A stretch of DNA of 64,000 nucleotides from a virus: positions 1-64,000 of the IMG/VR virus record IMGVR_UViG_3300021197_000975; one strand, written 5' to 3'. The notes under the pieces are model-generated. The model was not told the origin of the DNA. It saw nothing but the letters and a program-made list of their open reading frames with translations, and ran no database searches. Of this stretch, positions 1 through 64,000 are shown piece by piece (within the stretch, counting starts at the first letter, position 1; every line of letters starts with the position of its first letter). The translations under genes were made by a program, and so were the position numbers.

Positions 1-124
1 CAACTTTGACTGGGATGGGTGGGAAACCCATGACAGTGAGACTCGTGACTGGGAAGTTGATAGCATAGAGTATGATGAGTTCATGACTAACCGTATGAAG
101 GAGAAGAATGGTGAAGAAGTTTGA
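1..124 (+). CDS. C-terminal fragment of an unknown phage protein
   Basis: An open frame enters from the left edge and ends at TGA 122-124, leaving 40 residues. They are acidic and rich in Asp, Glu and Trp (for example DWDGWETHDSE). It overlaps the next start codon by 17 bases, the tight packing seen throughout this genome. No family is recognised, and the N-terminus lies outside the window. Confidence 0.6.
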   Translation, partial: NFDWDGWETHDSETRDWEVDSIEYDEFMTNRMKEKNGEEV

Positions 125-395
125 AGTATACATTAACGTAGAGGATGTGTACTCGTTCCGGGTGGAAGCTGAGAACGAGGAAGCGGTAGACGAAGTATTG
201 CAAGAAATGTTTAATGAATATGGTACAGATTTCTATTCCTTCTTGGCAGATCGACGAGCTGATAAGGGCAGGCATGATGTCCTGTCTGATTATCAGATTG
301 ATATTATTGAGATGATTCCTGCTGCGGAAGCAGACAAGATCATCATGGAAAATAAACTTACCGAACGAATGATGCATGAAGATATGGATGATTAA
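108..395 (+). CDS. Small acidic protein of unknown function
   Basis: 95 residues, ATG start preceded by an AAGGAGAAG-type ribosome binding site. The N-terminus (KKFEVYINVEDVYSFRVEAENEEAVDEVL) alternates like a beta-alpha-beta unit. This is a common look for small phage proteins but diagnostic of nothing. It overlaps the preceding fragment and is followed after two bases by the next gene, so it is probably part of one early transcript. Function unknown. Confidence 0.7.
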   Translation: MVKKFEVYINVEDVYSFRVEAENEEAVDEVLQEMFNEYGTDFYSFLADRRADKGRHDVLSDYQIDIIEMIPAAEADKIIMENKLTERMMHEDMDD

Positions 396-397
396 CT

Positions 398-829
398 ATG
401 TCAGCAGGCAAAGGTGATAGGTATCGTGAAGTTGATTGGAATAAGTACAGTGAAAACTGGGATGCAATTTTTAAACCAAAGGAAAAAAAGATGACGCAAA
501 CCACACATGAAGTTGAAGGTGAGCTTGGTTCTCTTTACTACCACGCAACAGTTTCTGTTAGCTGGCATCAAGAAGACCAAGGTATTGGTTGCTATGCCTA
601 TGGAGATGGGCATTACAATGATGTTGATATGCAATGGGAACTTGATGATTTCTTTGTCGAAGAAGTTTCTATCTTCGGTGAAGATGGTGAACCTATTGTA
701 GAAAACTTAATCAACAAAGATAATATTACTGAGTCTGAGAAAGCGTTGATTGAATCTGTTCATGATGAGATTGATTCAGAATCTTTTGAGCCTGATGATC
801 TTGATGGATACGATGGCTATGATGATTGA
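398..829 (+). CDS. Unknown acidic protein with N-terminal KGD...NWDAIF segment
   Basis: 143 residues. The first 30 residues are basic and aromatic (AGKGDRYREVDWNKY, then ENWDAIF). The remainder is strongly acidic and ends in Asp/Gly/Tyr repeats. A related ENW-x-x-IF segment ends the otherwise different 67-residue protein at 1410-1613. The residues after Met32 (MTQTTHEVEG) could be a second domain with its own start. Its TGA overlaps the first base of the following tRNA. Function unknown. Confidence 0.75.
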   Translation: MSAGKGDRYREVDWNKYSENWDAIFKPKEKKMTQTTHEVEGELGSLYYHATVSVSWHQEDQGIGCYAYGDGHYNDVDMQWELDDFFVEEVSIFGEDGEPIVENLINKDNITESEKALIESVHDEIDSESFEPDDLDGYDGYDD

Positions 830-901
830 GGCCAGTAGCTCAGCGGTCAGAGCAGGCGGCTCATAATCGCTTAGTCCCCGGTTCGAATCCGGGTTGGCCT
901 A
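829..901 (+). tRNA. tRNA with CAT anticodon (Met, or Ile after lysidine modification)
   Basis: Cloverleaf: acceptor 829-835 (AGGCCAG) pairs with 894-900 (TTGGCCT) with one G-T pair. D stem is GCTC/GAGC. Anticodon stem GGCGG/TCGCT closes loop CTCATAA with anticodon CAT at 862-864. T arm is CCGG-TTCGAAT-CCGG. Discriminator is A901; CCA is not encoded. The anticodon stem lacks the three G-C pairs of initiators, so elongator Met or Ile-CAT is more likely. Confidence 0.9.
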
Positions 902-902
902 C

Positions 903-964
903 TATAAGAGTATGCGAACTGCTGCGACGGCGAAAGCCCTAGTGCTGGGGGACATGCTCTTATA
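903..964 (+). ncRNA. Long hairpin linking two tRNAs
   Basis: Bases 903-914 pair with 953-964 in an unbroken 12-bp stem (one T-G pair). Inside is a GGC-GAAA-GCC tetraloop hairpin at 929-938. The stem starts two bases after the first tRNA and its last base is the first base of the second tRNA. It may be a processing element or a small structured RNA. No T arm is present, so it is not a tRNA. Confidence 0.45.
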
Positions 965-1036
965 CTCCGGTAGCTCAGGGGACAGAGCAACGGCCTTCTA
1001 AGCCGTGGGTCGTAGGTTCGAATCCTACTCGGAGTG
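964..1036 (+). tRNA. tRNA-Arg (TCT anticodon)
   Basis: Acceptor ACTCCGG (964-970) pairs with TCGGAGT (1029-1035) with one G-T pair; discriminator G1036. Anticodon stem ACGGC/GCCGT closes loop CTTCTAA, anticodon TCT. T arm is GTAGG-TTCGAAT-CCTAC. It reads AGA, a codon used heavily in the phage genes, as expected for a codon-supplementing phage tRNA. CCA is not encoded. Confidence 0.93.
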
Positions 1037-1040
1037 CTTT

Positions 1041-1124
1041 GCCCTTGTGGCGGAACTGGCAGACGCGACAGACTTAAAATCTGTTTCCCGTTAGGGAGTA
1101 TGGGTTCGAGTCCCATCGAGGGTA
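1041..1124 (+). tRNA. tRNA-Leu (TAA anticodon)
   Basis: Class II tRNA of 84 nt. Acceptor GCCCTTG (1041-1047) pairs with CGAGGGT (1117-1123); discriminator A. Anticodon stem ACAGA/TCTGT closes loop CTTAAAA, anticodon TAA. Variable arm TCCCG-TTAG-GGGA-type and T arm TGGG-TTCGAGT-CCCA are visible. It reads TTA, which is frequent in these AT-rich genes. Confidence 0.93.
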
Positions 1125-1138
1125 TTAAAGGAGAACAT

Positions 1139-1417
1139 ATGGTTACGATTATATCTTATACTGTGATAATTCTTATACTTGTTTTTATAGTTGTGAATAC
1201 ACTGGAGAATAATATGGAAAAGAAAAAGTGGGGCATCAAGGTTAACGGAGATACTTGGATGTCTGATGGACATTGGATGGATGAGAATGGTGATTGGCAT
1301 GATCACCCTGCTGTTTATGATACAGCTACTGAAGCTAAGAAAGATGCTGCTGAGTTTGGCAAAGGCAGTAATCATACATATGTAGCTGAGGTTTATAAGG
1401 AGAACAACGATGGGTAA
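1139..1417 (+). CDS. Membrane-anchored small protein
   Basis: 92 residues from ATG 1139, which follows a strong AAAGGAGAACAT site just after tRNA-Leu. Residues 3-21 are an uninterrupted hydrophobic helix (VTIISYTVIILILVFIVV), so it is a predicted N-terminal membrane anchor. A soluble Trp/His/Asp-rich domain of about 65 residues follows (DGHWMDENGDWHDH). An internal ATG at 1214 (MEKKKWG) also has a GGAG nearby and could give a soluble form. Function unknown. Confidence 0.7.
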   Translation: MVTIISYTVIILILVFIVVNTLENNMEKKKWGIKVNGDTWMSDGHWMDENGDWHDHPAVYDTATEAKKDAAEFGKGSNHTYVAEVYKENNDG

Positions 1418-1613
1418 ATGGGATAACCTTCGTCACGAAACACTTAAGCCTTGGGATGCTACTCCCGGTAAAATGGTACGAGGCAAGCACCCTAAGGTTA
1501 TAGAAGAACAGAAGAAAAGAAAAGAACAATTCGAAAAAAATTGGGAAAAAATTTTTGGCACTAAACCATTAAACAATTCTGAGGATTCAGAGGAGAAAGA
1601 AAAAGATGATTAA
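1410..1613 (+). CDS. Small basic protein ending in a NWEKIF segment
   Basis: 67 residues. The start overlaps the previous stop, with AAGGAGAACA upstream. Highly charged, with a Lys/Glu-rich helix (EEQKKRKEQFEKNWEKIFG) resembling the N-terminal segment of the protein at 398-829. Function unknown; overlap with both neighbours implies co-translation. Confidence 0.65.
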   Translation: MGKWDNLRHETLKPWDATPGKMVRGKHPKVIEEQKKRKEQFEKNWEKIFGTKPLNNSEDSEEKEKDD

Positions 1614-1815
1614 TATTGAGCGTGTATATAAAACGACTCTTTATATTGGATTAATTTTCATGGTAGTTATGGTTGCGTTTGATATGCAAACTAAATATGA
1701 ACTGCCATGGTATAGTTACTTGTTACCATTAGGTATACCTACAGTTTTGTTTTTAACTACAATTATTTTGGCACTGTATGTGTCACACCTAATGACTAAG
1801 GAAGATACATTATGA
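1606..1815 (+). CDS. Small two-helix membrane protein
   Basis: 69 residues with two hydrophobic segments, about residues 8-26 (TTLYIGLIFMVVMVAFDM) and 34-60 (YSYLLPLGIPTVLFLTTIILALYV), joined by a short polar turn. It sits just before the primase-helicase with a 4-base ATGA overlap. Shape and size would fit a holin-like or superinfection protein, but its early position argues against late lysis. Function unknown. Confidence 0.65.
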   Translation: MINIERVYKTTLYIGLIFMVVMVAFDMQTKYELPWYSYLLPLGIPTVLFLTTIILALYVSHLMTKEDTL

Positions 1816-3548
1816 TCCCCGCAAAGATCAACAACGAAAGAGTAGAGAAGAGATCTCAATGCCCTCGCTGCGCCGAGGAAGGACGAGATACTTCTCAAGA
1901 TAATTTGGCAACTTATACTGACGGACATAGCTACTGCTTTTCTTGTGGCTACTATGAGAAAGGTAAATACGATAACATGAAGAAAGTTACAGACACTACT
2001 GTTCAAAAGACATTCAAAGCTTACAACGGACAAGCAGAGGCGCTACCTCACCGTAGGATTATGGAGCACACATGTCGTAAGTTTAGGTATCAAACCCTTG
2101 AACAAGCAGGCAAGAACTTAGAGATAGAAAACTATTATAATTTTGATGGTACTCTTAAAGCTCAGAAGATTAGAGATACTGACAACAAGAACTTCCATTG
2201 GATAGGCGACACAAACAACCTGCCCTTGTATGGTCAGCACCTTTACGAAGGTGGAGGCAAGAGGATTACTATCACCGAAGGTGCTATTGATTGTCTTACT
2301 ATGAGTCAGTTGTTTGATAACAAGTACCCTGTTGTTTCTATTCCTAGTGGCGTTCAGTCTGCTGCTAAATCTATCAAAGAAAACTATGAGTTTGTTTCTT
2401 CCTTTGAAACAATTGTTCTGTGCTTTGATATGGATGACCCCGGTCAAACAGCAGCTCGTGAAGTAGCAGAAATTCTACCTCCGGGTAAGGTAAGAGTGAT
2501 GTCATTGCCTCGTAAAGATCCTAATGAAATGCTGCTTAAGGGTGAGGGTAAGGATATCATTGCTGCTTACTGGAATGCTAAGACACACAGCCCTGATTCT
2601 ATTCTGCATGTAAGCGAAGTGCTTGCACAAGAAAGAGAAATGGGTGAGGTCTTTGAGTACCCTTGGGATAAGATGACTGAGTTTATGATCGGACAGGACA
2701 CCGGAAGGCTGAACCTGTGGACATCAGCAACAGGTCATGGTAAGTCAAGCATCATTAGAGAAATTATGTGGCATCATCTTAGTAATAATAACTCAGTAGG
2801 TTGTGTGTTCCTTGAGGAATCACCAGAATCTACAGTTGATGATTTGATTTCACTTAAACTTGGTAAGCCTGTGCGTAAGATCATGGGTCAACGTCAGCTT
2901 AATGAACTTAGGAATAAGTTTGACAAGCCTCTTGTTGATACTGGTGTTATGGATACACTTACTGATGAAGAGTACAATGAAGCACGTTCAGGTATTACTG
3001 AACTTCCCTTGTACATCTATGACCATATCGGCAATACTAATATTGGTAATGTAATGTCACGACTAGAGTACATGGCTGTCGGCCTTGGCTGTCGTGTAAT
3101 TATTGTTGACCATATCACATTGCTTGGTAACATTCTTCTTACTAGTGACAACTGGGGTTCAGAAAGATTGATCCTCGATGATACTATGAAGCAGCTCAGA
3201 TCTCTTGTAGAAAGAACTGGCGTTGTTATTCATGTCATCTCTCACATCAAGAAGACGGATAAGAATGTTGATGAGGGTGAGCGTATTAACCTTAATGACC
3301 TTCGTGGTTCTGGTTCTCTTGCTCAGATCTCTGACTATGTGTTTGCTCTTGAACGTAATCGTCAGCACTCTGATGATAAGATCGCAAACACGACGAATAT
3401 CCGTGTACTTAAGAATAGAAAGACTGGTAAGTGTGGTATTGCTTGTGCTCTGTACTACAATCACGACACTAGCAGGCTGGAAGATGTGAACTTTACTGTT
3501 ACTCCAGAAGGAGAGGTACTATATAATTATGAAAGTGTTAGCATTTGA
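1812..3548 (+). CDS. T7 gp4-like primase-helicase
   Basis: 578 residues, close to T7 gp4 (566). The N-terminal primase has a zinc ribbon (Cys17, Cys20, Cys42, Cys45), then a TOPRIM fold with the catalytic Glu near 156 (ITEGAID) and an Asp pair at 206/208 (CFDMDDPG). The C-terminal RecA-type helicase has Walker A at about 306-312 (ATGHGKS), a hydrophobic strand ending in Asp (VIIVDHIT) and an arginine-finger region (LRGSGSL). It should unwind the fork and lay RNA primers for the polymerase encoded immediately downstream, whose start overlaps this stop by 20 bases. Confidence 0.95.
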   Translation: MIPAKINNERVEKRSQCPRCAEEGRDTSQDNLATYTDGHSYCFSCGYYEKGKYDNMKKVTDTTVQKTFKAYNGQAEALPHRRIMEHTCRKFRYQTLEQAGKNLEIENYYNFDGTLKAQKIRDTDNKNFHWIGDTNNLPLYGQHLYEGGGKRITITEGAIDCLTMSQLFDNKYPVVSIPSGVQSAAKSIKENYEFVSSFETIVLCFDMDDPGQTAAREVAEILPPGKVRVMSLPRKDPNEMLLKGEGKDIIAAYWNAKTHSPDSILHVSEVLAQEREMGEVFEYPWDKMTEFMIGQDTGRLNLWTSATGHGKSSIIREIMWHHLSNNNSVGCVFLEESPESTVDDLISLKLGKPVRKIMGQRQLNELRNKFDKPLVDTGVMDTLTDEEYNEARSGITELPLYIYDHIGNTNIGNVMSRLEYMAVGLGCRVIIVDHITLLGNILLTSDNWGSERLILDDTMKQLRSLVERTGVVIHVISHIKKTDKNVDEGERINLNDLRGSGSLAQISDYVFALERNRQHSDDKIANTTNIRVLKNRKTGKCGIACALYYNHDTSRLEDVNFTVTPEGEVLYNYESVSI

Positions 3549-5229
3549 CATAGAGGCTAATGGATTAAATGAAATCACAATTGGTAGAAAAGGCGAGACT
3601 ATACCGGAGGCGGACACCATCTTGTGTGGGTCCATCTATAATCTGGAAACAAAAGAAACGTTTGGTTATGGACCAAGAGAAATCAAACAGATGGTTTCCG
3701 AATTGGAAAGCGCTGATATTATTATTGGTCATCATGCTCTTGGGTATGATCTTCCTTTACTTAATCGTCTCTACGGACGTATTACTACTACTGTCTACGA
3801 TACACTAGTTGTATCTAGATTGATGTGGCCTGACAAGTGTGGCTTACCTAACGGTAGTCATTCACTTAAGAGTTGGGGTGAGTACTTGGGGGAATCTAAG
3901 ATTGATTATGATGGAGGATGGGATGTGTTTAGCGAAGAGATGCTAAAGTATTGCATTCAAGATTCTATTGTAGCTGCTAAGATTTATGATTACCAAAAGG
4001 ATTTTGTTTCTAAGAATGCACAGTCAGTTAAGATGGAGCATAGAGTAGCTGAAGTTATTTCCGAACAAGTAGAGAATGGGTTTGGGTTTGACATGGATGC
4101 AGCTATTAAACTTGAGGCTAGTCTTATGATGGAAAAGGTTTCTGTTGAGCATGAGATGCAAGAGATCTTTCCTGATCAAGTAATTGAACGCTGGTCAGAG
4201 AAGACTGGCAAGAGATTGAAAGATAAAGTTATTGCTTTTAATCCCGGCAGTAGAAAACAAATAGCTGAAAGACTACATGTTAAATATGATTGGCATTATC
4301 CTGTTACCGACAAGGGCAACCCCAAGGTGGACAGAACTGTACTCTCTAAATTAAATTATCCTGAAGCAAAGATTCTAGTTAAATATTTTGATGAAACAAA
4401 ACTGTTAAGTCAAGTATCCGACTGGATCATACGTGCTCAAGGATCAAGAGACAATCGTATACACGGTAGCATTAACACTCTTGGAACTGTGACTGGAAGG
4501 ATGACTTCCAACAACCCTAACATGCAACAGGTTAGCAGTGACAAGAGAGCGCGAAGTCTTTTCGTACCACGAGAAGGCTGGTCGCTTGTTGGTTGTGACT
4601 TATCTGGTTTAGAACTAAGGATGCTTGCACACTACTTGCATCCATTTGATTCAGGTGAGTACGCAGAGGTTGTATTGAATGGTGACATACATACACATAA
4701 CCAACGTGCAATGGGTGTAGACACAAGATCCAAAGCAAAGAATGGCATCTATTGTTTCTTGTATGGTGGTGGTGATCAGAAGTTTGGTTCTGTTATTGGA
4801 ACTTCATCTTCCGAAGCACGCTCTATAAAGAATAAATTGCTATCTAATATTCCAGCACTTAAGAAGCTGTTGGATATCTGTCGATTTAATTCAGTGCAGT
4901 CAGGAAACATATCCCCCTTTGATTGGCGGGACATCCCTGTTCGTAGTGAACATGCAACTCTTAATACTTTACTACAATCTTCCGGTGCTCACATCGCTAA
5001 GGTGTGGACTTGTTTTGCAGATAGTAATCTTAAGAAAAAGTTTAAAGGTAAGTTCAAATGGATTGCTAATGTTCATGATGAATTGCAAATAGAATGTGAA
5101 AGTTCTATTGCTCATGAGGTAGGCAAAGAGGTATGTCGTTGTGCTAACCTAGCTGGTGAATTCTTTAAGTGTCGTATTAAAATTGATGCCGAGTACCGAG
5201 TCGGAAAGAACTGGTCGGAAACTCATTAG
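3529..5229 (+). CDS. Family-A DNA polymerase (T7 gp5-like)
   Basis: 566 residues against 704 in T7, so a compact version. N-terminal 3'-5' proofreading domain opens with FDIEANG (Asp7, Glu9). Polymerase motif A is DLSGLELRML with Asp357. Motif B (RSKAKNGIYCFLYGG) begins at Arg400. Motif C is VHDELQ with His516-Asp517. It replicates phage DNA with the adjacent primase-helicase. Many bacterial-host T7-like polymerases use thioredoxin for processivity; whether the binding loop exists here cannot be judged by eye. The start overlaps the helicase gene. Confidence 0.96.
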   Translation: MKVLAFDIEANGLNEITIGRKGETIPEADTILCGSIYNLETKETFGYGPREIKQMVSELESADIIIGHHALGYDLPLLNRLYGRITTTVYDTLVVSRLMWPDKCGLPNGSHSLKSWGEYLGESKIDYDGGWDVFSEEMLKYCIQDSIVAAKIYDYQKDFVSKNAQSVKMEHRVAEVISEQVENGFGFDMDAAIKLEASLMMEKVSVEHEMQEIFPDQVIERWSEKTGKRLKDKVIAFNPGSRKQIAERLHVKYDWHYPVTDKGNPKVDRTVLSKLNYPEAKILVKYFDETKLLSQVSDWIIRAQGSRDNRIHGSINTLGTVTGRMTSNNPNMQQVSSDKRARSLFVPREGWSLVGCDLSGLELRMLAHYLHPFDSGEYAEVVLNGDIHTHNQRAMGVDTRSKAKNGIYCFLYGGGDQKFGSVIGTSSSEARSIKNKLLSNIPALKKLLDICRFNSVQSGNISPFDWRDIPVRSEHATLNTLLQSSGAHIAKVWTCFADSNLKKKFKGKFKWIANVHDELQIECESSIAHEVGKEVCRCANLAGEFFKCRIKIDAEYRVGKNWSETH

Positions 5230-5238
5230 GAGAAACAT

Positions 5239-5955
5239 ATGAAAGTTGTACAAATATCAGGGGTCGGTCGTGTTGGCAAGTCAACTGTAGCTACTATGTT
5301 AGCTTACATTGCTGTTGACCAAGGGTATATCCCCGTCATGGTTCCTTTCGCTAAGGCGTTAAAAGAAGAAGCAGATCAATTAGGATTCTCTAAAGAAGAG
5401 AACCCTGAAGAATACCGTGCGTTTTGCCAGAAGCTTGGAGCAGACAGAAGAGAAGCTGATCCAGATTATTGGGTGAAGAAAGCACAAGAAGATATTGAAG
5501 AAGTAAAAGAACAAGAAGCTAAGAGAAAGAAGCACGCTAACGGACACGCTTGGGAGTATCTTGTAATTCAAGATGACGTTAGGTATATGAACGAACTCAT
5601 CTATGGCCGAGAGATCGGAGCATATCAGTTGTTTGTAACTCCTTATGAAAGAAAGATTGCACAAGAGAATTCATCGTGGAGAACACATGAGTCTGAACGT
5701 ATTGCTAATCTTACTGAAGCAGGAGACAGGAATTATTCTGATGTGTTTCATGAGTATGTTGTGAATGATAAGGATGTGGATAGCTTAGCAAAGAAAGTTA
5801 AGTCTAGATTCTACGCTTGGATTTCTGACCCTGATCCTTGTGGCTGCTCATTGTGTGAGATGTACCGATCAGGCTTAGTCCCGACTGTTAGATTCCTCAG
5901 TGAACAACAGTATGATGAAGTACTAGGAGATATAGATGATTACGAAACCGACTAA
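5239..5955 (+). CDS. P-loop protein resembling deoxynucleoside monophosphate kinase
   Basis: 238 residues. The N-terminal P-loop is GVGRVGKST (residues 8-16), followed by an alpha-beta core with IQDDVRYMNE, the DD-x-R-x-x-NE signature seen in phage dNMP kinase-like proteins. It would phosphorylate dNMPs from degraded host DNA, matching the neighbouring exonuclease and RNR. The C-terminal tail has CGCSLCEMY, a possible small metal knuckle absent from typical kinases. ATG follows AGGAGAAAC. The stop overlaps the exonuclease start by 20 bases. Confidence 0.7.
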   Translation: MKVVQISGVGRVGKSTVATMLAYIAVDQGYIPVMVPFAKALKEEADQLGFSKEENPEEYRAFCQKLGADRREADPDYWVKKAQEDIEEVKEQEAKRKKHANGHAWEYLVIQDDVRYMNELIYGREIGAYQLFVTPYERKIAQENSSWRTHESERIANLTEAGDRNYSDVFHEYVVNDKDVDSLAKKVKSRFYAWISDPDPCGCSLCEMYRSGLVPTVRFLSEQQYDEVLGDIDDYETD

Positions 5956-6685
5956 AGCAATACTTGATGGTGATATCATTGCCTATCGAGCTGCCTTCTG
6001 GGCTGACCAAGAAGGTATAGATGATCTGCCCTTCAGGATCAAGAAAGATTTCCAGAAGTGGACACCGAAGGGGTGTGATGAATCTATCGTAGCTATGTCC
6101 TGTCCAAGAGATACCAACTATCGTAGGGATTTCTGGCCTGCATATAAACTACACAGGGATAGCTTCATTAAGCCTGATTCTATGGCCTATTGTTTGGAGC
6201 TTATCTATGAGCTAAGTGATGCTCAGTGTGTCAATAGATTAGAGGCTGATGACTTGATTGGTATGATGGTTTCCAAAGGAGAAGCTATTGGTGTCACTGT
6301 CGATAAGGATCTAAGGCAAGTGCCGGGCTGGCATTGGAATCCTGATAGGGAGAAAGAGCCTATCTTTATTGAAGAAGAAGATGCTGATAAGTTCTTCTAT
6401 CAACAGTGGATGTCAGGGGATAGCACGGATAATATATGGGGCCTTTGGAGAGTTGGTGCTAAGACAGCAGATAAGATTCTTGATTCCCATGATAAAGAGA
6501 AATGGGATGAGCTGATCCTCGATAAATATATGTCTGAGGATTGGGATCGTAGGCCTGAAAGCAAGACCCCTACTATCTCAAGAAGGGATTTTGCTATAGC
6601 TCAGGCAAGATGTGTTAGAATCTTACGGGATGGGGACTATGATAGTAATACTAAAGAAGTTTTACTATGGTCCCCTGTCGAATAA
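5936..6685 (+). CDS. 5'-3' exonuclease (FEN-like, T7 gp6 role)
   Basis: 249 residues. It begins with the metal-binding ILDGDIIAYRAAF segment (Asp11, Asp13). Further acidic clusters are RLEADDLIGM and VTVDKDLRQ, followed by a helix-hairpin-helix region GDSTDNIWGLWRVGAKTADKIL. This is the order in FEN/T7 gp6-type flap exonucleases. Roles are primer removal, host DNA degradation and recombination. It sits between the kinase-like gene and RNR. Confidence 0.9.
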   Translation: MITKPTKAILDGDIIAYRAAFWADQEGIDDLPFRIKKDFQKWTPKGCDESIVAMSCPRDTNYRRDFWPAYKLHRDSFIKPDSMAYCLELIYELSDAQCVNRLEADDLIGMMVSKGEAIGVTVDKDLRQVPGWHWNPDREKEPIFIEEEDADKFFYQQWMSGDSTDNIWGLWRVGAKTADKILDSHDKEKWDELILDKYMSEDWDRRPESKTPTISRRDFAIAQARCVRILRDGDYDSNTKEVLLWSPVE

Positions 6686-6728
6686 CCGTGCATTTAGCAG
6701 AAATTATTAAAAATTATAGGAGGTTTTG

Positions 6729-8639
6729 ATGAACCTATTTGAAGATTTTGTTGCCATATCCCGGTACTGTCGATGGATTCCTGAAATTAATAGACGGGAA
6801 ACATGGGAAGAAACGGTAGATAGATTTGTAAACTATATTATAAATCGTTGTGGTTTCGATGGTATGATGAGGCCGGTATTAGATGACATCAGAGAGATGA
6901 TCTTAAACCGGGAGGTGTTCCCCTCTATGAGGACACTCATGACAGCTGGGCCTGCTCTTGATAGAGATGATACAGCAGCCTATAACTGTTCTTATGTGGC
7001 AATGAATCGAGTTGAAGATTTTAGAAACATAATGTACATTCTAATGTGCGGTACTGGTGTTGGTTTCTCCTGCGAAGAAGCAGAGATAGATCAGCTGCCA
7101 GCAATCCCCTCTGAAATTATTAGGGATGATGGTCATATTATTGTGGTAAAGGACAGCCGATCTGGGTGGGCTGATGCCTACTCTGGGCTACTCAACTGCC
7201 TATACAAGGGCATCCACCCTACCATAGACACCAAAGAGATCCGTCCAGCTGGTGCTAGACTGAAGACCTTTGGTGGCCGAGCTTCTGGACCTGAGCCTTA
7301 TGAGCGACTTGTTCGCTTTACTGTTAATATGTTCAATAAAGCTAAGGGACGCAAGCTCAAGTCTATTGAAGTCCATGACCTTGTGTGCCAGATAGCTGAG
7401 GTTATCATCTGTGGTGGTGTACGAAGATCCGCTCTGATTTCTTTGTCTGATCTTTCAAATAGAGAGATGGCAATGGCAAAGACTGGACCGTGGTGGGATA
7501 CTGCTAGCCATAGAAGCTTAGCAAATAACTCTGCTGTATATGAACACAAGCCTGAGCTTGGTGGTTTCTTACAAGAGTGGTCTGCACTGTATGACTCACG
7601 TTCTGGTGAGCGTGGTATCATGAATAGAGAAGCACTTGCCATGTTAGCAAAAAGATCAGGGCGTAAAACAAATGACATTAAGTTTGGTACGAATCCCTGT
7701 TCTGAAATCATCTTACGACCTAATCAGTTTTGTAATTTGTCTACTGTTGTTATCAAAGCAGATGATGACAAGGATAGAATCGCACGTAAGATTGAAATTG
7801 CTACCATCTTAGGTACAATCCAAAGTTCATTTACTAACTTTACTTTCTTTGAAGACAGGGGAGATTACTCTTTCAAAGAAAACTGTGAAGAGGAATGCTT
7901 ACTTGGTGTTTCTATGACAGGGATTCTTGATCACCCACTTATGAGTGGCAAGTTAGATAAAGAAGATCTTAAAAGTTTCTTAAATGATCTTCGTCTTATG
8001 GCTCGTGAAGTTAATAAGATCTGGGCAGACATGTTGAACATCAATTCTTCTACTGCTGTGACTTGTATCAAGCCAGAGGGTACTACTTCCTGTGTTGCAG
8101 GTTCCTCCTCTGGGCTCCACCCTAGACATAGCCAATATTATATTAGAAGAGTACGTTTGGATATTAAAGATCCCCTTACTCAGCTAATGATAGACCAAGG
8201 TATACCTTCTGAACGATGTGTCATGAGACCCGAAAGCCAAATGGTCTTTGAGTTTCCAATCAAGTCGCCAGCTGGCAGTGTTATCCAACAGGAACTAGGT
8301 GCTGAAGAACATCTTTCTATGTGGGAATTATACCAAAAGTTTTATTGCGATCACAAACCAAGTATCACTATATCTTATACGGATGATGAATTCTTGAAGA
8401 TAGGTTCTTGGATTTGGGAAAATTGGGAATGGGTTTCTGGCATTTCATTCCTTCCAGCAACGGATCATGTGTACAAACAAGCACCGTTTGAATCAATTGA
8501 TAGGGAAAAGTATGATGAATTACTTGACCTTATGCCAGCAGATATTGATTGGTCTTTGCTTTCAGCTTATGAGAAAGAAGATGAGACCAAACACAACCAT
8601 ACTCTTGCGTGTTCCGCAAACGGTTGTGAAGTACAATAA
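6729..8639 (+). CDS. nrdJ: Class II (adenosylcobalamin-dependent) ribonucleotide reductase
   Basis: 636 residues from ATG 6729, placed 5 bases after AGGAGG; the TTG three bases earlier is less likely. Features of the ten-stranded barrel are visible: NCSYVAMN (Cys87), CGTGVGFS, and the thiyl-radical Cys324 in FGTNPCSEIILRP. Also seen is PEGTTSCVAGSSSGLHPRHS, and a C-terminal redox tail with Cys628 and Cys633 (CSANGC). No separate small subunit is encoded, consistent with class II, which uses coenzyme B12 instead of oxygen. It converts ribonucleotides to deoxyribonucleotides for replication. B12 dependence suggests a host with cobalamin. Confidence 0.93.
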   Translation: MNLFEDFVAISRYCRWIPEINRRETWEETVDRFVNYIINRCGFDGMMRPVLDDIREMILNREVFPSMRTLMTAGPALDRDDTAAYNCSYVAMNRVEDFRNIMYILMCGTGVGFSCEEAEIDQLPAIPSEIIRDDGHIIVVKDSRSGWADAYSGLLNCLYKGIHPTIDTKEIRPAGARLKTFGGRASGPEPYERLVRFTVNMFNKAKGRKLKSIEVHDLVCQIAEVIICGGVRRSALISLSDLSNREMAMAKTGPWWDTASHRSLANNSAVYEHKPELGGFLQEWSALYDSRSGERGIMNREALAMLAKRSGRKTNDIKFGTNPCSEIILRPNQFCNLSTVVIKADDDKDRIARKIEIATILGTIQSSFTNFTFFEDRGDYSFKENCEEECLLGVSMTGILDHPLMSGKLDKEDLKSFLNDLRLMAREVNKIWADMLNINSSTAVTCIKPEGTTSCVAGSSSGLHPRHSQYYIRRVRLDIKDPLTQLMIDQGIPSERCVMRPESQMVFEFPIKSPAGSVIQQELGAEEHLSMWELYQKFYCDHKPSITISYTDDEFLKIGSWIWENWEWVSGISFLPATDHVYKQAPFESIDREKYDELLDLMPADIDWSLLSAYEKEDETKHNHTLACSANGCEVQ

Positions 8640-8649
8640 GGAGTAACAC

Positions 8650-8910
8650 ATGAGTATGTATGTTGTTGACTCAGAGTATGATATGGACACTACCTTAAAG
8701 GAATGTGTTAAGTTAATATCAACTACTGATAATGGAAATGTCCGAGTAGCTTTTAATAACATGGGAATGGTACATATCTTCCTACAAAATTTATCAACTG
8801 CTTGTGACCACTTTGAAATTGACCCTGAAGACAAGGGGTTTTCATTAGATGTATTCGTTGGTGCTCCAATGGAAATGGATGATGAAGATGAGGGAGAATT
8901 ATTACTATGA
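8650..8910 (+). CDS. Small acidic protein of unknown function
   Basis: 86 residues, ATG with AAGGAGTAAC upstream, 10 bases after RNR. The C-terminus is very acidic (EMDDEDEGE). A four-base ATGA overlap couples it to the next gene. No family recognised. It marks the border between replication and head genes. Confidence 0.7.
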   Translation: MSMYVVDSEYDMDTTLKECVKLISTTDNGNVRVAFNNMGMVHIFLQNLSTACDHFEIDPEDKGFSLDVFVGAPMEMDDEDEGELLL

Positions 8911-9179
8911 GTTTCGGTGGTCTTAACAGAGTGGAGTTGCTTAAGATGCAACGAGTAGCAGGAACAATAGTTCATGCAGATACTATTCTACTTTTAGAAT
9001 ATATTAAGGGATTAGAAAACACTAATGAAAAGTTACGACAAGAGCTTAATGATAAGCAAGAAGTTAGTGGACGAATTGAAGAAGCTGTACGGAACCCAGA
9101 GACCGGAGGAACTACAGCTAAACGAGTTCGAAAGAGGACAACGGTACGGAGAACTCCTCCTACTACAGAAGATAATTAA
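8907..9179 (+). CDS. Small coiled-coil protein with basic tail
   Basis: 90 residues, ATGA-coupled to its predecessor. Residues about 25-55 (LLEYIKGLENTNEKLRQELNDK) form a likely coiled coil. The last 25 residues are Arg/Thr/Pro-rich (TAKRVRKRTTVRR). The 3' half is overlapped in another frame by a second plausible ORF (9025-9207). Function unknown. Confidence 0.6.
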   Translation: MSFGGLNRVELLKMQRVAGTIVHADTILLLEYIKGLENTNEKLRQELNDKQEVSGRIEEAVRNPETGGTTAKRVRKRTTVRRTPPTTEDN

Positions 9180-9207
9180 CTGGTATGAATCAGAACAAGG
9201 AGCTTAA
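9025..9207 (+). CDS. Overlapping small protein in a second frame
   Basis: 60 residues from ATG 9025, or 52 from ATG 9049, which has AAGAG a few bases upstream. The sequence has a natural protein composition (LVDELKKLYGT...RGQRYGELLLLQKIINWYES), mainly helical. It ends two bases before the next gene's ATG, within reach of that gene's AAGGAG. About 155 bases are shared with the 90-residue gene in a different frame. Either both are translated or one is a shadow. Confidence 0.45.
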   Translation: MKSYDKSLMISKKLVDELKKLYGTQRPEELQLNEFERGQRYGELLLLQKIINWYESEQGA

Positions 9208-9209
9208 AT

Positions 9210-9554
9210 ATGGGTAAAGGTGATTCAGGGCCTTCCGCAGGAGAAATGATGAGCATGCAAAGAAGGCTTCAGCGTGAAGCTTTTGATATGCAGCAGCAAG
9301 CTACATTAGAAGCGGAAGAAAGAGATTCAGCACGTCGTGAAGAAGATAGACTTGCTGAATTAGAACGTAGGCGGCAGGGAGAAGTAGAGAAGGCAACGCT
9401 TGCAGCCGAAGAAGAACAGAGGGAAACTCTTCTTATGGGTGAGGCAGAAGCTATGGCCGACATTGAAGAAACCGGAGCTCTAGATAATCTTAACATGGAA
9501 GGCGTTCAGATTGAGCGTCCTGACTATGAAGACCTTGATGAAAGGCCGGAGTAA
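9210..9554 (+). CDS. Helical Gln/Glu-rich protein preceding portal
   Basis: 114 residues, starting 8 bases after AAGGAGC. The body is one long charged helix (residues about 15-80, MQRRLQREAFDMQQQATLEAEERDSARREEDRLAELERRR), a likely coiled coil, with an acidic tail. Its place directly before the portal gene is where T7-like phages carry small head-associated proteins. Possible head assembly or internal protein. No family recognised. Confidence 0.65.
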   Translation: MGKGDSGPSAGEMMSMQRRLQREAFDMQQQATLEAEERDSARREEDRLAELERRRQGEVEKATLAAEEEQRETLLMGEAEAMADIEETGALDNLNMEGVQIERPDYEDLDERPE

Positions 9555-9558
9555 TTAA

Positions 9559-11172
9559 ATGATGGACAATAAAATTCCAGAAAAAACTATAGCCAAACGT
9601 TGGGAAGCATTAGATAACAAGAGAGAAGATAAGCTTGAGAGAGCAAAGTCTTGCTCAGCTATTACTATACCAACCCTTTTACCTCCACAAGATTTTTCTG
9701 GACAGGATAACACATACCAGCAGTATTCTTCAGTTCAATCTAGAGGAATAACAAGCCTTGCTGCTAAGATATTATCCGTATTAATTCCATTAAATGATAC
9801 TCCCTTCTTTAAGTTTGGTCTCAACAATGGAAGAACACCTGAGCTAGAAGTTCAAGAGTACTTAGAAAGATTATCTCTTCAGATTTACCGTAAGCTCCTC
9901 GGTGAAAACATGAGAGAAACAATCTACTTAGCTCTTCAACATCTTATAGTATTAGGTGATGCGTTAATTGTATTCGATAATGACTACTCATTCCGAACAA
10001 TCCGTCTTGACAACTATGTTATTAGGAGAAATGTACAAGGACATGTCCAAGAGATTATTTATCTTGAGCATGTTGTTTCTCCTAATTACGAAGAGGTTGA
10101 TGAGTCTGATTGGTATCGTGCTGGTGATGCTACCCAACAGGGGTACGCCACAGTCTACGTTAGAGTGACTAAAGAGGATGATGGCCGTTGGTATATGTGC
10201 AAAGAACATGAAGAAGAAATCTTTGATGAAGGTTTCTTTGAAGTTAGTCCTTTCATTGCACTTCGATGGAGTAGTATAACAGGTGAAGATTATGGTAGAT
10301 CTCATGTTGAGGATATCTATGGAGATATTGCTAGTCTAGAGGGTTACTCTCGTGCATTAATCCAAGGTATGGCAGCAGGTTCCACTTTCTTTATGGGAGT
10401 AGATCCCGCAGGCTTAACAGAAATAGATGACTTGTCTACCGCTCAGAATGGTGAGTGGGTTCCTGCAAGACAACAAGATATCTATACTATTACCCCTTCA
10501 CAAACAATGAACCCCCAACTTCAGGTAACTCAAGCAGCAGTTGAAGCGATGAGAAAAGAAGTTGGTCAAGGTTTCCTCCTCCAAGCAGCTGCAATGCCAA
10601 CAGGTGATCGTGTAACAGCGACTGCCGTTCGTGCTGTAGGTAATGAACTTGAAACTATATTGGGTGGCACATTCTCTAGCATTGCTAGGGATCTTATGAC
10701 ACCTGTAGTTCGTCGAGCTATTTATCTAATGCAAGCGGCAGGTGAAATTGATCCTAATATGGAACAACAATTCGATCAGGAGGAGGGAATATTAAACATT
10801 GAAATTATTACTGGACTACAAGCACTATCTCGTGAATCAGATCTTACTCGTTTATTACAGATGGGTGAGATGGTTCGGAATCTTCCTGACACTGCCGCGC
10901 AAATGTTTAAGTGGGATGAGTATGCTCGCTCCCTCGTCATGTCGCTTGGTTTTGATCCCTCCAACTGGGTTAAGAATGAAGAAGATGTTATGGCTGAACA
11001 GCAGGCAGCAGCTCAAGCGCAAGCCCAGCAACAGCAGTCAAATCAGATGCAGCAGATCCTTGGATCACAGGTCGCAGATGTGGCCGGGCATGCCGCGAAA
11101 CAATCTATAGACCAAGGGCAGGGCATGCCTCCTGAGGTCATGGATAAAGCTAAAGAAATGTTTGGAGTTTAA
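9559..11172 (+). CDS. Portal / head-tail connector (T7 gp8-like)
   Basis: 537 residues, the usual size for podovirus portals (T7 gp8 is 536). It opens with a helical segment then VQSRGITSLAAKILSVLIPLNDTPFFKF, characteristic of the T7 connector family. It ends in a Gln/Ala-rich helix (EQQAAAQAQAQQQQ) and a short amphipathic tail. Twelve copies should form the vertex ring for DNA passage, docking terminase and then the tail tubes. The gene is four bases from its predecessor and two from its successor. Confidence 0.92.
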   Translation: MMDNKIPEKTIAKRWEALDNKREDKLERAKSCSAITIPTLLPPQDFSGQDNTYQQYSSVQSRGITSLAAKILSVLIPLNDTPFFKFGLNNGRTPELEVQEYLERLSLQIYRKLLGENMRETIYLALQHLIVLGDALIVFDNDYSFRTIRLDNYVIRRNVQGHVQEIIYLEHVVSPNYEEVDESDWYRAGDATQQGYATVYVRVTKEDDGRWYMCKEHEEEIFDEGFFEVSPFIALRWSSITGEDYGRSHVEDIYGDIASLEGYSRALIQGMAAGSTFFMGVDPAGLTEIDDLSTAQNGEWVPARQQDIYTITPSQTMNPQLQVTQAAVEAMRKEVGQGFLLQAAAMPTGDRVTATAVRAVGNELETILGGTFSSIARDLMTPVVRRAIYLMQAAGEIDPNMEQQFDQEEGILNIEIITGLQALSRESDLTRLLQMGEMVRNLPDTAAQMFKWDEYARSLVMSLGFDPSNWVKNEEDVMAEQQAAAQAQAQQQQSNQMQQILGSQVADVAGHAAKQSIDQGQGMPPEVMDKAKEMFGV

Positions 11173-11174
11173 CT

Positions 11175-12224
11175 ATGGCTATTAGATTACAAGAACCCGG
11201 TATTTTTACAAGAACACTTGATATAATTGGTGAACATAACAGTGGTAATGAGATGGTACTCAGGGCAAACAAAGATACTTTGTTAAGCCGTGGGACACAA
11301 GAACACATTATTTCTATGAGAGAAACCATTTTAGAAAACACCACGTTCGGTGGCTACCGTATTCCAGAAGAGTGGGATCAAGAATGGAACTTTAAACTTG
11401 GGCCTATATGGGCTCCTGATTCTATGTCCATTGCTACCTTGGGTTGCTGGCTCAAGCCAGAAGAGTTTGTCCGTGACAGTGGCGATGCTGCTTTTACACA
11501 GGCAACAGACTCTTCTTCTAATTCAGTAGACTTTGATCAATCAGTAGAAGCAAATATGCCAGACATTGGAGACAAAGGTTTAAATAATTATAGACCTCTT
11601 GATTACTCAGCAGCTGGTGGAGATCAGAACTTGTTTGCTATTACAGGAGATGGCAATGCTATCTTTAATGCAAGTGCTAGTGATGAATATTTTACAGCCT
11701 TTGTAATTAATACAGGCACGGATACAGATACTCTTTCAGCTCTTCTGTGTCATGGTAATAGAAGTGATAACGGCCAACATTTAATTACTTTAAAATGGAA
11801 TGGTACTAATAGGCATATACTTTACATCCAAAAGAATGTGACCAAGGGTCAATGGGATAATTGTATTACTGTTGGTGCTGATCATATTATTACAATAGGT
11901 AGAGTTGGTGGCGGTCTTATTTGTAGGGTAGATGGTACTAATATAACTGCTTCTACTCTTGCTGCTCCTGCTGCTAATAGTTCTACTGATGATACTACTT
12001 TAGGAATGGCTTACACAGGAGCTTTGGGTGCTGCTAATTCTAAGTTTGATGGTAAAATATATGAGATGGTACACGCAAAACTTTCGGGAGGAGCATCGTC
12101 TGTTCTTCCAGATGTAAAAAAGATAGAGGGTTATTTAGCCCATAAATTTAATTTAACCGCAAGCTTGCCGAGTGACCATGATTATAAGAATAATCCACCC
12201 CGAGCTTCAGTAACAATTTCTTAA
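11175..12224 (+). CDS. Head-module protein with a lectin (LamG/concanavalin-like) domain
   Basis: 349 residues. The N-terminal 80 residues are unassigned. Residues about 140-345 look like a beta-jellyroll, ending in KIYEMVHAKLSGG...DVKKIEGYLAHKFNLTASLPSDHDYKNNPPR. That KIEGYLAHK-x-x-L-x-x-x-LP-x-x-H-Y tail is typical of concanavalin-A-like domains in aquatic phage and bacterial proteins. Located between portal and scaffold, it could decorate the capsid or bind glycans. The position is unusual, since such domains are commoner in fibres. Confidence 0.6.
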   Translation: MAIRLQEPGIFTRTLDIIGEHNSGNEMVLRANKDTLLSRGTQEHIISMRETILENTTFGGYRIPEEWDQEWNFKLGPIWAPDSMSIATLGCWLKPEEFVRDSGDAAFTQATDSSSNSVDFDQSVEANMPDIGDKGLNNYRPLDYSAAGGDQNLFAITGDGNAIFNASASDEYFTAFVINTGTDTDTLSALLCHGNRSDNGQHLITLKWNGTNRHILYIQKNVTKGQWDNCITVGADHIITIGRVGGGLICRVDGTNITASTLAAPAANSSTDDTTLGMAYTGALGAANSKFDGKIYEMVHAKLSGGASSVLPDVKKIEGYLAHKFNLTASLPSDHDYKNNPPRASVTIS

Positions 12225-12234
12225 GGAGATAACA

Positions 12235-12444
12235 ATGCCAATGGGAAAAGGAACATACGGGTCGTCTATGGGTAGACCACCTAAGAAGAAGAAGAAGGGT
12301 GCTAAGAAGACTACTGCTAAGAGATCAGCTAACGTTGGTGCTGGAGGCAAGCTTACAAGCAAGAGAAATACTAAGACTGCAAAAGGTCGCGCAGGTACAA
12401 GAGCATCATCCCGCACTTCAGAACGACGTGGCGGCGGTAAGTAA
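12235..12444 (+). CDS. Tiny Lys/Arg-rich protein
   Basis: 69 residues, about one third Lys or Arg, with runs such as RPPKKKKKGAKKTTAKRS, otherwise Gly, Ser, Thr and Ala. It follows AAGGAGATAAC. It resembles a protamine- or histone-tail-like polypeptide and would bind nucleic acid non-specifically. Role unknown: DNA condensation in the head or scaffold/DNA charge balance are possible. Confidence 0.65.
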   Translation: MPMGKGTYGSSMGRPPKKKKKGAKKTTAKRSANVGAGGKLTSKRNTKTAKGRAGTRASSRTSERRGGGK

Positions 12445-12455
12445 GGAGAATAATA

Positions 12456-12605
12456 ATGGACGTAATTGCATACCCATTTAAGAAGCCCGCTGATTCAGCA
12501 TGGCTTAATGGTGGCGGTGAAACAGAAGAGACTCCTATCTGCGCCCAGTGTGGTGAGAGACGGGAAAGTTGTGAGAATTGTTCTGGTAAGAACGATGGCG
12601 AATAA
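12456..12605 (+). CDS. 49-residue protein with two CxxC knuckles
   Basis: ATG 12456 follows AAGGAGAATAATA. Residues 29-42 contain C-A-Q-C and C-E-N-C, a compact zinc-knuckle pattern, after an N-terminal PFKKPADSAWLNGG. It overlaps the following gene by 11 bases. The overlap, the ribosome binding site and the paired knuckles support a real gene. Confidence 0.55.
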   Translation: MDVIAYPFKKPADSAWLNGGGETEETPICAQCGERRESCENCSGKNDGE

Positions 12606-12717
12606 AAAAAAGAAAAACAATCTTAAGGGTATGGGTGGCAAACATAAGACACCCAAGCTTCCTAATGTAAAAGGGAAAGCTTACCTTAAATCCTCTAATC
12701 GAAAGGGGAATAGGTAA
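12595..12717 (+). CDS. 40-residue Lys-rich protein
   Basis: ATG 12595 lies inside the end of the previous gene (11-base overlap). The product is strongly basic (ANKKKKNNLKGMGGKHK, then SSNRKGNR). It ends in TAATG shared with the next start, so the tiny genes look translationally coupled. Function unknown; probable nucleic-acid-binding small protein. Confidence 0.5.
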   Translation: MANKKKKNNLKGMGGKHKTPKLPNVKGKAYLKSSNRKGNR

Positions 12718-12848
12718 TGGATAAATGTAAATGCTCTAAGGATTATGTAAAAAATAACTCTGGTGTAAGACCAGACACTATGAAAAAAACAACAAAGAAA
12801 AAAGGTTCGACTCGTCGGAAGACGAACAATCGTAAAGGAACTTATTAA
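12717..12848 (+). CDS. 43-residue basic protein with CxC
   Basis: Starts at the A of the preceding TAA (TAATG). The sequence opens DKCKCSKDY and ends with KKTTKKKGSTRRKTNNRKG. It again ends in TAATG shared with the scaffold start. With the three preceding tiny genes it forms an unbroken run of basic or Cys-bearing proteins between the lectin-fold gene and the scaffold. Confidence 0.5.
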   Translation: MDKCKCSKDYVKNNSGVRPDTMKKTTKKKGSTRRKTNNRKGTY

Positions 12849-13804
12849 TGACAGATAATAATATGGCTGAACAATCCCCCGAGACTCAGCCGGGGATGGA
12901 TGTTGTAATGCCTGCTGAATCTTCTGAAGATCCTCGGGTTACACAGGAGAGAGCCGCTTTCGAACGCTATATTCAAGAGCAAGGCGAAGCAATTCCATCC
13001 AATTTTAAAACTGCTGAGGATTGGTTTAACTCTTTGAAGGAAGCCCAGTCCCAGTATACTAAAGGACAGCAAGAGATTGCTGATCTCAAAAAGAACTACT
13101 CAGAAACTGGAGTTCAGAATCCTGCTTATGATCCGCAGGCTGAAGGACAACCCCAAACGGCAGAACCACAGGAACAGGCACAGCCTGACGTTTCCAATAT
13201 GCCTGATGAATTAGTTATCAATAAACCAGTAGAACCACCCACTCCTGAAGGAGTAACCCAAGAAGATTGGGCTAAGTGGGGACAGGAAATTGATACTAAT
13301 GGTAACTTAACAGAAGCCACTCGTCAGGAAATTGCGACTCGTCTTAAGGCTGATCCCGTGGTTGTAGACCAGATGGTAAGAGGCAGACAGGCTATGAAGG
13401 AGCAATCATTCAACAAGTCTGCTGAGGTTGTCGGCGGTGCGGAAAATCTTAAGCAAATTCTAAGGTGGGCAGGGGAAACATTGCCCCCAGCTGAAGTCGA
13501 AGCAGCTAATAGAGCACTACAGACCGATGCCTATGCGTCTGTACTGCTCGGCTTGCAAGCTAGATACCAGCAGGTTGTATCCCCTAGTCATACCTCTACT
13601 CAGGAACCTCCAGTTTCTACCCCTAATGCCGTTCCACAAGGGCAGACACGTATGCCAGCATCTGAACAGGTGCAGGCGTTTGCTTCGGAGGCTGAAATGA
13701 AAGCAGCTATTCAAGATCCTCGGTATCGTACCGATCCTGCTTTCAGACAAGCCGTTGAACAGAGAGCAACCCTCTCCTATCAACACGGATACCGTAATAG
13801 GTAA
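12848..13804 (+). CDS. Capsid assembly scaffold (T7 gp9-like)
   Basis: 318 residues (T7 gp9 is 307). Acidic, Pro/Gln/Glu-rich and low in hydrophobics, with disordered central stretches (PQAEGQPQTAEPQEQAQPDVSNMPDEL) and helical C-terminal part. These are hallmarks of podovirus scaffolds, which fill the procapsid and leave before DNA entry. Position immediately before the major capsid gene supports the call. Confidence 0.85.
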   Translation: MTDNNMAEQSPETQPGMDVVMPAESSEDPRVTQERAAFERYIQEQGEAIPSNFKTAEDWFNSLKEAQSQYTKGQQEIADLKKNYSETGVQNPAYDPQAEGQPQTAEPQEQAQPDVSNMPDELVINKPVEPPTPEGVTQEDWAKWGQEIDTNGNLTEATRQEIATRLKADPVVVDQMVRGRQAMKEQSFNKSAEVVGGAENLKQILRWAGETLPPAEVEAANRALQTDAYASVLLGLQARYQQVVSPSHTSTQEPPVSTPNAVPQGQTRMPASEQVQAFASEAEMKAAIQDPRYRTDPAFRQAVEQRATLSYQHGYRNR

Positions 13805-13859
13805 ACCCAAAGGATCCCGTTAGGGACAATCCAGAGGACAATTTACTCTTGCGATTTTA

Positions 13860-13887
13860 ATTTATTAATCTCAAAGGAGAAATTATA
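13860..13887 (+). promoter_or_regulatory. Leader element upstream of major capsid gene
   Basis: A 14-base AT-rich block, ATTTATTAATCTCA (13860-13873), lies 15 bases before the capsid ATG and runs into AAAGGAGAAA. The identical block at identical distance precedes the gene at 59518. It could be a late promoter core for the phage polymerase or a translation enhancer. A TCCC-gtta-GGGA hairpin lies just upstream (about 13815-13826). Confidence 0.4.
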
Positions 13888-15336
13888 ATGGCTGATAATT
13901 TTAATGCAGAACCATTATCTGCTGGAGCAACTACATGGTTGCCCGGTGGAGCAGCAGCTGCTACAACTAGTAGCACTACCCATGGTCAGTACGCTGATGG
14001 CGTTGGCGGAGCCACGTCGAGTGAACAGTACTGGCTTCCTATTTGGTCGGGTGAAATTCTTCACGCGTACGACCAGTACAATATGTTTGAACCGCTTGTT
14101 ACCACTAGAAACATTACCAGTGGTACGACCATGCGATTCCCTATCACGGGAACCGTGGGTCATCAGGCTGTTTGGTCTGCCGGTGAAGAGTTAAATGGCA
14201 ACGGTCTTCTTACCGATGCCCCCGGCTACTTCGATATCTCGCTTGACCAGAGGCCGATGGCTTCTTACTTCGAGCTTGATGATATCTCCCTCATGCTTAC
14301 GCAGTGGGAATATCGTTCGGAGATTGCTCGTCAGGCTGGTCTGTCTCTTGCTAACGCACGAGATAAGCAGATCGCATGCTTGATCGCACAGGGTGCTTTC
14401 ATGCCCTCACGTAGCCCTGCTGTTTCGCAGGGTGGTAACTTTGCTGGTGCAGCTAGTGCTGTGGGTTCGCCTTGGGCCAACACCGCAGACACTGACATGA
14501 CCAGCTCAACCATCTATGACATGGAAGCATCAGCTGCTTTCAATGCTCTTGGTAATACGACTGCCGATGTGGCTGGCCGTACTGCTGCTGCACTCAAGCT
14601 TCTTGAGTACATTGAGCGTTACATGGTTAGATTGCAGCAGATCGATGCACCTACTGAAGGTGTGTATTGTTCTGTTACGCCACAGGCATTCCAAGACATT
14701 CGTGCCTTGGGTATTGCTAGAAGCACTACTGCTGAAGCTGCAAACATGCAGCCGATGTTCGGTGGTGTTGCTGCTGCCGGTGGTCTGGGTGCTCAGTACT
14801 CTCAGGGTCTGAATACTCTTAGTGATAGCCTTGTTTACATGGGCTGCACAATCATTAAGACTAACCACATGCCAGAGCAGACTGTTCAGTACTCCGCAGC
14901 AGCGGCTGACTGGACAACGGCTGACACTGGTACTGCTACGCTGCCTGATGATGACATCGCAAACGTTATCTTCAATGCGTCAGACTATGTGGATGGTAAC
15001 AGTGGTACTAAGATCGGCGGTACTCCCGCTGATACTGGTATCGGCAAGACGCTTCGTAAGATCCATGATCTTGGCGATGCAAAGTATGACTTTGACTGGG
15101 TTGGCTTCGCAGCTGACGGAGTTGGTGGCACGACCATCACCCGTATGCACCCCGTCAAGGCCCTCATGTGGCAGAAGGATGCTGTTGCATCCCTCAGCTT
15201 GCAGGGACTTAAGGTGAATTCCATTGAGGACATTCGCCGCAACACTCACTTCACCGTGGCTTCGGTCATGCGTGGCGGTGGCGTTCTGCGTCCCGAGCTG
15301 TGTGCCGCAATTTGCGGATACGGTCAGGTCATCTAA
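13888..15336 (+). CDS. Major capsid protein (T7 gp10-like)
   Basis: 482 residues. Position after scaffold and before tail tube A, single strong terminator downstream, and the HK97-fold order support the call: an N-terminal Ala/Gly/Thr-rich arm, then YWLPIWSGEILHAYDQYNMFEPLV. Codons are clearly richer in C-ending forms than in neighbouring genes, as expected for the most abundant virion protein. The 83-base leader is among the longest gaps in the head block and carries the shared leader element. Confidence 0.9.
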   Translation: MADNFNAEPLSAGATTWLPGGAAAATTSSTTHGQYADGVGGATSSEQYWLPIWSGEILHAYDQYNMFEPLVTTRNITSGTTMRFPITGTVGHQAVWSAGEELNGNGLLTDAPGYFDISLDQRPMASYFELDDISLMLTQWEYRSEIARQAGLSLANARDKQIACLIAQGAFMPSRSPAVSQGGNFAGAASAVGSPWANTADTDMTSSTIYDMEASAAFNALGNTTADVAGRTAAALKLLEYIERYMVRLQQIDAPTEGVYCSVTPQAFQDIRALGIARSTTAEAANMQPMFGGVAAAGGLGAQYSQGLNTLSDSLVYMGCTIIKTNHMPEQTVQYSAAAADWTTADTGTATLPDDDIANVIFNASDYVDGNSGTKIGGTPADTGIGKTLRKIHDLGDAKYDFDWVGFAADGVGGTTITRMHPVKALMWQKDAVASLSLQGLKVNSIEDIRRNTHFTVASVMRGGGVLRPELCAAICGYGQVI

Positions 15337-15369
15337 ATGATTTGATCAACTAGTGTATAACTAATCATG

Positions 15370-15403
15370 CCCTCCGGAGAGAGATCTCCGGGGGGTATTT
15401 TTT
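15370..15403 (+). terminator. Rho-independent terminator after major capsid gene
   Basis: An 11-bp stem, 15370-15380 paired with 15385-15395 (one T-G pair), has a GAGA loop and is followed by TATTTTTTT. It is the cleanest intrinsic terminator in the window and would limit readthrough from the capsid gene, as in T7 after gene 10. Confidence 0.9.
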
Positions 15404-15417
15404 CAAAGGAGGAATGT

Positions 15418-15621
15418 ATGAGTGATAACCCACTTAAGAAAAAGTCTGAAGGTCTGGGAGATACTGTAGAAAAGGTTGCTTTCATTGCAACTCTTGGTCA
15501 TTTGGGTGGCCGAATGTCTCCTGCAAAACAAAAGAATAAGAAGAAGGATTGTGGGTGTGCTAAGAGAAAGGCTGCCCTTAACAATGCTGCAAAATATAAT
15601 AAACCAGAAGAAGGAGATTAA
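15418..15621 (+). CDS. Small protein with CGC motif between capsid and tail tube A
   Basis: 67 residues from ATG 15418, which follows AAAGGAGG. An upstream in-frame ATG lies inside the terminator and is rejected. The middle has VEKVAFIATLGHLGGRMSP, then a basic stretch with CGCAKRKAALN near the C-terminus. Basic with a possible metal or disulfide pair. Function unknown. Confidence 0.65.
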   Translation: MSDNPLKKKSEGLGDTVEKVAFIATLGHLGGRMSPAKQKNKKKDCGCAKRKAALNNAAKYNKPEEGD

Positions 15622-15623
15622 TA

Positions 15624-16289
15624 ATGGGATCATTTTCCAAGTTAGATGCTGTTAATCATATGCTATTATACAGTGGAGAACATATCGTTAATCACTTGGA
15701 AGACGATTCTAGTGTTGATACAGCTATTGCTGAGAGAATTCTAGAAGACAACATCATGTCTCATGTTATGCGTGGGTTGGTTAATAATACTTTTGTTAAG
15801 AAATATTCTCTTGATTCAAATGGATTTATCTACCTCCCTTCGGAAACTCTAGAGGTTACTTTGTTAGATTATATTGTTGATGAAGAATTTAATTTACCCA
15901 TTCAAGTATCTTACAAAGGAGGTTCATCCCCCTACCTTTGGAATGTTAGTGATCAGACAGGTAACTGGACTGCCTACTTAAGTGATGTATCAGAGGATAA
16001 GTTTACCCTCGAAGTTATACATAACTTAGACTGGGAAGACATTGAGACTCCTATGCAACGAGGGATTATGGCTTCGTCAGCTAGAGATTATCAAATGATT
16101 GTTCAGGGAGACAGTGGCTTAGATCAATACTTAGCACAGAGAGAAGTGGTTTACACAGCCAAGGGCAGGAGTTCTGATATACATTCTAAGAGAAGGAATT
16201 TCTTAATGGGAGATGCAGGAACTAAGTTTGCTGTGGGAAGACAAGGACCAAACTCAAGAGATCCCTTTAGTATTAGGAGAGGTTACTGA
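15624..16289 (+). CDS. Tail tubular protein A (T7 gp11-like)
   Basis: 221 residues (T7 gp11 is 196). It starts KLDAVNHMLLYSGEHIVNHL and ends with a long helix (ARDYQMIVQGDSGLDQYLAQREVVY) and a basic tail, the helix-sheet-helix layout of the gp11 gatekeeper family. Twelve copies should form the ring between portal and nozzle. It shares one base with the next gene. Confidence 0.85.
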   Translation: MGSFSKLDAVNHMLLYSGEHIVNHLEDDSSVDTAIAERILEDNIMSHVMRGLVNNTFVKKYSLDSNGFIYLPSETLEVTLLDYIVDEEFNLPIQVSYKGGSSPYLWNVSDQTGNWTAYLSDVSEDKFTLEVIHNLDWEDIETPMQRGIMASSARDYQMIVQGDSGLDQYLAQREVVYTAKGRSSDIHSKRRNFLMGDAGTKFAVGRQGPNSRDPFSIRRGY

Positions 16290-19200
16290 TGGCTAGAAAG
16301 AGGAGAACACAATCGGTTAACATACCTATCCACACACTCTCAGGTGGTGTAGCAAAGCAAGCACCATCCAAGAGACTGCCTTCAGAGGCAGAAGAGATAG
16401 ATAATTGTTTAGTTTCATTGGAGAGGTCAATCGAAAAGCGTCCTCCTATTAGCCACATTTCTACGAATACTGGAGACGGAAGACTTGATGTCAAGTATTT
16501 AAATGGTGAGGCAACACCAAACTCAGGTACTAAAGCTACAGCTACACTAACAATAGATGCAGCTTCTGATGATGTAGAAACTATTACGGAGTTACATGAC
16601 AAAACTTTAATCCTCCAAGATGTTGAAGGAGCTGCCTTTACTTTAACGTTTGATAATACGGTAAAAGAAATAGCAACCAAAGCTACTGAAACAATGAAGT
16701 TCAAGACAACGACATTATCTAAATACTGTGGTTCCTTTGGTAATCCTTCAGATGCTTTCTATGATACAGGTTGGATTGGTCTTACTGATGCAGCTGGTGT
16801 ATATAAGAAGTATAAATTTATAGCAGTAAACCCCTCAACTTTTACTCAGTATGCAACAGGAGCTCTTGCTGCTGCTCCTACAGGACAGTCTCAAGGTTTT
16901 GTTTGGGTTAATATCTATGGCAAAACTACAGTACAACAAATTGCTGATGAGTTTAAAGAAGCTGTTGATGGTGCAAACGGACATAATGCTGGTACAGCAG
17001 GCTCTGTAATTTCTATAACTACTTCTAGTGATGGCTCTGCTTTAATGCAACAGCAAACTTTAGGAACTAGTGGCAATACAAATATTATTGAAAAGATAAA
17101 TGGAAATCATAACCCAGATAAATCTTCTGGTTACATAACTTTTAGTAGTTGGACTTGTGATTACAGGTATGGCACTGACGTTCCTAAATTTACTGGAGGA
17201 TACAACGGAGGCACATCTTCTACAATTGGATTGCATGGGCTTACAACAGTAGCACATATATATTCTTCAATTATTACTTCAATTGATTTAGCAATCGTTG
17301 CTGGGTTAAGGATGACAAGAACAGGCACTGGACCTATTACATTAACTATGTCAACTGCCGGTTTAACAGGAAACAATAGAACTATTACTGGAACTTCTAT
17401 CACCCCTACTACCCCAGCTACAGCTTCGCTTCAGTTTGGAGATGCTGGTTATGTAGGTGATTGTTGTGACCCTGAGAATAGTGTGTATGCTAATAAGACA
17501 ATTACTTTGACTGATAGCTCAGGAGCTTCTGTTGTCTTTACTATAAAGACTGATGGCACAGCAACAGGAAAAGTTACTTCGTCTGCATATAATGTAAGTT
17601 TCCAAGGTGTCTCAAAGAAATACCAGTATGCTGAAAGATTTCAAGTTGCTGTTGCTCTTGCAAAAACAAATAGTGACTTAGCTATTACTGCCGTGTGGGC
17701 TGGCGATACAGCTACGGCTGTGAGTTTAACTCAAGATGTTGTAGGTAACAATGGCAACAGGGCAGTAACTTCTAATGTTTCTGGTACAAAAGCTACTGCA
17801 ACCATAACAGTTCTTAATGATCAAGAAGCAACATTAGCTACTAACCTTGATGGTACTACATTTATTTTAAATGATGGCAGCTCTTCTGTTACTTTTACTT
17901 TTGATGATGATACTAACGGAGCTTTAGGTACTACCATTTCAGTATGGGATGTTGATGATACTCCTGCTATTAAAGCAGATGCTGCTGACTTCAATGGTTT
18001 TACCACTGGTACGGATAGAATTAGATTAAATGTTCCTACCGCAGCTGGAGGAGCTGGTAGTGATATTGATATCCAACTTGTTAATGACACTGACGGCAGT
18101 ACTTCTGCTGGCTCAGGTGTTATTGGAGTAGGCACAAGTGGGGCAAGCGCAAGCACTGTCGTTGAGGCAGTGATTGATGCTATTAATGGGATCACTAATA
18201 GTAGAGTACACTTTGGTAGTGGGACCAGTGCTAGTGGTATAGTCGGATTGATAGCAAGCATTGGTACTAGTGGCACTAAGATGTCGCTTGAAGCAAACAA
18301 CCCCGGTACAGCAGGCAATGCAATTACTATTGCTAACGCAGCTGGCGATGCTGCAAGCGCAGGCTCACTGGCAGGTGGACTTGATGGACAGATGACAGCA
18401 AAGTGTGTTGCAAATAGAATTGTAGATTGTATTAATTCTAACTCTATTAATATTACAGCTACCCCTAATCCTCCTACAGCTGACGGAGGTGGTGACTATG
18501 CTATTACTCTTACTCAAGATACAGCAAGTGATGCTGGTAACACAGCAATTACAGCTACATCAATATCAAACTATATAACTTATGCTGCTGCGTTTACAGG
18601 AGGAACTCGTGGGGTTTCTGCAACTAAGGTAGATGCGGTTGATTACAATGGGTTTACAATTGGAGACTCATGGACGTTTACTACACCCGGAGGTACGATA
18701 TACACCGTTAGAACTTCAGGTGCTGATGCAACGGGATCTGGATCTACAACCTCAACAGTAATTGCTGTAGGTTGTTCTTCAGGCCCAAGTGCAGGCACTG
18801 TAGCGGAGACTGTGGTTGATGCTATCAATGGACACTTTGGATCTGGTGGGGCGTATAACCACGCCTTTGCAAGTGCAAACTCTGGTGTAAACACAGGTCT
18901 TCCTAATGTAACTGCTACTTTAAGTGGGTCTACGAAAGTAACACTAACCCATGACGAAGGTGCGAATGGAAACACGGCTGTCGTAGGGAACTCAACAGGT
19001 GACGCTGCGAGTGCCGGTGCTTTATCTGGAGGACACACTCAAATCCTTGGGGTAACTGGATTCACAGGTGGCGTTGGCAACATGCTAACTCCAACAACAT
19101 TTGCTAGTGGAACTGATGATGTTATTCCTGATTTCAATTCAGACAATCTTTACTATCATTTCCTTGATATAGATGGAACCCATAGATACTGCATTGTTGT

Positions 19201-21739
19201 TAATAGATCCATTCAAAATACAAGTGGCACAGATCTTGTAAATATCTATCGAATAGAACCAACGGAGTGGGTAAAAGAAACCTTTGATCTTGGTTCATAT
19301 GATGATTGTATGAAAGATTATATACTGTACAAAAACTTAGCGTCTGATTTGTTAGATGCTGATGGGTCTTCTATGCGAATAGATGAGGTTCTCGGCTCCA
19401 TTGATTATGGTAAGGGTATTGTACTTTTTAACAAGCATATTGAATTAGAATATTTACCTGACAATTCAAACTTAACATACACTCATACAGACCCTTTGTT
19501 CAAGGGAGTAGAATTAGATCCTCAGTATAACCAAGCTGGAACTCCCTTTAGATTTAAAGTGGGTAGTATGGGATGGGGATGTAGTACTACCCAGTTACCC
19601 GGCGCAGATACAGAAGACCTTAATCCTATTTGCTACGGGGATGCCGGAACTTCAGAATGTCCTGCTTGTGAAGGTGATCAATATTCTGAAGGTTGTTTTG
19701 ATTTAGATGGCTTGTGTAAATGGTATGATAAAACTGGTGGGTTTGTTAATGTTTCGGATCACATTGAAGCAAGAGTAAATACAGCTTCTCTTGAACCTTA
19801 TGATGTTGGTAAATCAAGAACAAACTTCGGTGACTTTGATGTTCCACCTGCTGCTGATGATTACAAAACATTCATGGGAACAAAAGCAAGAAGAGTTTGT
19901 GATCATACTTACAACCCCTTTACTACGACAGTAAAATGGTCTGAAGCTGTCGGTGCAAAAAACTGTAGACCAAACCCTTTCTATGGACCCGGACAACTTG
20001 ATGATAGGTTTCTATACACAGGTGAAGATGGTATGTATGGCGAGGTGTGGTATGCAAGAGAATCATTCTTTACGTTCCCCTCAGGATTCTACCGTGTAAC
20101 TTCAAAGGATGGTCTTCAGCCTTACTTCCATAGGATGAGATCTGAAGGGCCTAAGTCTGTCCTTGACCATACTACATTCCCTCTTATGATTTACAAGAGC
20201 AATGACTTGGATGATAATGGAAATGGTAAGTGGAAGATACGATACATGCCATTACAGCCCAAGCTAAGTGGTGGTGAAAATACTAACCCCGGTCCCACTG
20301 CTATTGATAATAAAGAGAAGATCAAAGGTGCTTGTATATGGGGTGATAGACTGTGGTTTGGAACTGAATCAACTATCTTCTCATCACGAATGGGGGAATA
20401 CTTTGATTTCTTCCTCAATGATTACTTAAATATAGTAGATACTGACCCAATTGACTTGAGTCTTAACATTGGAAAGTATAGTGTTATTTCTCACATGGTT
20501 CCATTCCAAGGATATATTTTCTTGACAACCGAAAGTGGAACACAGTTTGAAGTACGTCCTTCTGGAACACTTGGTACAATAACACCAACAACCACAATGA
20601 TTAGACCCTCTTCGTTCTTTTCTACTAGTGCAAAGATGACTCCTATTAGAATGGGAACTAAGATATACTTCTTTGATAAGAAGAAATTGTTCTTATATTC
20701 TGGAGCAGAAACTTTTGGATACGAATTCTCTACAGCATATGAACTGTCCGAACATTGTCGTGATTACCTACCCAAGAACTTTAAGGATGTGACAGCTTCC
20801 TCTGCAACTAACTCAATCTTCATGGTAGATAAAGATATTCCCTATCATTTATATGTGTACACAAACCGTATCACAGATAGAGGTGAGATGCAACAGAATG
20901 CATTCCATAGGTGGATTCTTCATACTTCAGATTCAATTGAAGCTGTCCATAGTTATGAAAATGATTTGTATATCATTGTAAGGAGAACAAATGGTCAAGC
21001 TCAGGGTATATATGCATACCATATGTCCTTAGATTCAGTACCTACTAACACTCCATTGATGGACAGGATGGTTAAACTGTCAGGTGATAATATTACATAT
21101 GATGGTAATACTAACTTAACAACTTTCCACCTTCCATATTATGATACGCATGCTAATGAAATAGTTTTAGCAGAAGATTGGGATTACTCATCGGGCGGTG
21201 TAACTAAGAAGCAAGCCTTCACCCGCCTCACTCCTGTCCAGCTTTCAGCTGTTGATCGAGGAGATTACTGGACAACAGATGTTATTGTTAACGGGAACTG
21301 GAAACAGCAGAACACTTCCGCTGGTACGGTTAGTAACTTTGTTGATAGATCCGCCTATGTAGGTAGGCCATATGATATGAATGTAGAATTGTCCACTATT
21401 TTCCAGAGAGATCGAGACAATAATGCTGTTGATGGTACTCTAAACTTAAAGAGAATCACAACAAGACATAAAGATACAGGACAATATGATATTGAAATCA
21501 CAAGAAGAGGGAGATCTTCTACGACCGTTAGATCTGAAGCTCTCACTCTTGATGACAGTACAGACCTGCTAGGTGACACCCGTATTGATAGTGAAGGTGA
21601 GCTTATCTCTAAGATTCTGGCTCCTGCTGATGGGACTACGATTAAAATTAAAAGTAGCTACCCAACCCCTTGTAATATTTCTAACATTGATCTCATAGCC
21701 AACTTCAGGCCATACATGAGTTCGCCAACACAACAGTAG
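16289..21739 (+). CDS. Tail tubular protein B (T7 gp12-like), greatly enlarged
   Basis: 1816 residues against 794 in T7. The N-terminal IPIHTLSGGVAKQAPSKRLPSEAEEIDNCLVSLERSIEKRPP and the C-terminal half (FPLMIYKSND, SEPIDLSLNIGKYSVI-type region, TTESGTQFEV, YELSEHCRDYLPKN) match gp12 nozzle proteins. Between about residues 75 and 950 lie repeated Ala/Gly/Thr-rich beta modules of roughly 120 residues, with signatures such as VPTAAGGAGS and NTAI. A Cys cluster (ECPACEGDQYSEGCFDLDGLC) sits near 1110-1130. Six copies should form the nozzle; the inserted modules probably project outward. Confidence 0.85.
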   Translation: MARKRRTQSVNIPIHTLSGGVAKQAPSKRLPSEAEEIDNCLVSLERSIEKRPPISHISTNTGDGRLDVKYLNGEATPNSGTKATATLTIDAASDDVETITELHDKTLILQDVEGAAFTLTFDNTVKEIATKATETMKFKTTTLSKYCGSFGNPSDAFYDTGWIGLTDAAGVYKKYKFIAVNPSTFTQYATGALAAAPTGQSQGFVWVNIYGKTTVQQIADEFKEAVDGANGHNAGTAGSVISITTSSDGSALMQQQTLGTSGNTNIIEKINGNHNPDKSSGYITFSSWTCDYRYGTDVPKFTGGYNGGTSSTIGLHGLTTVAHIYSSIITSIDLAIVAGLRMTRTGTGPITLTMSTAGLTGNNRTITGTSITPTTPATASLQFGDAGYVGDCCDPENSVYANKTITLTDSSGASVVFTIKTDGTATGKVTSSAYNVSFQGVSKKYQYAERFQVAVALAKTNSDLAITAVWAGDTATAVSLTQDVVGNNGNRAVTSNVSGTKATATITVLNDQEATLATNLDGTTFILNDGSSSVTFTFDDDTNGALGTTISVWDVDDTPAIKADAADFNGFTTGTDRIRLNVPTAAGGAGSDIDIQLVNDTDGSTSAGSGVIGVGTSGASASTVVEAVIDAINGITNSRVHFGSGTSASGIVGLIASIGTSGTKMSLEANNPGTAGNAITIANAAGDAASAGSLAGGLDGQMTAKCVANRIVDCINSNSINITATPNPPTADGGGDYAITLTQDTASDAGNTAITATSISNYITYAAAFTGGTRGVSATKVDAVDYNGFTIGDSWTFTTPGGTIYTVRTSGADATGSGSTTSTVIAVGCSSGPSAGTVAETVVDAINGHFGSGGAYNHAFASANSGVNTGLPNVTATLSGSTKVTLTHDEGANGNTAVVGNSTGDAASAGALSGGHTQILGVTGFTGGVGNMLTPTTFASGTDDVIPDFNSDNLYYHFLDIDGTHRYCIVVNRSIQNTSGTDLVNIYRIEPTEWVKETFDLGSYDDCMKDYILYKNLASDLLDADGSSMRIDEVLGSIDYGKGIVLFNKHIELEYLPDNSNLTYTHTDPLFKGVELDPQYNQAGTPFRFKVGSMGWGCSTTQLPGADTEDLNPICYGDAGTSECPACEGDQYSEGCFDLDGLCKWYDKTGGFVNVSDHIEARVNTASLEPYDVGKSRTNFGDFDVPPAADDYKTFMGTKARRVCDHTYNPFTTTVKWSEAVGAKNCRPNPFYGPGQLDDRFLYTGEDGMYGEVWYARESFFTFPSGFYRVTSKDGLQPYFHRMRSEGPKSVLDHTTFPLMIYKSNDLDDNGNGKWKIRYMPLQPKLSGGENTNPGPTAIDNKEKIKGACIWGDRLWFGTESTIFSSRMGEYFDFFLNDYLNIVDTDPIDLSLNIGKYSVISHMVPFQGYIFLTTESGTQFEVRPSGTLGTITPTTTMIRPSSFFSTSAKMTPIRMGTKIYFFDKKKLFLYSGAETFGYEFSTAYELSEHCRDYLPKNFKDVTASSATNSIFMVDKDIPYHLYVYTNRITDRGEMQQNAFHRWILHTSDSIEAVHSYENDLYIIVRRTNGQAQGIYAYHMSLDSVPTNTPLMDRMVKLSGDNITYDGNTNLTTFHLPYYDTHANEIVLAEDWDYSSGGVTKKQAFTRLTPVQLSAVDRGDYWTTDVIVNGNWKQQNTSAGTVSNFVDRSAYVGRPYDMNVELSTIFQRDRDNNAVDGTLNLKRITTRHKDTGQYDIEITRRGRSSTTVRSEALTLDDSTDLLGDTRIDSEGELISKILAPADGTTIKIKSSYPTPCNISNIDLIANFRPYMSSPTQQ

Positions 21740-21752
21740 GAGATAAATAAGA

Positions 21753-24700
21753 ATGGCTGATTGGATTCGCGCTAGAAAGAATTGGTTTAGAACTAATAAT
21801 AAATGGGTAGCCAAGGCATTTGAGAGCGCGAAAGCTAACAACAGCAATTGGGCAACGTACTATGGTAAGTATGGGCATATCTCTAACTCATGGGGATTAA
21901 ACCCAGACAATCCTTTTTATAATCCTACTAGAAAAATTGATAACTACTATGCATCTCGTGATTCAGATGGACAAGGCTTAGGCTTTCCTCGAAATGATGG
22001 TTGCGATGAATGTAATATTCTTGCAGAAATTATTAATTGTTCTGATGGTAATAATGACAGTGCTGCAATGAAAGCATTAAGATCAGCATTGGGGAATAGA
22101 GTATGTGAATGTAATGGAACACAAAATGAAAAGTGTTGTGGGTGTATATCAAATAATTGCCAAGGAGCTGATGTTAATTGTATTCCAGTAAGCCCTCCAG
22201 ATTGTCCAGATAATAGTAGTATAGCAGACTTATGTGCCGCAAGAGTTAATGCTGGGAGTAATTGGGATCCTTGTGCTGCGGGATCATGCGAATGCGGCTT
22301 CTGCCTAAATGGATGTCCATGTTGCGAGTATGGTGCTGCGGATTGTTCCGGCGATGTTGGTGATGGATGTTTAGACGGACCTAATGGAGAGTCAGGCTGC
22401 TTACCTCTGGAATGCACGGGTGAAGATTGTGCTACTATAGGCATGGCTGAATATGGTTTAGTTTGTAATGGCTGTCAAGAAGGACAAGAAGTAGTTGGTG
22501 AAAATGGTGAGAGCTTAGGGGAATGCTTATGCGAGGATATAACTGCCCCCGGATGTACTACTGTTGCCTGCCCCTGTGGTGTTATTCCCGGTAGTTGTTA
22601 CTTTGGGCCTGAGTGTATATCTCCATGCTGCCCACCGGGAGAAGAAGGGTGTTGTGAATGTCCTGATGGATCATGGGTTCCCTGTGAATCTGGATGTGGA
22701 TCTTCTGAATGCACTTGTCCTAACTATGGTGGTGGTACTTTACCATTAGAATATTGTATGACTTGTGAGTATTGTGATTGCGTTTGTGATGATTGTGATT
22801 GTAGTAACTTTTCAGGTGAAGGTGGATTTGGGATGCAATGCTTAAATCCTCAGAGTTGTTTATGGTGTGAGATAACAGGTAAGTGGATCGATCCTTCGAT
22901 TGAAGATTGTGATGAGCCACCTACTCCCTGTAACTGTGATTCGCAGGGTCCGTGTGCAACGGACTCAGAATGTCCCGAGGGTACAGTGTGTATCCAAGGA
23001 GGTTGTCATGATCCCGAATGTGTTTATTGTGAATGCACGGAACGATGTCAACCCATATGGTGGGACTGCGATTGTGAAGTAAATCCCTGCGAGGATCCAA
23101 CGGATCCCGAATGTTTTGGAGGCCCCCCGATTGTGTGTTACGATTATAATTCAAATGATCCGATATATTATAGTGCTAGTTCCTTAGGACCGTCAGTTAC
23201 TGTTGAATATACAACAACTGATACTGCTACTGGAGGCACTTACTCGTATGGTAGTGTTGCTCTTCTTTGTGAAGTGCCTGATCAGTTCCAACTTTGTGTT
23301 TATGTTGAGGACTCAAGCGGTAATGAGACCCAATTAGCTTATGCTAACTGTGGAGACTTTAGCGAATCAGGATGTACAACGAACAACTCATTTATTATTA
23401 ACCAGACGGCATCTACTATTACCCTTTCACCTACAACTTCTGTTCCGGGTGGTGGTAAAGTTGTTATGCGTCGATGTACAGATAACAATAGGATGATGCT
23501 GAGCTTTTCTGATGGGGCCAAGCTTACAGCAAACGATCTTAATGCTTCTTTACACCAGTTATTATTCTTAATCCAAGAAAAAGAATTTGCTAGTAATACT
23601 TATTACAATGTGGCGAATGCTGCGGACATTTCTGCAACTTCTTTCTTTGAAGTTAAGTCAGATAGTCCAGCTACGCTGTCAGGTAAGTCAATTCAATTAA
23701 TAGCAAGCGATGGAACAACTAGGCAGTACGTTTTCTTTAACACAACAGGGCAGGGCCATGACACTGGGGATGTTGGTGCGGCTACTAATGATGTTATCGT
23801 ACAGGTATACGGATTATCCACAACTGCTACTATTGCTGCACAGTTAGAAGCTGCAATTGAATCTGCTGCTGGTCACAACAGTAAGATTCTTGTTAATGAT
23901 TACACGGGTAATACATCCAAGAGAACTCTTACGCAATCTGTTGTTGGTACTGCTGGTAATACAGCTATTACTACTACCGGCATAGATGATACCATTGTTA
24001 TTATTCCTTCTATCTTTACAGGTGGTACTGACTATGGTGGGTCGGCTCTTATTAAGTTTGCTCCTGCTACTACATTGCCTGTTACCTTTAACTTTGCTGG
24101 TGCTTCATCAGGAGAAGTTTTAATATGGGATGGTAATGAAGTTTCTGCTACAGCTACTCCCCCCAAGAGCACATTGCTTGGGCTGGTTGATGTAGATGAT
24201 ACAGTAACTGCTGTGACTAATGATGTTCTTACATACAGTGGTGGTAAGTGGAAACCTTTAGCTGCCCAAGGAACTGGTGGGACAGGTGTTGACTTGACCG
24301 CGTTCCTCGTTATGGATTACTCTGCTAATGCAGCCCTTGATGATTTCTGGACCGCTACGTCTACCTCTAGTGGACTTGGATCAGAAGTTTCAACGGTGTG
24401 GGAGAAGTCACACATCTCTACTTGGGTCAGCAATGCTCGTGGTGGAAGCTTTACAGCTAGCCAAGAGAAAGCTACAATTCCTAATGCAATTACTGCATTT
24501 GGTTTGGGTATGTTTGGTGCTCAGGAGTGGACAAGAAATGCACTTGGTGTGGGTGATGGAGTAGCTTCTAGTCAAATCTTTGATACATGGTATGATGGTA
24601 AATCACCTCCCGGCAGCAACACAGTACATGCAGCAATGGAATGGGATCTTAGTAAGGGCGTCGGTAGAAAGTGGGCTAGTGAAAGCCCTGAGCCTGTGAC

Positions 24701-26390
24701 AAACAGTTCTCCTTACTGGGGTATTAATGATGTGTTAAGATTAAGCACCTCTCTGACTACTTGTGGCCGAGCGTTCTATGAATCAATCTCTGTCAGTGGA
24801 GTAGATAGGAAGATTAAAAGAGTTGAGCTTTATAATATTGATCAATCAGGAGGTTTTGAACTTTATTCTGAGAAGTGCAGTACTACAGGTATTCAGTTCC
24901 ACAAGAAGAATGCCTCTAATAATACAATGTCAGGACAACCCGAGGTAGACCATTACTTTAATAGCTTAAAGAACGCAGTTTCTTTAGCAAACTGGACTAC
25001 CGGAAATAACTGGGGACGAACTCATCCTCTTGCTGGGGTATCTGGCGGGTTGGATTATACCGCAGGAATTAAAGAAGCGTTCCAGTCTGATTACGTCTAC
25101 TCCTCATTAGAAGCAGGAGCTGATCTGTCGGGCGGTACTTATAATGCTGACCAGACTACAGCTGGGTGGTGGAAGGCGCAGCTTAATATGCCCGCTGTCA
25201 TTACTTATTATCTTGGTACTCTATATGATGCCGATTTGGCAGCTGGTAATTCAGATAATACAACCAGAACTGTACCTAATGTATTAGAATGGAAAGGCAA
25301 CTTAGAAAGTATTGTTGACCCTGACTTATTCTTTGATGATAATATTCCTAATGCAGAAGATGGGTTCTATACTACTCGACAATTCCTTAGATCAACACGA
25401 GGAACAAATGAGAGAGCAGGAACAGAATGGTACTTCCATAAGTGGTTCATTAGAGCCGATGGTGCAACTTCTGAAGCTGGTTCCTCTTGGGTTCCTGAGT
25501 TTAATCCATTCAATGGATCACATTACCAAGATGGTGGTGGCTCAGATAACACGTATATCCGACCATCATATAAGGATGGTACTGACCAAGGCGGAACTCT
25601 TTCATTTAACGCGGGCTATAGCTTTATGATTGAATCTAATAAGGTGTTCAGTTGGTTTATAGAGAATACCCCTCCGATGTATGATGATTATGTCTTTAAG
25701 GTAACAATGAAAGATCAACTTCCTGCCAATGCATCTTATCAAGTAATGATTGATTTGCATGAACATGTCAATGGTTGTTCACAATTAGAATCTGAAGGAG
25801 TAACGACAGCAAGTAAGAGAGTTGGGGATACCGATTGTGATCCTATTGGAATTGGAGGCACTAACATTGCTTCTGATGGAACAGAAAGATCCGGGCAGCA
25901 TATCTATCCCGCTGACTTCCATCCTGAGTATGTGTCTATCTGGAATCAGGTGGACTTTACTAAGATTAAAGCTTACTCTAGAAATCACCAGCCAACTTCG
26001 TTTGAGATTGTTTTAAAGATTCCTAGGTTTGTTCGTATTGGGGTTATAGATAGATATACTGATCCTAATGATGAAAGCTACTACAATTCTTCTGGCGCCG
26101 GAACAGAGGTTGGTCCTTTATCTCTTGAGTTAATGGCTGATGGTTACACATCTACTGATTGGTCAGATGATACTGATGGTTCAGGCGATGGCAATCCTCC
26201 AAACAACAACTCAAAGGGCATAACACAGGCAGGATCTGACACAGCTTCTGGTCTTATTGTTCCTAATACTATTGCTTCTGTATCTACAGAATCTGCTATT
26301 CAGTATATTAGATTAGGAATCCCTGCTAACATGATGCTCAGGTTTGCTGTTATTCCTAGCGCGTTATCACCCATGACAGAACCAACTTAA
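21753..26390 (+). CDS. Cysteine-rich tail fibre protein with gp17-type attachment domain
   Basis: 1545 residues. Residues 1-80 are Trp/Asn/Lys-rich. Residues 84-462 hold 68 cysteines in many CxC, CC and CxxC spacings, like EGF or knottin arrays. Then FSDGAKLTANDLNASLHQLLFLIQEKEF (about 585-615) matches the N-terminal attachment region of T7 gp17 fibres. A beta module related to those in tail tube B follows (about 630-760), and the last 600 residues are an Asn/Gly/Trp-rich putative receptor-binding part. Here the gp17-like domain is internal, so the Cys-rich block is an N-terminal addition. Confidence 0.75.
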   Translation: MADWIRARKNWFRTNNKWVAKAFESAKANNSNWATYYGKYGHISNSWGLNPDNPFYNPTRKIDNYYASRDSDGQGLGFPRNDGCDECNILAEIINCSDGNNDSAAMKALRSALGNRVCECNGTQNEKCCGCISNNCQGADVNCIPVSPPDCPDNSSIADLCAARVNAGSNWDPCAAGSCECGFCLNGCPCCEYGAADCSGDVGDGCLDGPNGESGCLPLECTGEDCATIGMAEYGLVCNGCQEGQEVVGENGESLGECLCEDITAPGCTTVACPCGVIPGSCYFGPECISPCCPPGEEGCCECPDGSWVPCESGCGSSECTCPNYGGGTLPLEYCMTCEYCDCVCDDCDCSNFSGEGGFGMQCLNPQSCLWCEITGKWIDPSIEDCDEPPTPCNCDSQGPCATDSECPEGTVCIQGGCHDPECVYCECTERCQPIWWDCDCEVNPCEDPTDPECFGGPPIVCYDYNSNDPIYYSASSLGPSVTVEYTTTDTATGGTYSYGSVALLCEVPDQFQLCVYVEDSSGNETQLAYANCGDFSESGCTTNNSFIINQTASTITLSPTTSVPGGGKVVMRRCTDNNRMMLSFSDGAKLTANDLNASLHQLLFLIQEKEFASNTYYNVANAADISATSFFEVKSDSPATLSGKSIQLIASDGTTRQYVFFNTTGQGHDTGDVGAATNDVIVQVYGLSTTATIAAQLEAAIESAAGHNSKILVNDYTGNTSKRTLTQSVVGTAGNTAITTTGIDDTIVIIPSIFTGGTDYGGSALIKFAPATTLPVTFNFAGASSGEVLIWDGNEVSATATPPKSTLLGLVDVDDTVTAVTNDVLTYSGGKWKPLAAQGTGGTGVDLTAFLVMDYSANAALDDFWTATSTSSGLGSEVSTVWEKSHISTWVSNARGGSFTASQEKATIPNAITAFGLGMFGAQEWTRNALGVGDGVASSQIFDTWYDGKSPPGSNTVHAAMEWDLSKGVGRKWASESPEPVTNSSPYWGINDVLRLSTSLTTCGRAFYESISVSGVDRKIKRVELYNIDQSGGFELYSEKCSTTGIQFHKKNASNNTMSGQPEVDHYFNSLKNAVSLANWTTGNNWGRTHPLAGVSGGLDYTAGIKEAFQSDYVYSSLEAGADLSGGTYNADQTTAGWWKAQLNMPAVITYYLGTLYDADLAAGNSDNTTRTVPNVLEWKGNLESIVDPDLFFDDNIPNAEDGFYTTRQFLRSTRGTNERAGTEWYFHKWFIRADGATSEAGSSWVPEFNPFNGSHYQDGGGSDNTYIRPSYKDGTDQGGTLSFNAGYSFMIESNKVFSWFIENTPPMYDDYVFKVTMKDQLPANASYQVMIDLHEHVNGCSQLESEGVTTASKRVGDTDCDPIGIGGTNIASDGTERSGQHIYPADFHPEYVSIWNQVDFTKIKAYSRNHQPTSFEIVLKIPRFVRIGVIDRYTDPNDESYYNSSGAGTEVGPLSLELMADGYTSTDWSDDTDGSGDGNPPNNNSKGITQAGSDTASGLIVPNTIASVSTESAIQYIRLGIPANMMLRFAVIPSALSPMTEPT

Positions 26391-26401
26391 GGAATATATA
26401 A

Positions 26402-29266
26402 ATGACTACAACTATTGAAAAAATATATGCTAGTGGCTCCGGTTATAATATCGCAAGCTTAAGTTGGACACCTGATATTACTACAATTGATTCTATGGGT
26501 GCATATCAGATTGTAATTTATGTCAAGAAGAGTGCTTCAGAATCAAGTGCAGAGTGGACTCAGCTAGAAAGATCTTCATGGATCTCTACTTATGATTCTA
26601 CATCTAAAACAGTAGACTTAAGTAACGCCACATACGTATCGGGTTCTAGTTCTGTTCCTGCTGCTATTACTAATACAGCAGATTCAGTTCGTTTCTTGAG
26701 GGTAACTTCATTAACTCCATTTAAATCCTTTACTGCCGGGGCCAAGCTTTCGGCATCAGATTTAACTACGGTTCATGATCAGTTATTCCATGCCGTGCAA
26801 GAAGAGGATGCCAATACTTCAGTTGATATCGCAGCTGAACGGACGTACTTGACAACTAACTATTATACAAAGACAGAAGTAGATACATTCTTCAGTAACT
26901 TAAATCTCTTTCCTGATTGGACAGTTGGTGCTTCTTATTTAGTAGGTGATGTTGTCTTATATAGTGGGAAGATTTGGTATGCAACGATAGATCATACAGC
27001 CGTTACAGGAGATCCTCCTGAGGTTGGAGATTCTAAGTGGACCACAGTTGCACCTGATGCAACGGTAGAAAACATTACATATATTAGAAAGTTTCCCGGT
27101 ATAAAAAGTACTCCACCTCTTTGGAATACTATTGTTCCTCAGCAGGCTACCGCAAAAGGTTTAGTACTTCAATACAATCCTGACCTTACAGCTACAGCAG
27201 ATCTTTTTCAGATCCAAGACTCTAGTCAAAATGTAAAAGTTAGATATAGTACTACTAATAAAATGATCTTCGATACTCAAGTAGATTTTAATACTACCCC
27301 TGAGTTTAATGATGATGTTAAAATGTTTCAGAGCACAACAGGTAAATCTTTATTTGTTGGCGTGGCTCCTACATCTGCTAGTCAGCCCAATGTGTTGGTG
27401 GGTACGTACCCCCGTGTTGTTATCAGCAGATCCGATGGTGACAATGCTTATCTTGAATGCCGTAAGGATGATGGGACTACTCACTTCCTTGTAGGACAGT
27501 CAGGGCTTGTAACCACCTTCTCTGGTTTCTATTCTAAGGATGATGCAAGATTCTTTGAAAACATATGGGGTGGAACAGCAGTGTATACATCACTGCCTAC
27601 CTTAACAGACAGTGGCGTAAGATCCGTTGGACTAACAGCAGGTGATAAGCATCTGTATGGTGATTTAAATATTCGTTTAGGTCACTGGTCTGGTAGTGCG
27701 TTTACCGAGAAGCTGACTATAGATGGATCTACAGGATCTATTGGAACTGAAAGCACTATCAATGCAGCTGGCACTATTACGAGCGATTCTATGGTGCAGG
27801 CAGATAAGGTTAGGCTTACACAGGCTGGAATGCAGAGTGCATCTTATCTTGGAACAAATTCCTCAGGAGATATTATAACTAAGACAGGCCCTGCTTACTC
27901 TAATAGTGTTAATTATGATGTTACTAACAATGATGGCAACGCTTTAGCGAATGCAGATCCTGTATACTTGGGCCGAAGTGAAACAGATGTAGTTAACTGG
28001 GCTTTGGCACAATCAAATGATGTAGATAAAGCATCGGTTGGTGTTATATCTAGCGTAGTATCTTACACGGAAAGCGTAGATGCTACAGGTAGAATTGATG
28101 CAGTCAGCCCAACAGCTTCTGCCTATCTAACTAAGACTTGCCAGATCTGTGATGGATCTGATGGCTCTAAGAAGTGTGTTACGTTTACTGCTGCTGGTTC
28201 AGCTGGTGGTAGCGGCACGGCTTGGAACTGGAACCTTGGTTCTATCACAGGCAACGCTACTTATGTGGATGCTTTAGATCTAGACGGTACAGCTAGTAGT
28301 AGTACAGCTAGAATAACAATTACAGTTCCTACTGCCGCTGGTGGTGCAGGGAGTGCTATTATTATTCAACTTTGTAATGACACTACTGGCAATACGTCAG
28401 CTGGTTCTGGAGTTATCGGTGTCGGTACATCAGGTGCTAGTGATGGCACAGTAGCTGAAGCTGTAGTTGATGCCTTCAATGGCGTAGACTCACATGGAAG
28501 AGTGAACTTCGGTAGTGGAACTAGCGCAAGTGGTATTGCAGGTCTTACAGCTACCTTGAGTGGCTCTGAAAAAGTAACATTAACTGCTTCCAATACGGGA
28601 ACTGATGGTAATAGTATTACTGTTGCAGATGTTGCTGGTGCTATTGTCGGTGATGGATCAGGAAGCCAGACTGTCACCTTGGCAGGAGGCTATGTACCTG
28701 AAGCCAAGATCGCGGAAAGAATTAAAGATGGTATTCAGGCTGCTGTTACCGCTGGTGATCTCCGTGTGTCTGTTGCTTGGTCAAGTGGCAATGAGTTTGT
28801 AACTTTAGCTAACACAAGGGCAGATGGAACTACTACTAGATCTATAGGAGATACTGGAAATGTCGATATGGTCTTAACAGGATCTGATTCTGCTATCTTC
28901 ACAACCACTGGAATGTCTGGTGGTGCAGATAAATGCGGAGATAATGATGGAACAGGAGGAACCTTCCCTTGTCAGGACTTTACTGTTACCTTCCAAGGTG
29001 CTGTATCTGGCTTTACAGGAAAGGTATGTAATTGTGCCAATGAGCATGGCACTTGTGGAGAAACTGGAACAGAAGCTGAATGTGATGAAGCGGGTGAGTT
29101 TACTTCTAACTTAAAGCCGGGTGATTGGTATTATGTTTCTGAAATTGGTAAGCTAAGGAACTGGAAGTGGCATACACTTGCATCCAGTAAAATAAATGAT
29201 CCTATTGGATTAGCACTTACCAGTGATATCTTAATGGTTATGCCTTATAGAGCAAATAAAACTTAG
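26402..29266 (+). CDS. Tail fibre protein (T7 gp17-type N-terminus)
   Basis: 954 residues. The first 160 residues match the gp17 attachment domain, including FTAGAKLSASDLTTVHDQLFHAVQEED. WTVGASYLVGDVVLYSGKIWYATIDHTA (about 178-205) is a carbohydrate-binding-like module common in fibres. Residues about 620-765 repeat the VPTAAGGAGS module of tail tube B. The C-terminal part includes Cys pairs (CNCANEHGTCGETGTEAECDE). It is the second protein with a gp17-like domain, suggesting a branched or two-fibre apparatus. Confidence 0.8.
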   Translation: MTTTIEKIYASGSGYNIASLSWTPDITTIDSMGAYQIVIYVKKSASESSAEWTQLERSSWISTYDSTSKTVDLSNATYVSGSSSVPAAITNTADSVRFLRVTSLTPFKSFTAGAKLSASDLTTVHDQLFHAVQEEDANTSVDIAAERTYLTTNYYTKTEVDTFFSNLNLFPDWTVGASYLVGDVVLYSGKIWYATIDHTAVTGDPPEVGDSKWTTVAPDATVENITYIRKFPGIKSTPPLWNTIVPQQATAKGLVLQYNPDLTATADLFQIQDSSQNVKVRYSTTNKMIFDTQVDFNTTPEFNDDVKMFQSTTGKSLFVGVAPTSASQPNVLVGTYPRVVISRSDGDNAYLECRKDDGTTHFLVGQSGLVTTFSGFYSKDDARFFENIWGGTAVYTSLPTLTDSGVRSVGLTAGDKHLYGDLNIRLGHWSGSAFTEKLTIDGSTGSIGTESTINAAGTITSDSMVQADKVRLTQAGMQSASYLGTNSSGDIITKTGPAYSNSVNYDVTNNDGNALANADPVYLGRSETDVVNWALAQSNDVDKASVGVISSVVSYTESVDATGRIDAVSPTASAYLTKTCQICDGSDGSKKCVTFTAAGSAGGSGTAWNWNLGSITGNATYVDALDLDGTASSSTARITITVPTAAGGAGSAIIIQLCNDTTGNTSAGSGVIGVGTSGASDGTVAEAVVDAFNGVDSHGRVNFGSGTSASGIAGLTATLSGSEKVTLTASNTGTDGNSITVADVAGAIVGDGSGSQTVTLAGGYVPEAKIAERIKDGIQAAVTAGDLRVSVAWSSGNEFVTLANTRADGTTTRSIGDTGNVDMVLTGSDSAIFTTTGMSGGADKCGDNDGTGGTFPCQDFTVTFQGAVSGFTGKVCNCANEHGTCGETGTEAECDEAGEFTSNLKPGDWYYVSEIGKLRNWKWHTLASSKINDPIGLALTSDILMVMPYRANKT

Positions 29267-29275
29267 GAGAACTAA

Positions 29276-30481
29276 ATGGCTTACGGAAATAATAATGCAA
29301 TAATCGAACCTTTGCCAAATCAAGGCACAGCATGCAACCAGTGCGGTCCTCTTGTATTGAACCCCAAAGGTATAGAACGTGGAGAAACTGGTACATCTTC
29401 TGTGTTTGTTGGTTTATTTAAAAATGATCCTGCAACAGACCAGATGTCAGGTGTAAACCCTAGTGCTTTATTTACAACTGGTGTTGGTAGACCAGAGTTT
29501 ACTTTAACTATTCAGAATATGACAGATGATGATGATAGTTCCTATATTAAATCTCTTATGTCACCTACTTATACACAGTCAGAGTTGTTTAAGAACTCAG
29601 CTGGTACTATTTCTTTGCAGAATAGTGGGTCAATATTAACAGGGCTGACTGCCAATGGTAATGTAACAGCTACTGGTACTCTCAATCTTTCTTCTTCATC
29701 CGCAACTCATACAATTACAAAACATCTTTCGGTAGGTGAAAACTTAACCGTAGGTGGTGACCTTACGGTAGATGGTGGAATGACTATCTTTCAAGATAAA
29801 ACGGTAAAGAATAATTTAACGGTTGAAGGAAATACCACCCTTAGTACCAATAGTAGCGCGATTACTGAGATATATGGCAACACAACCTTTAAAGATGAAA
29901 ACTTAGTTAAGTTTGATAATGGTCTTTCAATTGTTGGAGGCACGCTTGAGATGAACGCACGCACTTTAAACAGTGCAGGAACTATTACCACAACCGGAAC
30001 GGTAGCAGCAGGCGTGGGAGACTTTACAAATGCTCTCGTTGACACTCCTCCCTCCGTTGACAAGAGTGTTGTAAGAAGAGTAGATATTAATATAGGTACT
30101 TCTATAAGTAGCACATTCAACCAACCTAAGGTAGTTGTAGCAGGTGGTTATATTACAGGTATAACCGAAGGGACTAATGAAAACGCTACTTCACATGGCG
30201 GCTATCATGCAACCTCCACGCTTACCACAGACGCTCCTGCCACTGGATCATCCGCCGCAGGTGCTATCAGTGCAGAAATGGTAAAGGGTGTTAGAAGAGA
30301 TGCTCCTGTTCTTAAGGGGCCTATCAAGATTACTGATAGCTCTAGTAACTACACTCACGCTGATGCTACACATGGCGATGGTACATATACTGGAGATTTA
30401 TTTAAAATTATTGGATCAACAGAAGAGCCTGATGTAGATGGCCCGGCATACCAAGTTATATTTAGAAAGGCAACTACGTGA
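29276..30481 (+). CDS. Fibre-associated beta-rich protein
   Basis: 401 residues. The middle has short repeats LTVGGDLTVDGGMT...NNLTVEGNTTL, the beta-helix-like pattern typical of phage fibre shafts. The N-terminus has CNQCGP. The C-terminal 60 residues form a short domain ending DGPAYQVIFRKATT. Probably a fibre shaft or accessory tail protein attached to one of the two gp17-type proteins. A GTGA overlap couples it to the next gene. Confidence 0.65.
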   Translation: MAYGNNNAIIEPLPNQGTACNQCGPLVLNPKGIERGETGTSSVFVGLFKNDPATDQMSGVNPSALFTTGVGRPEFTLTIQNMTDDDDSSYIKSLMSPTYTQSELFKNSAGTISLQNSGSILTGLTANGNVTATGTLNLSSSSATHTITKHLSVGENLTVGGDLTVDGGMTIFQDKTVKNNLTVEGNTTLSTNSSAITEIYGNTTFKDENLVKFDNGLSIVGGTLEMNARTLNSAGTITTTGTVAAGVGDFTNALVDTPPSVDKSVVRRVDINIGTSISSTFNQPKVVVAGGYITGITEGTNENATSHGGYHATSTLTTDAPATGSSAAGAISAEMVKGVRRDAPVLKGPIKITDSSSNYTHADATHGDGTYTGDLFKIIGSTEEPDVDGPAYQVIFRKATT

Positions 30482-32943
30482 CAGATCCTAATCAGCAGAA
30501 CAGACTATGGTTTAGAGACACTAATGGTAAAATCTATGATGACACTACTGGAGAATATAAAGATGACACAGTAATGGATAAGATTTTTATACGTGACCCT
30601 GCTGATGACTACTATCATGAAGGTTTAGAGAAGACTGTTACTCCTGCCACAGAAATAACAAAGGTATGGATACGTGATGAAACAGGAGCTCTTCAAATAA
30701 TGTACCCCACTACAATAGATCCCCAGAATACACTAATTCAAACTATAGTATGGGACCATTTTTGCCAGCTTGAACAGGGAGATCTAGATTTTGGAATATC
30801 AATCCATCCCTCCTTTGTTTCTTCATGGAATTATCTTCCTATTGAAAGCATCGGCTCTCCTGTTGGTAGTGATGAAGATAAAGTAGGAACTTCTATCTAT
30901 CATTTCAGAAGTGGTGGAGTAAGGAACCCTGATTATGGGAATTATATATGGAATACAACAGCCACAAGTACCCCTCCTTTGCTAAGTAGGGAATGGGGGT
31001 ATGTTGGTAGTGTTGTTAGGCGGATACCTAAGATAAATACTACAGCTTCTTGTCCAGTTGAGTGGGTTAGTTTGATGTATACTCGTCCAGCTCTTAGGAA
31101 ATTCTACCAAGGGTGGAATGTAAACTCAGATACTTGGGCATGGACAAGAGAAGCCGGAAGTCATACGCTTGAAGAGTATCCAGTAGAGGATAACGTACCT
31201 TATCTTACAAATGTACCGGGGTTAGCTGTTGATTTAGAATATTATGAATACATTCCACAAGGAATTAAAGGAACAAGTGTTAGTAATCAATTCAGCTTAA
31301 CAGGAAACCCTGTGGCTACCACTAAACCATGTGACTGTGGTGTGACAAGTAATTTAAATGCATTCGGTTGGCCTACGTCTAGTGAAAACACTCCTGATCT
31401 ATCTACGTTTGGTGAGCTTCCGAGAAATACATCAAGCCCCGAAGAGTTTACATACCAAGATCTTGATACATCCCTCCCTTACATGCGTATTGATCAACGC
31501 AATGGCTCAGTTAACCCCCCAGATGCTAAGACAGGTCGTTGGGTTGTGATAGATCCAGCAAAAGAACCTTACGCTTCCCAGTGGCCCAACGCTACACACA
31601 CTACTAGTACCCCCTGTAGTGGGTCTACTCATCAAAACTTGTGTAATCTATCTACAGCAAATACTGAAAAAGAGTATATTGTTGCGTTTGTCGCTAACTG
31701 GCAATCGGATGGTTCTACAAGATATGAATTTGATTATACTGTAGATAATATGGGTGCTGACTTCTACAGCACGACGGCAAGTGTTTCCCCTCGGTGGGAT
31801 TCTTGGGACGGGGATGGGTATGTCTTTTTATTTATGCGTTTTACTTCTAGTACTTTCAATCACACTGATACTGATCACGGATATCCGAGACCCCCCGTAA
31901 TGAGGGAGTTTTGGATACAGCCTAAAGCGTGGAAGTATGTCAATGGAACTGGTACAGCTTGGTCAAGTAATTATATTGGTATTGTATTGGAATCTTTACC
32001 TTCAATGTACACTGTCCCATGTAGTATGGATAGTAATACTAGTGACATTTTGAATATTCACCACGCTATGCAGACATTACCTAAGTATTATTACTGGAAC
32101 ATGCCAATACCTAAGTGTACTGGAGAGACCTATAGTAGTGATAAGACTACCGTATCAGGATCTTCAGGGGATCATGAACATTTTTATGGAACATACCCTG
32201 CATATGTGGATTGGACAGACAGTACAGGGCGGGTTGATCTCATGGGGTGCGGTAATTCATCCTTTGGTGGTTTTGATCCTGCTCCAAGTACGTGGGGATC
32301 TAACAATTGTAGCGATGAATCGTGCATTAACCATGTTTATAGTATAGATTTGCTCAAGTTTAATAAACATTTTGGATCTATGTCTGGTTTCCCTTATGGT
32401 ATTGGACATGGGTACGGTAGAAAATACCTTAGTCCTCAGCCAGCTTGTGCATGCACCGCTAACAATAGTGGTTCTATATCTGGTTTCTCAGATTATCCTG
32501 AACTCAACTGCCCCTGCCCAGAAGCATATGAAGTTGGTGGATCTACCGGATATGAGTGCGGTGAAATATCAGCACAGCCAACAGGCGGTTACATGTTAGA
32601 TAAAACAAATACAAATACTGTAGGTGACTGGACCGTAACAGATTGGTCTACGCTTGGCTGGAAGAAAGCTTGGTGTGGAGATCCTGATGATATATCATAC
32701 CCCGGAGGTGGCGTGTGTGGTTGTTCTAGGGACAGAATAAGTGAATGTAATAGACCTGATCTTATAGATAATATGCCGGGATGCAACTCCCCAACTTGTT
32801 GGGATTGTTTATCTTTTATGAGTGGCTTTGGTAATGAGCAACTGGCATATTGTAATGAATTAGGTTGGGATCAGGGGTGTATAGATGCTTTGCTATTATA
32901 TTGTAGCTATAACCCAATAACAAATACGTGTACTAATCCGTAA
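30478..32943 (+). CDS. Large tail-block protein with cysteine-rich C-terminus
   Basis: 821 residues, GTG start overlapping the previous stop. Aromatic and Thr/Ser-rich, without recognised domains. Cysteines accumulate toward the C-terminus (CACTANNSG, NCPCPEAYE, CGCSRDRISEC, CNSPTCWDCLSF), echoing the Cys-rich block of the 1545-residue fibre. Placed last in the fibre block, it is a candidate receptor-binding tip. Function inferred from position only. Confidence 0.6.
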   Translation: MTDPNQQNRLWFRDTNGKIYDDTTGEYKDDTVMDKIFIRDPADDYYHEGLEKTVTPATEITKVWIRDETGALQIMYPTTIDPQNTLIQTIVWDHFCQLEQGDLDFGISIHPSFVSSWNYLPIESIGSPVGSDEDKVGTSIYHFRSGGVRNPDYGNYIWNTTATSTPPLLSREWGYVGSVVRRIPKINTTASCPVEWVSLMYTRPALRKFYQGWNVNSDTWAWTREAGSHTLEEYPVEDNVPYLTNVPGLAVDLEYYEYIPQGIKGTSVSNQFSLTGNPVATTKPCDCGVTSNLNAFGWPTSSENTPDLSTFGELPRNTSSPEEFTYQDLDTSLPYMRIDQRNGSVNPPDAKTGRWVVIDPAKEPYASQWPNATHTTSTPCSGSTHQNLCNLSTANTEKEYIVAFVANWQSDGSTRYEFDYTVDNMGADFYSTTASVSPRWDSWDGDGYVFLFMRFTSSTFNHTDTDHGYPRPPVMREFWIQPKAWKYVNGTGTAWSSNYIGIVLESLPSMYTVPCSMDSNTSDILNIHHAMQTLPKYYYWNMPIPKCTGETYSSDKTTVSGSSGDHEHFYGTYPAYVDWTDSTGRVDLMGCGNSSFGGFDPAPSTWGSNNCSDESCINHVYSIDLLKFNKHFGSMSGFPYGIGHGYGRKYLSPQPACACTANNSGSISGFSDYPELNCPCPEAYEVGGSTGYECGEISAQPTGGYMLDKTNTNTVGDWTVTDWSTLGWKKAWCGDPDDISYPGGGVCGCSRDRISECNRPDLIDNMPGCNSPTCWDCLSFMSGFGNEQLAYCNELGWDQGCIDALLLYCSYNPITNTCTNP

Positions 32944-32954
32944 TAGGGGGGGTT

Positions 32955-33227
32955 ATGTCTGATAAATCAAAAGAAGCTGCATCTGTATTACAGTTATTGC
33001 AGATTATTGTATTAGCAATTGGTTTGGGAGGTATCTTTTTAAGAGCAGGCCAAGCTGAAACTAGAATAAATCACAATATTAGTGAGCTTACAGAGCTTAA
33101 AGTTATTGTCCAAGACCTGACTAAGACTCAGATCCAACTAGCTACTTCAGATGCTAGACATACGACAATGCTAGAAAGCTTAAAGAATAGGATGGACAAA
33201 CTTGAGACACTTACTAGGAACAATTAG
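32955..33227 (+). CDS. Single-span membrane protein with coiled coil (possible holin or spanin partner)
   Basis: 90 residues after a strong GGGGGG/GGTT region. Residues about 11-30 (VLQLLQIIVLAIGLGGIFL) are a membrane helix. Residues 40-88 are a heptad-like coiled coil (ELKVIVQDLTKTQIQL...MLESLKNRMDKLETL). An N-terminal anchor plus coiled coil fits an inner-membrane spanin or XhlA-like protein. The next gene, which starts inside it, has a lipoprotein signal, as in overlapping Rz/Rz1 pairs, but no endolysin is adjacent. Confidence 0.55.
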   Translation: MSDKSKEAASVLQLLQIIVLAIGLGGIFLRAGQAETRINHNISELTELKVIVQDLTKTQIQLATSDARHTTMLESLKNRMDKLETLTRNN

Positions 33228-33609
33228 TTTGTTTGTTATGTTTGCAGTAGGGGGCTGTTTTACAAGCCCTCCTAAGGTGGTGTCTACTTCACCAATACCA
33301 ATAGACTTGCCCACATCTCTAGAACAGGTACACGGTTTAGAAAATCTGTCTCTATTAAGTGCGATTGGGGGATTGTGTCTCGTTGCAGGCATGGCTTTAT
33401 TAGTTATTTCAAAAGGAACTATGGGATGGAGACCCGTCATAGGCGGTATCATTCTAATAACAGTTAACTATCTTATTGCCCTATATGCCGATTGGTTATT
33501 TATTCCCGTCCTGATTGTAACAGGAGCTATAAGTTTAGCATGGGGATGGAAGACTGTCAAAGGTATTATCAAGGGAAAGAAAGATGGTTTATTTACAAGG
33601 AGAAAATAA
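33202..33609 (+). CDS. Putative lipoprotein with several membrane helices
   Basis: 135 residues from TTG 33202, overlapping its neighbour by 26 bases. ATG 33238 would remove most of the signal peptide. The N-terminus LLGTISLFVMFAVGGC is a signal with a lipobox-like VGG-C, followed by TSPPKV. Three further hydrophobic stretches (LLSAIGGLCLVAGMALLVI, PVIGGIILITVNYLIALYA, LFIPVLIVTGAISLAWGW) precede a Lys-rich end. Unusual for an Rz1 lipoprotein, which is short and soluble. It could be a holin with an acylated N-terminus. Confidence 0.5.
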   Translation: MRHLLGTISLFVMFAVGGCFTSPPKVVSTSPIPIDLPTSLEQVHGLENLSLLSAIGGLCLVAGMALLVISKGTMGWRPVIGGIILITVNYLIALYADWLFIPVLIVTGAISLAWGWKTVKGIIKGKKDGLFTRRK

Positions 33610-33720
33610 ATGGATGCGTTTTTAGGTTCGATCTGGTTTAGTATTATGGTTGGTTTAGTTGGATATATTATCGGCAGCGTTATGCCTGTCTCCAAGATTA
33701 AGGAGAAGTTAGGTGGCTAA
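33610..33720 (+). CDS. 36-residue single-helix membrane peptide
   Basis: ATG directly follows the previous TAA and the stop overlaps the next GTG start by 8 bases. The sequence is one hydrophobic helix (FLGSIWFSIMVGLVGYIIGSV) and a basic tail (KIKEKLGG). Gap-free packing and composition support a real gene. A very small holin or pinholin-like protein is possible. Confidence 0.5.
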   Translation: MDAFLGSIWFSIMVGLVGYIIGSVMPVSKIKEKLGG

Positions 33721-33937
33721 GACCAAGGTAGATCAGTTGAATGAAATGCTTCTCGACGCTTTGATTACGGATCTTCAGGATCCTGATAGAAGAGGGCCGG
33801 GACTTTACACCGTTGTTCGCGGTGTTGTAAATGATAATAGGGAAATGATTGATCAGATCCCTCAAGAAACAATTGAAAGGGTGACTGAAGCTATGGCTGA
33901 AGCAGTCCCTTTTAAGTTTAAGGAAGCAACTTTATAA
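33713..33937 (+). CDS. Small terminase subunit (T7 gp18-like)
   Basis: 74 residues, GTG start. The segment LNEMLLDALITDLQDPDRRGPGLYTVVRGVVNDNREMI parallels T7 gp18 (LEMLDTAMAQRMLADL then a similar RRSPQLY pattern). It directly precedes the large terminase, sharing one base. It should recognise phage DNA and help load the motor. Shorter than gp18 (89 residues). Confidence 0.75.
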   Translation: MAKTKVDQLNEMLLDALITDLQDPDRRGPGLYTVVRGVVNDNREMIDQIPQETIERVTEAMAEAVPFKFKEATL

Positions 33938-35598
33938 TGGAAATACCCCAAGAAGTATTGCAAGATTTTCGTAATCATGTTTTCTTTGCTATGAAATACC
34001 TTGGATTGGGTGAACCAACTCCTATGCAGTATGAGATAGCAAGGCAATTACAAGAAGGACCCACTGATTTTATCATGGCAGCTGGCCGGGGTACAGGAAA
34101 ATCTACACTTACTGCAATATTTGCTTCTTGGTTTTTGTTATGTAATCCTGACAAGACAGTCATGGTCCTCTCAGCTACTCAGCAGAAGGCTATTGAGTTT
34201 GTCTCTCAGACTAGGAAGATCCTGACAGTTGTTCCGTACTGTAAAGAGATGGCTCCGGGCGATCATACTAAGGATTCAGCCCTTGGATTCAACATTGAAA
34301 CACGGACTACATTTACTCAGGATATGTCCTGCACCGCACGAGGCTCTACGAGCCAGCTGACGGGCCTCCACGCCGATCTTTGTATCTGTGATGACGTTGA
34401 GATCTCCACAAATACACAGACGGCAGAGGCCCGTGAGAGCCTCCTGCACAAGCTCACAGAACTAGAGTCTATTCGTAACAAAGGCTCACGAGTTCTGTTC
34501 TTAGGAACCCCTCATTCCAGTGAGTCAATCTATACTGTACTGAGAGAGGCGTACCCTATTGTAAAATACCCCGCTCTGATGCCAGACCCTACTATTCAGG
34601 GGCAAGCTCAAGATGTAGCTGATTGGATATGGGATCTTGGGCTACAGCCCGGTGATTCTACCCAACCAGAGCGGTTTGATGAAGAGATGTTGATGGACCG
34701 TAAGGCTAAGATTGGTCCCTCGGCCTTTGCTCTTCAATATATGCTGGATACTTCATTGGCTGACGCTGATAAGTATCCTTTAAAACTATCAGATCTCGTT
34801 GTCTTTGATGTAGATCTGGAAGAAGCTCCTGAAAAGGTTGTATGGCAGGGGCAGAATAGTAATAAGAAGCTCCCTAGTTGGGGACTAAGTGGTGATATGA
34901 TCATGGAACCCATGTATGTTGCTACTGATTACCTCCCCTACACCCATAGGCACATGGTTGTAGACCCATCAGGCAGGGGTAAAGATGAAACTGCTGTCTG
35001 TGTTGCCTCCACGCTAGGAGGAATGATATATATCCATGAGCTTACGGGTTGGGAGGGAGGATACAATGATGCTGTCCTTAAGAAGATAGCAAAGTTGGCT
35101 AACGAATACAGTTTAAAACTAGTAAGAGTTGAATCTAACTTTGGTGATGGCTTGTTTGCAAAAGTTCTTGCCCCCATTTTATTAGATTACTGTGGCCCAA
35201 TAGCTATTGAAGAGTTTAGGGTAGCTGGTTTTAAGGAAAAAAGAATGATAGAAACTTTAGAACCTGTCATGTCTCAGCATCGACTTTGCTGGGACAGAAG
35301 GGTAGCTAAGGATGAAAAGAATCAAATTCAATTAACTCGCCTTTGTGAAATTAGGGGTGCATTGAAACATGATGACCGGGTTGATGCGTTATCATCTGCG
35401 GTTGATTACTACAAAGATCATATGTCTTTGGATACTGACAAGGTTGTTGGAATTAATAAACAAAAATCTTGGGAAAAAATGGTAGACAAGTGGGCTAATG
35501 ATTTCAGGGCAGGAGATTACGTACCACATAGTGGGGCGATTAGAGAAACTTCTCGCACAAATAAACCAAAACGTATAGGAGGACAGTGGGGATGGTAA
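33937..35598 (+). CDS. Large terminase subunit (T7 gp19-like)
   Basis: 553 residues (T7 gp19 is 586). ATPase Walker A is GRGTGKS at 50-56, Walker B is ICDDVE with Asp152/153, then a coupling-type segment FLGTPHS. The C-terminal nuclease has VVDPSGRGKDE (Asp343) and later acidic residues, with HDDRVDALS near the end. It cuts concatemers and pumps DNA through the portal. Its stop overlaps the next gene. Confidence 0.95.
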   Translation: MEIPQEVLQDFRNHVFFAMKYLGLGEPTPMQYEIARQLQEGPTDFIMAAGRGTGKSTLTAIFASWFLLCNPDKTVMVLSATQQKAIEFVSQTRKILTVVPYCKEMAPGDHTKDSALGFNIETRTTFTQDMSCTARGSTSQLTGLHADLCICDDVEISTNTQTAEARESLLHKLTELESIRNKGSRVLFLGTPHSSESIYTVLREAYPIVKYPALMPDPTIQGQAQDVADWIWDLGLQPGDSTQPERFDEEMLMDRKAKIGPSAFALQYMLDTSLADADKYPLKLSDLVVFDVDLEEAPEKVVWQGQNSNKKLPSWGLSGDMIMEPMYVATDYLPYTHRHMVVDPSGRGKDETAVCVASTLGGMIYIHELTGWEGGYNDAVLKKIAKLANEYSLKLVRVESNFGDGLFAKVLAPILLDYCGPIAIEEFRVAGFKEKRMIETLEPVMSQHRLCWDRRVAKDEKNQIQLTRLCEIRGALKHDDRVDALSSAVDYYKDHMSLDTDKVVGINKQKSWEKMVDKWANDFRAGDYVPHSGAIRETSRTNKPKRIGGQWGW

Positions 35599-36320
35599 TA
35601 GATTTTAAGGAAATAGTAGGATGTATACTACTTGTAGGCCTTAGTGTAATTATTGGAGAGCTTATCCCTACTGATGATACAGTTTTATATGGGTTCTTTC
35701 CTATTGCCATGGGAGCAATGATGGGAATAAGTGCTTTAGCTCAAGGAATTGGCGGTAGTGCCAAGGCTGCCGCAGCTAATCAACAAGCCCAACAGCAACA
35801 TACTGAACAACTCATTAATAAATCCTATGCGAATGGACGGGAGATTTTTCAAGCTGTTCATAGTGAAATGCAACAGGCAAAAAGAAATAGGGAAATTGCT
35901 GAATCAGCTCACCTTTTTAAAGCAGAATCAATGGCAGATCTTGGAAGACAGAATGCTTATCTGCAAAATGAACTAAGTAGTACATTAGGTAATAATCAAG
36001 CCGTTCTCTCCTCCTCACTAGCTGCACAGAATTCAGTTGGTGGTACTGCAAAGGTCGTACAAAAATCTTTATTATTAAAAGGGCTCAGTGGCGTAATGAA
36101 TTTAGAAGAAAATGAACGCAAGGCTGCTAAGAATATTGACCGGCAGTTTAGTAATATGATGTCACAAAGAACTCAAGATGTATACATCCCGAATATTAAC
36201 GGGGTTGGTCCTCCTCCTGTTCAGCAAGATACAACAATGCCCCTTATTAGCGGTGTCATTGGTGGTGTTGCATCAGGAATGGGTGGCTTTGCGAGCGGCA
36301 CATCAGCCGGGTTAGGATAA
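35592..36320 (+). CDS. Internal virion protein (T7 gp14-like)
   Basis: 242 residues from ATG 35592, about nine bases after AGGAGG; the GTG at 35586 is too close. The hydrophobic N-terminus (EIVGCILLVGLSVIIGELI, then GFFPIAMGAMMGISALAQGI) is followed by a long Gln/Ala/Glu helix (NQQAQQQHTEQLINKSYANGREIFQAVHSEMQQA) and a Gly-rich tail. This is the layout of gp14, which is ejected to form the outer-membrane pore. Position before the two large core proteins agrees. Confidence 0.75.
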   Translation: MVIDFKEIVGCILLVGLSVIIGELIPTDDTVLYGFFPIAMGAMMGISALAQGIGGSAKAAAANQQAQQQHTEQLINKSYANGREIFQAVHSEMQQAKRNREIAESAHLFKAESMADLGRQNAYLQNELSSTLGNNQAVLSSSLAAQNSVGGTAKVVQKSLLLKGLSGVMNLEENERKAAKNIDRQFSNMMSQRTQDVYIPNINGVGPPPVQQDTTMPLISGVIGGVASGMGGFASGTSAGLG

Positions 36321-36324
36321 ATAA

Positions 36325-39300
36325 ATGTTAAATGATATGTATAAATCTCTTAATGTAAACCCTGATTCTTCAGCGAATGTTGTTAAACAAGTTGGACCTG
36401 TTAAGAAGGTTAGTGGAGGAAATGTCACTGTTGATGTTACTCAAGAAGGACTAGTGGATGCAGCGACCCAACAATGGGATGAGTTATCAAGGATGGCTGC
36501 TGACTCAGCAGAAGGTATCAAAAATTATGGCCTAATCTCAGAAGGAATTGCTGAAGGAGAGGGGGATCAAAAGAAGGACATAGCTCTTTGGAATAAAGAA
36601 CAAGAACATATCATGGCGGCTACAACTGCTGCTGAAGATGTTAGAAATAACCTCCCAGACTCCAACGGTAATAATTTATATGAAGTGCAGATAGGGCTTA
36701 ATGAAAATGGTTCTCCGGTAATGGCTACATATGATTTAAACGATCCCCAAAAGAGAGAAGAAGCTGCTGGAATGGCTTACCAAAAGAGATTAGAAGGGAT
36801 TGATATTGTTTCAACAAGGGGTCAGGCAGCGCATCAAGGGCATTTGAGAGTCCAAGCAGATCGAATGAGGGGACTTACAGCAGAATCAGCTGATAAGGAT
36901 GTAGCTCGTATCGAAGAAATATATAATGAGTTTCTTTCATCTGAAGGAATAGATTATAACCCCAGTCTAGCCTATAACGCATGGCAGAATAACGCAGAAG
37001 TGCAGCAAATATCTACAAGAATAGGTATGCTCCCGACAGATCAATACTGGAGACAACAACAACAATTAGAAACATTACAATCAGGAATGAGATTTTCCCA
37101 AGTAAAGCACCAAAAAGAGGAAATGGTCAGGGATATTACTGCTCTTACTAATGGACAGGTAAAAGGGTTGCTGGATGAAATGGCTGACGTTGTGGTCGAT
37201 CCTTCAATGGATCCTTCTCAAAAAGCTGGGTTTATCTTGTATGCTCTAAACGAACAAGGGCTACTGACACCAGAAGTTACCGCATCTATCGGTATTACAG
37301 GGGGTGGAGACGTAGCTTGGGGGGTAGCGTCTGGTTCTCCTACTGAATCTTTATTAACGGATCCTAACCACAACTCTTGGAAAAAGTTTTTAAATGTTGT
37401 TCTTAATTCTTCTATTGCATCAGATGTTGAACAGAGTGGCTTGAGTCCTGCGTTTGTGGAAACAGCTATTAGTAATGCAGTCAACCTAAGATCATCGGAT
37501 ATTAACGGGTATGTTTCTCAAAACATTAGTAATATTAAAGACGCTGTACAAAAAGACCGAGAAGTTAGGTTCAATCTTGCCCAACAAAGGGTAAGAGAGA
37601 TTACTCAAGAGAAATATGACTCTTCTTCACAATCTAGATTAGGCAGCCAAATACAGATAATGGGTGAACAATCGTTTGGTGCGGCTGGTCTTTCTTCAGA
37701 TGCATTTGCGGATGGCGCTACGGCAGCAGCGATTGATGTACTAAGTGCAGGATCTGCTGGACCTCATAGAAATGTTGAGTGGGTAACAGAAAACTTTATT
37801 CGGGGTCTTTTAGTAGATACACAAGACGGCATGTTTGATTCTCAAGAACAACTGATAGATAGAGCAAACAAGAGAAGGCTTGTTGCAGGTTCAAGATTGA
37901 ATCAATTTTTGGAGGGAAGAGATGATGGTCAGGGATATTCTCTAGTAGATAGTGAAGGACGTATTAATGAGCAAGGTGCGAGGTTTCTGTGGAGGGAATA
38001 TCAAAACCTTGCAGGAAAAATAAGAAACGATCCTGCATACCAAGCTAGAGTAATGACATGGTTTGAGGTTGCGATAAATCTAGCCCCCGGAGATGCTAAT
38101 GCATTAGATCAAACTCGAGTTGTTGATACTATGGTTCACGCCATCTCTTTAATAACAGGAGATGAATACTCTGATGAGGAGACAGCAGTAATAGCTGCAA
38201 GACTAGGGGCTCTTGGAGAAGAAGATAGACTTGCTTTAGTTGAATTGATACCTGAGCTGACAGATAAAACATATAAACAATTTGAGTCAATCTTAACTCG
38301 TGTTGTTAAGACTGGACAAGCTGCACTTGGAGAAAGACAAGCTGCTTTAACCAAGGCAATTAGGGATACGGATGGTATATTGGAAGTTGACAAAAAGAGA
38401 CATGGAAGACTTCTTGTTTCAACAGCCAGAAACGCTTTCTTAGTCGGAACAAACTCCGCAGAAGAAATGTCTTTAGTTAGGGAGTTAGATAAACATTTTA
38501 AGTATGCCCAAGCAACTGGAACAGCTCTTTCTTATATTGTTGGCGATGAATATTCAGCTAAATTGCTTGATCCTTTTGAAGCGGTTGCTAATCATATATC
38601 ACATTTACATGGTGGCCTAGCAGATCCTGCTCTTGAACAAGATATAATGAGTATGTATCTCGGCTACAAAAATACTTTAGGAACATTTGCTTTGACGGCT
38701 TCTCATTTAAATTCAATGCCGGGCGTAAAACTTGATACAGCATCGTTGCCTGATAATGTAGAACCAATAGGAATGTTTTTGCAAAATCCATCTAAAGCAT
38801 TTGTTGAGGCGGACACGGACGGTGATGGGAAGATGGAGCTTTCTATTTCCCCGGATTTTGCTTCATCTATTGCAGTAGAAGCTTCTAGAGTCTGGGCATG
38901 GTCTTCAGATCATAGACTAAGAGGAAACACAGAGTATGAATCTAACGTTCAATCATATTTAGGTCATATAGTAGATTATGTTCACTTACTAGGGGACACA
39001 ACATTAGAACCTGACCAACGAATGAAAGTAGCAACATCTTTGCATGCAATTATGTATGCTCTTCAACCATTGGAATATACTGCTGATACTGATGCGCCTC
39101 CTATGAGAAGCTACTCATTGGTTGAAAGGGAGGGGAATGCTATTGTTAAATCAACGATAGAGATTCCTGAGGTAAAAATGGGTGACATAGCTAGAAATCT
39201 TTTAAGACTCTCTGATATGGATGATGATGCAACAACTGTTTCTTCAATTACAGGAATGATTGCTTCTTCAGATGATGTCTTTCAAGGCTTTGATCAAGAT

Positions 39301-41160
39301 CCTGTTACAGCAGGAGAAGAGTTCCACTATAAGATCTTTAAGAATGGATCTAAAGTTTTAGGAACGATAATGTTATCTGGGATGACTATGGGACGAGATG
39401 GCTCAGATGCAACAAGGCGTATTGGGGCTTACGAAATAAAAGTAGATGGACAAGGTTTGGTTACAGATGAGCGAAATAAACCCGGTATACTAACTCGTTG
39501 GATCGCACAACACGGACACGAGATTAGTGATATAAGAACAGCTATGTTGGCTCGTTTTGCTCAAGAAAAAATGTATGGTGGAGAGACTAAAAACACAATT
39601 GATTATATGAAAGAAATGATTGACGTAGCTGTACGTAATGGTTTTGGTAATGACTTAGCTGTTAACCCTATGACTGGAAAACGAGAAACTTTATATGAAT
39701 TAGCTGCACAGTTGGATCCAAATAGCGGAAGTTATGTTGAAAACAATTGGTACACTTATGCAAAACAACAAAGTAATAAGTGGTATGGAAAGTATGACCA
39801 CTTAGATGGCCCCTCACACACCACTAGCCACGCCTTCGCAGGACTAGATGATGAAGAAAAAATTACATTTAGGTTGTCTGAGTTTGATGATGTCTTATTA
39901 AACCCCGGCGCTGACTTTACCGGAGATATAGGCTTGTCAATGGAATGGGGAGGAGATGATATTGATTTCTATGGGGGTGAAGGAGTACCTGTTGCTGGAT
40001 ACAGTAGCATTTTGATTGCCGCATCAAGAGCTGCTCATACCTATGCAAATGAAACTGCTAATGCGTATGGAGGACAGACTTTATCTGGTGCTCCGGGTTA
40101 CTACCAAAATGCTGTATATCAACAGATTCCAGAAATGAATGAGATGTTTGAAGGGACTGGGGATCCAAATCTAAGAGTTGGAAGCCTTTCTGCCCATGTA
40201 GAACTTATGAAATTACATACTAATAGAAATTCGGTTGTTCCGGGCATGACTAGATACTCCCAGCCTATAACTGTGCCTATGCAATCCTCAGATGGCACTA
40301 CAAGATTTAGAACACAACGTAATCTTAATCCAGAATATAGAGGAAAGTTATCTGCATTAGGTCACACATACTTAACACAAGAGAGCATTGATCTACAGGG
40401 AGAACGTTACCCATTATATGCTGGTGCTGAACTTCCTGCTATGTCATTCCTTCTTTCTGCTCCTTCTCATGATAATGAAATTGGTGGAACTAGGTGGGAA
40501 GTTGCCAAGCAAATGATAGAACAAAACACAGGCATGACAATGGCACAGTATGGTCAAGCAGGAGGAGATATAAAAAAACTACATAGCTGGGCAATGGATC
40601 CAGATATGGTAAATATGCAGTTCTTTGCTCTTATGGGAAAAGATGTCTTTGATACAGCGAATTCAAATATGTTTGGAGGAGCTGCTCCTCACATGGGACC
40701 AGTTACAGATAACTTGAGTAGCAATACTTCAGTTTTTCAAACAAGACAAACTAGATCTAAAGAAGGCGTAGGTGTTCCTATTATTGATACTAATGAAACA
40801 AATGCTCTTGGTCATGTTGCATTAAAAGCTGTAACAGTTGAAGGGGGAAATCCTGTAACTATTATGTATGTACCACCTGAGTTATTTGAGACTGGGACTT
40901 CTCCGGGCAATAAAAGGGTTGCACAAAGACTAAACCAATTATCTTATGATTATTTAACCTTTGATGAAACACATACTGGAAGACCTAGACGATTTATGGG
41001 CATGAGGAAAAATTGGTTAGGAATGCCCGTTGCTACTGTTCCTCCGGGGGAAGATCCGTTGCAGGGAGAAGATCAAGATATGGGACACCCTGCTCCGGTT
41101 TGGGATAACCCTGATGAGCCTTTCTTCAAAACAATTAATCAATACTGGAGACACAGATAA
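36325..41160 (+). CDS. Large internal virion (core) protein, gp15-like by position
   Basis: 1611 residues, twice the size of T7 gp15 (747). Mostly alpha-helical and acidic. A calcium-loop-like DTDGDGKMELS begins at residue 830. The C-terminal third has RWEVAKQMIEQNTGMTMAQY and LHSWAMDPDMVNMQFFALMG, which do not match a transglycosylase clearly. It follows the gp14-like gene and abuts the next ORF with no gap, so it is probably a core and ejection protein. Identity rests on position and size. Confidence 0.6.
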   Translation: MLNDMYKSLNVNPDSSANVVKQVGPVKKVSGGNVTVDVTQEGLVDAATQQWDELSRMAADSAEGIKNYGLISEGIAEGEGDQKKDIALWNKEQEHIMAATTAAEDVRNNLPDSNGNNLYEVQIGLNENGSPVMATYDLNDPQKREEAAGMAYQKRLEGIDIVSTRGQAAHQGHLRVQADRMRGLTAESADKDVARIEEIYNEFLSSEGIDYNPSLAYNAWQNNAEVQQISTRIGMLPTDQYWRQQQQLETLQSGMRFSQVKHQKEEMVRDITALTNGQVKGLLDEMADVVVDPSMDPSQKAGFILYALNEQGLLTPEVTASIGITGGGDVAWGVASGSPTESLLTDPNHNSWKKFLNVVLNSSIASDVEQSGLSPAFVETAISNAVNLRSSDINGYVSQNISNIKDAVQKDREVRFNLAQQRVREITQEKYDSSSQSRLGSQIQIMGEQSFGAAGLSSDAFADGATAAAIDVLSAGSAGPHRNVEWVTENFIRGLLVDTQDGMFDSQEQLIDRANKRRLVAGSRLNQFLEGRDDGQGYSLVDSEGRINEQGARFLWREYQNLAGKIRNDPAYQARVMTWFEVAINLAPGDANALDQTRVVDTMVHAISLITGDEYSDEETAVIAARLGALGEEDRLALVELIPELTDKTYKQFESILTRVVKTGQAALGERQAALTKAIRDTDGILEVDKKRHGRLLVSTARNAFLVGTNSAEEMSLVRELDKHFKYAQATGTALSYIVGDEYSAKLLDPFEAVANHISHLHGGLADPALEQDIMSMYLGYKNTLGTFALTASHLNSMPGVKLDTASLPDNVEPIGMFLQNPSKAFVEADTDGDGKMELSISPDFASSIAVEASRVWAWSSDHRLRGNTEYESNVQSYLGHIVDYVHLLGDTTLEPDQRMKVATSLHAIMYALQPLEYTADTDAPPMRSYSLVEREGNAIVKSTIEIPEVKMGDIARNLLRLSDMDDDATTVSSITGMIASSDDVFQGFDQDPVTAGEEFHYKIFKNGSKVLGTIMLSGMTMGRDGSDATRRIGAYEIKVDGQGLVTDERNKPGILTRWIAQHGHEISDIRTAMLARFAQEKMYGGETKNTIDYMKEMIDVAVRNGFGNDLAVNPMTGKRETLYELAAQLDPNSGSYVENNWYTYAKQQSNKWYGKYDHLDGPSHTTSHAFAGLDDEEKITFRLSEFDDVLLNPGADFTGDIGLSMEWGGDDIDFYGGEGVPVAGYSSILIAASRAAHTYANETANAYGGQTLSGAPGYYQNAVYQQIPEMNEMFEGTGDPNLRVGSLSAHVELMKLHTNRNSVVPGMTRYSQPITVPMQSSDGTTRFRTQRNLNPEYRGKLSALGHTYLTQESIDLQGERYPLYAGAELPAMSFLLSAPSHDNEIGGTRWEVAKQMIEQNTGMTMAQYGQAGGDIKKLHSWAMDPDMVNMQFFALMGKDVFDTANSNMFGGAAPHMGPVTDNLSSNTSVFQTRQTRSKEGVGVPIIDTNETNALGHVALKAVTVEGGNPVTIMYVPPELFETGTSPGNKRVAQRLNQLSYDYLTFDETHTGRPRRFMGMRKNWLGMPVATVPPGEDPLQGEDQDMGHPAPVWDNPDEPFFKTINQYWRHR

Positions 41161-43935
41161 ATGGGGTATATAAATAGAATTCTTCAAGAAGAAAGAGATG
41201 TCACAGAATTAGAAAGAATATATGCTAACGCGAGAAGTGAAGCATATCAGGGTGACTATACTACAAGTGCAGAAGCTTTAAATTCTCTTGGAGAAGATTT
41301 CGTAAACTATGGAACCTTTTTTATTTCTCCTGATCAGAACCAATCAGAAGGTCAAGCAATGTACAATGACTACCTTCAGGATATATCGAAGGCGGGATTG
41401 GCAATGGAAGATGCCCTAAAGGCAGGAGTCTTAGGGTCTGGATATGATTCTTATACTAAAGAACGTTTAAGAAACCAAGGGTATGAATATACTTCAATGA
41501 TAGATGACAAGTCTGTTATGGGAGAGTTTGTCCTGCCGGGTGTAGAAAACTCAATGGGGTACTGGGATGCTAATTGGTGGGCTACATGGGCTGATAAGCA
41601 TGGTGGATCTGGTATAGCTGGAGAAGAACTACCCACTCTTTATACTGTAGCAAGACAATACTCTACTGGAGCTGACACAACATACAAAGAATGGGCAGAG
41701 AAAACCCCCGGTGCTCAAATTTCTGAATATGATAGAGAAGCCGCAGAATATTATCAGAAAGATTCTAACAACTGGGAAAGATTTCTTCCATGGGATGGAG
41801 CTGCTTGGAGACACCCTGTTCTTGCAAACTTAATTGTAGTTGCTAATCCAAGCGACGATAAATATAACTGGACTTTCCCCGGTAACTTCTTTTCTTCCAG
41901 AAGACAAGAGGGTTGGGATGGTAAGAAAGCTTACGAAGTATTTGAAAAAACAAACCCCCATCTTTTAAAACTAGCCCATGCTATTGGTGTTTCTAGGGAG
42001 ACTCTTGAAGCTAGCCCTAACCACTGGGAATTTAGGTATGCGATAAATAATGCTGTACAGATGTATACAGTAAGTGGAGTCTTAGACAGAACCAGTGCAA
42101 GGGGCAGTGGGTTTGGTAATGCTTCTAGGTTCGTTGGATCATTTGCTTGGAATACTCTAAATTCTGCTGACATGCCTGTTGAAATAGCAACTGCTATATT
42201 GACAGGGGGTACATCCCTCACTTATACAGCAGTCAAGGGGTCCGCTACTCTTGCTAAGATTGGGTACAAAACGAGTAAACGTGTTTCTAGATTAGAACGA
42301 ATGTTTAATACGACCCGAAAAGTAATTGGTATAGGAGGCAGGAGTAGATATGGTAGAGTTGCCAGAAGAGCAGAGGTAGATAAGGCTGACGTTGATGTAC
42401 TTACTAACTGGTCCTTAAAAACAAGGAAGCTCAGGAACTTGATGGCGAATATTCACTCTTGGATTCCTTCTAACATCCCTGATAAAATTATTATGGGAGG
42501 GTACAGAAAAGCTTTTGGTACTGAAATGGGGTTAGGAAAAGGATTTAAGAATTATAGCCAGTTCTGGCTGACGAGAAGAGGGTTAGATTTTGGGATTGGC
42601 ACAATTGAAGGAGCAATGTATGGAGCTCTCAACCAGTATGATGGCAATGATGGCTGGGACTGGAGCCGATTCTGGAATGAAGTTATTACCGAAGGTGTTG
42701 GTCAGGTATTTGCTGGGCCTACTTTTAGAATGGTTTTGGGTAGAGGTGTGATGGCCCCTGCTCACAAGATAGGAAAATCAACTTTGAATAAGATTTATGA
42801 AAAAATGGATTTTAGTCCTGAGGTCAGGGCGGCAATAGATGCTGCATACAAACCTATCATGCCTAACTTTGATAGGATGACAGTAGAGCAACAGGAGTCT
42901 ATATTGTCTAGTAGAATTATGTTAGGATTAGCTCATTCAGGTTATGGGAAAATAACAGGAACAGATGGTCCTATTCCCATGTATCTTCAAAATATGGTGG
43001 ATGAAATTAGTGCAGCTACTGGAATTCCAATCGATGCACATTCAGCGATAGATTCAATATATACAAAGGCTACTGATTCCGAAGGGAATACAACCGAATT
43101 AACTGAATTAGAAATGTCATTAGCATTAATTCATGCTGTTATGAATCAGGTTGATAACCAAGGTCGGCAGGTTCTTCAGGTCAAAGACCCAGAGACCGGA
43201 GAAAATGTAGGGCAAATACAAAGTTTGTTAAGAACTGCAATCCTACACGGTTTGGTACACGAGAGAGCAACTAAAGGAGGGACTGTAGAATTAGAGGGAG
43301 CTGATTTAGTTGCTGCTCAAGTACAAGCATTAGAGGAACTAGCTGGGGTTGATCAGGTCGAGTTACAAAGTATTGTAGATAGCGCTTTAAAAGCAACTAA
43401 AACAGTAATGGAAAAGCTGGGGATAGACGCATCAGCAATTGTGACTACCGCAGGTAGAAGCGTATCATCTGTCCAACGATTGGATGCCCCAACTATAGAA
43501 ATCTTAAGAAGGTTATATAAAGAAAATAAAAATATAGACTTGGGAGATGGTATTGCCCCAGAAGATATTGCAGCTATTCGGGAAGACACCTCCGATCCTG
43601 ACACACCTACAGATGTAGATGAAGCAACGGGAACTGGAGAAACAACGGGAACAGAAGCCATAGATAGTGCAGCTTCTACACCTCCCCCTCCGGTAGATAA
43701 TACTCAAACTGAATCTGCTAATGCAGGAGAAGGACAAGAAACCACTCCTTCCGAGCCAGCAGCAGTTGAAGGAGAAGATGGTTCTTCACTGCCCGATCAG
43801 AAACGAGTTGAAGCTGCCGTGGAACAAAATGCAAATATAGATACCTTACAAGAGCTTGGTCTTACAAAAGAACAACTAGCTGATGCACTTGAAACATATA
43901 ATGAGAATAATTCTTGTTTTAGAGGAGTCAAATAA
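41161..43935 (+). CDS. Internal virion protein with acidic Pro/Thr/Glu tail
   Basis: 924 residues, starting directly after the previous stop. Tyr/Trp-rich first 300 residues. A small-residue stretch around 335-365 (MPVEIATAILTGGTSLTYTAVKGSATLAKIGY) is membrane-compatible. A disordered acidic segment near 800-875 (DPDTPTDVDEATGTGETTGTEA, TPPPPVDNTQ) comes before a short helical end. The disordered linker suits a protein that unfolds during ejection. No enzyme motif seen. Confidence 0.6.
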   Translation: MGYINRILQEERDVTELERIYANARSEAYQGDYTTSAEALNSLGEDFVNYGTFFISPDQNQSEGQAMYNDYLQDISKAGLAMEDALKAGVLGSGYDSYTKERLRNQGYEYTSMIDDKSVMGEFVLPGVENSMGYWDANWWATWADKHGGSGIAGEELPTLYTVARQYSTGADTTYKEWAEKTPGAQISEYDREAAEYYQKDSNNWERFLPWDGAAWRHPVLANLIVVANPSDDKYNWTFPGNFFSSRRQEGWDGKKAYEVFEKTNPHLLKLAHAIGVSRETLEASPNHWEFRYAINNAVQMYTVSGVLDRTSARGSGFGNASRFVGSFAWNTLNSADMPVEIATAILTGGTSLTYTAVKGSATLAKIGYKTSKRVSRLERMFNTTRKVIGIGGRSRYGRVARRAEVDKADVDVLTNWSLKTRKLRNLMANIHSWIPSNIPDKIIMGGYRKAFGTEMGLGKGFKNYSQFWLTRRGLDFGIGTIEGAMYGALNQYDGNDGWDWSRFWNEVITEGVGQVFAGPTFRMVLGRGVMAPAHKIGKSTLNKIYEKMDFSPEVRAAIDAAYKPIMPNFDRMTVEQQESILSSRIMLGLAHSGYGKITGTDGPIPMYLQNMVDEISAATGIPIDAHSAIDSIYTKATDSEGNTTELTELEMSLALIHAVMNQVDNQGRQVLQVKDPETGENVGQIQSLLRTAILHGLVHERATKGGTVELEGADLVAAQVQALEELAGVDQVELQSIVDSALKATKTVMEKLGIDASAIVTTAGRSVSSVQRLDAPTIEILRRLYKENKNIDLGDGIAPEDIAAIREDTSDPDTPTDVDEATGTGETTGTEAIDSAASTPPPPVDNTQTESANAGEGQETTPSEPAAVEGEDGSSLPDQKRVEAAVEQNANIDTLQELGLTKEQLADALETYNENNSCFRGVK

Positions 43936-46900
43936 ATGAGTTGTAGTTTAAATTTTCTAGATGATTTGAAACAGAAGTTTATAGATCAGGGTAATTCCGA
44001 AGCCGATGCAAACAATATGGTGGAGGCCCTGAAGATTGCTTCTTCTGATCCTAGATCTTTTAGGAAACATGTTGCAAGTGAGAAACTAAAGGAAACATGG
44101 ACATCCGAAAATAAAGCCGATCTTCAAGGACTAATGAATAAGGTTCTTAAAAGCAAAGATGGCACTCTTCTTTTTGATTCATTAAATGAAGAAGAATCCC
44201 AAAGTCTTAAATATTTATTAACGAAAAAAATGGCTAAAGATAATGACCAAGCTCCAGTAGTGCGTCCTTCGAATGCTGATGTTAGGATACAAGCAGAACA
44301 AGAACTAGAAACAGAGATCGAAAGACTACAAGAAATTGGTGATGATCGTGGGGCCGCAAGAAACCAACAAGCTTTATCTCATCTACAGCAGATTAGGAAA
44401 AATAATTCTAGGTTAGGTAATCAATATGAAAGCATCAGCGAGAGCATTGACAGTAGAGATCGCCTTCGAGAACAGCTAGTTCTTCTAGATGTTTGGCTAA
44501 GAAATGTTGATGATGGTAATAAAAAAGCTGAAGCTCGTATAAAAGAAATGAATGAGCAGCTTAAAACAATCAAAGATGACAAGTATAATCAGGCCAAAGC
44601 AGATAAAAAGACTTATGAAAAACAGATAAAGAAGCTTAAATCTGAACTCAAGTCTATTAAGAATAAGAAATCTGAGCCAGCTAATAAAATTAAGCGGGAA
44701 ATAAAAGAAAAAGAAGGTAAATTAAAAGAAGCAGTAGCTATAATTCAAAAGGCTGACAGGGAAGCTGGACCCCTCGAGAAAAAAATAAATAGGATTATAG
44801 AAGCAGCAAGAGAATTAAGCGATAAAAACCCTGAGGTTAAGAAGCTTAGAAAAGCCCATAGCGCTGCCGAAAAGAAATTAAAAGATGTTATGGCAGAATT
44901 AAATAAGGCAGGGTTTGCTTCTGATGGCTTCCTTCAATCTATTGTTCAAGGAATTAATACTGCTGTAACAGCTAGACAGTTAGCTGAAGATCTCCAAAGA
45001 GCTAGGCAAGATGAGGCTCTTCGGATTGAGTTAATAGATTCTTATTTTGATAAGAACCATAAAAATTATATCAAGCCTAAGGAAGAGAAAGAAACTACTC
45101 TTAGCAGGGATATCTTAAGTGAAATTCTTGGGCCGAGCTTTGTTGTATCTAGAACAGAATATGGACAGGTGCTAACTAGAGAAGAGATAGATGTTTTATT
45201 AAAAGAGTGGAGAAGCCTGAACTATAAGTATGCTGGAGAGCATGGCCTGTTAATTGCAGATCTTACTTTTGCAGATCAACAATCACTTGAAGCAATGCAG
45301 GAGCAATCTACTAATGAAGGTAAGTCGGTAGATGAAACAGATAATAATACTATTATTATTCCTATGTTAACACAAGCTCAAGCAATGGAAAAAAGCAATC
45401 CCGGTGTTATTCCAGATGCGAACGCTCAATTAACCCCTCAGGAATTAAAGCAGAGATTACTTAAGTTTGTTCGAAAGCTAGAAACTCTTCGCTCATCTGT
45501 TGGCTATGGTAAGTATGTTGGTCTACAACATGTAGAAGCAGTCTTAAATAATATGCCCGGTCTTGACGATGTAAGTGCTCAAATCTGGTTTGATGATGCT
45601 GTTCGAGTCTTAAATGAAGAAGGTATTGAGACCCTAACCCACACGGAGAGACAAGAAACTCTTAGGCATATTCTTAGATTAACTGGGATGACTGATGCAG
45701 AAATAAGTTCTTTGCCGGAAATGATTGATTATGGGAGATGGCTCCAAGATTTGGATGTCCATGATAAGGAAAACCCCATGCCCCTAAATCAAGTTGTTAG
45801 TTTTGATATTGAAACCCGAGGTAAAAACAACGAAGAAATTATTGGCTGGTCAATCAAAAGAATTGATGGTACAATAATTAATAGCAGAACTATTGGCGAA
45901 GCTATGACTAAAGAAGAAGCGCAGGAAATGCTTGCCCTGTTAAATGATCTCCAAAACGACGGTTATAAAGTTGTAACTTTTAACGGTAATAGTTTTGATA
46001 TGAATACATTGGGCGCGCTTGCAGAAAATCAACAGATGGGCGTTAGAATTGCTTATCGAAGTCTTGATGTTATGCAGATCCTTAGGACTTTTAAATCCCA
46101 AATCCATACTGAGGATGATGCACAAAGTTTATATTTTAGTTTAAACAATGTATCTAGAGCCTTAGGAATGGGAGGAAAGTTTGGAACAGTCGGGCCGGAA
46201 GGATCTGTTCTCAGGAACTTAGGTAAGTGGTATTATTTAGTACACAAGAAAGCTACCACAGGCGAAGACGTAACATTTGCAGATATTGTAAAGAATGGTG
46301 AGACTATGGCAGAAGAGGATGCTCAATCTATTTTAGATGAAATAAATGGTATGAGTTCTGAAGAAGCTGCATCTTATCTCGACCAATATCTTGATGCAGA
46401 TGCTATGCTTCCCGCTCAAATTCTCTATGGAAATGGAGCACAAGATGGCCTGTTTAATATGATGGGAAGAAATGTTAAAATTAAAAGCGCTAATAAGGGG
46501 GAAGCTACAGTGGAAATAGCAGCTCCTACACCCACTTGGGCCTTGACTTCAAATGTTACTGAAGCAAAGCAAGATAGGTGGCATGGGCTTGAATGGGCTA
46601 GGCACGTTGCTGATATTGGGGAAGTAATGACTTCCGCTTTCTCCTCTATTGATGATACAAGTATTGTATCTGTAGATTTAGATCTTGCGATCAGTAGAGT
46701 ATATGACGCTGTTATTAGAGCTCAGCATCTTGATCCATCTCAAAGGTTATTAGCCGAACGAATGGTAGATTTAGCGAAAGAGACTCTTTCTAAAGAACAG
46801 CTACTTGAAAAAGAAAAGATTAATATTATCCAAGCAAACCGACAAGCTCTTGAGAATATACACAAGGAAGAGTTTGAAACTGGCGAAAATGCTGGTAGAT

Positions 46901-49900
46901 ATCCCATCGAATTTGTTGGGGCTAATAAGATAAGATATACTAGCGGTGCGATAGACGCACAGAAGGCGGAGTATACAGACTCAGTAGTGAATGGTTTCAT
47001 TACGTTTATTGGTAAAAGAAAAGCAGTAGATCTTGATATCATTGCAAAGGATATTGGATTTAGAGAACGAGCTGTTAATGAGGGTGATAAAAAGTTTGCT
47101 GAACAAATTATTAATTACTTCATCACTCGATTCACACCTCATCAAAAGTTCCAGTTATCCGACTGGGGGGATGGAACTATTGACTATGCCCCTGCTAATT
47201 CTGTGGGTATTGCTATTGCACAGATTGTAACTACTCAGCCTGAGGGTGCTCGACTGCGTGACAATGCAAGGGATTGGATGGAAGGTGGAGCAGAAGAATT
47301 TTCTGAGTCGGCTAAGTCAGAAGATGAAGCTTACAAAAGAGAAACAACCTTCCACCCTCCTATCTTTGATGAAGTACATCAAGCTTTACCAAGATCTCTT
47401 GCTGAAGTTGAATGGGCTTATGATGATTGGAGATTGAGAAAAAGATTAGAACACATCTTAGATCCCAAACATATTACTACTAAGGAAGAAGCACTTGAAG
47501 TAATTCAAAGCTTAAGAGACAGAGAAGAAAATGAAAACGATGTTATTGGTGACACTAGAACACCAAGAATGGGATTAACGCCCAATGTATCAAACAGATT
47601 AATATGGAACAAATTACCTAGTCTGGAAGAGCATACGAACATGGTATTGGAATCCATGTTAGATATGCCCCAGATTCTTATGACTTGGGTTCATGATTCT
47701 GTTGCTCTTGGTGGTGATCATCAAATGTTCTTAGATCCCGATCTTGCTGAAACTTACTTTGAGGATAATGCTTTATCTCCCGGCTCTATGACTGGCTCGG
47801 CTCTTATTTCTGGATTAGGGATTCAGCTTGCTCATACTAGAGCCTATCCCGTAATTAGTATAGATACTGTTATCCAATCTTTGGAAAGAGGTATATCAGC
47901 ATACGGAGATCATGGAACAGATGTATTTGCTAAGGGTAATTATTTTGATTACAAGTTCAATGGTCTTCACCACTTCCTTGCACTGATGTTGCAATACTCT
48001 CCTCAAGGAGCACAAAAATTAGATGAGTTCCTTGCTGAGTGGGAGCCAACAGCTTTCTTGTATAAAACATCTAAAGAAGCTCAGGATATTTATGATACGG
48101 CTGAAGAATTAATATTTGAATCTTTGACAAACCATATTAAGAATACACAAGAGGGACCAAAGAGATCAGAACTCCAAAAGCTTTTAAACTTTATGGAAAG
48201 TGATCCTTCTATTAGAGATGCCATGAAGAAGATTGTCATTCCTCGCCTTTACATGGGTGGTATAGATGCCATGAAATCTGGCCTGAAGGAAAAAGCAAGA
48301 GAAGAAGGATGGGACATTAATACAGATCTTCTGGCTGAACTTGCAATGGGACCGATTCAAGCTACTAAGCTTAGGGTGGTTGATAAGGCATTAGGAGGTC
48401 TTACTGATTCTGATAGGCGACAGCTTGCAGATGCTCTTGTAACAATGTATGGTGATATCTATGACCACGGTCGGTGGCATGAGCAGTACAAAGATTATGT
48501 AAAAGAAAACCATTCTCTGATGGAAGGCAAAGAATTTGCGTTAAGTGATCTTCAATTTGCAATTCAAAAGAGAATAGAATTTATGGTAGAAATCCTTACA
48601 CCCAAAACTGCAAACGATGGTCTTAAACTAAGAGAGCGTAAGGGTAAAATGCTAACGCTTATTCAAGAAAGATTCCAAGGAAGAATACAAAAAGCTATTG
48701 ATTTTGTGAATGAAAAGGGTGGTGTTATAAAAAACCAAGAAGATATGCGTCAGCTGCATGTTATTATTTCAGGTAGTGAGTCTGCTTGGAAGACGAGTGG
48801 AACCTTAGCGGCTATGAATGTAATGGGCCGAACTGGATACAGATTAAGATCAGGTGAAAAGATAAATGAAACCGATACACTTCTTGAAGCCCAAAGGCAA
48901 ATCATTGGTAGACATTTAACAGAAGAAGATTTGTTAAACTACCCAAGCCATTTGGTTTACTTTGCAGTGGGTCAGGACAGTGCTGGTCAGAGATTATATT
49001 ATCACTCCAACAACTGGGGAGTTCAGCCTCAGAATGTTCCGGCTGCTCAGGTTTATCGAGAGAATACTCATAAGGGTGAGGATGATAACCCCTATGGTAT
49101 GTGGAAAATGGAACATAATAATCTTGCTAGCCTCTCAAAAGAGGATGCTGAAACTGAAGTAATGAAGTTAGTTGCTAGAGACTTGTCGGTTAGAATGGCA
49201 GGCTCTCATGCTCCTCAGTTTGGGGGCTATTCAACCAGACCACTTAAGGTTACAAAGGATAATGTTAAAACACCCGGAGATGAAACAAGAGAAGGGTTCT
49301 GGAGAGATCTTAAGAAAAGAAGCACTGAAGAAGATAATGCTTACGTTAGAGCACTAAATGAAGAAGCTAACTGGATATCAGCTGAAGAAAGAATGAAGGC
49401 AGGCGTTAGTATGGAAGGCGATGCAGCTTTAATTGATAAGCTTAAGCAGAGAAGAAAGACAACGGGCCTGCGAAGAAACGCAACCAGAAATGTTTTAGAC
49501 CCCACTCGAACTTTAAATAGAGCACAGAATGAAATCTATGTCCCGTCACAAGATGCATCGGTTAAGGGACTTGGAGCATTTAGACCACAGTATGCTGACA
49601 TCCCTTGGGCAGAAAGAGGGATCATGTCTATGGCAGAGGCTCGTTCAAACTTCAAAATAGATAGAGGGTATAACGGCAGAATACACAAAGACGCATTAAG
49701 CAAAACTCCTGAATCTATAGCAGATGTTATTCCTTCAAGTGCAAGAGGATGGCAAGGAAAATATCAAGGATCGGATGCTCCATATGTTCATGAAACACCT
49801 ATTGATTTTATAGGTGAAGGTATTCTTGGAGCTGGTCGAAAGAGAATTGCTAGAAGAGCAGAAGGATTAAAGAATGTTCTTGAGAAGTTTGCTGTAGAGA

Positions 49901-52900
49901 AGGGCCTTCAACATTTTTCAGAAAAGAATGATTGGACTTCTTTATACGTTAGGTGGCAAGTTGATAAGAAAATCACGAGACCTTTCCTTAAAGAGATCAG
50001 TGCTCTTGAAACTTCTACTGGAGCAACAAGGGGATCTAGTAGGCAGCAAGCTTTATTAGCAAGGGCCAATATGCTTTCTTCTCTTACTGGACTGCACCAG
50101 TTCCATAGAGATGTGAGCCAGCAGAATATGACACTAATTGAATATGGACAAATGCTTGGATTCCATCCTGAGGATTTAAAGAAGAGTGCTGCAAATCCAG
50201 AAGAAGGGAACCAAGCGTTCTATTGGGCGGACTTCTTTAAGTTACTCGCCAACCGAGGTGTGACAAATCTTGCACCCCTTACAATAAATATAGATGCTAA
50301 TTCATTGAGTCCTGTCAATCTTACAGCAGAAGGTAATATTCTAATGGGTGGGGAAATGACTGCCACCAGTAAACAAACTAGAATTATTACTTTAACTGTA
50401 CAGCATAATGAAATGTCTCAGGTTCTCTTTACTCTCTTCTATGAACAGAGGGGAAGAGAAATCGCACAAGAATATCTTCAATCAAAAATGAGTGAAGCAG
50501 CTTATGGAAGGTTAAAGAAAGATGGAGCAGGTTTCCCAATGTTATCTGAAGTTCCAATGTCTTTCCAAACAGAGTTAATGCATAGGTTGATTGAGGACAA
50601 AGAACTTCTTTCTATTGCTATAGATAATATGGGGTTACATATTATTCTCGATTCTTACACTAATGAAGCATTGGCTAGTATTGGTCCTCATAATCTTGAC
50701 CCTGATAAAACACTTAGGCCCGGCATGCTAACAGGTGGCCTTCATAATTTCGCTGTTAATGAAAACGCAGGGATGTATGGCATTACACCTGAGATTGCAA
50801 ATTCTATGTTGTCTTCGTTAAGAAATACTGTAGTTAATAATACTGCGGAACTTGTATCTATTACTGGATCTCAGATGGGGCAAGTGGAAAGCCCATCTAT
50901 GAGATTAAGAGATCAGGCTAAAAGAGATTTCTATGAATCACAGCGAGATGGATTCTCAGATGAAATGGATGCATTGTCTTATCTTCATATAACAAACAAT
51001 GTTGATCCCCCAAAGTCTGTTAGGAATCCCAAGTTAAAGAATGAATACGGACAACCTGTTGTTGTTTATGATGCACCACATTACTTTGCTAAGAAAGACA
51101 AGACTACTGGATTGAATCCAGTTGAAGAAGGCTTTGCGGGATACATTAGATCGGCAGCCTTAAACGCTAGAGCTTTGGGATTAGAAACTGAAGGTAAATT
51201 ACTTGCGCAAATTTTAAACCCAAAGTCTACTCTATTCCGTACAAAGTATTTACGAGAAGCTGTAGTCATTATTGTTGAAGCTTCTGGAAGTAAGATGGAT
51301 TCCTTATTTAAGCTTGAAGCTTTCTTGCCCGGTAACTGGACAAGAGCTGACATTGAAGTTCTCTATAATGAAGCAACAAAAGTTAGAAAGGGATCCAAAA
51401 TGTCTATTGTGGATGCTTATAGGATTGCAGCTTCAAGAACCATGGAAAGAAATACCTTCATCTCTCCCGCCAGAAGATACGTAGAATTGAACGGGGAGAT
51501 AGATGAATTAAATATTTCAGCAGACTTTGCCGCTTATATTGGAGCAGATGTTAGCAATCCCGAAACATTACTGCAAGCAAGGGCTGCTGCTAGAATTGCA
51601 AACAATTCATTAAAGGAAGTATCTTCAGAAGTTGAAGCCTTTAGTGGAATGGATGATGATATTTCTCTTATGGAAATATCTGATCCCGAAGGCTTCTGGC
51701 ATAAATACGGTAACGAGGGATCATCAATTACAGCCCAGATTTCAAGTATGGTTGGAGAAAATCTAATCACTCCCGAGACAGCTGCTTTCCTTAGGCAGAT
51801 GATGGGTGTTGTTCTGTCCCATAATAATGATTTTGCAAATGGATTAAGTTTAATTCACGATCCTGAAATCTCTAGAGCAAGCATTGCTGAGAAGTATGGC
51901 GACAAATACAGTATCCGTATTAACCCAGACTTAATTAAAAGAATGCCTCAAGCTGAAATCATTAAAGTGTTTGCTCACGAGGTTGTGCATATTGCTAGAA
52001 TGAAGTATATGGAGAGTGGGGATAGAGCTTGGAATTCTCTTGTTGGTGTTTACTCTACAGAAAATGGTAGAGAAACAATGAGAGGCTTAATTACTATCAT
52101 GACTAACGGAGATAGTAATGCAGTCAATGATGCAATGGAATACTATACAGGTAACATTGATGAGTTCCTTGCTGAGTGGGGTGCGTATTACTTGATGGCA
52201 AAGACATTAGGTAATCATACTGTTGTTAACGAAGTTCAGAATCTTAGGAATACTGATACTACAGCAGAAGAAACTATGCAATGGTGGGACCGTGCGTTTA
52301 ACTACATTAAGCGTGTCATGGGTAGCATTCACCAAAAGCTTTCAATTATGCAGCAGACTAACCCTGAAGTATACAAGGAGATGAGTACTATTGTTGATGG
52401 CTTGTTCAACTTCGATAATGCTCACGAATTAACCGGCAGACCTCTAGCCAAGAATCCTAACATGCGAATGGGAGTTGCAAAACATACTCGCATGGGGCCT
52501 GACTTTGGTAGACCTAGTGATGAAAATTCTAGGATTAATTCGTTGGCTGAAGTAATCTCAAGAGAAAAGAACTTACGTAATACAGGAGCAGAGAGTGATA
52601 CCAACCATCCCCGACATGAGGAATGGTTAGCTGCTACTGAAACAATTAGAGCCGAAGGACTTCTTGATCATGATATCTTAGGTATTCCTCATAGTGAATA
52701 CATATCAACACTACATGAAATGTGGGATGCTGATACTGGAGAATTTAAACAGCCAGAAAACGATAAGGAAGAAATGATAATGATATCATATCTCCTCAAG
52801 CAAGTTGCTAGACAAAGAGGAGAAAGAGTTGATTCTCCCGGTACGTTTGGACATCTTCTTCGAAAGGTGTTCCCTGAGTTTACTGAAACCGTACAAGATT

Positions 52901-55900
52901 TCTTATACAATAACAGTAACAGAACAGATAAGACTTGGAACAGTAAGGTAGCAATAATTGCAAACCTTGCTTGGCTTCTTGACAATACTAAAGCAACAAC
53001 TGAAAATGCATTTCAGGCTGAAGGTAACGGTATCATCCATAATAAAAATTACATCGAACAATACTCAAGAAGAGTTACTGAAGCTTCTAATCTTATTCGA
53101 AGTACATATGATAAGTCAACAGCTATGGGTATTGAACAGACGGCATTCTCTTTGCTGATGGATCCTGAATATGTTCTTCCCACTACTCTTACTGAAGAAC
53201 AAAAACAACATGCTACTATGCTGTCAGATATCTTTAGAGCTAACCATGGGCAATTACTTAACATGGCTAAGGACATGCTTCTTAGAAGAGAAGGAAGAGA
53301 AACACATTCCAGCAATCTTGCTCTTAGATTAAATAGAGATTTTCTTCTTAGACAAGAGGGAAGGCGTGAAGAATTCGTCACAGCACTTGCTAATAAGCAA
53401 TCAAGAAAGTTGCAAGCTTCTCTAATCCCAGCAGGAACAATTGATTCTACTCTTGTTTACATGAGTGGTCTTGTTCCGCGAGTTATAACTAATCCAGATG
53501 GGAACAGTGTTCACCCTGAGTTTATTAATGAACTGGTAAAATACACCCGTGAAGATGCTCCGGGTGCTTTGAAAGCACAGTTAAAAATACTTGATAGACT
53601 GGCCTTGGAACAATTCCAGAAGAGCAATAAGGACTTGGATAGTGAATTATTAGCTAATGAATTTGATCCTGAGGGAGAGAACCATTATCACAATATGGCT
53701 ATTTATTACCAAAGAGCGGTAGTCAAGTTACTTAAAGATACTACAAATAAAAAGATAACTTATAACGAGTTGTTTGATAAGGGTAGATTAAGTCAAGGTG
53801 AGCGAGGAGCTATCTTTAATTATCTCCAGAACAGAACAAATGTTGTTGAAGATGGTGGCGGTACTCTTGATGCGGTAGGTCGCGCTTCAGATCTAAAGTC
53901 TGGGCTTGGTGACATATTTAGATTAAGACAGGACATCTCTTCTGATATTGATGTCTGGGCTGGTGTCTCTCCAGATGCTGCCAGAATGAAGACAGCTTAT
54001 CTTTTAGCACAGGTTGGTAACTCTACCTTCATTCCCTATGAGGATGGAACAGAATTAACTATTACTGATATCTTTGGTCCTGATCAATATGGCGATGAAA
54101 GAGAACATTCTATTGTTCAAGCTGGGTTTACTCGAGATCTTAGACAGATTATCCGAGGAACTCAACGTGGTCTAGGAGCTGCTGCCCACACAAGAAAGGT
54201 TATCAAAGAACTTACTGGCGTAAACATGGACTTCAAAAGAATAATTGGATCATTACGAAGATATCTAGATGAGTCCCCTTACGCTACTCATATTTCTGAA
54301 TCCGTTGATTTTAATGGCTTAGATAAATCTACCGGCGACCAAAAAGCTTTCATTCAAAGAGGGCTCGCACATCTCGAAAGAGTATATGAAGTAGGGATGA
54401 ACATTGGAAACAGAGTTGAAATTACAGATAGAGCCGCGTGGGATACACTAGCAAAGTTTGGTCCTGATATTTTGACATACGTCTGGGGTCCAAACCTTAA
54501 TGCTGCTAACTTAATCTTTGAGGGCGGGTTGTCTGGATTAACTACAGCTATGTATGGTGGTAATCCTGTCCAACTTTACTCTGATATCCTTGGTAATACC
54601 TTCTCACTCATATGGAAACTACGAAAGGGAATGTCAAACTTAGAATTCACTGGGCAATTGAGAGCTTTGGGTGATGCTATGTTTGATACTGATTCAGCCT
54701 TACGTGACTTTATGGAAAACGATGTCTTTGAAAATGATCAATTCTTTGAGGAAGAAGGAATTCCTTTAAATGAAAGAGGCCGTAAGGCTTACTCCGGTTG
54801 GATTAAGGGATTAAGAACCTATAATAATATATCTGCTATGGCTGTTAAGATGGCAACTATGAAGCAGGGCCACCGTATTCTTATGAAGAATCAAGAAAAA
54901 TTACGGGAAATGATAGAGTGGAATAATAATTATGACGGTCCTGATAATATGAACAAGTTCCATAAGATGAAGAAGGAACTTGGTTTAAGATTCAGGGGTG
55001 AGGTTGCACAGATGTTTATGGAATCTGGTCTACTTAAAGAAGATAGTGCAGATAAATTAGATTGGATTATGGCTAATGTTCCTATGGTTCGGGGGATGAT
55101 AGATATGTCATCTCTTAGAGAACGTATTGAACAATCTCCTAATGCTACTATTACCCAAGGGAATTCTGAATTTGCACTTAAAGATCTTTGGGAGTTTGCA
55201 ACATCTATTGAATTGTTTGCTGATAAGTATTCTCAGCTTTCTGTTGTGAAGTCAGATCCCCTTGATAAAGATGTGGATAGTAATGCTGCGTGGTATCTTA
55301 ATGCTTTATACCGCCAGTTCCCTAACTTGTTTGTGGCCCAGCATATTCTCCGTAAGGGAGCAAGGCATGGTATGGGTCCGTATGCTATGACCCTTAGTGC
55401 AGGTGTTGTACTCGATCTTATTTACAACTTATTCCTTGCCGCCTTGTTTGGAATGATTGAGCCAAAGGATTTCTCACGCTGGGCAAAGGGAGACTTTGAT
55501 ACCTCTGATCTCCTCCTTATTGGTAGATCTATTGCTAGATTCCCCGGATTTGGTATCAGAGGTAATGCGGCTACTGAGGCAGCAATGGGATTGGGATATG
55601 GTATTGCTAAATATACTGGAGGCGACATGGATTTAGCTAGAGCAGGAACCTTAGCTATGCCCCTGCCAGTAGTTGCTGGAATTCGTTGGATAGAGAATAT
55701 GTGGGCTGGTGTAAACAATCCCCTCAAATACGCATTAGCTGATTCTTCTGCGGATAAAGAATACTGGCAAGAGAAGACAATACGGGACTATGTGATGGCG
55801 GCAAAGAGTATGATACCCGGATTGAACGATAGTATTCTTACTTCGGTTATGAATAACGCATGGGGAGAACCCGTGAAACCCGGAAAGAAGCAGAGAACTG

Positions 55901-56256
55901 GAACTCCTTATCCTGTTAATGCGCCTACAATTAAGACCATAGAGGATGAACTTAATAATAATTCTGTAGAGGGATTATACAGAAGAGCATTTACGGAGAT
56001 GAATCCTGAACTTCCCTCCATTATGCACCAGAGAGGGAGGAGGACAGCAGCGATGAAAGAAGCGGTTAGCAACTCCCTTCCTGCTATGGCCCCTCAGATC
56101 CCCTCTAAGGCATCTTCACCCCAACCCACCTTACCCCCCTCGGGAGATCCGAAAGCTCCTCAGACGCAGCCTCCGGCTCCCTCAGGGCAAGTTACAGGAC
56201 GGAGTGAGGGAGATGCTGCAACCAATCCTATACAAGCCCCTGAAGGCTTGATCTAA
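43936..56256 (+). CDS. Giant 4106-residue virion protein with exonuclease-like and HExxH motifs
   Basis: A single uninterrupted frame in the gp16 position. Residues about 170-330 are a Lys/Glu coiled coil. A DEDDy exonuclease-like domain occupies about 618-825: VVSFDIET (Asp624, Glu626), TFNGNSFD (Asp688) and Y818-LDA-D822. HEVVH at 2681-2685, with a downstream Glu at 2743 or 2747 (DEFLAEWGAYY), fits a gluzincin-type zinc protease. Near 3815-3840 is a hydrophobic helix (VVLDLIYNLFLAALFGMI). The last 75 residues are Pro/Ser/Gln-rich. It is probably packaged and ejected, with possible entry functions on host DNA and proteins. Most of its length matches nothing recognised by eye. Confidence 0.85.
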   Translation: MSCSLNFLDDLKQKFIDQGNSEADANNMVEALKIASSDPRSFRKHVASEKLKETWTSENKADLQGLMNKVLKSKDGTLLFDSLNEEESQSLKYLLTKKMAKDNDQAPVVRPSNADVRIQAEQELETEIERLQEIGDDRGAARNQQALSHLQQIRKNNSRLGNQYESISESIDSRDRLREQLVLLDVWLRNVDDGNKKAEARIKEMNEQLKTIKDDKYNQAKADKKTYEKQIKKLKSELKSIKNKKSEPANKIKREIKEKEGKLKEAVAIIQKADREAGPLEKKINRIIEAARELSDKNPEVKKLRKAHSAAEKKLKDVMAELNKAGFASDGFLQSIVQGINTAVTARQLAEDLQRARQDEALRIELIDSYFDKNHKNYIKPKEEKETTLSRDILSEILGPSFVVSRTEYGQVLTREEIDVLLKEWRSLNYKYAGEHGLLIADLTFADQQSLEAMQEQSTNEGKSVDETDNNTIIIPMLTQAQAMEKSNPGVIPDANAQLTPQELKQRLLKFVRKLETLRSSVGYGKYVGLQHVEAVLNNMPGLDDVSAQIWFDDAVRVLNEEGIETLTHTERQETLRHILRLTGMTDAEISSLPEMIDYGRWLQDLDVHDKENPMPLNQVVSFDIETRGKNNEEIIGWSIKRIDGTIINSRTIGEAMTKEEAQEMLALLNDLQNDGYKVVTFNGNSFDMNTLGALAENQQMGVRIAYRSLDVMQILRTFKSQIHTEDDAQSLYFSLNNVSRALGMGGKFGTVGPEGSVLRNLGKWYYLVHKKATTGEDVTFADIVKNGETMAEEDAQSILDEINGMSSEEAASYLDQYLDADAMLPAQILYGNGAQDGLFNMMGRNVKIKSANKGEATVEIAAPTPTWALTSNVTEAKQDRWHGLEWARHVADIGEVMTSAFSSIDDTSIVSVDLDLAISRVYDAVIRAQHLDPSQRLLAERMVDLAKETLSKEQLLEKEKINIIQANRQALENIHKEEFETGENAGRYPIEFVGANKIRYTSGAIDAQKAEYTDSVVNGFITFIGKRKAVDLDIIAKDIGFRERAVNEGDKKFAEQIINYFITRFTPHQKFQLSDWGDGTIDYAPANSVGIAIAQIVTTQPEGARLRDNARDWMEGGAEEFSESAKSEDEAYKRETTFHPPIFDEVHQALPRSLAEVEWAYDDWRLRKRLEHILDPKHITTKEEALEVIQSLRDREENENDVIGDTRTPRMGLTPNVSNRLIWNKLPSLEEHTNMVLESMLDMPQILMTWVHDSVALGGDHQMFLDPDLAETYFEDNALSPGSMTGSALISGLGIQLAHTRAYPVISIDTVIQSLERGISAYGDHGTDVFAKGNYFDYKFNGLHHFLALMLQYSPQGAQKLDEFLAEWEPTAFLYKTSKEAQDIYDTAEELIFESLTNHIKNTQEGPKRSELQKLLNFMESDPSIRDAMKKIVIPRLYMGGIDAMKSGLKEKAREEGWDINTDLLAELAMGPIQATKLRVVDKALGGLTDSDRRQLADALVTMYGDIYDHGRWHEQYKDYVKENHSLMEGKEFALSDLQFAIQKRIEFMVEILTPKTANDGLKLRERKGKMLTLIQERFQGRIQKAIDFVNEKGGVIKNQEDMRQLHVIISGSESAWKTSGTLAAMNVMGRTGYRLRSGEKINETDTLLEAQRQIIGRHLTEEDLLNYPSHLVYFAVGQDSAGQRLYYHSNNWGVQPQNVPAAQVYRENTHKGEDDNPYGMWKMEHNNLASLSKEDAETEVMKLVARDLSVRMAGSHAPQFGGYSTRPLKVTKDNVKTPGDETREGFWRDLKKRSTEEDNAYVRALNEEANWISAEERMKAGVSMEGDAALIDKLKQRRKTTGLRRNATRNVLDPTRTLNRAQNEIYVPSQDASVKGLGAFRPQYADIPWAERGIMSMAEARSNFKIDRGYNGRIHKDALSKTPESIADVIPSSARGWQGKYQGSDAPYVHETPIDFIGEGILGAGRKRIARRAEGLKNVLEKFAVEKGLQHFSEKNDWTSLYVRWQVDKKITRPFLKEISALETSTGATRGSSRQQALLARANMLSSLTGLHQFHRDVSQQNMTLIEYGQMLGFHPEDLKKSAANPEEGNQAFYWADFFKLLANRGVTNLAPLTINIDANSLSPVNLTAEGNILMGGEMTATSKQTRIITLTVQHNEMSQVLFTLFYEQRGREIAQEYLQSKMSEAAYGRLKKDGAGFPMLSEVPMSFQTELMHRLIEDKELLSIAIDNMGLHIILDSYTNEALASIGPHNLDPDKTLRPGMLTGGLHNFAVNENAGMYGITPEIANSMLSSLRNTVVNNTAELVSITGSQMGQVESPSMRLRDQAKRDFYESQRDGFSDEMDALSYLHITNNVDPPKSVRNPKLKNEYGQPVVVYDAPHYFAKKDKTTGLNPVEEGFAGYIRSAALNARALGLETEGKLLAQILNPKSTLFRTKYLREAVVIIVEASGSKMDSLFKLEAFLPGNWTRADIEVLYNEATKVRKGSKMSIVDAYRIAASRTMERNTFISPARRYVELNGEIDELNISADFAAYIGADVSNPETLLQARAAARIANNSLKEVSSEVEAFSGMDDDISLMEISDPEGFWHKYGNEGSSITAQISSMVGENLITPETAAFLRQMMGVVLSHNNDFANGLSLIHDPEISRASIAEKYGDKYSIRINPDLIKRMPQAEIIKVFAHEVVHIARMKYMESGDRAWNSLVGVYSTENGRETMRGLITIMTNGDSNAVNDAMEYYTGNIDEFLAEWGAYYLMAKTLGNHTVVNEVQNLRNTDTTAEETMQWWDRAFNYIKRVMGSIHQKLSIMQQTNPEVYKEMSTIVDGLFNFDNAHELTGRPLAKNPNMRMGVAKHTRMGPDFGRPSDENSRINSLAEVISREKNLRNTGAESDTNHPRHEEWLAATETIRAEGLLDHDILGIPHSEYISTLHEMWDADTGEFKQPENDKEEMIMISYLLKQVARQRGERVDSPGTFGHLLRKVFPEFTETVQDFLYNNSNRTDKTWNSKVAIIANLAWLLDNTKATTENAFQAEGNGIIHNKNYIEQYSRRVTEASNLIRSTYDKSTAMGIEQTAFSLLMDPEYVLPTTLTEEQKQHATMLSDIFRANHGQLLNMAKDMLLRREGRETHSSNLALRLNRDFLLRQEGRREEFVTALANKQSRKLQASLIPAGTIDSTLVYMSGLVPRVITNPDGNSVHPEFINELVKYTREDAPGALKAQLKILDRLALEQFQKSNKDLDSELLANEFDPEGENHYHNMAIYYQRAVVKLLKDTTNKKITYNELFDKGRLSQGERGAIFNYLQNRTNVVEDGGGTLDAVGRASDLKSGLGDIFRLRQDISSDIDVWAGVSPDAARMKTAYLLAQVGNSTFIPYEDGTELTITDIFGPDQYGDEREHSIVQAGFTRDLRQIIRGTQRGLGAAAHTRKVIKELTGVNMDFKRIIGSLRRYLDESPYATHISESVDFNGLDKSTGDQKAFIQRGLAHLERVYEVGMNIGNRVEITDRAAWDTLAKFGPDILTYVWGPNLNAANLIFEGGLSGLTTAMYGGNPVQLYSDILGNTFSLIWKLRKGMSNLEFTGQLRALGDAMFDTDSALRDFMENDVFENDQFFEEEGIPLNERGRKAYSGWIKGLRTYNNISAMAVKMATMKQGHRILMKNQEKLREMIEWNNNYDGPDNMNKFHKMKKELGLRFRGEVAQMFMESGLLKEDSADKLDWIMANVPMVRGMIDMSSLRERIEQSPNATITQGNSEFALKDLWEFATSIELFADKYSQLSVVKSDPLDKDVDSNAAWYLNALYRQFPNLFVAQHILRKGARHGMGPYAMTLSAGVVLDLIYNLFLAALFGMIEPKDFSRWAKGDFDTSDLLLIGRSIARFPGFGIRGNAATEAAMGLGYGIAKYTGGDMDLARAGTLAMPLPVVAGIRWIENMWAGVNNPLKYALADSSADKEYWQEKTIRDYVMAAKSMIPGLNDSILTSVMNNAWGEPVKPGKKQRTGTPYPVNAPTIKTIEDELNNNSVEGLYRRAFTEMNPELPSIMHQRGRRTAAMKEAVSNSLPAMAPQIPSKASSPQPTLPPSGDPKAPQTQPPAPSGQVTGRSEGDAATNPIQAPEGLI

Positions 56257-56270
56257 TAAGGAGATTAATT

Positions 56271-56537
56271 ATGGCTAAGAAAAGAAAAAGTAAAGGTGCA
56301 ATGAAGGGCTGCAATATCGGCAATGGTTGCAAAAGTAAATCGGGGGGGCTTACGGCTAAAGGTCGAAGAATGATCAATAAGAAAACTGGATCTAAGCTTA
56401 AGGCCCCTCAGCCCGGAGGAGGAGCTCGTAAGAAAAGTTATTGTGCCAGATCAGCAGGGCAGATGAAAAAGTTCCCCAAGGCTGCTAAGGATCCTAACAG
56501 CAGATTGCGGAAGGCACGTAGGAAATGGAAGTGCTAA
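56271..56537 (+). CDS. Small basic Cys-containing protein (DUF6321-like)
   Basis: 88 residues, about one third Lys/Arg. The segment GGLTAKGRRMINKKTGSKLKAPQPGG, then KKSYCARSAGQMKKFPKAAKDPNSRLRKARRKWKC, has the arrangement of the small DUF6321-type proteins found in many tailed phages (GLTAKGR, K-SFCAR, final W-x-C). Function unknown. It closes the late block after an AAGGAG site. Confidence 0.65.
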   Translation: MAKKRKSKGAMKGCNIGNGCKSKSGGLTAKGRRMINKKTGSKLKAPQPGGGARKKSYCARSAGQMKKFPKAAKDPNSRLRKARRKWKC

Positions 56538-56566
56538 AATCGACTATAGGGGTCGAGAATTTGGAC

Positions 56567-56602
56567 GGGGGGAGTATAGCTTTGAAGTTGAAGCTATCCC
56601 CC
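56567..56602 (+). promoter_or_regulatory. GC-capped hairpin upstream of small membrane gene
   Basis: GGGGG (56568-56572) pairs with CCCCC (56598-56602) and ATAGCTT (56576-56582) with AAGCTAT (56591-56597), with a three-base bulge. No T-run follows, so it is more likely a processing or regulatory structure than a terminator. A second C-tract at about 56607-56613 could compete for the G-tract. Confidence 0.45.
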
Positions 56603-56632
56603 AGTACCCCCCCTTCAAAGGAGATACATACC

Positions 56633-56815
56633 ATGTATCCAAAGAAAAGACCTGAGAAAGGCAAGCTCATTGATATCTTCTCTCATAATCCTCTCGTAAA
56701 GGGAGGACAGGGAAGGTCTGCCCAGCAGACTAAGGAAGATACAATCAGTGGTGCTATTGTGTGGACTGTATTCATTGCAGTCTTCCTTGTGGTGCTGATC
56801 ATCGCAGCTGCCTGA
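56633..56815 (+). CDS. 60-residue C-terminally anchored membrane protein
   Basis: Start ATG 56633 follows AAAGGAGATAC; an earlier in-frame ATG at 56525 would run through the hairpin and is rejected. Residues 1-37 are soluble and basic (KKRPEKGKLIDIFSHNPLV). Residues about 39-59 form one membrane helix (GAIVWTVFIAVFLVVLIIAAA). A late-position tail-anchored protein of this size is a holin candidate, equal in merit to those near 33 kb. Confidence 0.6.
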   Translation: MYPKKRPEKGKLIDIFSHNPLVKGGQGRSAQQTKEDTISGAIVWTVFIAVFLVVLIIAAA

Positions 56816-56822
56816 TCTCACT

Positions 56823-56874
56823 GACAATCTCAACGATGCTCTCTCAATCGAGAGAGTATCTATTGGGATTCTCA
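56823..56874 (+). repeat. 52-nt hairpin element, copy A
   Basis: Outer stem AATCTCAA/TTGGGATT (one T-G pair) and inner 11-bp stem GATGCTCTCTC/GAGAGAGTATC with AATC loop. The same 52-nt design recurs at 57229-57280. Together the pair flanks the 98-residue gene at 56924. Confidence 0.75.
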
Positions 56875-56923
56875 CTCTGAGAATTCTGTGCTTAAACTAG
56901 GGCTTGGCCCTAAGGAGTTTGAC

Positions 56924-57220
56924 ATGTCACAGTATGACGAACTGGCAGCCCGCCTTGCGGTGCTCGAAGCTCGTGATCGTATGCAGCGTGCCATCTTGTC
57001 GATGGTGACTGACCCTGCTACGTGGCAATCATTGCTTGACTTCCATGCTGAGTGGAAGGACGAGCTCCAAGCAATCGGTAAGGTTCTCAATGCTTTCTTC
57101 GATACGGAGAATGTACCTGAGCAGCTTATCGATACCATCGTTGATGGAGTCAAGGGACATGTAGCAGTACATGAGACTTGGCTAGAACATCATCGAGAGG
57201 CTGGTCACCTCAGTCACTGA
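56924..57220 (+). CDS. Small helical protein between the paired hairpins
   Basis: 98 residues from ATG 56924, which follows TAAGGAG; a GTG at 56888 is less likely. Helical and acidic (ELAARLAVLEARDRMQRAILSMV, FHAEWKDELQAIGKVLNAFF), ending in a His-rich segment (HVAVHETWLEHHREAGHLSH). Base composition is markedly more GC-rich than the late genes. Function unknown. Confidence 0.65.
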   Translation: MSQYDELAARLAVLEARDRMQRAILSMVTDPATWQSLLDFHAEWKDELQAIGKVLNAFFDTENVPEQLIDTIVDGVKGHVAVHETWLEHHREAGHLSH

Positions 57221-57228
57221 ACGTGACA

Positions 57229-57280
57229 GACAATCTCAACGACACCCTCTCTTAGGAGAGGTTGTCTATTGGGATTCTCA
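57229..57280 (+). repeat. 52-nt hairpin element, copy B
   Basis: Same length and same flanking blocks as copy A (GACAATCTCAACGA at the left, TCTATTGGGATTCTCA at the right). The inner stem differs in sequence (CCTCTC/GAGAGG) but keeps pairing, including two compensatory base-pair changes. It begins the leader of the polymerase-like gene. Confidence 0.75.
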
Positions 57281-57480
57281 TCCCACGGAGGAGAACGAAA
57301 GGACACAAGGACCACGCCTGCGGTGGGCAGGCCAGACAAACTATGCAAGGAAGCAAGCTTCACGCTGTAGCTCAACAGATCGTTCCAGTGCTACAGCGGA
57401 GCAATAGACAATAGCTGCGGTAGACAGTAGGCGTGTCACTGCCTGCCGCACATTCTCCTGAGACACGCGATAACTTTGGA
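57281..57480 (+). promoter_or_regulatory. Structured leader with potential pseudoknot before the polymerase-like gene
   Basis: No coding frame is convincing here. Three structures are visible. GCCTGC/GCAGGC lies near 57316-57332. An 8-bp stem pairs 57363-57370 with 57391-57398. A 12-position stem pairs 57417-57428 with 57438-57449 (one mismatch, one wobble). The loop of the last (57431-57437, GCGTGTC) is perfectly complementary to 57462-57468 (GACACGC), forming an H-type pseudoknot that ends 12 bases before the AAGGAGG site. Such an element could control translation. Confidence 0.55.
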
Positions 57481-57493
57481 AAGGAGGTTTGTC

Positions 57494-59404
57494 ATGATGG
57501 CAGACCGCACCAAAGTAGTGAGTGCTTTGACAAAGCCCGTATCAACGATATGGGATTTCGTCCACACTCTTCACACCTTCTGCAACATCCCGTTGCAGGA
57601 GGCTGGCGATCTCATGTTCGCCTTGGCTCACGATGGAACCATCGAGCTGTTCAACGTAGCAGACGATGAATCCAGCAAGACCACCACATATGTAGTTAAT
57701 ACACATGTGGCAAGTCGAGCCTTTGGACTTGATGGGGAATGTCGCCTCATCAGGTGTGACGAGAACAAGCGTATCCCATCCCTCGGGGCGGGCGGGCGTC
57801 TTGGCTCTTTCCACTTGCCACCCATGTTGGCGAAGGCTATGGATCACAATGATTCCCAGCGGTTTATCATGCACACCGGGATGCTCGATATCTATCGACG
57901 CATCAAGGATGGCATGTCCCGCGAGGATGATTCCAAGAATGTGATCTGGACCCGTCGCCGCAACAGGATGGAACTGCTACTGGTTACGGAGTTCGAGACC
58001 CATGGTCCCGGCCCTTATCACCAGATCGGTACACCCGAGGCAGCATTCCGGCTCCATGTTCTGGCTTCCACTGCGGGCATTGCGTCCCATCAGGGAAGTG
58101 GTTGGCATCGTGCAGTGTGCGACTTCGCTCTTCGGTACGGAGCACCCAAGGGCAGTGACGAGTGGGATCACGGTATGTACATCCTTGAACAGGAGTACAA
58201 CGTGAACACCAGCAACTACGCCAAGATTCTCGAGGCAGGTTGCAGCTTGGATCTGTTCCTTAATCCCGCCAAGTACGAGCACATGCTCGGCACCACTGAC
58301 GGGGCCAAGTTGGCCGAAGCTGTTCGCGCTGCGTTCTGCATTCATGAACTGCTGACTGAAGGATCCACCTCTTACATCTTCGGTAAGGACCGCAACTCCT
58401 GTGGTCCCGCCGATATGTCCCGTATGATCGGCTGCCGCGATCTCGCTACAGCTACGAACATGATCTACTCGGGCAAGGAGGTGAACTTCGCAGCTGAAGT
58501 TCTCAAGTTTGTCGGCAAAAAGATTGCAGTGACTGACTCCATGTTGCCTTACGAGGATCTCATCCTCGATCCCAAGGCAACTGGCAAGCCCTGCCTTCAG
58601 CCCATCCAGTACACGGCCTCTGCGGCTAGTGCGTCCCGTGCTCTTGTCTTTCGCAAGGGCAAGGGGGATGATGTCCATTACTTGGACGCTGCTGACATGT
58701 ACATTCCCGGCTCTCTGGATAAGGTTGCTGAATGCGACCTCAACCAGAAGTGGCTCCACGTTCACAAGGAGCTGGGTTGGGAGAAGAGCATTGCTCTTAC
58801 CATTGAGACTGCAAGCTGCATCGAAGAGGCCTTCCACATGCTTTCCCACGGGAGGGCACGAACGGCTGGTCAGATCATGAAGAAGGCAGTTGAAGTATGC
58901 AATGAGAATAAGACGTACCTCACATGGCCGACCGTCATGGGAATTGATTTCGTCTATCGGCCCACTGAACTTGATTACAGTGTGCTCGAAAAGGATGACG
59001 ATGGCAACATCGTCAAGGACGAACGCATCAAGATCTCAGGTCGAGTGAATGGCAGGAGGAAGCAGTACAAGCTGTACCCGACTGTCACTGAAGCTCGTAG
59101 CTCAGGAGCCTTGGCTGCTGTGCTGCGTGTGAAGGATGCGGAACAGAATGTCCTGTATAACTGCGAAGCCAGTGATGCAGGTATTCCCACCGCCAACACT
59201 CACGACAAGTTCGGCACAGCCCTTGGCTGCCTTGGTTTCGTGAACGAGGTGATCACCCGGAATGCAAAGACCGGGACCGATGCCAACTTCTTCAACGAGA
59301 TCATTGACAGGTACGAACTGCCTTTCAACCACTTCACGCCACTGCGGCCTGAAGAGTTGGATGGCAAGCACATGCTGGACGGCACTCCGCCTCATCTGGC
59401 ATGA
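57494..59404 (+). CDS. Putative short, divergent single-subunit (T7-type) RNA polymerase
   Basis: 636 residues from ATG 57494, after AAGGAGG (57481-57487); TTG 57476 overlaps that site and is rejected. Motif A-like: DRNSCGPADMSRM from Asp299, aligning position by position with T7 DGSCSGIQHFSAM (Asp537). Motif B-like: Lys361, Lys365 and Tyr373 at the spacing of T7 Arg627, Lys631, Tyr639. Motif C-like: THDKFGT with Asp571, against IHDSFGT (Asp812). The motif A-C distance is 272 residues (275 in T7) and 65 residues follow (71 in T7). About 240 N-terminal residues present in T7 polymerase are missing, so promoter recognition must differ. Codons are GC-rich, like the capsid gene. Alternative: an unrelated protein with chance motifs. 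Confidence 0.65.
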   Translation: MMADRTKVVSALTKPVSTIWDFVHTLHTFCNIPLQEAGDLMFALAHDGTIELFNVADDESSKTTTYVVNTHVASRAFGLDGECRLIRCDENKRIPSLGAGGRLGSFHLPPMLAKAMDHNDSQRFIMHTGMLDIYRRIKDGMSREDDSKNVIWTRRRNRMELLLVTEFETHGPGPYHQIGTPEAAFRLHVLASTAGIASHQGSGWHRAVCDFALRYGAPKGSDEWDHGMYILEQEYNVNTSNYAKILEAGCSLDLFLNPAKYEHMLGTTDGAKLAEAVRAAFCIHELLTEGSTSYIFGKDRNSCGPADMSRMIGCRDLATATNMIYSGKEVNFAAEVLKFVGKKIAVTDSMLPYEDLILDPKATGKPCLQPIQYTASAASASRALVFRKGKGDDVHYLDAADMYIPGSLDKVAECDLNQKWLHVHKELGWEKSIALTIETASCIEEAFHMLSHGRARTAGQIMKKAVEVCNENKTYLTWPTVMGIDFVYRPTELDYSVLEKDDDGNIVKDERIKISGRVNGRRKQYKLYPTVTEARSSGALAAVLRVKDAEQNVLYNCEASDAGIPTANTHDKFGTALGCLGFVNEVITRNAKTGTDANFFNEIIDRYELPFNHFTPLRPEELDGKHMLDGTPPHLA

Positions 59405-59489
59405 TTCACCTTGACGGGTGACTCTCCGGGGACGGGCAGGCTGGGAGAAATCTCAGTCTGTCTATTAGATGTCTAGTTGTTAGATATCT

Positions 59490-59517
59490 ATTTATTAATC
59501 TCACTGGAGATAAAACA
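59490..59517 (+). promoter_or_regulatory. Leader element shared with the major capsid gene
   Basis: ATTTATTAATCTCA at 59490-59503 followed by a GGAGA site, with the block ending 15 bases before the ATG. Sequence and spacing are identical to 13860-13887. Upstream, 59405-59489 holds two small hairpins (TCACC/GGTGA near 59406 and CTGGGAG/CTCAG near 59439) and no gene. Confidence 0.4.
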
Positions 59518-59964
59518 ATGAACAATGGAAACAACGCAAGGTACTTCTACCTCGAGGAGGTGGAGTCACCTCACCGGAAGTTCTTCTTCACCTCATTCGG
59601 AGACCGGGTGGGTGTGAAGTTCGTGGACGCAATGCCCGAAGAGCTTCGTGAAGGTGCGAAGATATATGATCTTATTACCTTCCTGCCCATGTGTGAGCAG
59701 TCAGGGTACAAGGTCGTACAGAATCGCTGGACTTCCAAGCATATCCGTCTGACGAAGTTGGATGGGATCTGGAAGGCCAAGGTTGTGGCTGTTCACCCTC
59801 TGGCCGACAAGCCTCTTCACGCCACCTTTGGTGGTGAGACGATGCGAGATGCCCTCTCCAACTTCTGGCTTGGGTGGAACCAGAAGGTAGTGAATGAGTA
59901 TGGACACCTCAATGTCCACACTCACATCATCTTCACCGAACCGAAGAAGTACCTCGAGTGCTGA
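59518..59964 (+). CDS. Unknown protein of the polymerase region
   Basis: 148 residues with GGAGATAAAACA before the ATG. Sequence RYFYLEEVESPHRKFFFTSFGDRVGVKFVDAMPEEL is rich in beta-forming residues. The end (GWNQKVVNEYGHLNVHTHIIF) is mixed. Codon use is C-ending as in the polymerase-like gene. The shared capsid leader suggests strong expression. Function unknown. Confidence 0.7.
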   Translation: MNNGNNARYFYLEEVESPHRKFFFTSFGDRVGVKFVDAMPEELREGAKIYDLITFLPMCEQSGYKVVQNRWTSKHIRLTKLDGIWKAKVVAVHPLADKPLHATFGGETMRDALSNFWLGWNQKVVNEYGHLNVHTHIIFTEPKKYLEC

Positions 59965-59975
59965 TGCACTGATTA

Positions 59976-60006
59976 CAAGGCCCCTTGCAAAGTGCTTGGG
60001 GCCTTG
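59976..60006 (+). terminator. 9-bp hairpin after the 148-residue gene
   Basis: CAAGGCCCC (59976-59984) pairs perfectly with GGGGCCTTG (59998-60006) across a 13-base loop, 11 bases after the stop codon. There is no downstream T-run, so it is either a weak or Rho-assisted terminator or a 3'-end stabiliser. Confidence 0.5.
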
Positions 60007-60025
60007 ATCTCTAGGCATCTCTACG

Positions 60026-60224
60026 TAACCCTAGATAACCCAAGTATCACGTAGCCCATCATAACACAGGATAGCCCTAGAGGTAGCCCTAAGTCGGCCC
60101 AGAGTAGCCCGAGGTAGCCCTAGAGGTAGCCCTACAGGCAGGTAGCCCCGTGGTATCCCCTAAGTAGCCCCCAAGTAGCGGGGTAAGGGGGTATCCATAG
60201 GCCTACCTGCTTTTTTCGTAGCCC
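60026..60224 (+). repeat. Iteron-like array of TAGCCC units
   Basis: Nine exact TAGCCC hexamers (starting at 60052, 60072, 60084, 60105, 60115, 60127, 60143, 60165 and 60219) plus two TAACCC variants at the left. A 20-base block containing two units occurs twice exactly (60072-60091 and 60115-60134). No ORF runs through convincingly. Candidate roles: replication origin iterons, terminase recognition, or the counterpart of the short repeats beside T7 terminal repeats. Confidence 0.7.
60138..60216 (+). terminator. Large terminator hairpin with T-run
   Basis: GCAGGTAG (60138-60145) pairs with CTACCTGC (60203-60210), followed directly by TTTTTT. The interior has several C- and G-tracts that can form an inner stem. 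It overlaps the right part of the TAGCCC array. Confidence 0.6.
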
Positions 60225-60345
60225 AACCCAAGACGGAACGCTTCGCTGACCATCTCTTGCCTTCGGCACACGCGGAACACACTCCCAGTTGCTCCCGAAT
60301 GCCAGCGGGGGTAAGCCCGTGGCATTCTGGGCAGTTTGTGAACAT
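60160..60345 (-). CDS. Possible leftward zinc-ribbon protein
   Basis: 61 residues on the minus strand. The N-terminus NCPECHGLTPAGIREQLGVCSAC has CPxCHG...CxxC, the pattern of a small zinc ribbon, followed by a basic tail. It would be the only leftward gene. Against it: no clear ribosome binding site, the 3' end lies in the terminator and repeat array, and an 8-bp hairpin (GAATGCCA/TGGCATTC, about 60297-60327) falls inside. Confidence 0.3.
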   Translation of the reverse strand: MFTNCPECHGLTPAGIREQLGVCSACAEGKRWSAKRSVLGWATKKAGRPMDTPLPRYLGAT

Positions 60346-60430
60346 GTGTCACCGAGTAGGGATCTTTCGGGATCTTCTTGGTGACAGGTTGGAAGAGTCA
60401 TCGTCCAGCCGTCCCCGTTGTGGGGAAGAA

Positions 60431-60697
60431 ATGATGACGTACTCTTCGGAGGACTTGGAATCAATGGCGAAGACCACTGATACCAAGCAGTCCACCAGCC
60501 CCAATGGATTCACTCGAATCCGTGAGGCTAAGGTGTCCCTTGAGGCCCAATACGCTGAGCGTGTTGAGGCTTGGGATGACGCCACGGTAGACCACTGCCT
60601 CGATATGATCGATGAAGGACGCATGCGCGTTCCCTTCAAGGTCCGTATCGTGCGTGCGTCTGCTGTCAAGCGTGGACTCGCCACTAATAACGGTTAA
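60431..60697 (+). CDS. Small helical protein of unknown function
   Basis: 88 residues from ATG 60431 with GGGGAAG upstream; ATG 60464 is an alternative. An upstream extension to 60257 crosses a hairpin and looks unnatural. The C-terminal 60 residues (FTRIREAKVSLEAQYAERVEAWDDATVDHCLDMIDEGRM) are helical. Tail is basic. A CCTCGC/GCGGGG hairpin (60710-60724) follows the stop. Function unknown. Confidence 0.55.
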   Translation: MMTYSSEDLESMAKTTDTKQSTSPNGFTRIREAKVSLEAQYAERVEAWDDATVDHCLDMIDEGRMRVPFKVRIVRASAVKRGLATNNG

Positions 60698-60750
60698 TCC
60701 GTTGTTGGGCCTCGCCTAGCGGGGTGGTGGTGTTTAGCACACCCGGCAGT

Positions 60751-60787
60751 AGCACTGGCTGTCGTTATGTCCTCAGTGCTTTTCTTT
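60751..60787 (+). terminator. Terminator ahead of the structured RNA region
   Basis: AGCACTG (60751-60757) pairs perfectly with CAGTGCT (60774-60780), followed by TTTCTTT. It would end transcripts from the polymerase-like segment before the structured RNA. A second 8-bp hairpin with a TTCG tetraloop lies at 60791-60810 (CTCTCTCC/GGAGAGGG), probably a stabilising or processing structure. Confidence 0.65.
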
Positions 60788-61341
60788 ATGCTCTCTCCTT
60801 CGGGAGAGGGTGTAGAGAAAATGAGTTAGGTTGGAACCAACGGATCTCCCGTGAGCAGGTGCTTGCAGGGCTGCAACCCGGTGAAGGTGGCGACTGCCCC
60901 TCCATGGGAGATCCATTCCAACCGCAACGAGCAGCAGACGGGATGCAACTGCAATAACAACATCCCAATTCGGGTGCTGGAGTGTGATGATGTCCGCCAT
61001 TGACCAGCATACTATGAAGAGGCGGGTCCGGCTAAAGAAGGCAGCCGTGAGGTGGATAGGGGACGAATCGCCAGCCTTTACTTATGGAGACCTGAAGCCA
61101 GATCGTATGCTGGAACAGGATAAAGATAGCGCCTCTGTCTTAGGCGGGAACTGCTGGGCATGGTGAGAGGATACTCTCTTTGGATACGGTACACGCCGGT
61201 TACATGTAGGTAGATAAACCGTGGCCCGTAGCACGAAGAAATCGGGGCGGTACGGACCTTTGCTGTGAAGACGTTACCAGTAAAACAGCATGTGCCTGAG
61301 TATGCACGTAAATAACTACTCCAATCTAATAGGGGGACCTA

Positions 61342-61435
61342 GGCATGCTCTACGATGTCCTGAGGTTGCTTGTGCTGGTTCAGGAGCCAAGATAAGTAAC
61401 TTATGTCGTATCGGGTTCGAATCCCGGCCCCTCCT
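61342..61435 (+). ncRNA. tRNA-like element 1
   Basis: The 3' half is tRNA-like: T arm TCGGG-TTCGAAT-CCCGG (61411-61427) followed by CCCCTCC and T. A variable-arm-like hairpin ATAAG-taa-CTTAT lies at 61392-61404. The preceding hairpin TCCTGA/TCAGGA (61358-61385) has a 16-base loop instead of 7. No matching 5' acceptor strand (GGAGGGG) is present, so a normal tRNA is unlikely. Confidence 0.4.
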
Positions 61436-61442
61436 AACCTAT

Positions 61443-61544
61443 GCCCTGCCGTGGCTTGGCTAAATTCTACGTGTCTTTGATAAGTAATTGGTCGTAGAAG
61501 ATGAAAGTCAAAAGACTAGAGAGGTTCGACTCCTCTCGGGGCTT
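61443..61544 (+). ncRNA. tRNA-like element 2
   Basis: T arm AGAGG-TTCGACT-CCTCT (61520-61536), variable-arm-like AGTC-aaaa-GACT (61506-61517), and a 7-bp stem TTCTACG/CGTAGAA (61465-61499) with a 21-base loop in the anticodon-arm position. GCCCTG (61443-61448) can pair with CGGGGC (61537-61542). No seven-base anticodon loop is visible. It shares the GATAAGTAA block with element 1. Confidence 0.4.
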
Positions 61545-61554
61545 ACCATATCAC

Positions 61555-61745
61555 GATGAGTCGTGCGTTAGTATAGAGCGTGAGACTATACCCAATGCAG
61601 AACTGGATTAGCGGGGGTGTCAGAGGTCTGTTGAGGTTTGAGTGCTACCAAGAGTCAGAAAGCATTACACGATTTTAGGTCTTGAGTTCGACACAAAACG
61701 GCTCGGGCTTGTGAGCTAAGGATCGTATCCTTCCCTGACTGCGAA
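61555..61745 (+). ncRNA. Further hairpins at the 3' side of the structured region
   Basis: CACGA-tgag-TCGTG near 61552-61565, an interrupted stem around GTATAG/CTATAC (61571-61591), GCTC/GAGC near 61701-61716 and AAGGAT-cgt-ATCCTT near 61718-61732. No gene is seen. These may be the end of the large RNA or a separate small one. Confidence 0.4.
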
Positions 61746-61817
61746 ATAACGTGAGGTCGATGGGTGGTGTAAGCATGACAACACACACGAGTTTCTTATG
61801 TATTACAAGGAGAACAT

Positions 61818-61895
61818 ATGATAATTCCAAACATGTTCTTGATCGGTGCTAGGTTATATATTATACTAGAGCCCATCAGAATGACTCTTTGTTGA
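61818..61895 (+). CDS. Possible 25-residue peptide
   Basis: ATG 61818 has a good AAGGAGAACAT site. The hydrophobic peptide (MIIPNMFLIGARLYIILEPIRM) ends at TGA 61893-61895. It overlaps the promoter at 61839-61867, so it would be made from an upstream transcript. Weakly supported. Confidence 0.3.
   Translation: MIIPNMFLIGARLYIILEPIRMTLC
61839..61867 (+). promoter_or_regulatory. Sigma70-like promoter for the early operon
   Basis: TTGATC at 61839-61844, 17-base spacer, TATACT at 61862-61867. Both hexamers are within two changes or fewer of the sigma70 consensus and the spacing is ideal. Transcription would begin near 61874 and run into 61997-63969, letting host polymerase read these genes first. 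Confidence 0.6.
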
Positions 61896-61996
61896 ACCAT
61901 ATGGACAAGCCTAGACTGTAGTGATGGTGTGTAGTGGCTAGGATGAGGTCAGGGAGGCCAAGAGTAGCAATCTCCCCAGCATACAAGGAGGTGTCT

Positions 61997-62161
61997 ATGA
62001 CACAAGATAATTACGATAGATACTACAAGTATCTCAATCTGCTCTCTGCCTACGGTCGTGAGGGTGAAGTGAGCGATCTTGTCGAGCACTTCAATGTCTC
62101 TAAATATGAGGCATTCAGAATTATAATGAATTGGGCTGAGTCCCAGAAGGAGTCTGACTAA
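61997..62161 (+). CDS. Small helical protein with possible helix-turn-helix
   Basis: 54 residues from ATG 61997, preceded by AAGGAGGTG; a longer GTG/ATG frame from 61934 lacks a site. GEVSDLVEHFNVSKYEAFRIIMNWAE has the spacing of a helix-turn-helix. First gene after the sigma70-like promoter, so an early regulator is possible. One-base overlap with the next start. Confidence 0.6.
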   Translation: MTQDNYDRYYKYLNLLSAYGREGEVSDLVEHFNVSKYEAFRIIMNWAESQKESD

Positions 62162-62511
62162 TGGGTATGGATGTGTATGGTGCTAACGAAGGTACTTACT
62201 TTCGTGCTAATTGTTGGGGCTGGAGACCTATCGTTGAAGCCATCTGGGCAGCAGATAAGGGTGAACTCTTTAGTGAAGACCTGCTGTCTCGTATGGGATA
62301 CAATGATGGTGCTGGCCCTACCTGTGAACATAGTTGTAGGCAGTTGGCTGACAAATTGGAACACTGGACCAATGAGAACGTAGAAGATACGTACTCTCCA
62401 GATGTGTTCCTTGAGGAAGATGGAACCAACTACTACGGAACAAGCAAAGGCCACCTTCTTGAGTTTGTCGCATTCCTTAGGGAATGTGGTGATGGATTTG
62501 AAGTGTGGTAA
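62161..62511 (+). CDS. Unknown early protein with Cys/Trp-rich N-terminus
   Basis: 116 residues. MGMDVYGANEGTYFRANCWGWRPIVEAIW resembles the start of small phage and plasmid proteins beginning GMDVYG and containing a W-W pair. It has further Cys residues (GPTCEHSCRQLADKL). A long acidic middle follows. Function unknown, but the GMDVYG family type is recurrent in phages. Confidence 0.7.
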   Translation: MGMDVYGANEGTYFRANCWGWRPIVEAIWAADKGELFSEDLLSRMGYNDGAGPTCEHSCRQLADKLEHWTNENVEDTYSPDVFLEEDGTNYYGTSKGHLLEFVAFLRECGDGFEVW

Positions 62512-62572
62512 CTTAGGTATACTATAGTTATATAGTTAATATAGTTATATAACTATAGTCTAATACCCAAGT
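62511..62572 (+). repeat. Long AT-rich palindrome
   Basis: ACTATAGTTATATA (62521-62534) pairs perfectly with TATATAACTATAGT (62546-62559) across 11 bases. The arms continue as GGTAT/ATACC and ACTT/AAGT. It begins at the previous stop codon. It may act as a cruciform, operator or replication feature. The absence of G-C pairs makes an intrinsic terminator unlikely. Confidence 0.75.
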
Positions 62573-62604
62573 ATATAGACAAAGGTTAAAACTAAGGTAT
62601 TACT

Positions 62605-62847
62605 ATGACTGATGAAAAGGAAAGAGGCCCCCTCTCAGACATGAAGACTGAGCAACTGATGGTTGCTCGTGTTCTCTTCGATGCTCTAAAGGATGTACTC
62701 AAACAAGGAATAGATGGCGATGATTTCGACTCAGAGTTTCATGACAATCTTGAAAAAATCGAAGAAGAAATTTCAGAAATTGATGTCGAACTACTCACAA
62801 GAGATGACATCCCAGACCCAGATGATGGAGATGGATCAATACTGTGA
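62605..62847 (+). CDS. Small acidic protein of unknown function
   Basis: 80 residues after the palindrome. Very acidic (DDFDSEFHDNLEKIEEEISEIDVELLTRDDIPDPDDGDGS). Acidic early proteins can mimic DNA or bind host enzymes, but there is no specific evidence. A GTGA overlap couples it to the next gene. Confidence 0.6.
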   Translation: MTDEKERGPLSDMKTEQLMVARVLFDALKDVLKQGIDGDDFDSEFHDNLEKIEEEISEIDVELLTRDDIPDPDDGDGSIL

Positions 62848-63026
62848 CGAGCCAAATGAATATGAACGAGATGAAAGTTACTCAAATTGGTATTCGTCTA
62901 GAGACTCTCTTGAATGAGGGTAAGATTCTAGACTATACCTCCGATGGATGGCTAAGGATTCATGATAAATGGGTTCCTTGGCAAATAGGATTCAAGCAAT
63001 TAGGAGATAAAAATGATTGCAACTAA
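62844..63026 (+). CDS. Small early protein with Trp-rich end
   Basis: 60 residues, GTG start in GTGA overlap. The C-terminal part WLRIHDKWVPWQIGFKQLG looks like a compact beta domain. Overlaps the DUF932 gene by 14 bases. Function unknown. Confidence 0.6.
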   Translation: MTSQMNMNEMKVTQIGIRLETLLNEGKILDYTSDGWLRIHDKWVPWQIGFKQLGDKNDCN

Positions 63027-63969
63027 TTTTGGTAACACCGTTACCTCAACTAATCACTCTGAAATTCTTGATCAAGCTGGTCTTGATTGGGATGTAGAGA
63101 TGAGTAGTGGTATCGGTGGTACACTCTCAGATGGTACGCCCATCTACACTTCCAAGAAGTGTGCTGTAGTACGTAAGGATACCAACGATGTGCTTGGTAT
63201 CGTGAGCCCTGACTATCAGGTAGTTCAGAATGAAGAGTTGGCATACATGGCATCGCAACTGCATGGTACTAATGTTAAAGTTAGTAGTGGTGGCGAACTT
63301 ATGGGTGGCAGCCGAGTGTTCTTGTGCTTGGAACAACCATCGTTTAACGTTGGCAATGGAGTAGATGATGAGGTTAAGCCTTATCTTGTGCTTGCTAATG
63401 GTCACGATGGTAAGTTCTCATTGCATGGACTTGGCACTACTATCCGTGTCTGGTGTGACAACACACTGAATGCTGCTATGAAAGAGGGAAGGAAATCTAA
63501 TAACCTTATCTCTATCAGACACAAGGGAAACATGTCCTCAAAGATTGAAGATCTTGTTACTGCCCTGCGTGTTGTTAATAAGCAGACTGAAGATCTGAAG
63601 GAAGCATCCAACGCTATGGCACGCTATCAGATGACTTCGAAGAGTGTGAATGATTATTGGGATGATGTCTATGCTAGGTTCATTGATACAATTCCTAATA
63701 CTGTTCAAACAAAAGAAGAACTCAGGCAACATAACCGATGGGCTTCAGTTAAGATGAAGTTCTGGGATGTGTTTGATAAAGAAGCATCTGCACTAGGTTC
63801 AAACCTATGGACTGCATTCAATGCTATTACTAATCACATTGATCACAATACTGTGTATCGTGGTGACAATGGTAACAAGGCAAAGAATAAATTCTATGGG
63901 AACATCTATGGAAACGCGGCAAGTAAGAAGAAGCAGATTCTTCTGCATAGCCTTGACTCCATACGTTAA
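63013..63969 (+). CDS. DUF932 family phage/plasmid-like protein
   Basis: 318 residues with AGGAGATAAAA upstream. Recognisable DUF932 segments: GLDWDV, YTSKKCAVVRKDTNDVLGIVSPDYQVVQNEE, GGSRVFLCLEQPSF, YLVLANGHDGKFSLHGLGTTIRVWCDNTLNAA and SIRHKGNMSSKI. The family is widespread in phages and plasmids and its biochemical role is unsettled. Last complete gene of the early operon; 63970-64000 holds a GGGAGAG site but no start within the window. Confidence 0.88.
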   Translation: MIATNFGNTVTSTNHSEILDQAGLDWDVEMSSGIGGTLSDGTPIYTSKKCAVVRKDTNDVLGIVSPDYQVVQNEELAYMASQLHGTNVKVSSGGELMGGSRVFLCLEQPSFNVGNGVDDEVKPYLVLANGHDGKFSLHGLGTTIRVWCDNTLNAAMKEGRKSNNLISIRHKGNMSSKIEDLVTALRVVNKQTEDLKEASNAMARYQMTSKSVNDYWDDVYARFIDTIPNTVQTKEELRQHNRWASVKMKFWDVFDKEASALGSNLWTAFNAITNHIDHNTVYRGDNGNKAKNKFYGNIYGNAASKKKQILLHSLDSIR

Positions 63970-64000
63970 CTCTAAACCAAGGGAGAGCAGGGATTTAATC

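Follow-up and report, generated by a model that had tools for sequence, protein, structure and literature searches.

We identified a second single-subunit RNA polymerase (ssRNAP), reduced in size and with conserved catalytic residues, which is a fixed component of a lineage of uncultured T7-like podophages. According to the textbooks, a T7-like phage has a single RNA polymerase. The window analyzed here comprises the first 64,000 bases of a virus record of 70,358 bases. It contains an ORF of 636 aa on the plus strand (P0001, here termed RNAP-B; 57494..59404), whose ATG is located at 57494 and whose stop codon ends at 59404. A strong Shine-Dalgarno sequence (AAAGGAGG, 57480..57487, same strand) is found 6 nt before the ATG. 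An antisense ORF of 290 aa (57977-58849) remained without support. Past the end of the window, 5.2 kb downstream of RNAP-B, the same genome encodes a canonical T7-type RNAP of 815 aa (genome 64637-67084; L002:4637-7084), which matches PHROG 414 with E=1.8e-151, Pfam RNA_pol with 3.4e-76 and mitochondrial and T7 RNAPs in the PDB (best 2e-51). This rules out RNAP-B as the main RNAP of the phage; it is therefore a second polymerase.

Both RNAP genes are present in this genome as well as in 14 of the 15 other near-complete contigs (>60 kb), the remaining one (G028) being truncated some 2.6 kb past its giant gene. An initial impression that contig G017 lacks a second RNAP was overturned by a 663-aa copy at its right end. 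When bacterial and archaeal genome contigs were scanned with the canonical RNAP alignment none was found, so that the lineage is known here from viral metagenomes only and no host is known. Within the literature covered (open-licence PMC papers only) there was no report of such a second RNAP.

Homology to single-subunit RNA polymerases

The original prediction had described the protein as a reduced and highly divergent T7-type RNAP. “Highly divergent” is correct, because with P0001 as sole query no match was obtained from Pfam, from PHROGs, from PDB sequences or from phage records (tblastn). Two sets of peptide patterns derived from it also found nothing among viral contigs; one of the six patterns in one set was misspelt (LEDP for LILDP). 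Relatives could be reached only by using the neighboring canonical RNAP as bait, which yielded 8 and then 80 viral loci. In the loci of the relatives a P0001-like gene is located at the equivalent place upstream of the canonical RNAP. The protein at this position in locus L004 (P0003) shares 29% identity with RNAP-B over 586 positions (E=4e-49) and itself matches Pfam RNA_pol (2.5e-12), PHROG 414 (RNA polymerase; 3.4e-26, over residues 165-594) and, by tblastn, phage RNAPs. Iterative HMM searches resulted in 25 second-RNAP members plus one of 705 aa in L052, and the HMM of this family matches 91 canonical RNAPs. Intermediate homologues, family profile, residue mapping and predicted fold all agree with a reduced T7-type RNAP, and we regard it as near certain that RNAP-B belongs to the T7-type ssRNAP superfamily. 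Its lack of a direct library match would be in line with a protein that is no RNAP and resembles one by chance or convergent motif matching, but this can practically be excluded: the intermediate homologue, the family HMM and the predicted fold already refute it, and the motif positions show little or no variation in 17-25 homologues sharing 11-26% identity with P0001. Genuine RNAPs in viral dark matter go undetected with standard libraries (Pfam, PHROGs, PDB sequence search).

All three sequence motifs that had been proposed were found, each on the plus strand. Motif A (D299..M311, 58388..58426) carries D299 within DRNSCGPADMSRM, aligned with T7 D537, and G304 at the position of G542. Motif B (58574..58612) has the Lys-x3-Lys-x7-Tyr spacing in the form K361-x3-K365-x7-Y373 (T7 R627, K631 and Y639), and motif C (59198..59218) is represented by THDKFGT, in which H570-D571 align with T7 H811-D812. 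The T/DxxGR region is located at 58037..58051 on the same strand as E182-A-A-F-R186 (T7 D421-R425); here R186 is invariant, and D421 and G424 are replaced. The lengths given in the original prediction were reproduced as well. D299 and D571 are 272 residues apart (275 in T7), 65 residues follow D571 (71 in T7), and 186 residues up to the R425 equivalent, in comparison to 425 in T7, correspond to 239 fewer where about 240 had been reported missing. The N-terminal region measures ~170-190 aa where ~405 is usual. The stretch from motif B to motif C is longer in RNAP-B, with 198 vs. 173 residues in T7.

D299, K365, Y373, H570 and D571, the equivalents of T7 D537, K631, Y639, H811 and D812, are nearly invariant throughout this family of 11-26% identity to P0001. 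In 17 aligned second RNAPs the invariant positions are R186, A280, D299, G304, K365, Y373, D548, H570 and D571, which mapped on T7 include R425, D537, G542, K631, Y639, D787, H811 and D812. The positions of R627, M635, G640 and H784 vary among the second RNAPs. In motif B of RNAP-B, R627 corresponds to K361 and G640 to T374, both variable in the family, whereas the K631 and Y639 equivalents are invariant. M635 is replaced too, further departures from T7 concern D421, G424 and Y571, and the terminal “foot” (FA) is absent. Of the T7 residues tested, the canonical RNAPs of these phages have retained all but 546 and the final one. Judging from the invariant and variable positions mapped on T7, the residues required for chemistry are retained in the second RNAPs while those around them drift.

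Predicted fold and N-terminal region

The structure of RNAP-B was predicted with AlphaFold2 from an alignment of P0001 and 16 second RNAPs that included no canonical RNAP (pLDDT 82.8, pTM 0.82). A Foldseek search of the PDB matched the model to mitochondrial and T7 RNAPs with E values in the range of 1e-14 to 1e-11 (yeast mitochondrial RNAP 1.4e-14, T7 RNAP 1.3e-13). Among predicted viral structures the matches were RNAPs (best 1.1e-17), including the 648-aa RNAP of phiEcoM-GJ1. According to the model, the fold of palm, fingers and thumb is that of ssRNAPs; a fold without a polymerase palm, which would have refuted the original prediction, was thus not obtained.

Where T7 has its promoter-binding N-terminal domain, a winged-helix domain is predicted for RNAP-B at residues 5-76 (a1-b1-a2-a3-b2-b3; 57506..57721, plus strand), with weak support by E-value. 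This part of the model was calculated for the N-terminal 125 residues together with four close relatives, i.e. from five sequences of the P0001 subclade only. It is confident for residues 11-70, and winged-helix proteins (TFE-alpha, MarR, PadR and others) make up nearly all of its 50 best PDB matches, with a probability of 0.85-0.99 and E 0.007-0.06. A Pfam search with the N-terminal domains gave no match. We consider the presence of a winged helix in RNAP-B as likely on the basis of the model, but not as shown.

With T7 gp1 (PF00940, PHROG 414) RNAP-B shares the predicted palm, fingers and thumb, a similar motif order, spacing and C-terminal length as well as the equivalents of R425, D537, G542, K631, Y639, H811 and D812. 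It differs in lacking a T7-like N-terminal promoter-binding domain and in the replacement of D421, R627, G640 and H784. In contrast to the sole RNAP of Autographivirales it is without the N-terminal promoter-binding domain of ~400 residues, and as a second RNAP it is located at the right end and not in the early/replication region. The mitochondrial RNAPs (yeast Rpo41, POLRMT) provide the best fold matches in the PDB (E 1e-14); they retain a large N-terminal region and are 9-13% identical to RNAP-B. Mitochondrial RNAPs need a partner for promoter opening. The RNAP of phiEcoM-GJ1 (648 aa) has a similar length and is among the best viral structures (Foldseek E 3.2e-17), with only 14% identity to RNAP-B in the structural alignment. 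To our knowledge it is the single RNAP of a myovirus. It demonstrates that ssRNAPs of ~650 aa already exist; the Chaseviridae, to which this phage belongs, are noted as carrying a T7-like RNAP (PMC6872899, PMC12842549). If active, the second RNAPs would rank among the smallest single-chain enzymes of the class and might provide tools with a new promoter specificity, and with ~25 natural variants the lineage raises the question of what an ssRNAP can do without the classical promoter-binding domain.

Genomic location and hairpin-rich surroundings

The overall gene order is T7-like: primase-helicase, DNA polymerase A, dNMP kinase, 5’-3’ exonuclease, class II ribonucleotide reductase, portal, scaffold, capsid, tail, nozzle, terminase and giant virion proteins. 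The second RNAP has the same orientation as the giant virion protein gene that precedes it, and no other large gene lies between it and the right terminal repeat. Direct terminal repeats were found in G017 (L134/L135, about 274 bp, 98.5%) and G036 (L136/L137, about 279 bp, 98.9%); in both contigs 0.3-0.6 kb separate the end of the second RNAP from the right repeat, with the canonical RNAP located 5-6 kb from the left end. Since the present contig runs through the repeat junction, we infer that the terminus of this phage probably lies in the interval of about 60.0-61.9 kb.

Upstream, RNAP-B is adjoined by a single virion-type protein of 4106 aa (window 43936-56256). Residues 623-743 of this protein are RNase H/exonuclease-like (Pfam RNase_H_2), a SprT-like metallopeptidase motif is found at about residues 2656-2688, and the first 1000 residues are without a match in phage records. 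A small Lys/Arg/Cys-rich protein (window 56271-56537) matches several long PHROG families without known function at their C-terminal ends. Directly downstream of RNAP-B a gene for a 148-aa protein is located on the plus strand (59518..59964), which we regard as a candidate partner. In L004, L015, L018 and L019 a homologue of this protein (about 150 aa in these relatives) likewise comes immediately after the second RNAP; outside the five closest genomes the arrangement is not conserved.

The second RNAP gene is embedded in a GC-rich, hairpin-rich and partly non-coding island (55700..61600; 45-57% GC vs. 42% for the genome). A GC-rich island surrounds the gene in most loci, with L071, L068 and L052 as weak cases. 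Upstream of RNAP-B an element occurs in two copies on the plus strand. The first (56823..56884) consists of GACAATCTCAACGA, a hairpin (CTCTCTCAATCGAGAGAG), TATCTATTGGG and a second hairpin (ATTCTCACTCTGAGAAT). The second copy lies in the 280-nt leader of RNAP-B (57229..57284) and consists of a hairpin (CCTCTCTTAGGAGAGG), TTGTCTATT and another hairpin (GGGATTCTCATCCC). In the flanks of the second RNAP we counted 74 strong perfect hairpins vs. 8-13 in dinucleotide shuffles; for comparison stretches of more than twice the length the numbers were 28 vs. 13-17. A second hairpin is found within 45 nt for 44 of 77 such hairpins (11 expected from mononucleotide shuffles). These elements could be promoters, terminators or RNA-processing sites; their function is unknown, and no link to a transcription start has been shown. 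Sigma-70-like sites near RNAP-B occur at chance level. A k-mer search for repeated phage promoters yielded codon-pattern noise, and an Rfam match in a CCC/GGG-repeat stretch was rejected as it was far below the gathering score.

Evolution, codon use and possible role of the second polymerase

The second RNAPs differ more between relatives than the canonical ones. Sequence identity for second vs. canonical RNAP is 32% vs. 68% between this genome and L004, 63 vs. 84% for L018-L019 and 64 vs. 90% for L032-L038, and the branch of this genome measures 2.49 changes per column for the second in comparison to 0.25 for the canonical RNAP. A clade of this genome with L004, L015, L018 and L019 was recovered in the tree among the second as well as among the canonical RNAPs, in keeping with vertical descent; the deep placement of the long branches is unsure. 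For L046-L049, the one close pair with usable dS, we obtained a dN/dS of about 0.16, which indicates that the second RNAP is constrained.

Codon use also distinguishes the two polymerases. RNAP-B uses AGA for 0 of 35 Arg codons and TTA for 0 of 56 Leu codons, as opposed to 22/48 and 17/69 in the canonical RNAP. Pooled over the relatives, AGA accounts for 8% in the second vs. 38% in the canonical RNAPs and TTA for 4% vs. 17%. The window carries three tRNA genes (Met, Arg-TCT and Leu-TAA; 829-1125), and relatives also have Lys-TTT and Ile-TAT. Phage tRNA-Arg(TCT) and tRNA-Leu(TAA) read just the codons AGA and TTA that RNAP-B avoids. The host-like codons of RNAP-B suggest that the gene is either strongly expressed or expressed ahead of the phage tRNAs. 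Since the capsid, SSB and DUF932 genes likewise avoid TTA, strong and early expression both fit.

We think it probable that RNAP-B is an active RNAP, with its activity being inferred and not shown; the basis is indirect and consists of the conserved catalytic residues, the dN/dS of one close pair and the codon selection. It would then make RNA by the usual two-metal mechanism with D299 and D571, assisted by K365 and Y373 in the fingers. Without the T7 promoter-binding N-terminal domain it may find its templates via the winged helix and/or a partner such as the 148-aa neighbor. The original prediction had suggested that it may need a partner or use unusual promoters, for which the predicted winged helix, this downstream gene and the hairpin elements around RNAP-B could be considered. 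On the whole we lean towards a second RNAP with its own template recognition and its own share of the work as the best explanation. A division of labor between the two enzymes likewise appears likely to us: the canonical RNAP would transcribe the bulk of the genome in T7 fashion and the second one a small set of genes at another time, in our favored version on the genome-end island around the onset of infection. Our inferences on timing and template rest solely on codon use and position, and high late expression would produce the same codon pattern.

Such a division of labor would resemble that of phage N4, which has two polymerases, vRNAP and the heterodimeric RNAPII gp15/gp16 (PMC12633501). 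As in N4, two phage-encoded ssRNAPs (the activity of RNAP-B being inferred) are found in one podophage of ~70 kb. The promoters of the N4 vRNAP are DNA hairpins, and RNAP-B, for which there are no promoter data, lies in surroundings enriched in hairpins. In contrast to N4, the pair here consists of an ordinary 815-aa T7-type enzyme and one unsplit 636-aa chain within a T7-like gene order. Scanning all ORFs with the RNAP family HMM gave no RNAP match in the giant proteins, unlike N4.

An analogy to the N4 vRNAP could go further, with RNAP-B being made late together with the internal virion proteins, packaged, injected and transcribing the first genes of the next infection. The location of RNAP-B directly behind the giant late virion gene (4106 aa) in the same orientation, with no further large gene up to the right repeat, would agree with this, as would a codon use nearer to the capsid gene than to replication genes and the hairpin-rich surroundings. 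However, neither a packaging signal nor proteomics supports it, RNAP-B has its own 280-nt leader and no fusion to a virion protein, and the adjoining late virion genes use AGA and TTA freely, so that they do not simply form one expression unit with it. We regard packaging as unlikely, while still the strongest competitor of the favored explanation. Even more tentative is a further reading in which a widespread uncultured group of T7-like podophages relies on two ssRNAPs, a standard one and a minimal winged-helix one that recognizes hairpin-bearing elements at the genome end. If this were true, hairpin recognition by a winged-helix ssRNAP would be a mode of promoter recognition not described for this enzyme class, with a specificity that turns over between close relatives through fast evolution.

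The very fast evolution of RNAP-B (branch length 2.49 vs. 0.25 for the canonical RNAP of the same genome) and the lost equivalents of R627, G640 and H784 could also point to a paralogue that has lost catalysis or is decaying, and whose present function is DNA binding or regulation. This appears improbable to us, as the lost residues are peripheral and the retained ones catalytic across 11-26% identity, reading frames are open throughout, the gene is present in nearly all relatives, dN/dS is ~0.16 in one close pair and codon selection is strong. Relatives with more canonical motifs (L046, L049, L059 and L043) may be active while RNAP-B is impaired. We give very little weight to RNAP-B acting at the genome ends as a primase-like or replication-origin enzyme, with primers or terminal transcripts and not mRNA as its products: the adjoining terminal repeat, the small catalytic core without promoter domain and the hairpin-rich flanks would suit it, but the genome has a full T7-type primase-helicase and no evidence ties RNAP-B to replication.

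As separate observations, two stretches not called by ARAGORN resemble the T-arm and acceptor 3’ ends of tRNAs (GGGTTCGAATCCCGGCCCCTCC and GAGAGGTTCGACTCCTCTCGGGGCTTA; window 61380-61560), and irregular TAGCCC(TA)/GTAGCCC repeats occupy a non-coding stretch at 60040-60210, perhaps near the genome terminus.

Follow-up and report, generated by a model that had tools for sequence, protein, structure and literature searches.

What is encoded in the 1.1 kb without genes that lies between the late and the early genes of this viral genome: one large RNA, or several separate ones? The window, by which we mean the whole stretch of DNA analysed, covers 64 kb of a viral record of 70,358 bases and carries genes for a T7-type primase-helicase, a family A DNA polymerase, a ribonucleotide reductase, a head-tail connector, a terminase and a 4106-aa protein; a single-subunit RNA polymerase gene sits just past its end. 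The gap is flanked on one side by the late block, whose last gene ends at 60697, and on the other by early genes leading toward a DUF932 protein and the RNA polymerase. From 60698 to 61817 we find no credible ORF, in agreement with a preliminary description that had called the stretch gene-free, and the gap is closed by a micro-ORF.

61818-61895, + strand: micro-ORF MIIPNMFLIGARLYIILEPIRMTLC, 25 residues, conserved.

Its product, possibly a small membrane protein, shares 19 of 25 residues with that of L083:424-501 in a related contig, and the codons that differ between the two comprise 6 synonymous changes and 6 that are not. The gap (60,698-61,817) is real and very probably encodes RNA, and it is best explained as the non-coding stretch where, in a T7-like podovirus, the late gene block meets the early one. 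Promoters within it are no more numerous than chance. The array of RNA elements runs past 61760, where the preliminary description had ended it, to 61990, flanking the micro-ORF.

The surrounding sequence has features of its own. Over 56001-61000, which takes in the final late genes and the first part of the gap, a GC content of about 40% gives way to one of 50-56%, and GC skew all but disappears. A 642-aa gene at 57476-59404 is without a family match. The low-complexity stretch at 60030-60215, in which GTAGCCC is repeated, ends with a strong hairpin and a T-run, and L006 and L121 have similar TAG/GTA-rich stretches in the equivalent position. At 903-963 a stem-forming spacer (ATAAGAG...CTCTTAT) separates tRNA-Met and tRNA-Arg; the spacer is of equal length in L044 and L083.

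Folding statistics and database scans

The elements that we distinguish, in order along the + strand, are as follows.

60829-60924, +: M0, a single long branched hairpin, GGTTGGAA/TTCCAACC around GGATCTCCC/GGGAGATCC; MFE -47.7.
60934-60966, +: M0b, a 33-nt H-type pseudoknot, GCAG/CTGC, with loop GGGATG pairing CATCCC; has homologues.
60968-61080, +: M1, TGCTGG/CCAGCA interlocked with CCGCC/GGCGG, plus a CGGCT/AGCCG hairpin; conserved in 3 sequences.
61067-61156, +: M1q, a CCTG/CAGG hairpin, ATAAAGATAGCGCC..GGCGGGAAC; homologue in L123.
61292-61321, +: Mx, a 4-bp hairpin GTGC/GCAC with loop CTGAGTA, in which GAGTA can pair with a downstream TACTC; covarying stem.
61331-61432, +: M2, tRNA/tmRNA-domain-like, with acceptor AGGGG/CCCCT, an arm from TACGAT/GTCGTA and a T-arm at 61411-61427; homologue in L044.
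61442-61548, +: M3, tRNA-like, with acceptor, D-arm GCC/GGC, arm TTCTACG/CGTAGAA and a T-arm at 61520-61536; homologue in L087.
61585-61681, +: M3b, leader copy 1, with P2 CAGAA/GTCTG, P3 GGT/ACC and pseudoknot AGTGCT (61641-61646)/AGCATT (61661-61666); 69.6 bits against model R1 (training sequence).
61896-61990, +: M4, leader copy 2, with P2 CCTAG/CTAGG, P3 GGTC/GGCC and pseudoknot GGGA/TCCC; 85.9 bits against R1 (training sequence).

The preliminary description had held that the stretch is strongly folded. Taken as a whole it is not: the predicted energy of the + strand has a z of -1.2, with 3 of 20 shuffles as good, and that of the minus strand a z of -2.5. The perfect 8-9 bp stems named earlier do exist, but their number is no more than chance: 200 dinucleotide shuffles lead one to expect 4.5 stems of 8 bp or longer and 1.1 of 9 bp or longer, and there are 5 and 2. 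Locally, z is -3.2 for M0 (96 nt, 1 of 200 shuffles as good), -2.5 for M2, -1.8 for M3 and -1.7 for Mx, and a clear excess over shuffles is confined to the 60829-60924 hairpin and the two tRNA-like pieces. The M4 motif, with z +2.1, folds worse than its shuffles because it is a pseudoknot; folding energy alone would miss the best-supported element.

Covariance-model scans for GOLLD (RF01998), ROOL (RF03087), OLE, tmRNA and RNase P gave no match, for GOLLD, ROOL and OLE neither at gathering score nor in the permissive E-value mode. The only Rfam matches are three ordinary tRNAs at 829-1125, and the gap returns nothing convincing even permissively, so that the proposed kinship with GOLLD or ROOL finds no footing here. 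What the preliminary description had right is that the gap holds non-coding structured RNA with tRNA-like pieces, new to RNA databases. Matches to mir-3533 (60137-60211), SNORD81 and Plastid-psbl-rps4 score far under gathering, and neither a group I intron nor a hammerhead, readings drawn from the sequence alone, has Rfam support.

Relatives share pieces of the gap

Searches with the RNA polymerase found more than 80 related contigs. Pieces of the gap are common to relatives whose RNA polymerase protein is about 50% identical: 60970-61076 to L090, 61293-61432 to L044, 61441-61543 to L087 and L088, and both 61523-61670 and 61895-61970 to L083. Copies of M0b, M1 and Mx lie at the opposite end of the L083 contig, and copies of M0b, M1q and Mx in the contig of L101. 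The shared modules are 30-150 nt long with a DNA identity of 75-95%; set against the RNAP gene, with its 67-69%, module identity is 79-95%. L044, L083/L121, L087, L090 and L101/L123 hold them in differing combinations, modules having appeared, disappeared or come to stand beside other genes. Part of their high identity may reflect recent recombination, because the early gene or genes near the gap likewise reach about 85% identity to L083 and L044.

Among isolated phages we found no homologue of the whole gap. The single ornate RNA of about 1 kb that had been proposed gains no support from this comparison, since homologues have only separate modules, which recombine independently, are interrupted by ORFs and stand before different genes; one large conserved fold inherited as a unit, as in GOLLD, ROOL or OLE, is not what they have in common. 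Covariation, by which the large RNA was to be judged, is found in individual modules but is inapplicable to the whole, because the comparison turned up no whole homologue. From these alignments the gap appears to be a mosaic whose RNA elements are inherited independently and fold separately, and not a single RNA. The order M0b-M1-Mx-M2-M3b is kept in one relative, and these elements may therefore share one transcript.

Known RNAs of processing or regulatory kinds also occur in this gap in relatives. A manA-like RNA lies immediately before the early genes at L087:2853-3048 (79 bits), L011:6140-6351 (37.8 bits, under gathering) and L006:5986-6190 (19.2 bits, under gathering); the manA covariance model (RF01745) has no match in the window. 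Pistol ribozymes lie at L011:6406-6482, L022:3125-3193 and L033:4866-4918. Type II hammerheads are seen in intergenic regions of L006 (2028-2093 and 2507-2575).

The upstream elements

M0 has no homologue in the relatives. M0b has homologues at L044:3802, L121:6054 and L123:6974, and related copies of the form GCAG..GGRTGC..CTGC..AACGCAY occur in L006, L016, L047, L056, L060 and L062; its covariation is weak because the sequences vary little. M1, whose interlocked TGCTGG/CCAGCA and CCGCC/GGCGG helices are a possible pseudoknot, is 93% identical in DNA to L090 and 87% to L121 (RNAP gene 67%), and a pattern search of bacterial genomes found no M1. M1q is 87% identical to L123:7003-7085 across 86 nt, and its core recurs in L087:3491-3515.

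Mx is present in 9 copies in 7 phages (the window, L044, L121 and L123 once each, L087 and L022 twice, L033 once), with a loop of CTGAGTA or CTGAGCA followed by a AACTACTC-like strand. The descriptor scan is noisy, and matches were kept by eye only if they had both the CTGAGYA loop and this strand. The stem covaries, with at least six base sets; its own pairing holds in 34 of 36 cases and 5 of 100,000 permutations are as good, in a test that leaves sequence relatedness in and that uses, as for the pseudoknots below, alignments and pair assignments made by hand from tool output. The pairing between loop and downstream strand is near-invariant and too uniform for statistics, with one L022 copy having GAGCA with TGCTC.

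tRNA-like elements without anticodon loops

Both strands of the 70-kb record together hold only two orphan T-arms, at 61411-61427 and 61520-61536, and they confirm the tRNA-like pieces reported earlier. Around them lie M2 and M3, which comparison supports as candidate tRNA-like domains, with the anticodon loop either absent or exchanged for something else; the comparative basis of each, as of M1, is 2-3 sequences. M2 is without a D-stem, and its long arm runs directly into the T-arm, an anatomy like that of the tmRNA tRNA-like domain. The pairing is kept in L044 despite base changes (TACGAT/GTCGTA becomes TGTGAT/ATCGCA), and a truncated copy lies at L083:1-26. Whether or not the arm is cut back, ARAGORN makes no tRNA call, and Rfam scores only the T-arm (12.4 bits); because no tool recognises M2, its name rests on anatomy. 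Nor is it a complete tmRNA: it is about 100 nt long, has neither a tag reading frame nor internal pseudoknots, and default ARAGORN finds no tmRNA. Pattern matches to M2 in L102 and L103, which are unrelated phages, are due to chance.

M3 has no 7-nt anticodon loop but instead a 7-bp arm and a 21-nt insert, and possibly a variable arm. In its homologue L087:3713-3812 the D-stem and T-stem still pair with changed bases, while the CCA encoded after M3 is not kept. Unmodified, M3 receives no tRNA call from ARAGORN or Rfam (only 829-1125 is called). With the arm cut back the tRNA body of acceptor, D-arm and T-arm is recognised: ARAGORN accepts the copy in L087 under default settings and that in the window only once the threshold is relaxed to 80%, with 0-1 of 200 shuffles called in the control. 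At lowered thresholds or with introns ARAGORN makes scattered, uninformative calls on both strands. The L044 copy of M2 and the L087 copy of M3 both end about 15-20 nt upstream of a Shine-Dalgarno sequence (SD) and ATG. In another clade, extended-arm tRNA-like elements lie near tRNA genes at 11 loci. A GACAA pentaloop forms the anticodon loop in tRNA-like genes at L022:15265-15362, L034:12328-12396 and L039:16792-16862.

Further variations on tRNA occur in the same gap of relatives. The match at L087:3160-3241 to the Rfam tmRNA model (82 nt, 51 bits) comprises the tRNA-like domain only, without message or pseudoknots. Circularly permuted tRNA-like genes lie at L087:3063-3146 and L087:3610-3706, as well as in L088, L099 and L100; in L087 the order is T-arm, acceptor, linker, acceptor, D-arm, that is, the 3' half is upstream of the 5' half. 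When the halves of both L087 genes are reordered and joined by an arbitrary loop, ARAGORN calls them (0 of 300 shuffles). A weaker permuted gene at L011:6543-6650 is called only with a relaxed threshold, and within the window none is found by eye, the halves of M2 and M3 being in normal order. Neither RNA ligase (PF09414) nor RtcB is found in these phages, so ligation of the permuted products would need host enzymes. A full-text search of one open-access library listed no paper with a title on permuted tRNA in phage, and such genes would be unexpected, if expressed.

A pseudoknotted leader element

M3b and M4 are paralogues within the window, and L083 likewise has two leader copies. Model R1 was built from eleven sequences, M3b and M4 among them. 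Five of its pairs change on both sides, with a covariation score of 0.323 versus 0.144 (0 of 500 shuffles), and the helices contain 13 cells with changes on both sides against 4.3 when shuffled (0 of 500). The loop of P3 pairs with the strand 3' of a conserved AAGAGT, forming an H-type pseudoknot; across 12 sequences, 0 of 100,000 permutations are as good as its own pairing (1 of 20,000 in a first test with 10 sequences). L086 (E 2.6e-9) and L052 (E 0.04), both outside the R1 training set, also form the pseudoknot. The outer closing helix P1 gains no support, its own pairing being no better than swapped ones (3916 of 20,000).

In most of the 13 leader copies an SD and start codon follow within about 10 nt, before at least six kinds of ORF, and the pseudoknot ends about 5-20 nt upstream of the SD. 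M4 is followed by the SD AAGGAGG at 61985-61991 and an ATG at 61997. M3b is 95% identical to L083:63-159, which lies directly upstream of an SD and ATG; the window M3b is the exception, with no gene directly downstream. Apart from this copy, the element combines covarying structure with a near-fixed distance before the SD and ATG of different genes, as a cis-regulatory leader would, and it fits a cis-acting translational control element. A search of 59950-62010 at E up to 5 gave M3b and M4 no match among Rfam cis-regulatory families, and the leader pseudoknot is previously undescribed. Matches to the M4 pattern in two bacterial bins (L126, L127) have no model support.

Proposed function and alternatives

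We put a probability of roughly 0.55 on the reading in which the gap gives rise to an early leader transcript that is cut at tRNA-like sites and whose pseudoknots tune early translation, the elements being separate and not parts of one RNA. The structures are supported by comparison, and from them we infer the function. An early transcript would span the gap, and RNase P and the 3' processing enzymes of the host would cut it at the tRNA-like domains, at the place where Pistol ribozymes presumably cut in relatives. Cutting would release stable small RNAs and trim the mRNA leader; the pseudoknot, then just before the ribosome-binding site, would open or close that site and set the translation of the early gene.

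The main rival to cutting at these domains is a role for the tRNA-like RNAs in trans. Tentatively, these phages may possess a system of anticodon-less tRNA mimics that acts in trans on host tRNA machinery or on tRNA-targeting defences, within an early RNA hub that includes the pseudoknot leader class; its members would be the extended-arm and GACAA-loop RNAs, the message-less tmRNA tRNA-domain and the permuted genes of the relatives, with the acceptor/T-arm half kept. That M2 and M3 themselves work in trans, as decoys or as resistant mimics directed at tRNA-binding factors or at host defences that cut tRNA, we consider unlikely. The anticodon loop would have been removed because such nucleases cut there, which suits the replaced anticodon arm beside a kept acceptor and T-arm and the extended-arm (11 loci) or GACAA-pentaloop RNAs of other clades, and altered anticodon loops have been argued to let phage tRNAs escape anticodon nucleases (PMC10264068). 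However, M2 is without a D-stem, and one would expect a decoy aimed at an anticodon nuclease to retain the loop.

Improbable, in our judgement, is one large ornate RNA of the GOLLD/ROOL kind, divergent or of a new class, covering about 60,829-61,760 and perhaps assembling as a cage. The 1.1 kb without genes, the tRNA-like pieces, the multiple pseudoknots and the module order kept in one relative would suit it, but it has no Rfam match, the whole is not common to any relative, its modules come, go and change gene partners, and its global energy is near that of shuffles. It is equally doubtful that the gap acts as DNA (terminal repeat, packaging, or early promoter at the genome end) with decaying tRNA genes and incidental RNA structure, as a junction of late and early blocks like the T7 left end and the break of related contig G022 within M2 might suggest, given that pseudoknot and stem covary (0-5 of 100,000 permutations as good), the leader position is fixed before SD and ATG, the T-arms are intact and the promoter count is not above chance.

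On the preferred reading, that of a processed early leader, what had looked like a new giant RNA is replaced by several small ones, each of them testable.

Comparison with known systems

GOLLD and ROOL are phage-encoded and non-coding and contain tRNA pieces and pseudoknots (PMC12286853); the gap resembles them in all of these respects but is modular and has no covariance-model match. Theta ribozymes are small RNAs adjoining phage tRNAs that have been proposed to mature them (PMC10879173), whereas the gap contains tRNA-like domains and pseudoknots, with no HDV-like ribozyme found in it. The manA RNA and the Pistol ribozyme occupy the same gap in related phages and are absent from the window.

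With tRNA and the tRNA-like domain of tmRNA, the elements have in common an acceptor stem, a T-arm with a TTCGA loop and a long arm where the anticodon arm would be; unlike tmRNA, they are without a reading frame, tag peptide or internal pseudoknots, and M2 and M3 of the window score below threshold. They are candidate tRNA-like RNAs without anticodons in a group of T7-like phages.

The T4 gene 32 leader pseudoknot and the preQ1 and SAM-II riboswitches are translational-control pseudoknots or riboswitches in 5' leaders. M3b and M4 are like them in placing an H-type pseudoknot just 5' of a phage or bacterial ribosome-binding site, and differ in having their own P2-TGAGG-P3-AAGAGT core, a different sequence without an Rfam match, and several unrelated early genes downstream. 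This pseudoknot leader class, with its two copies here, may set the timing of early genes.
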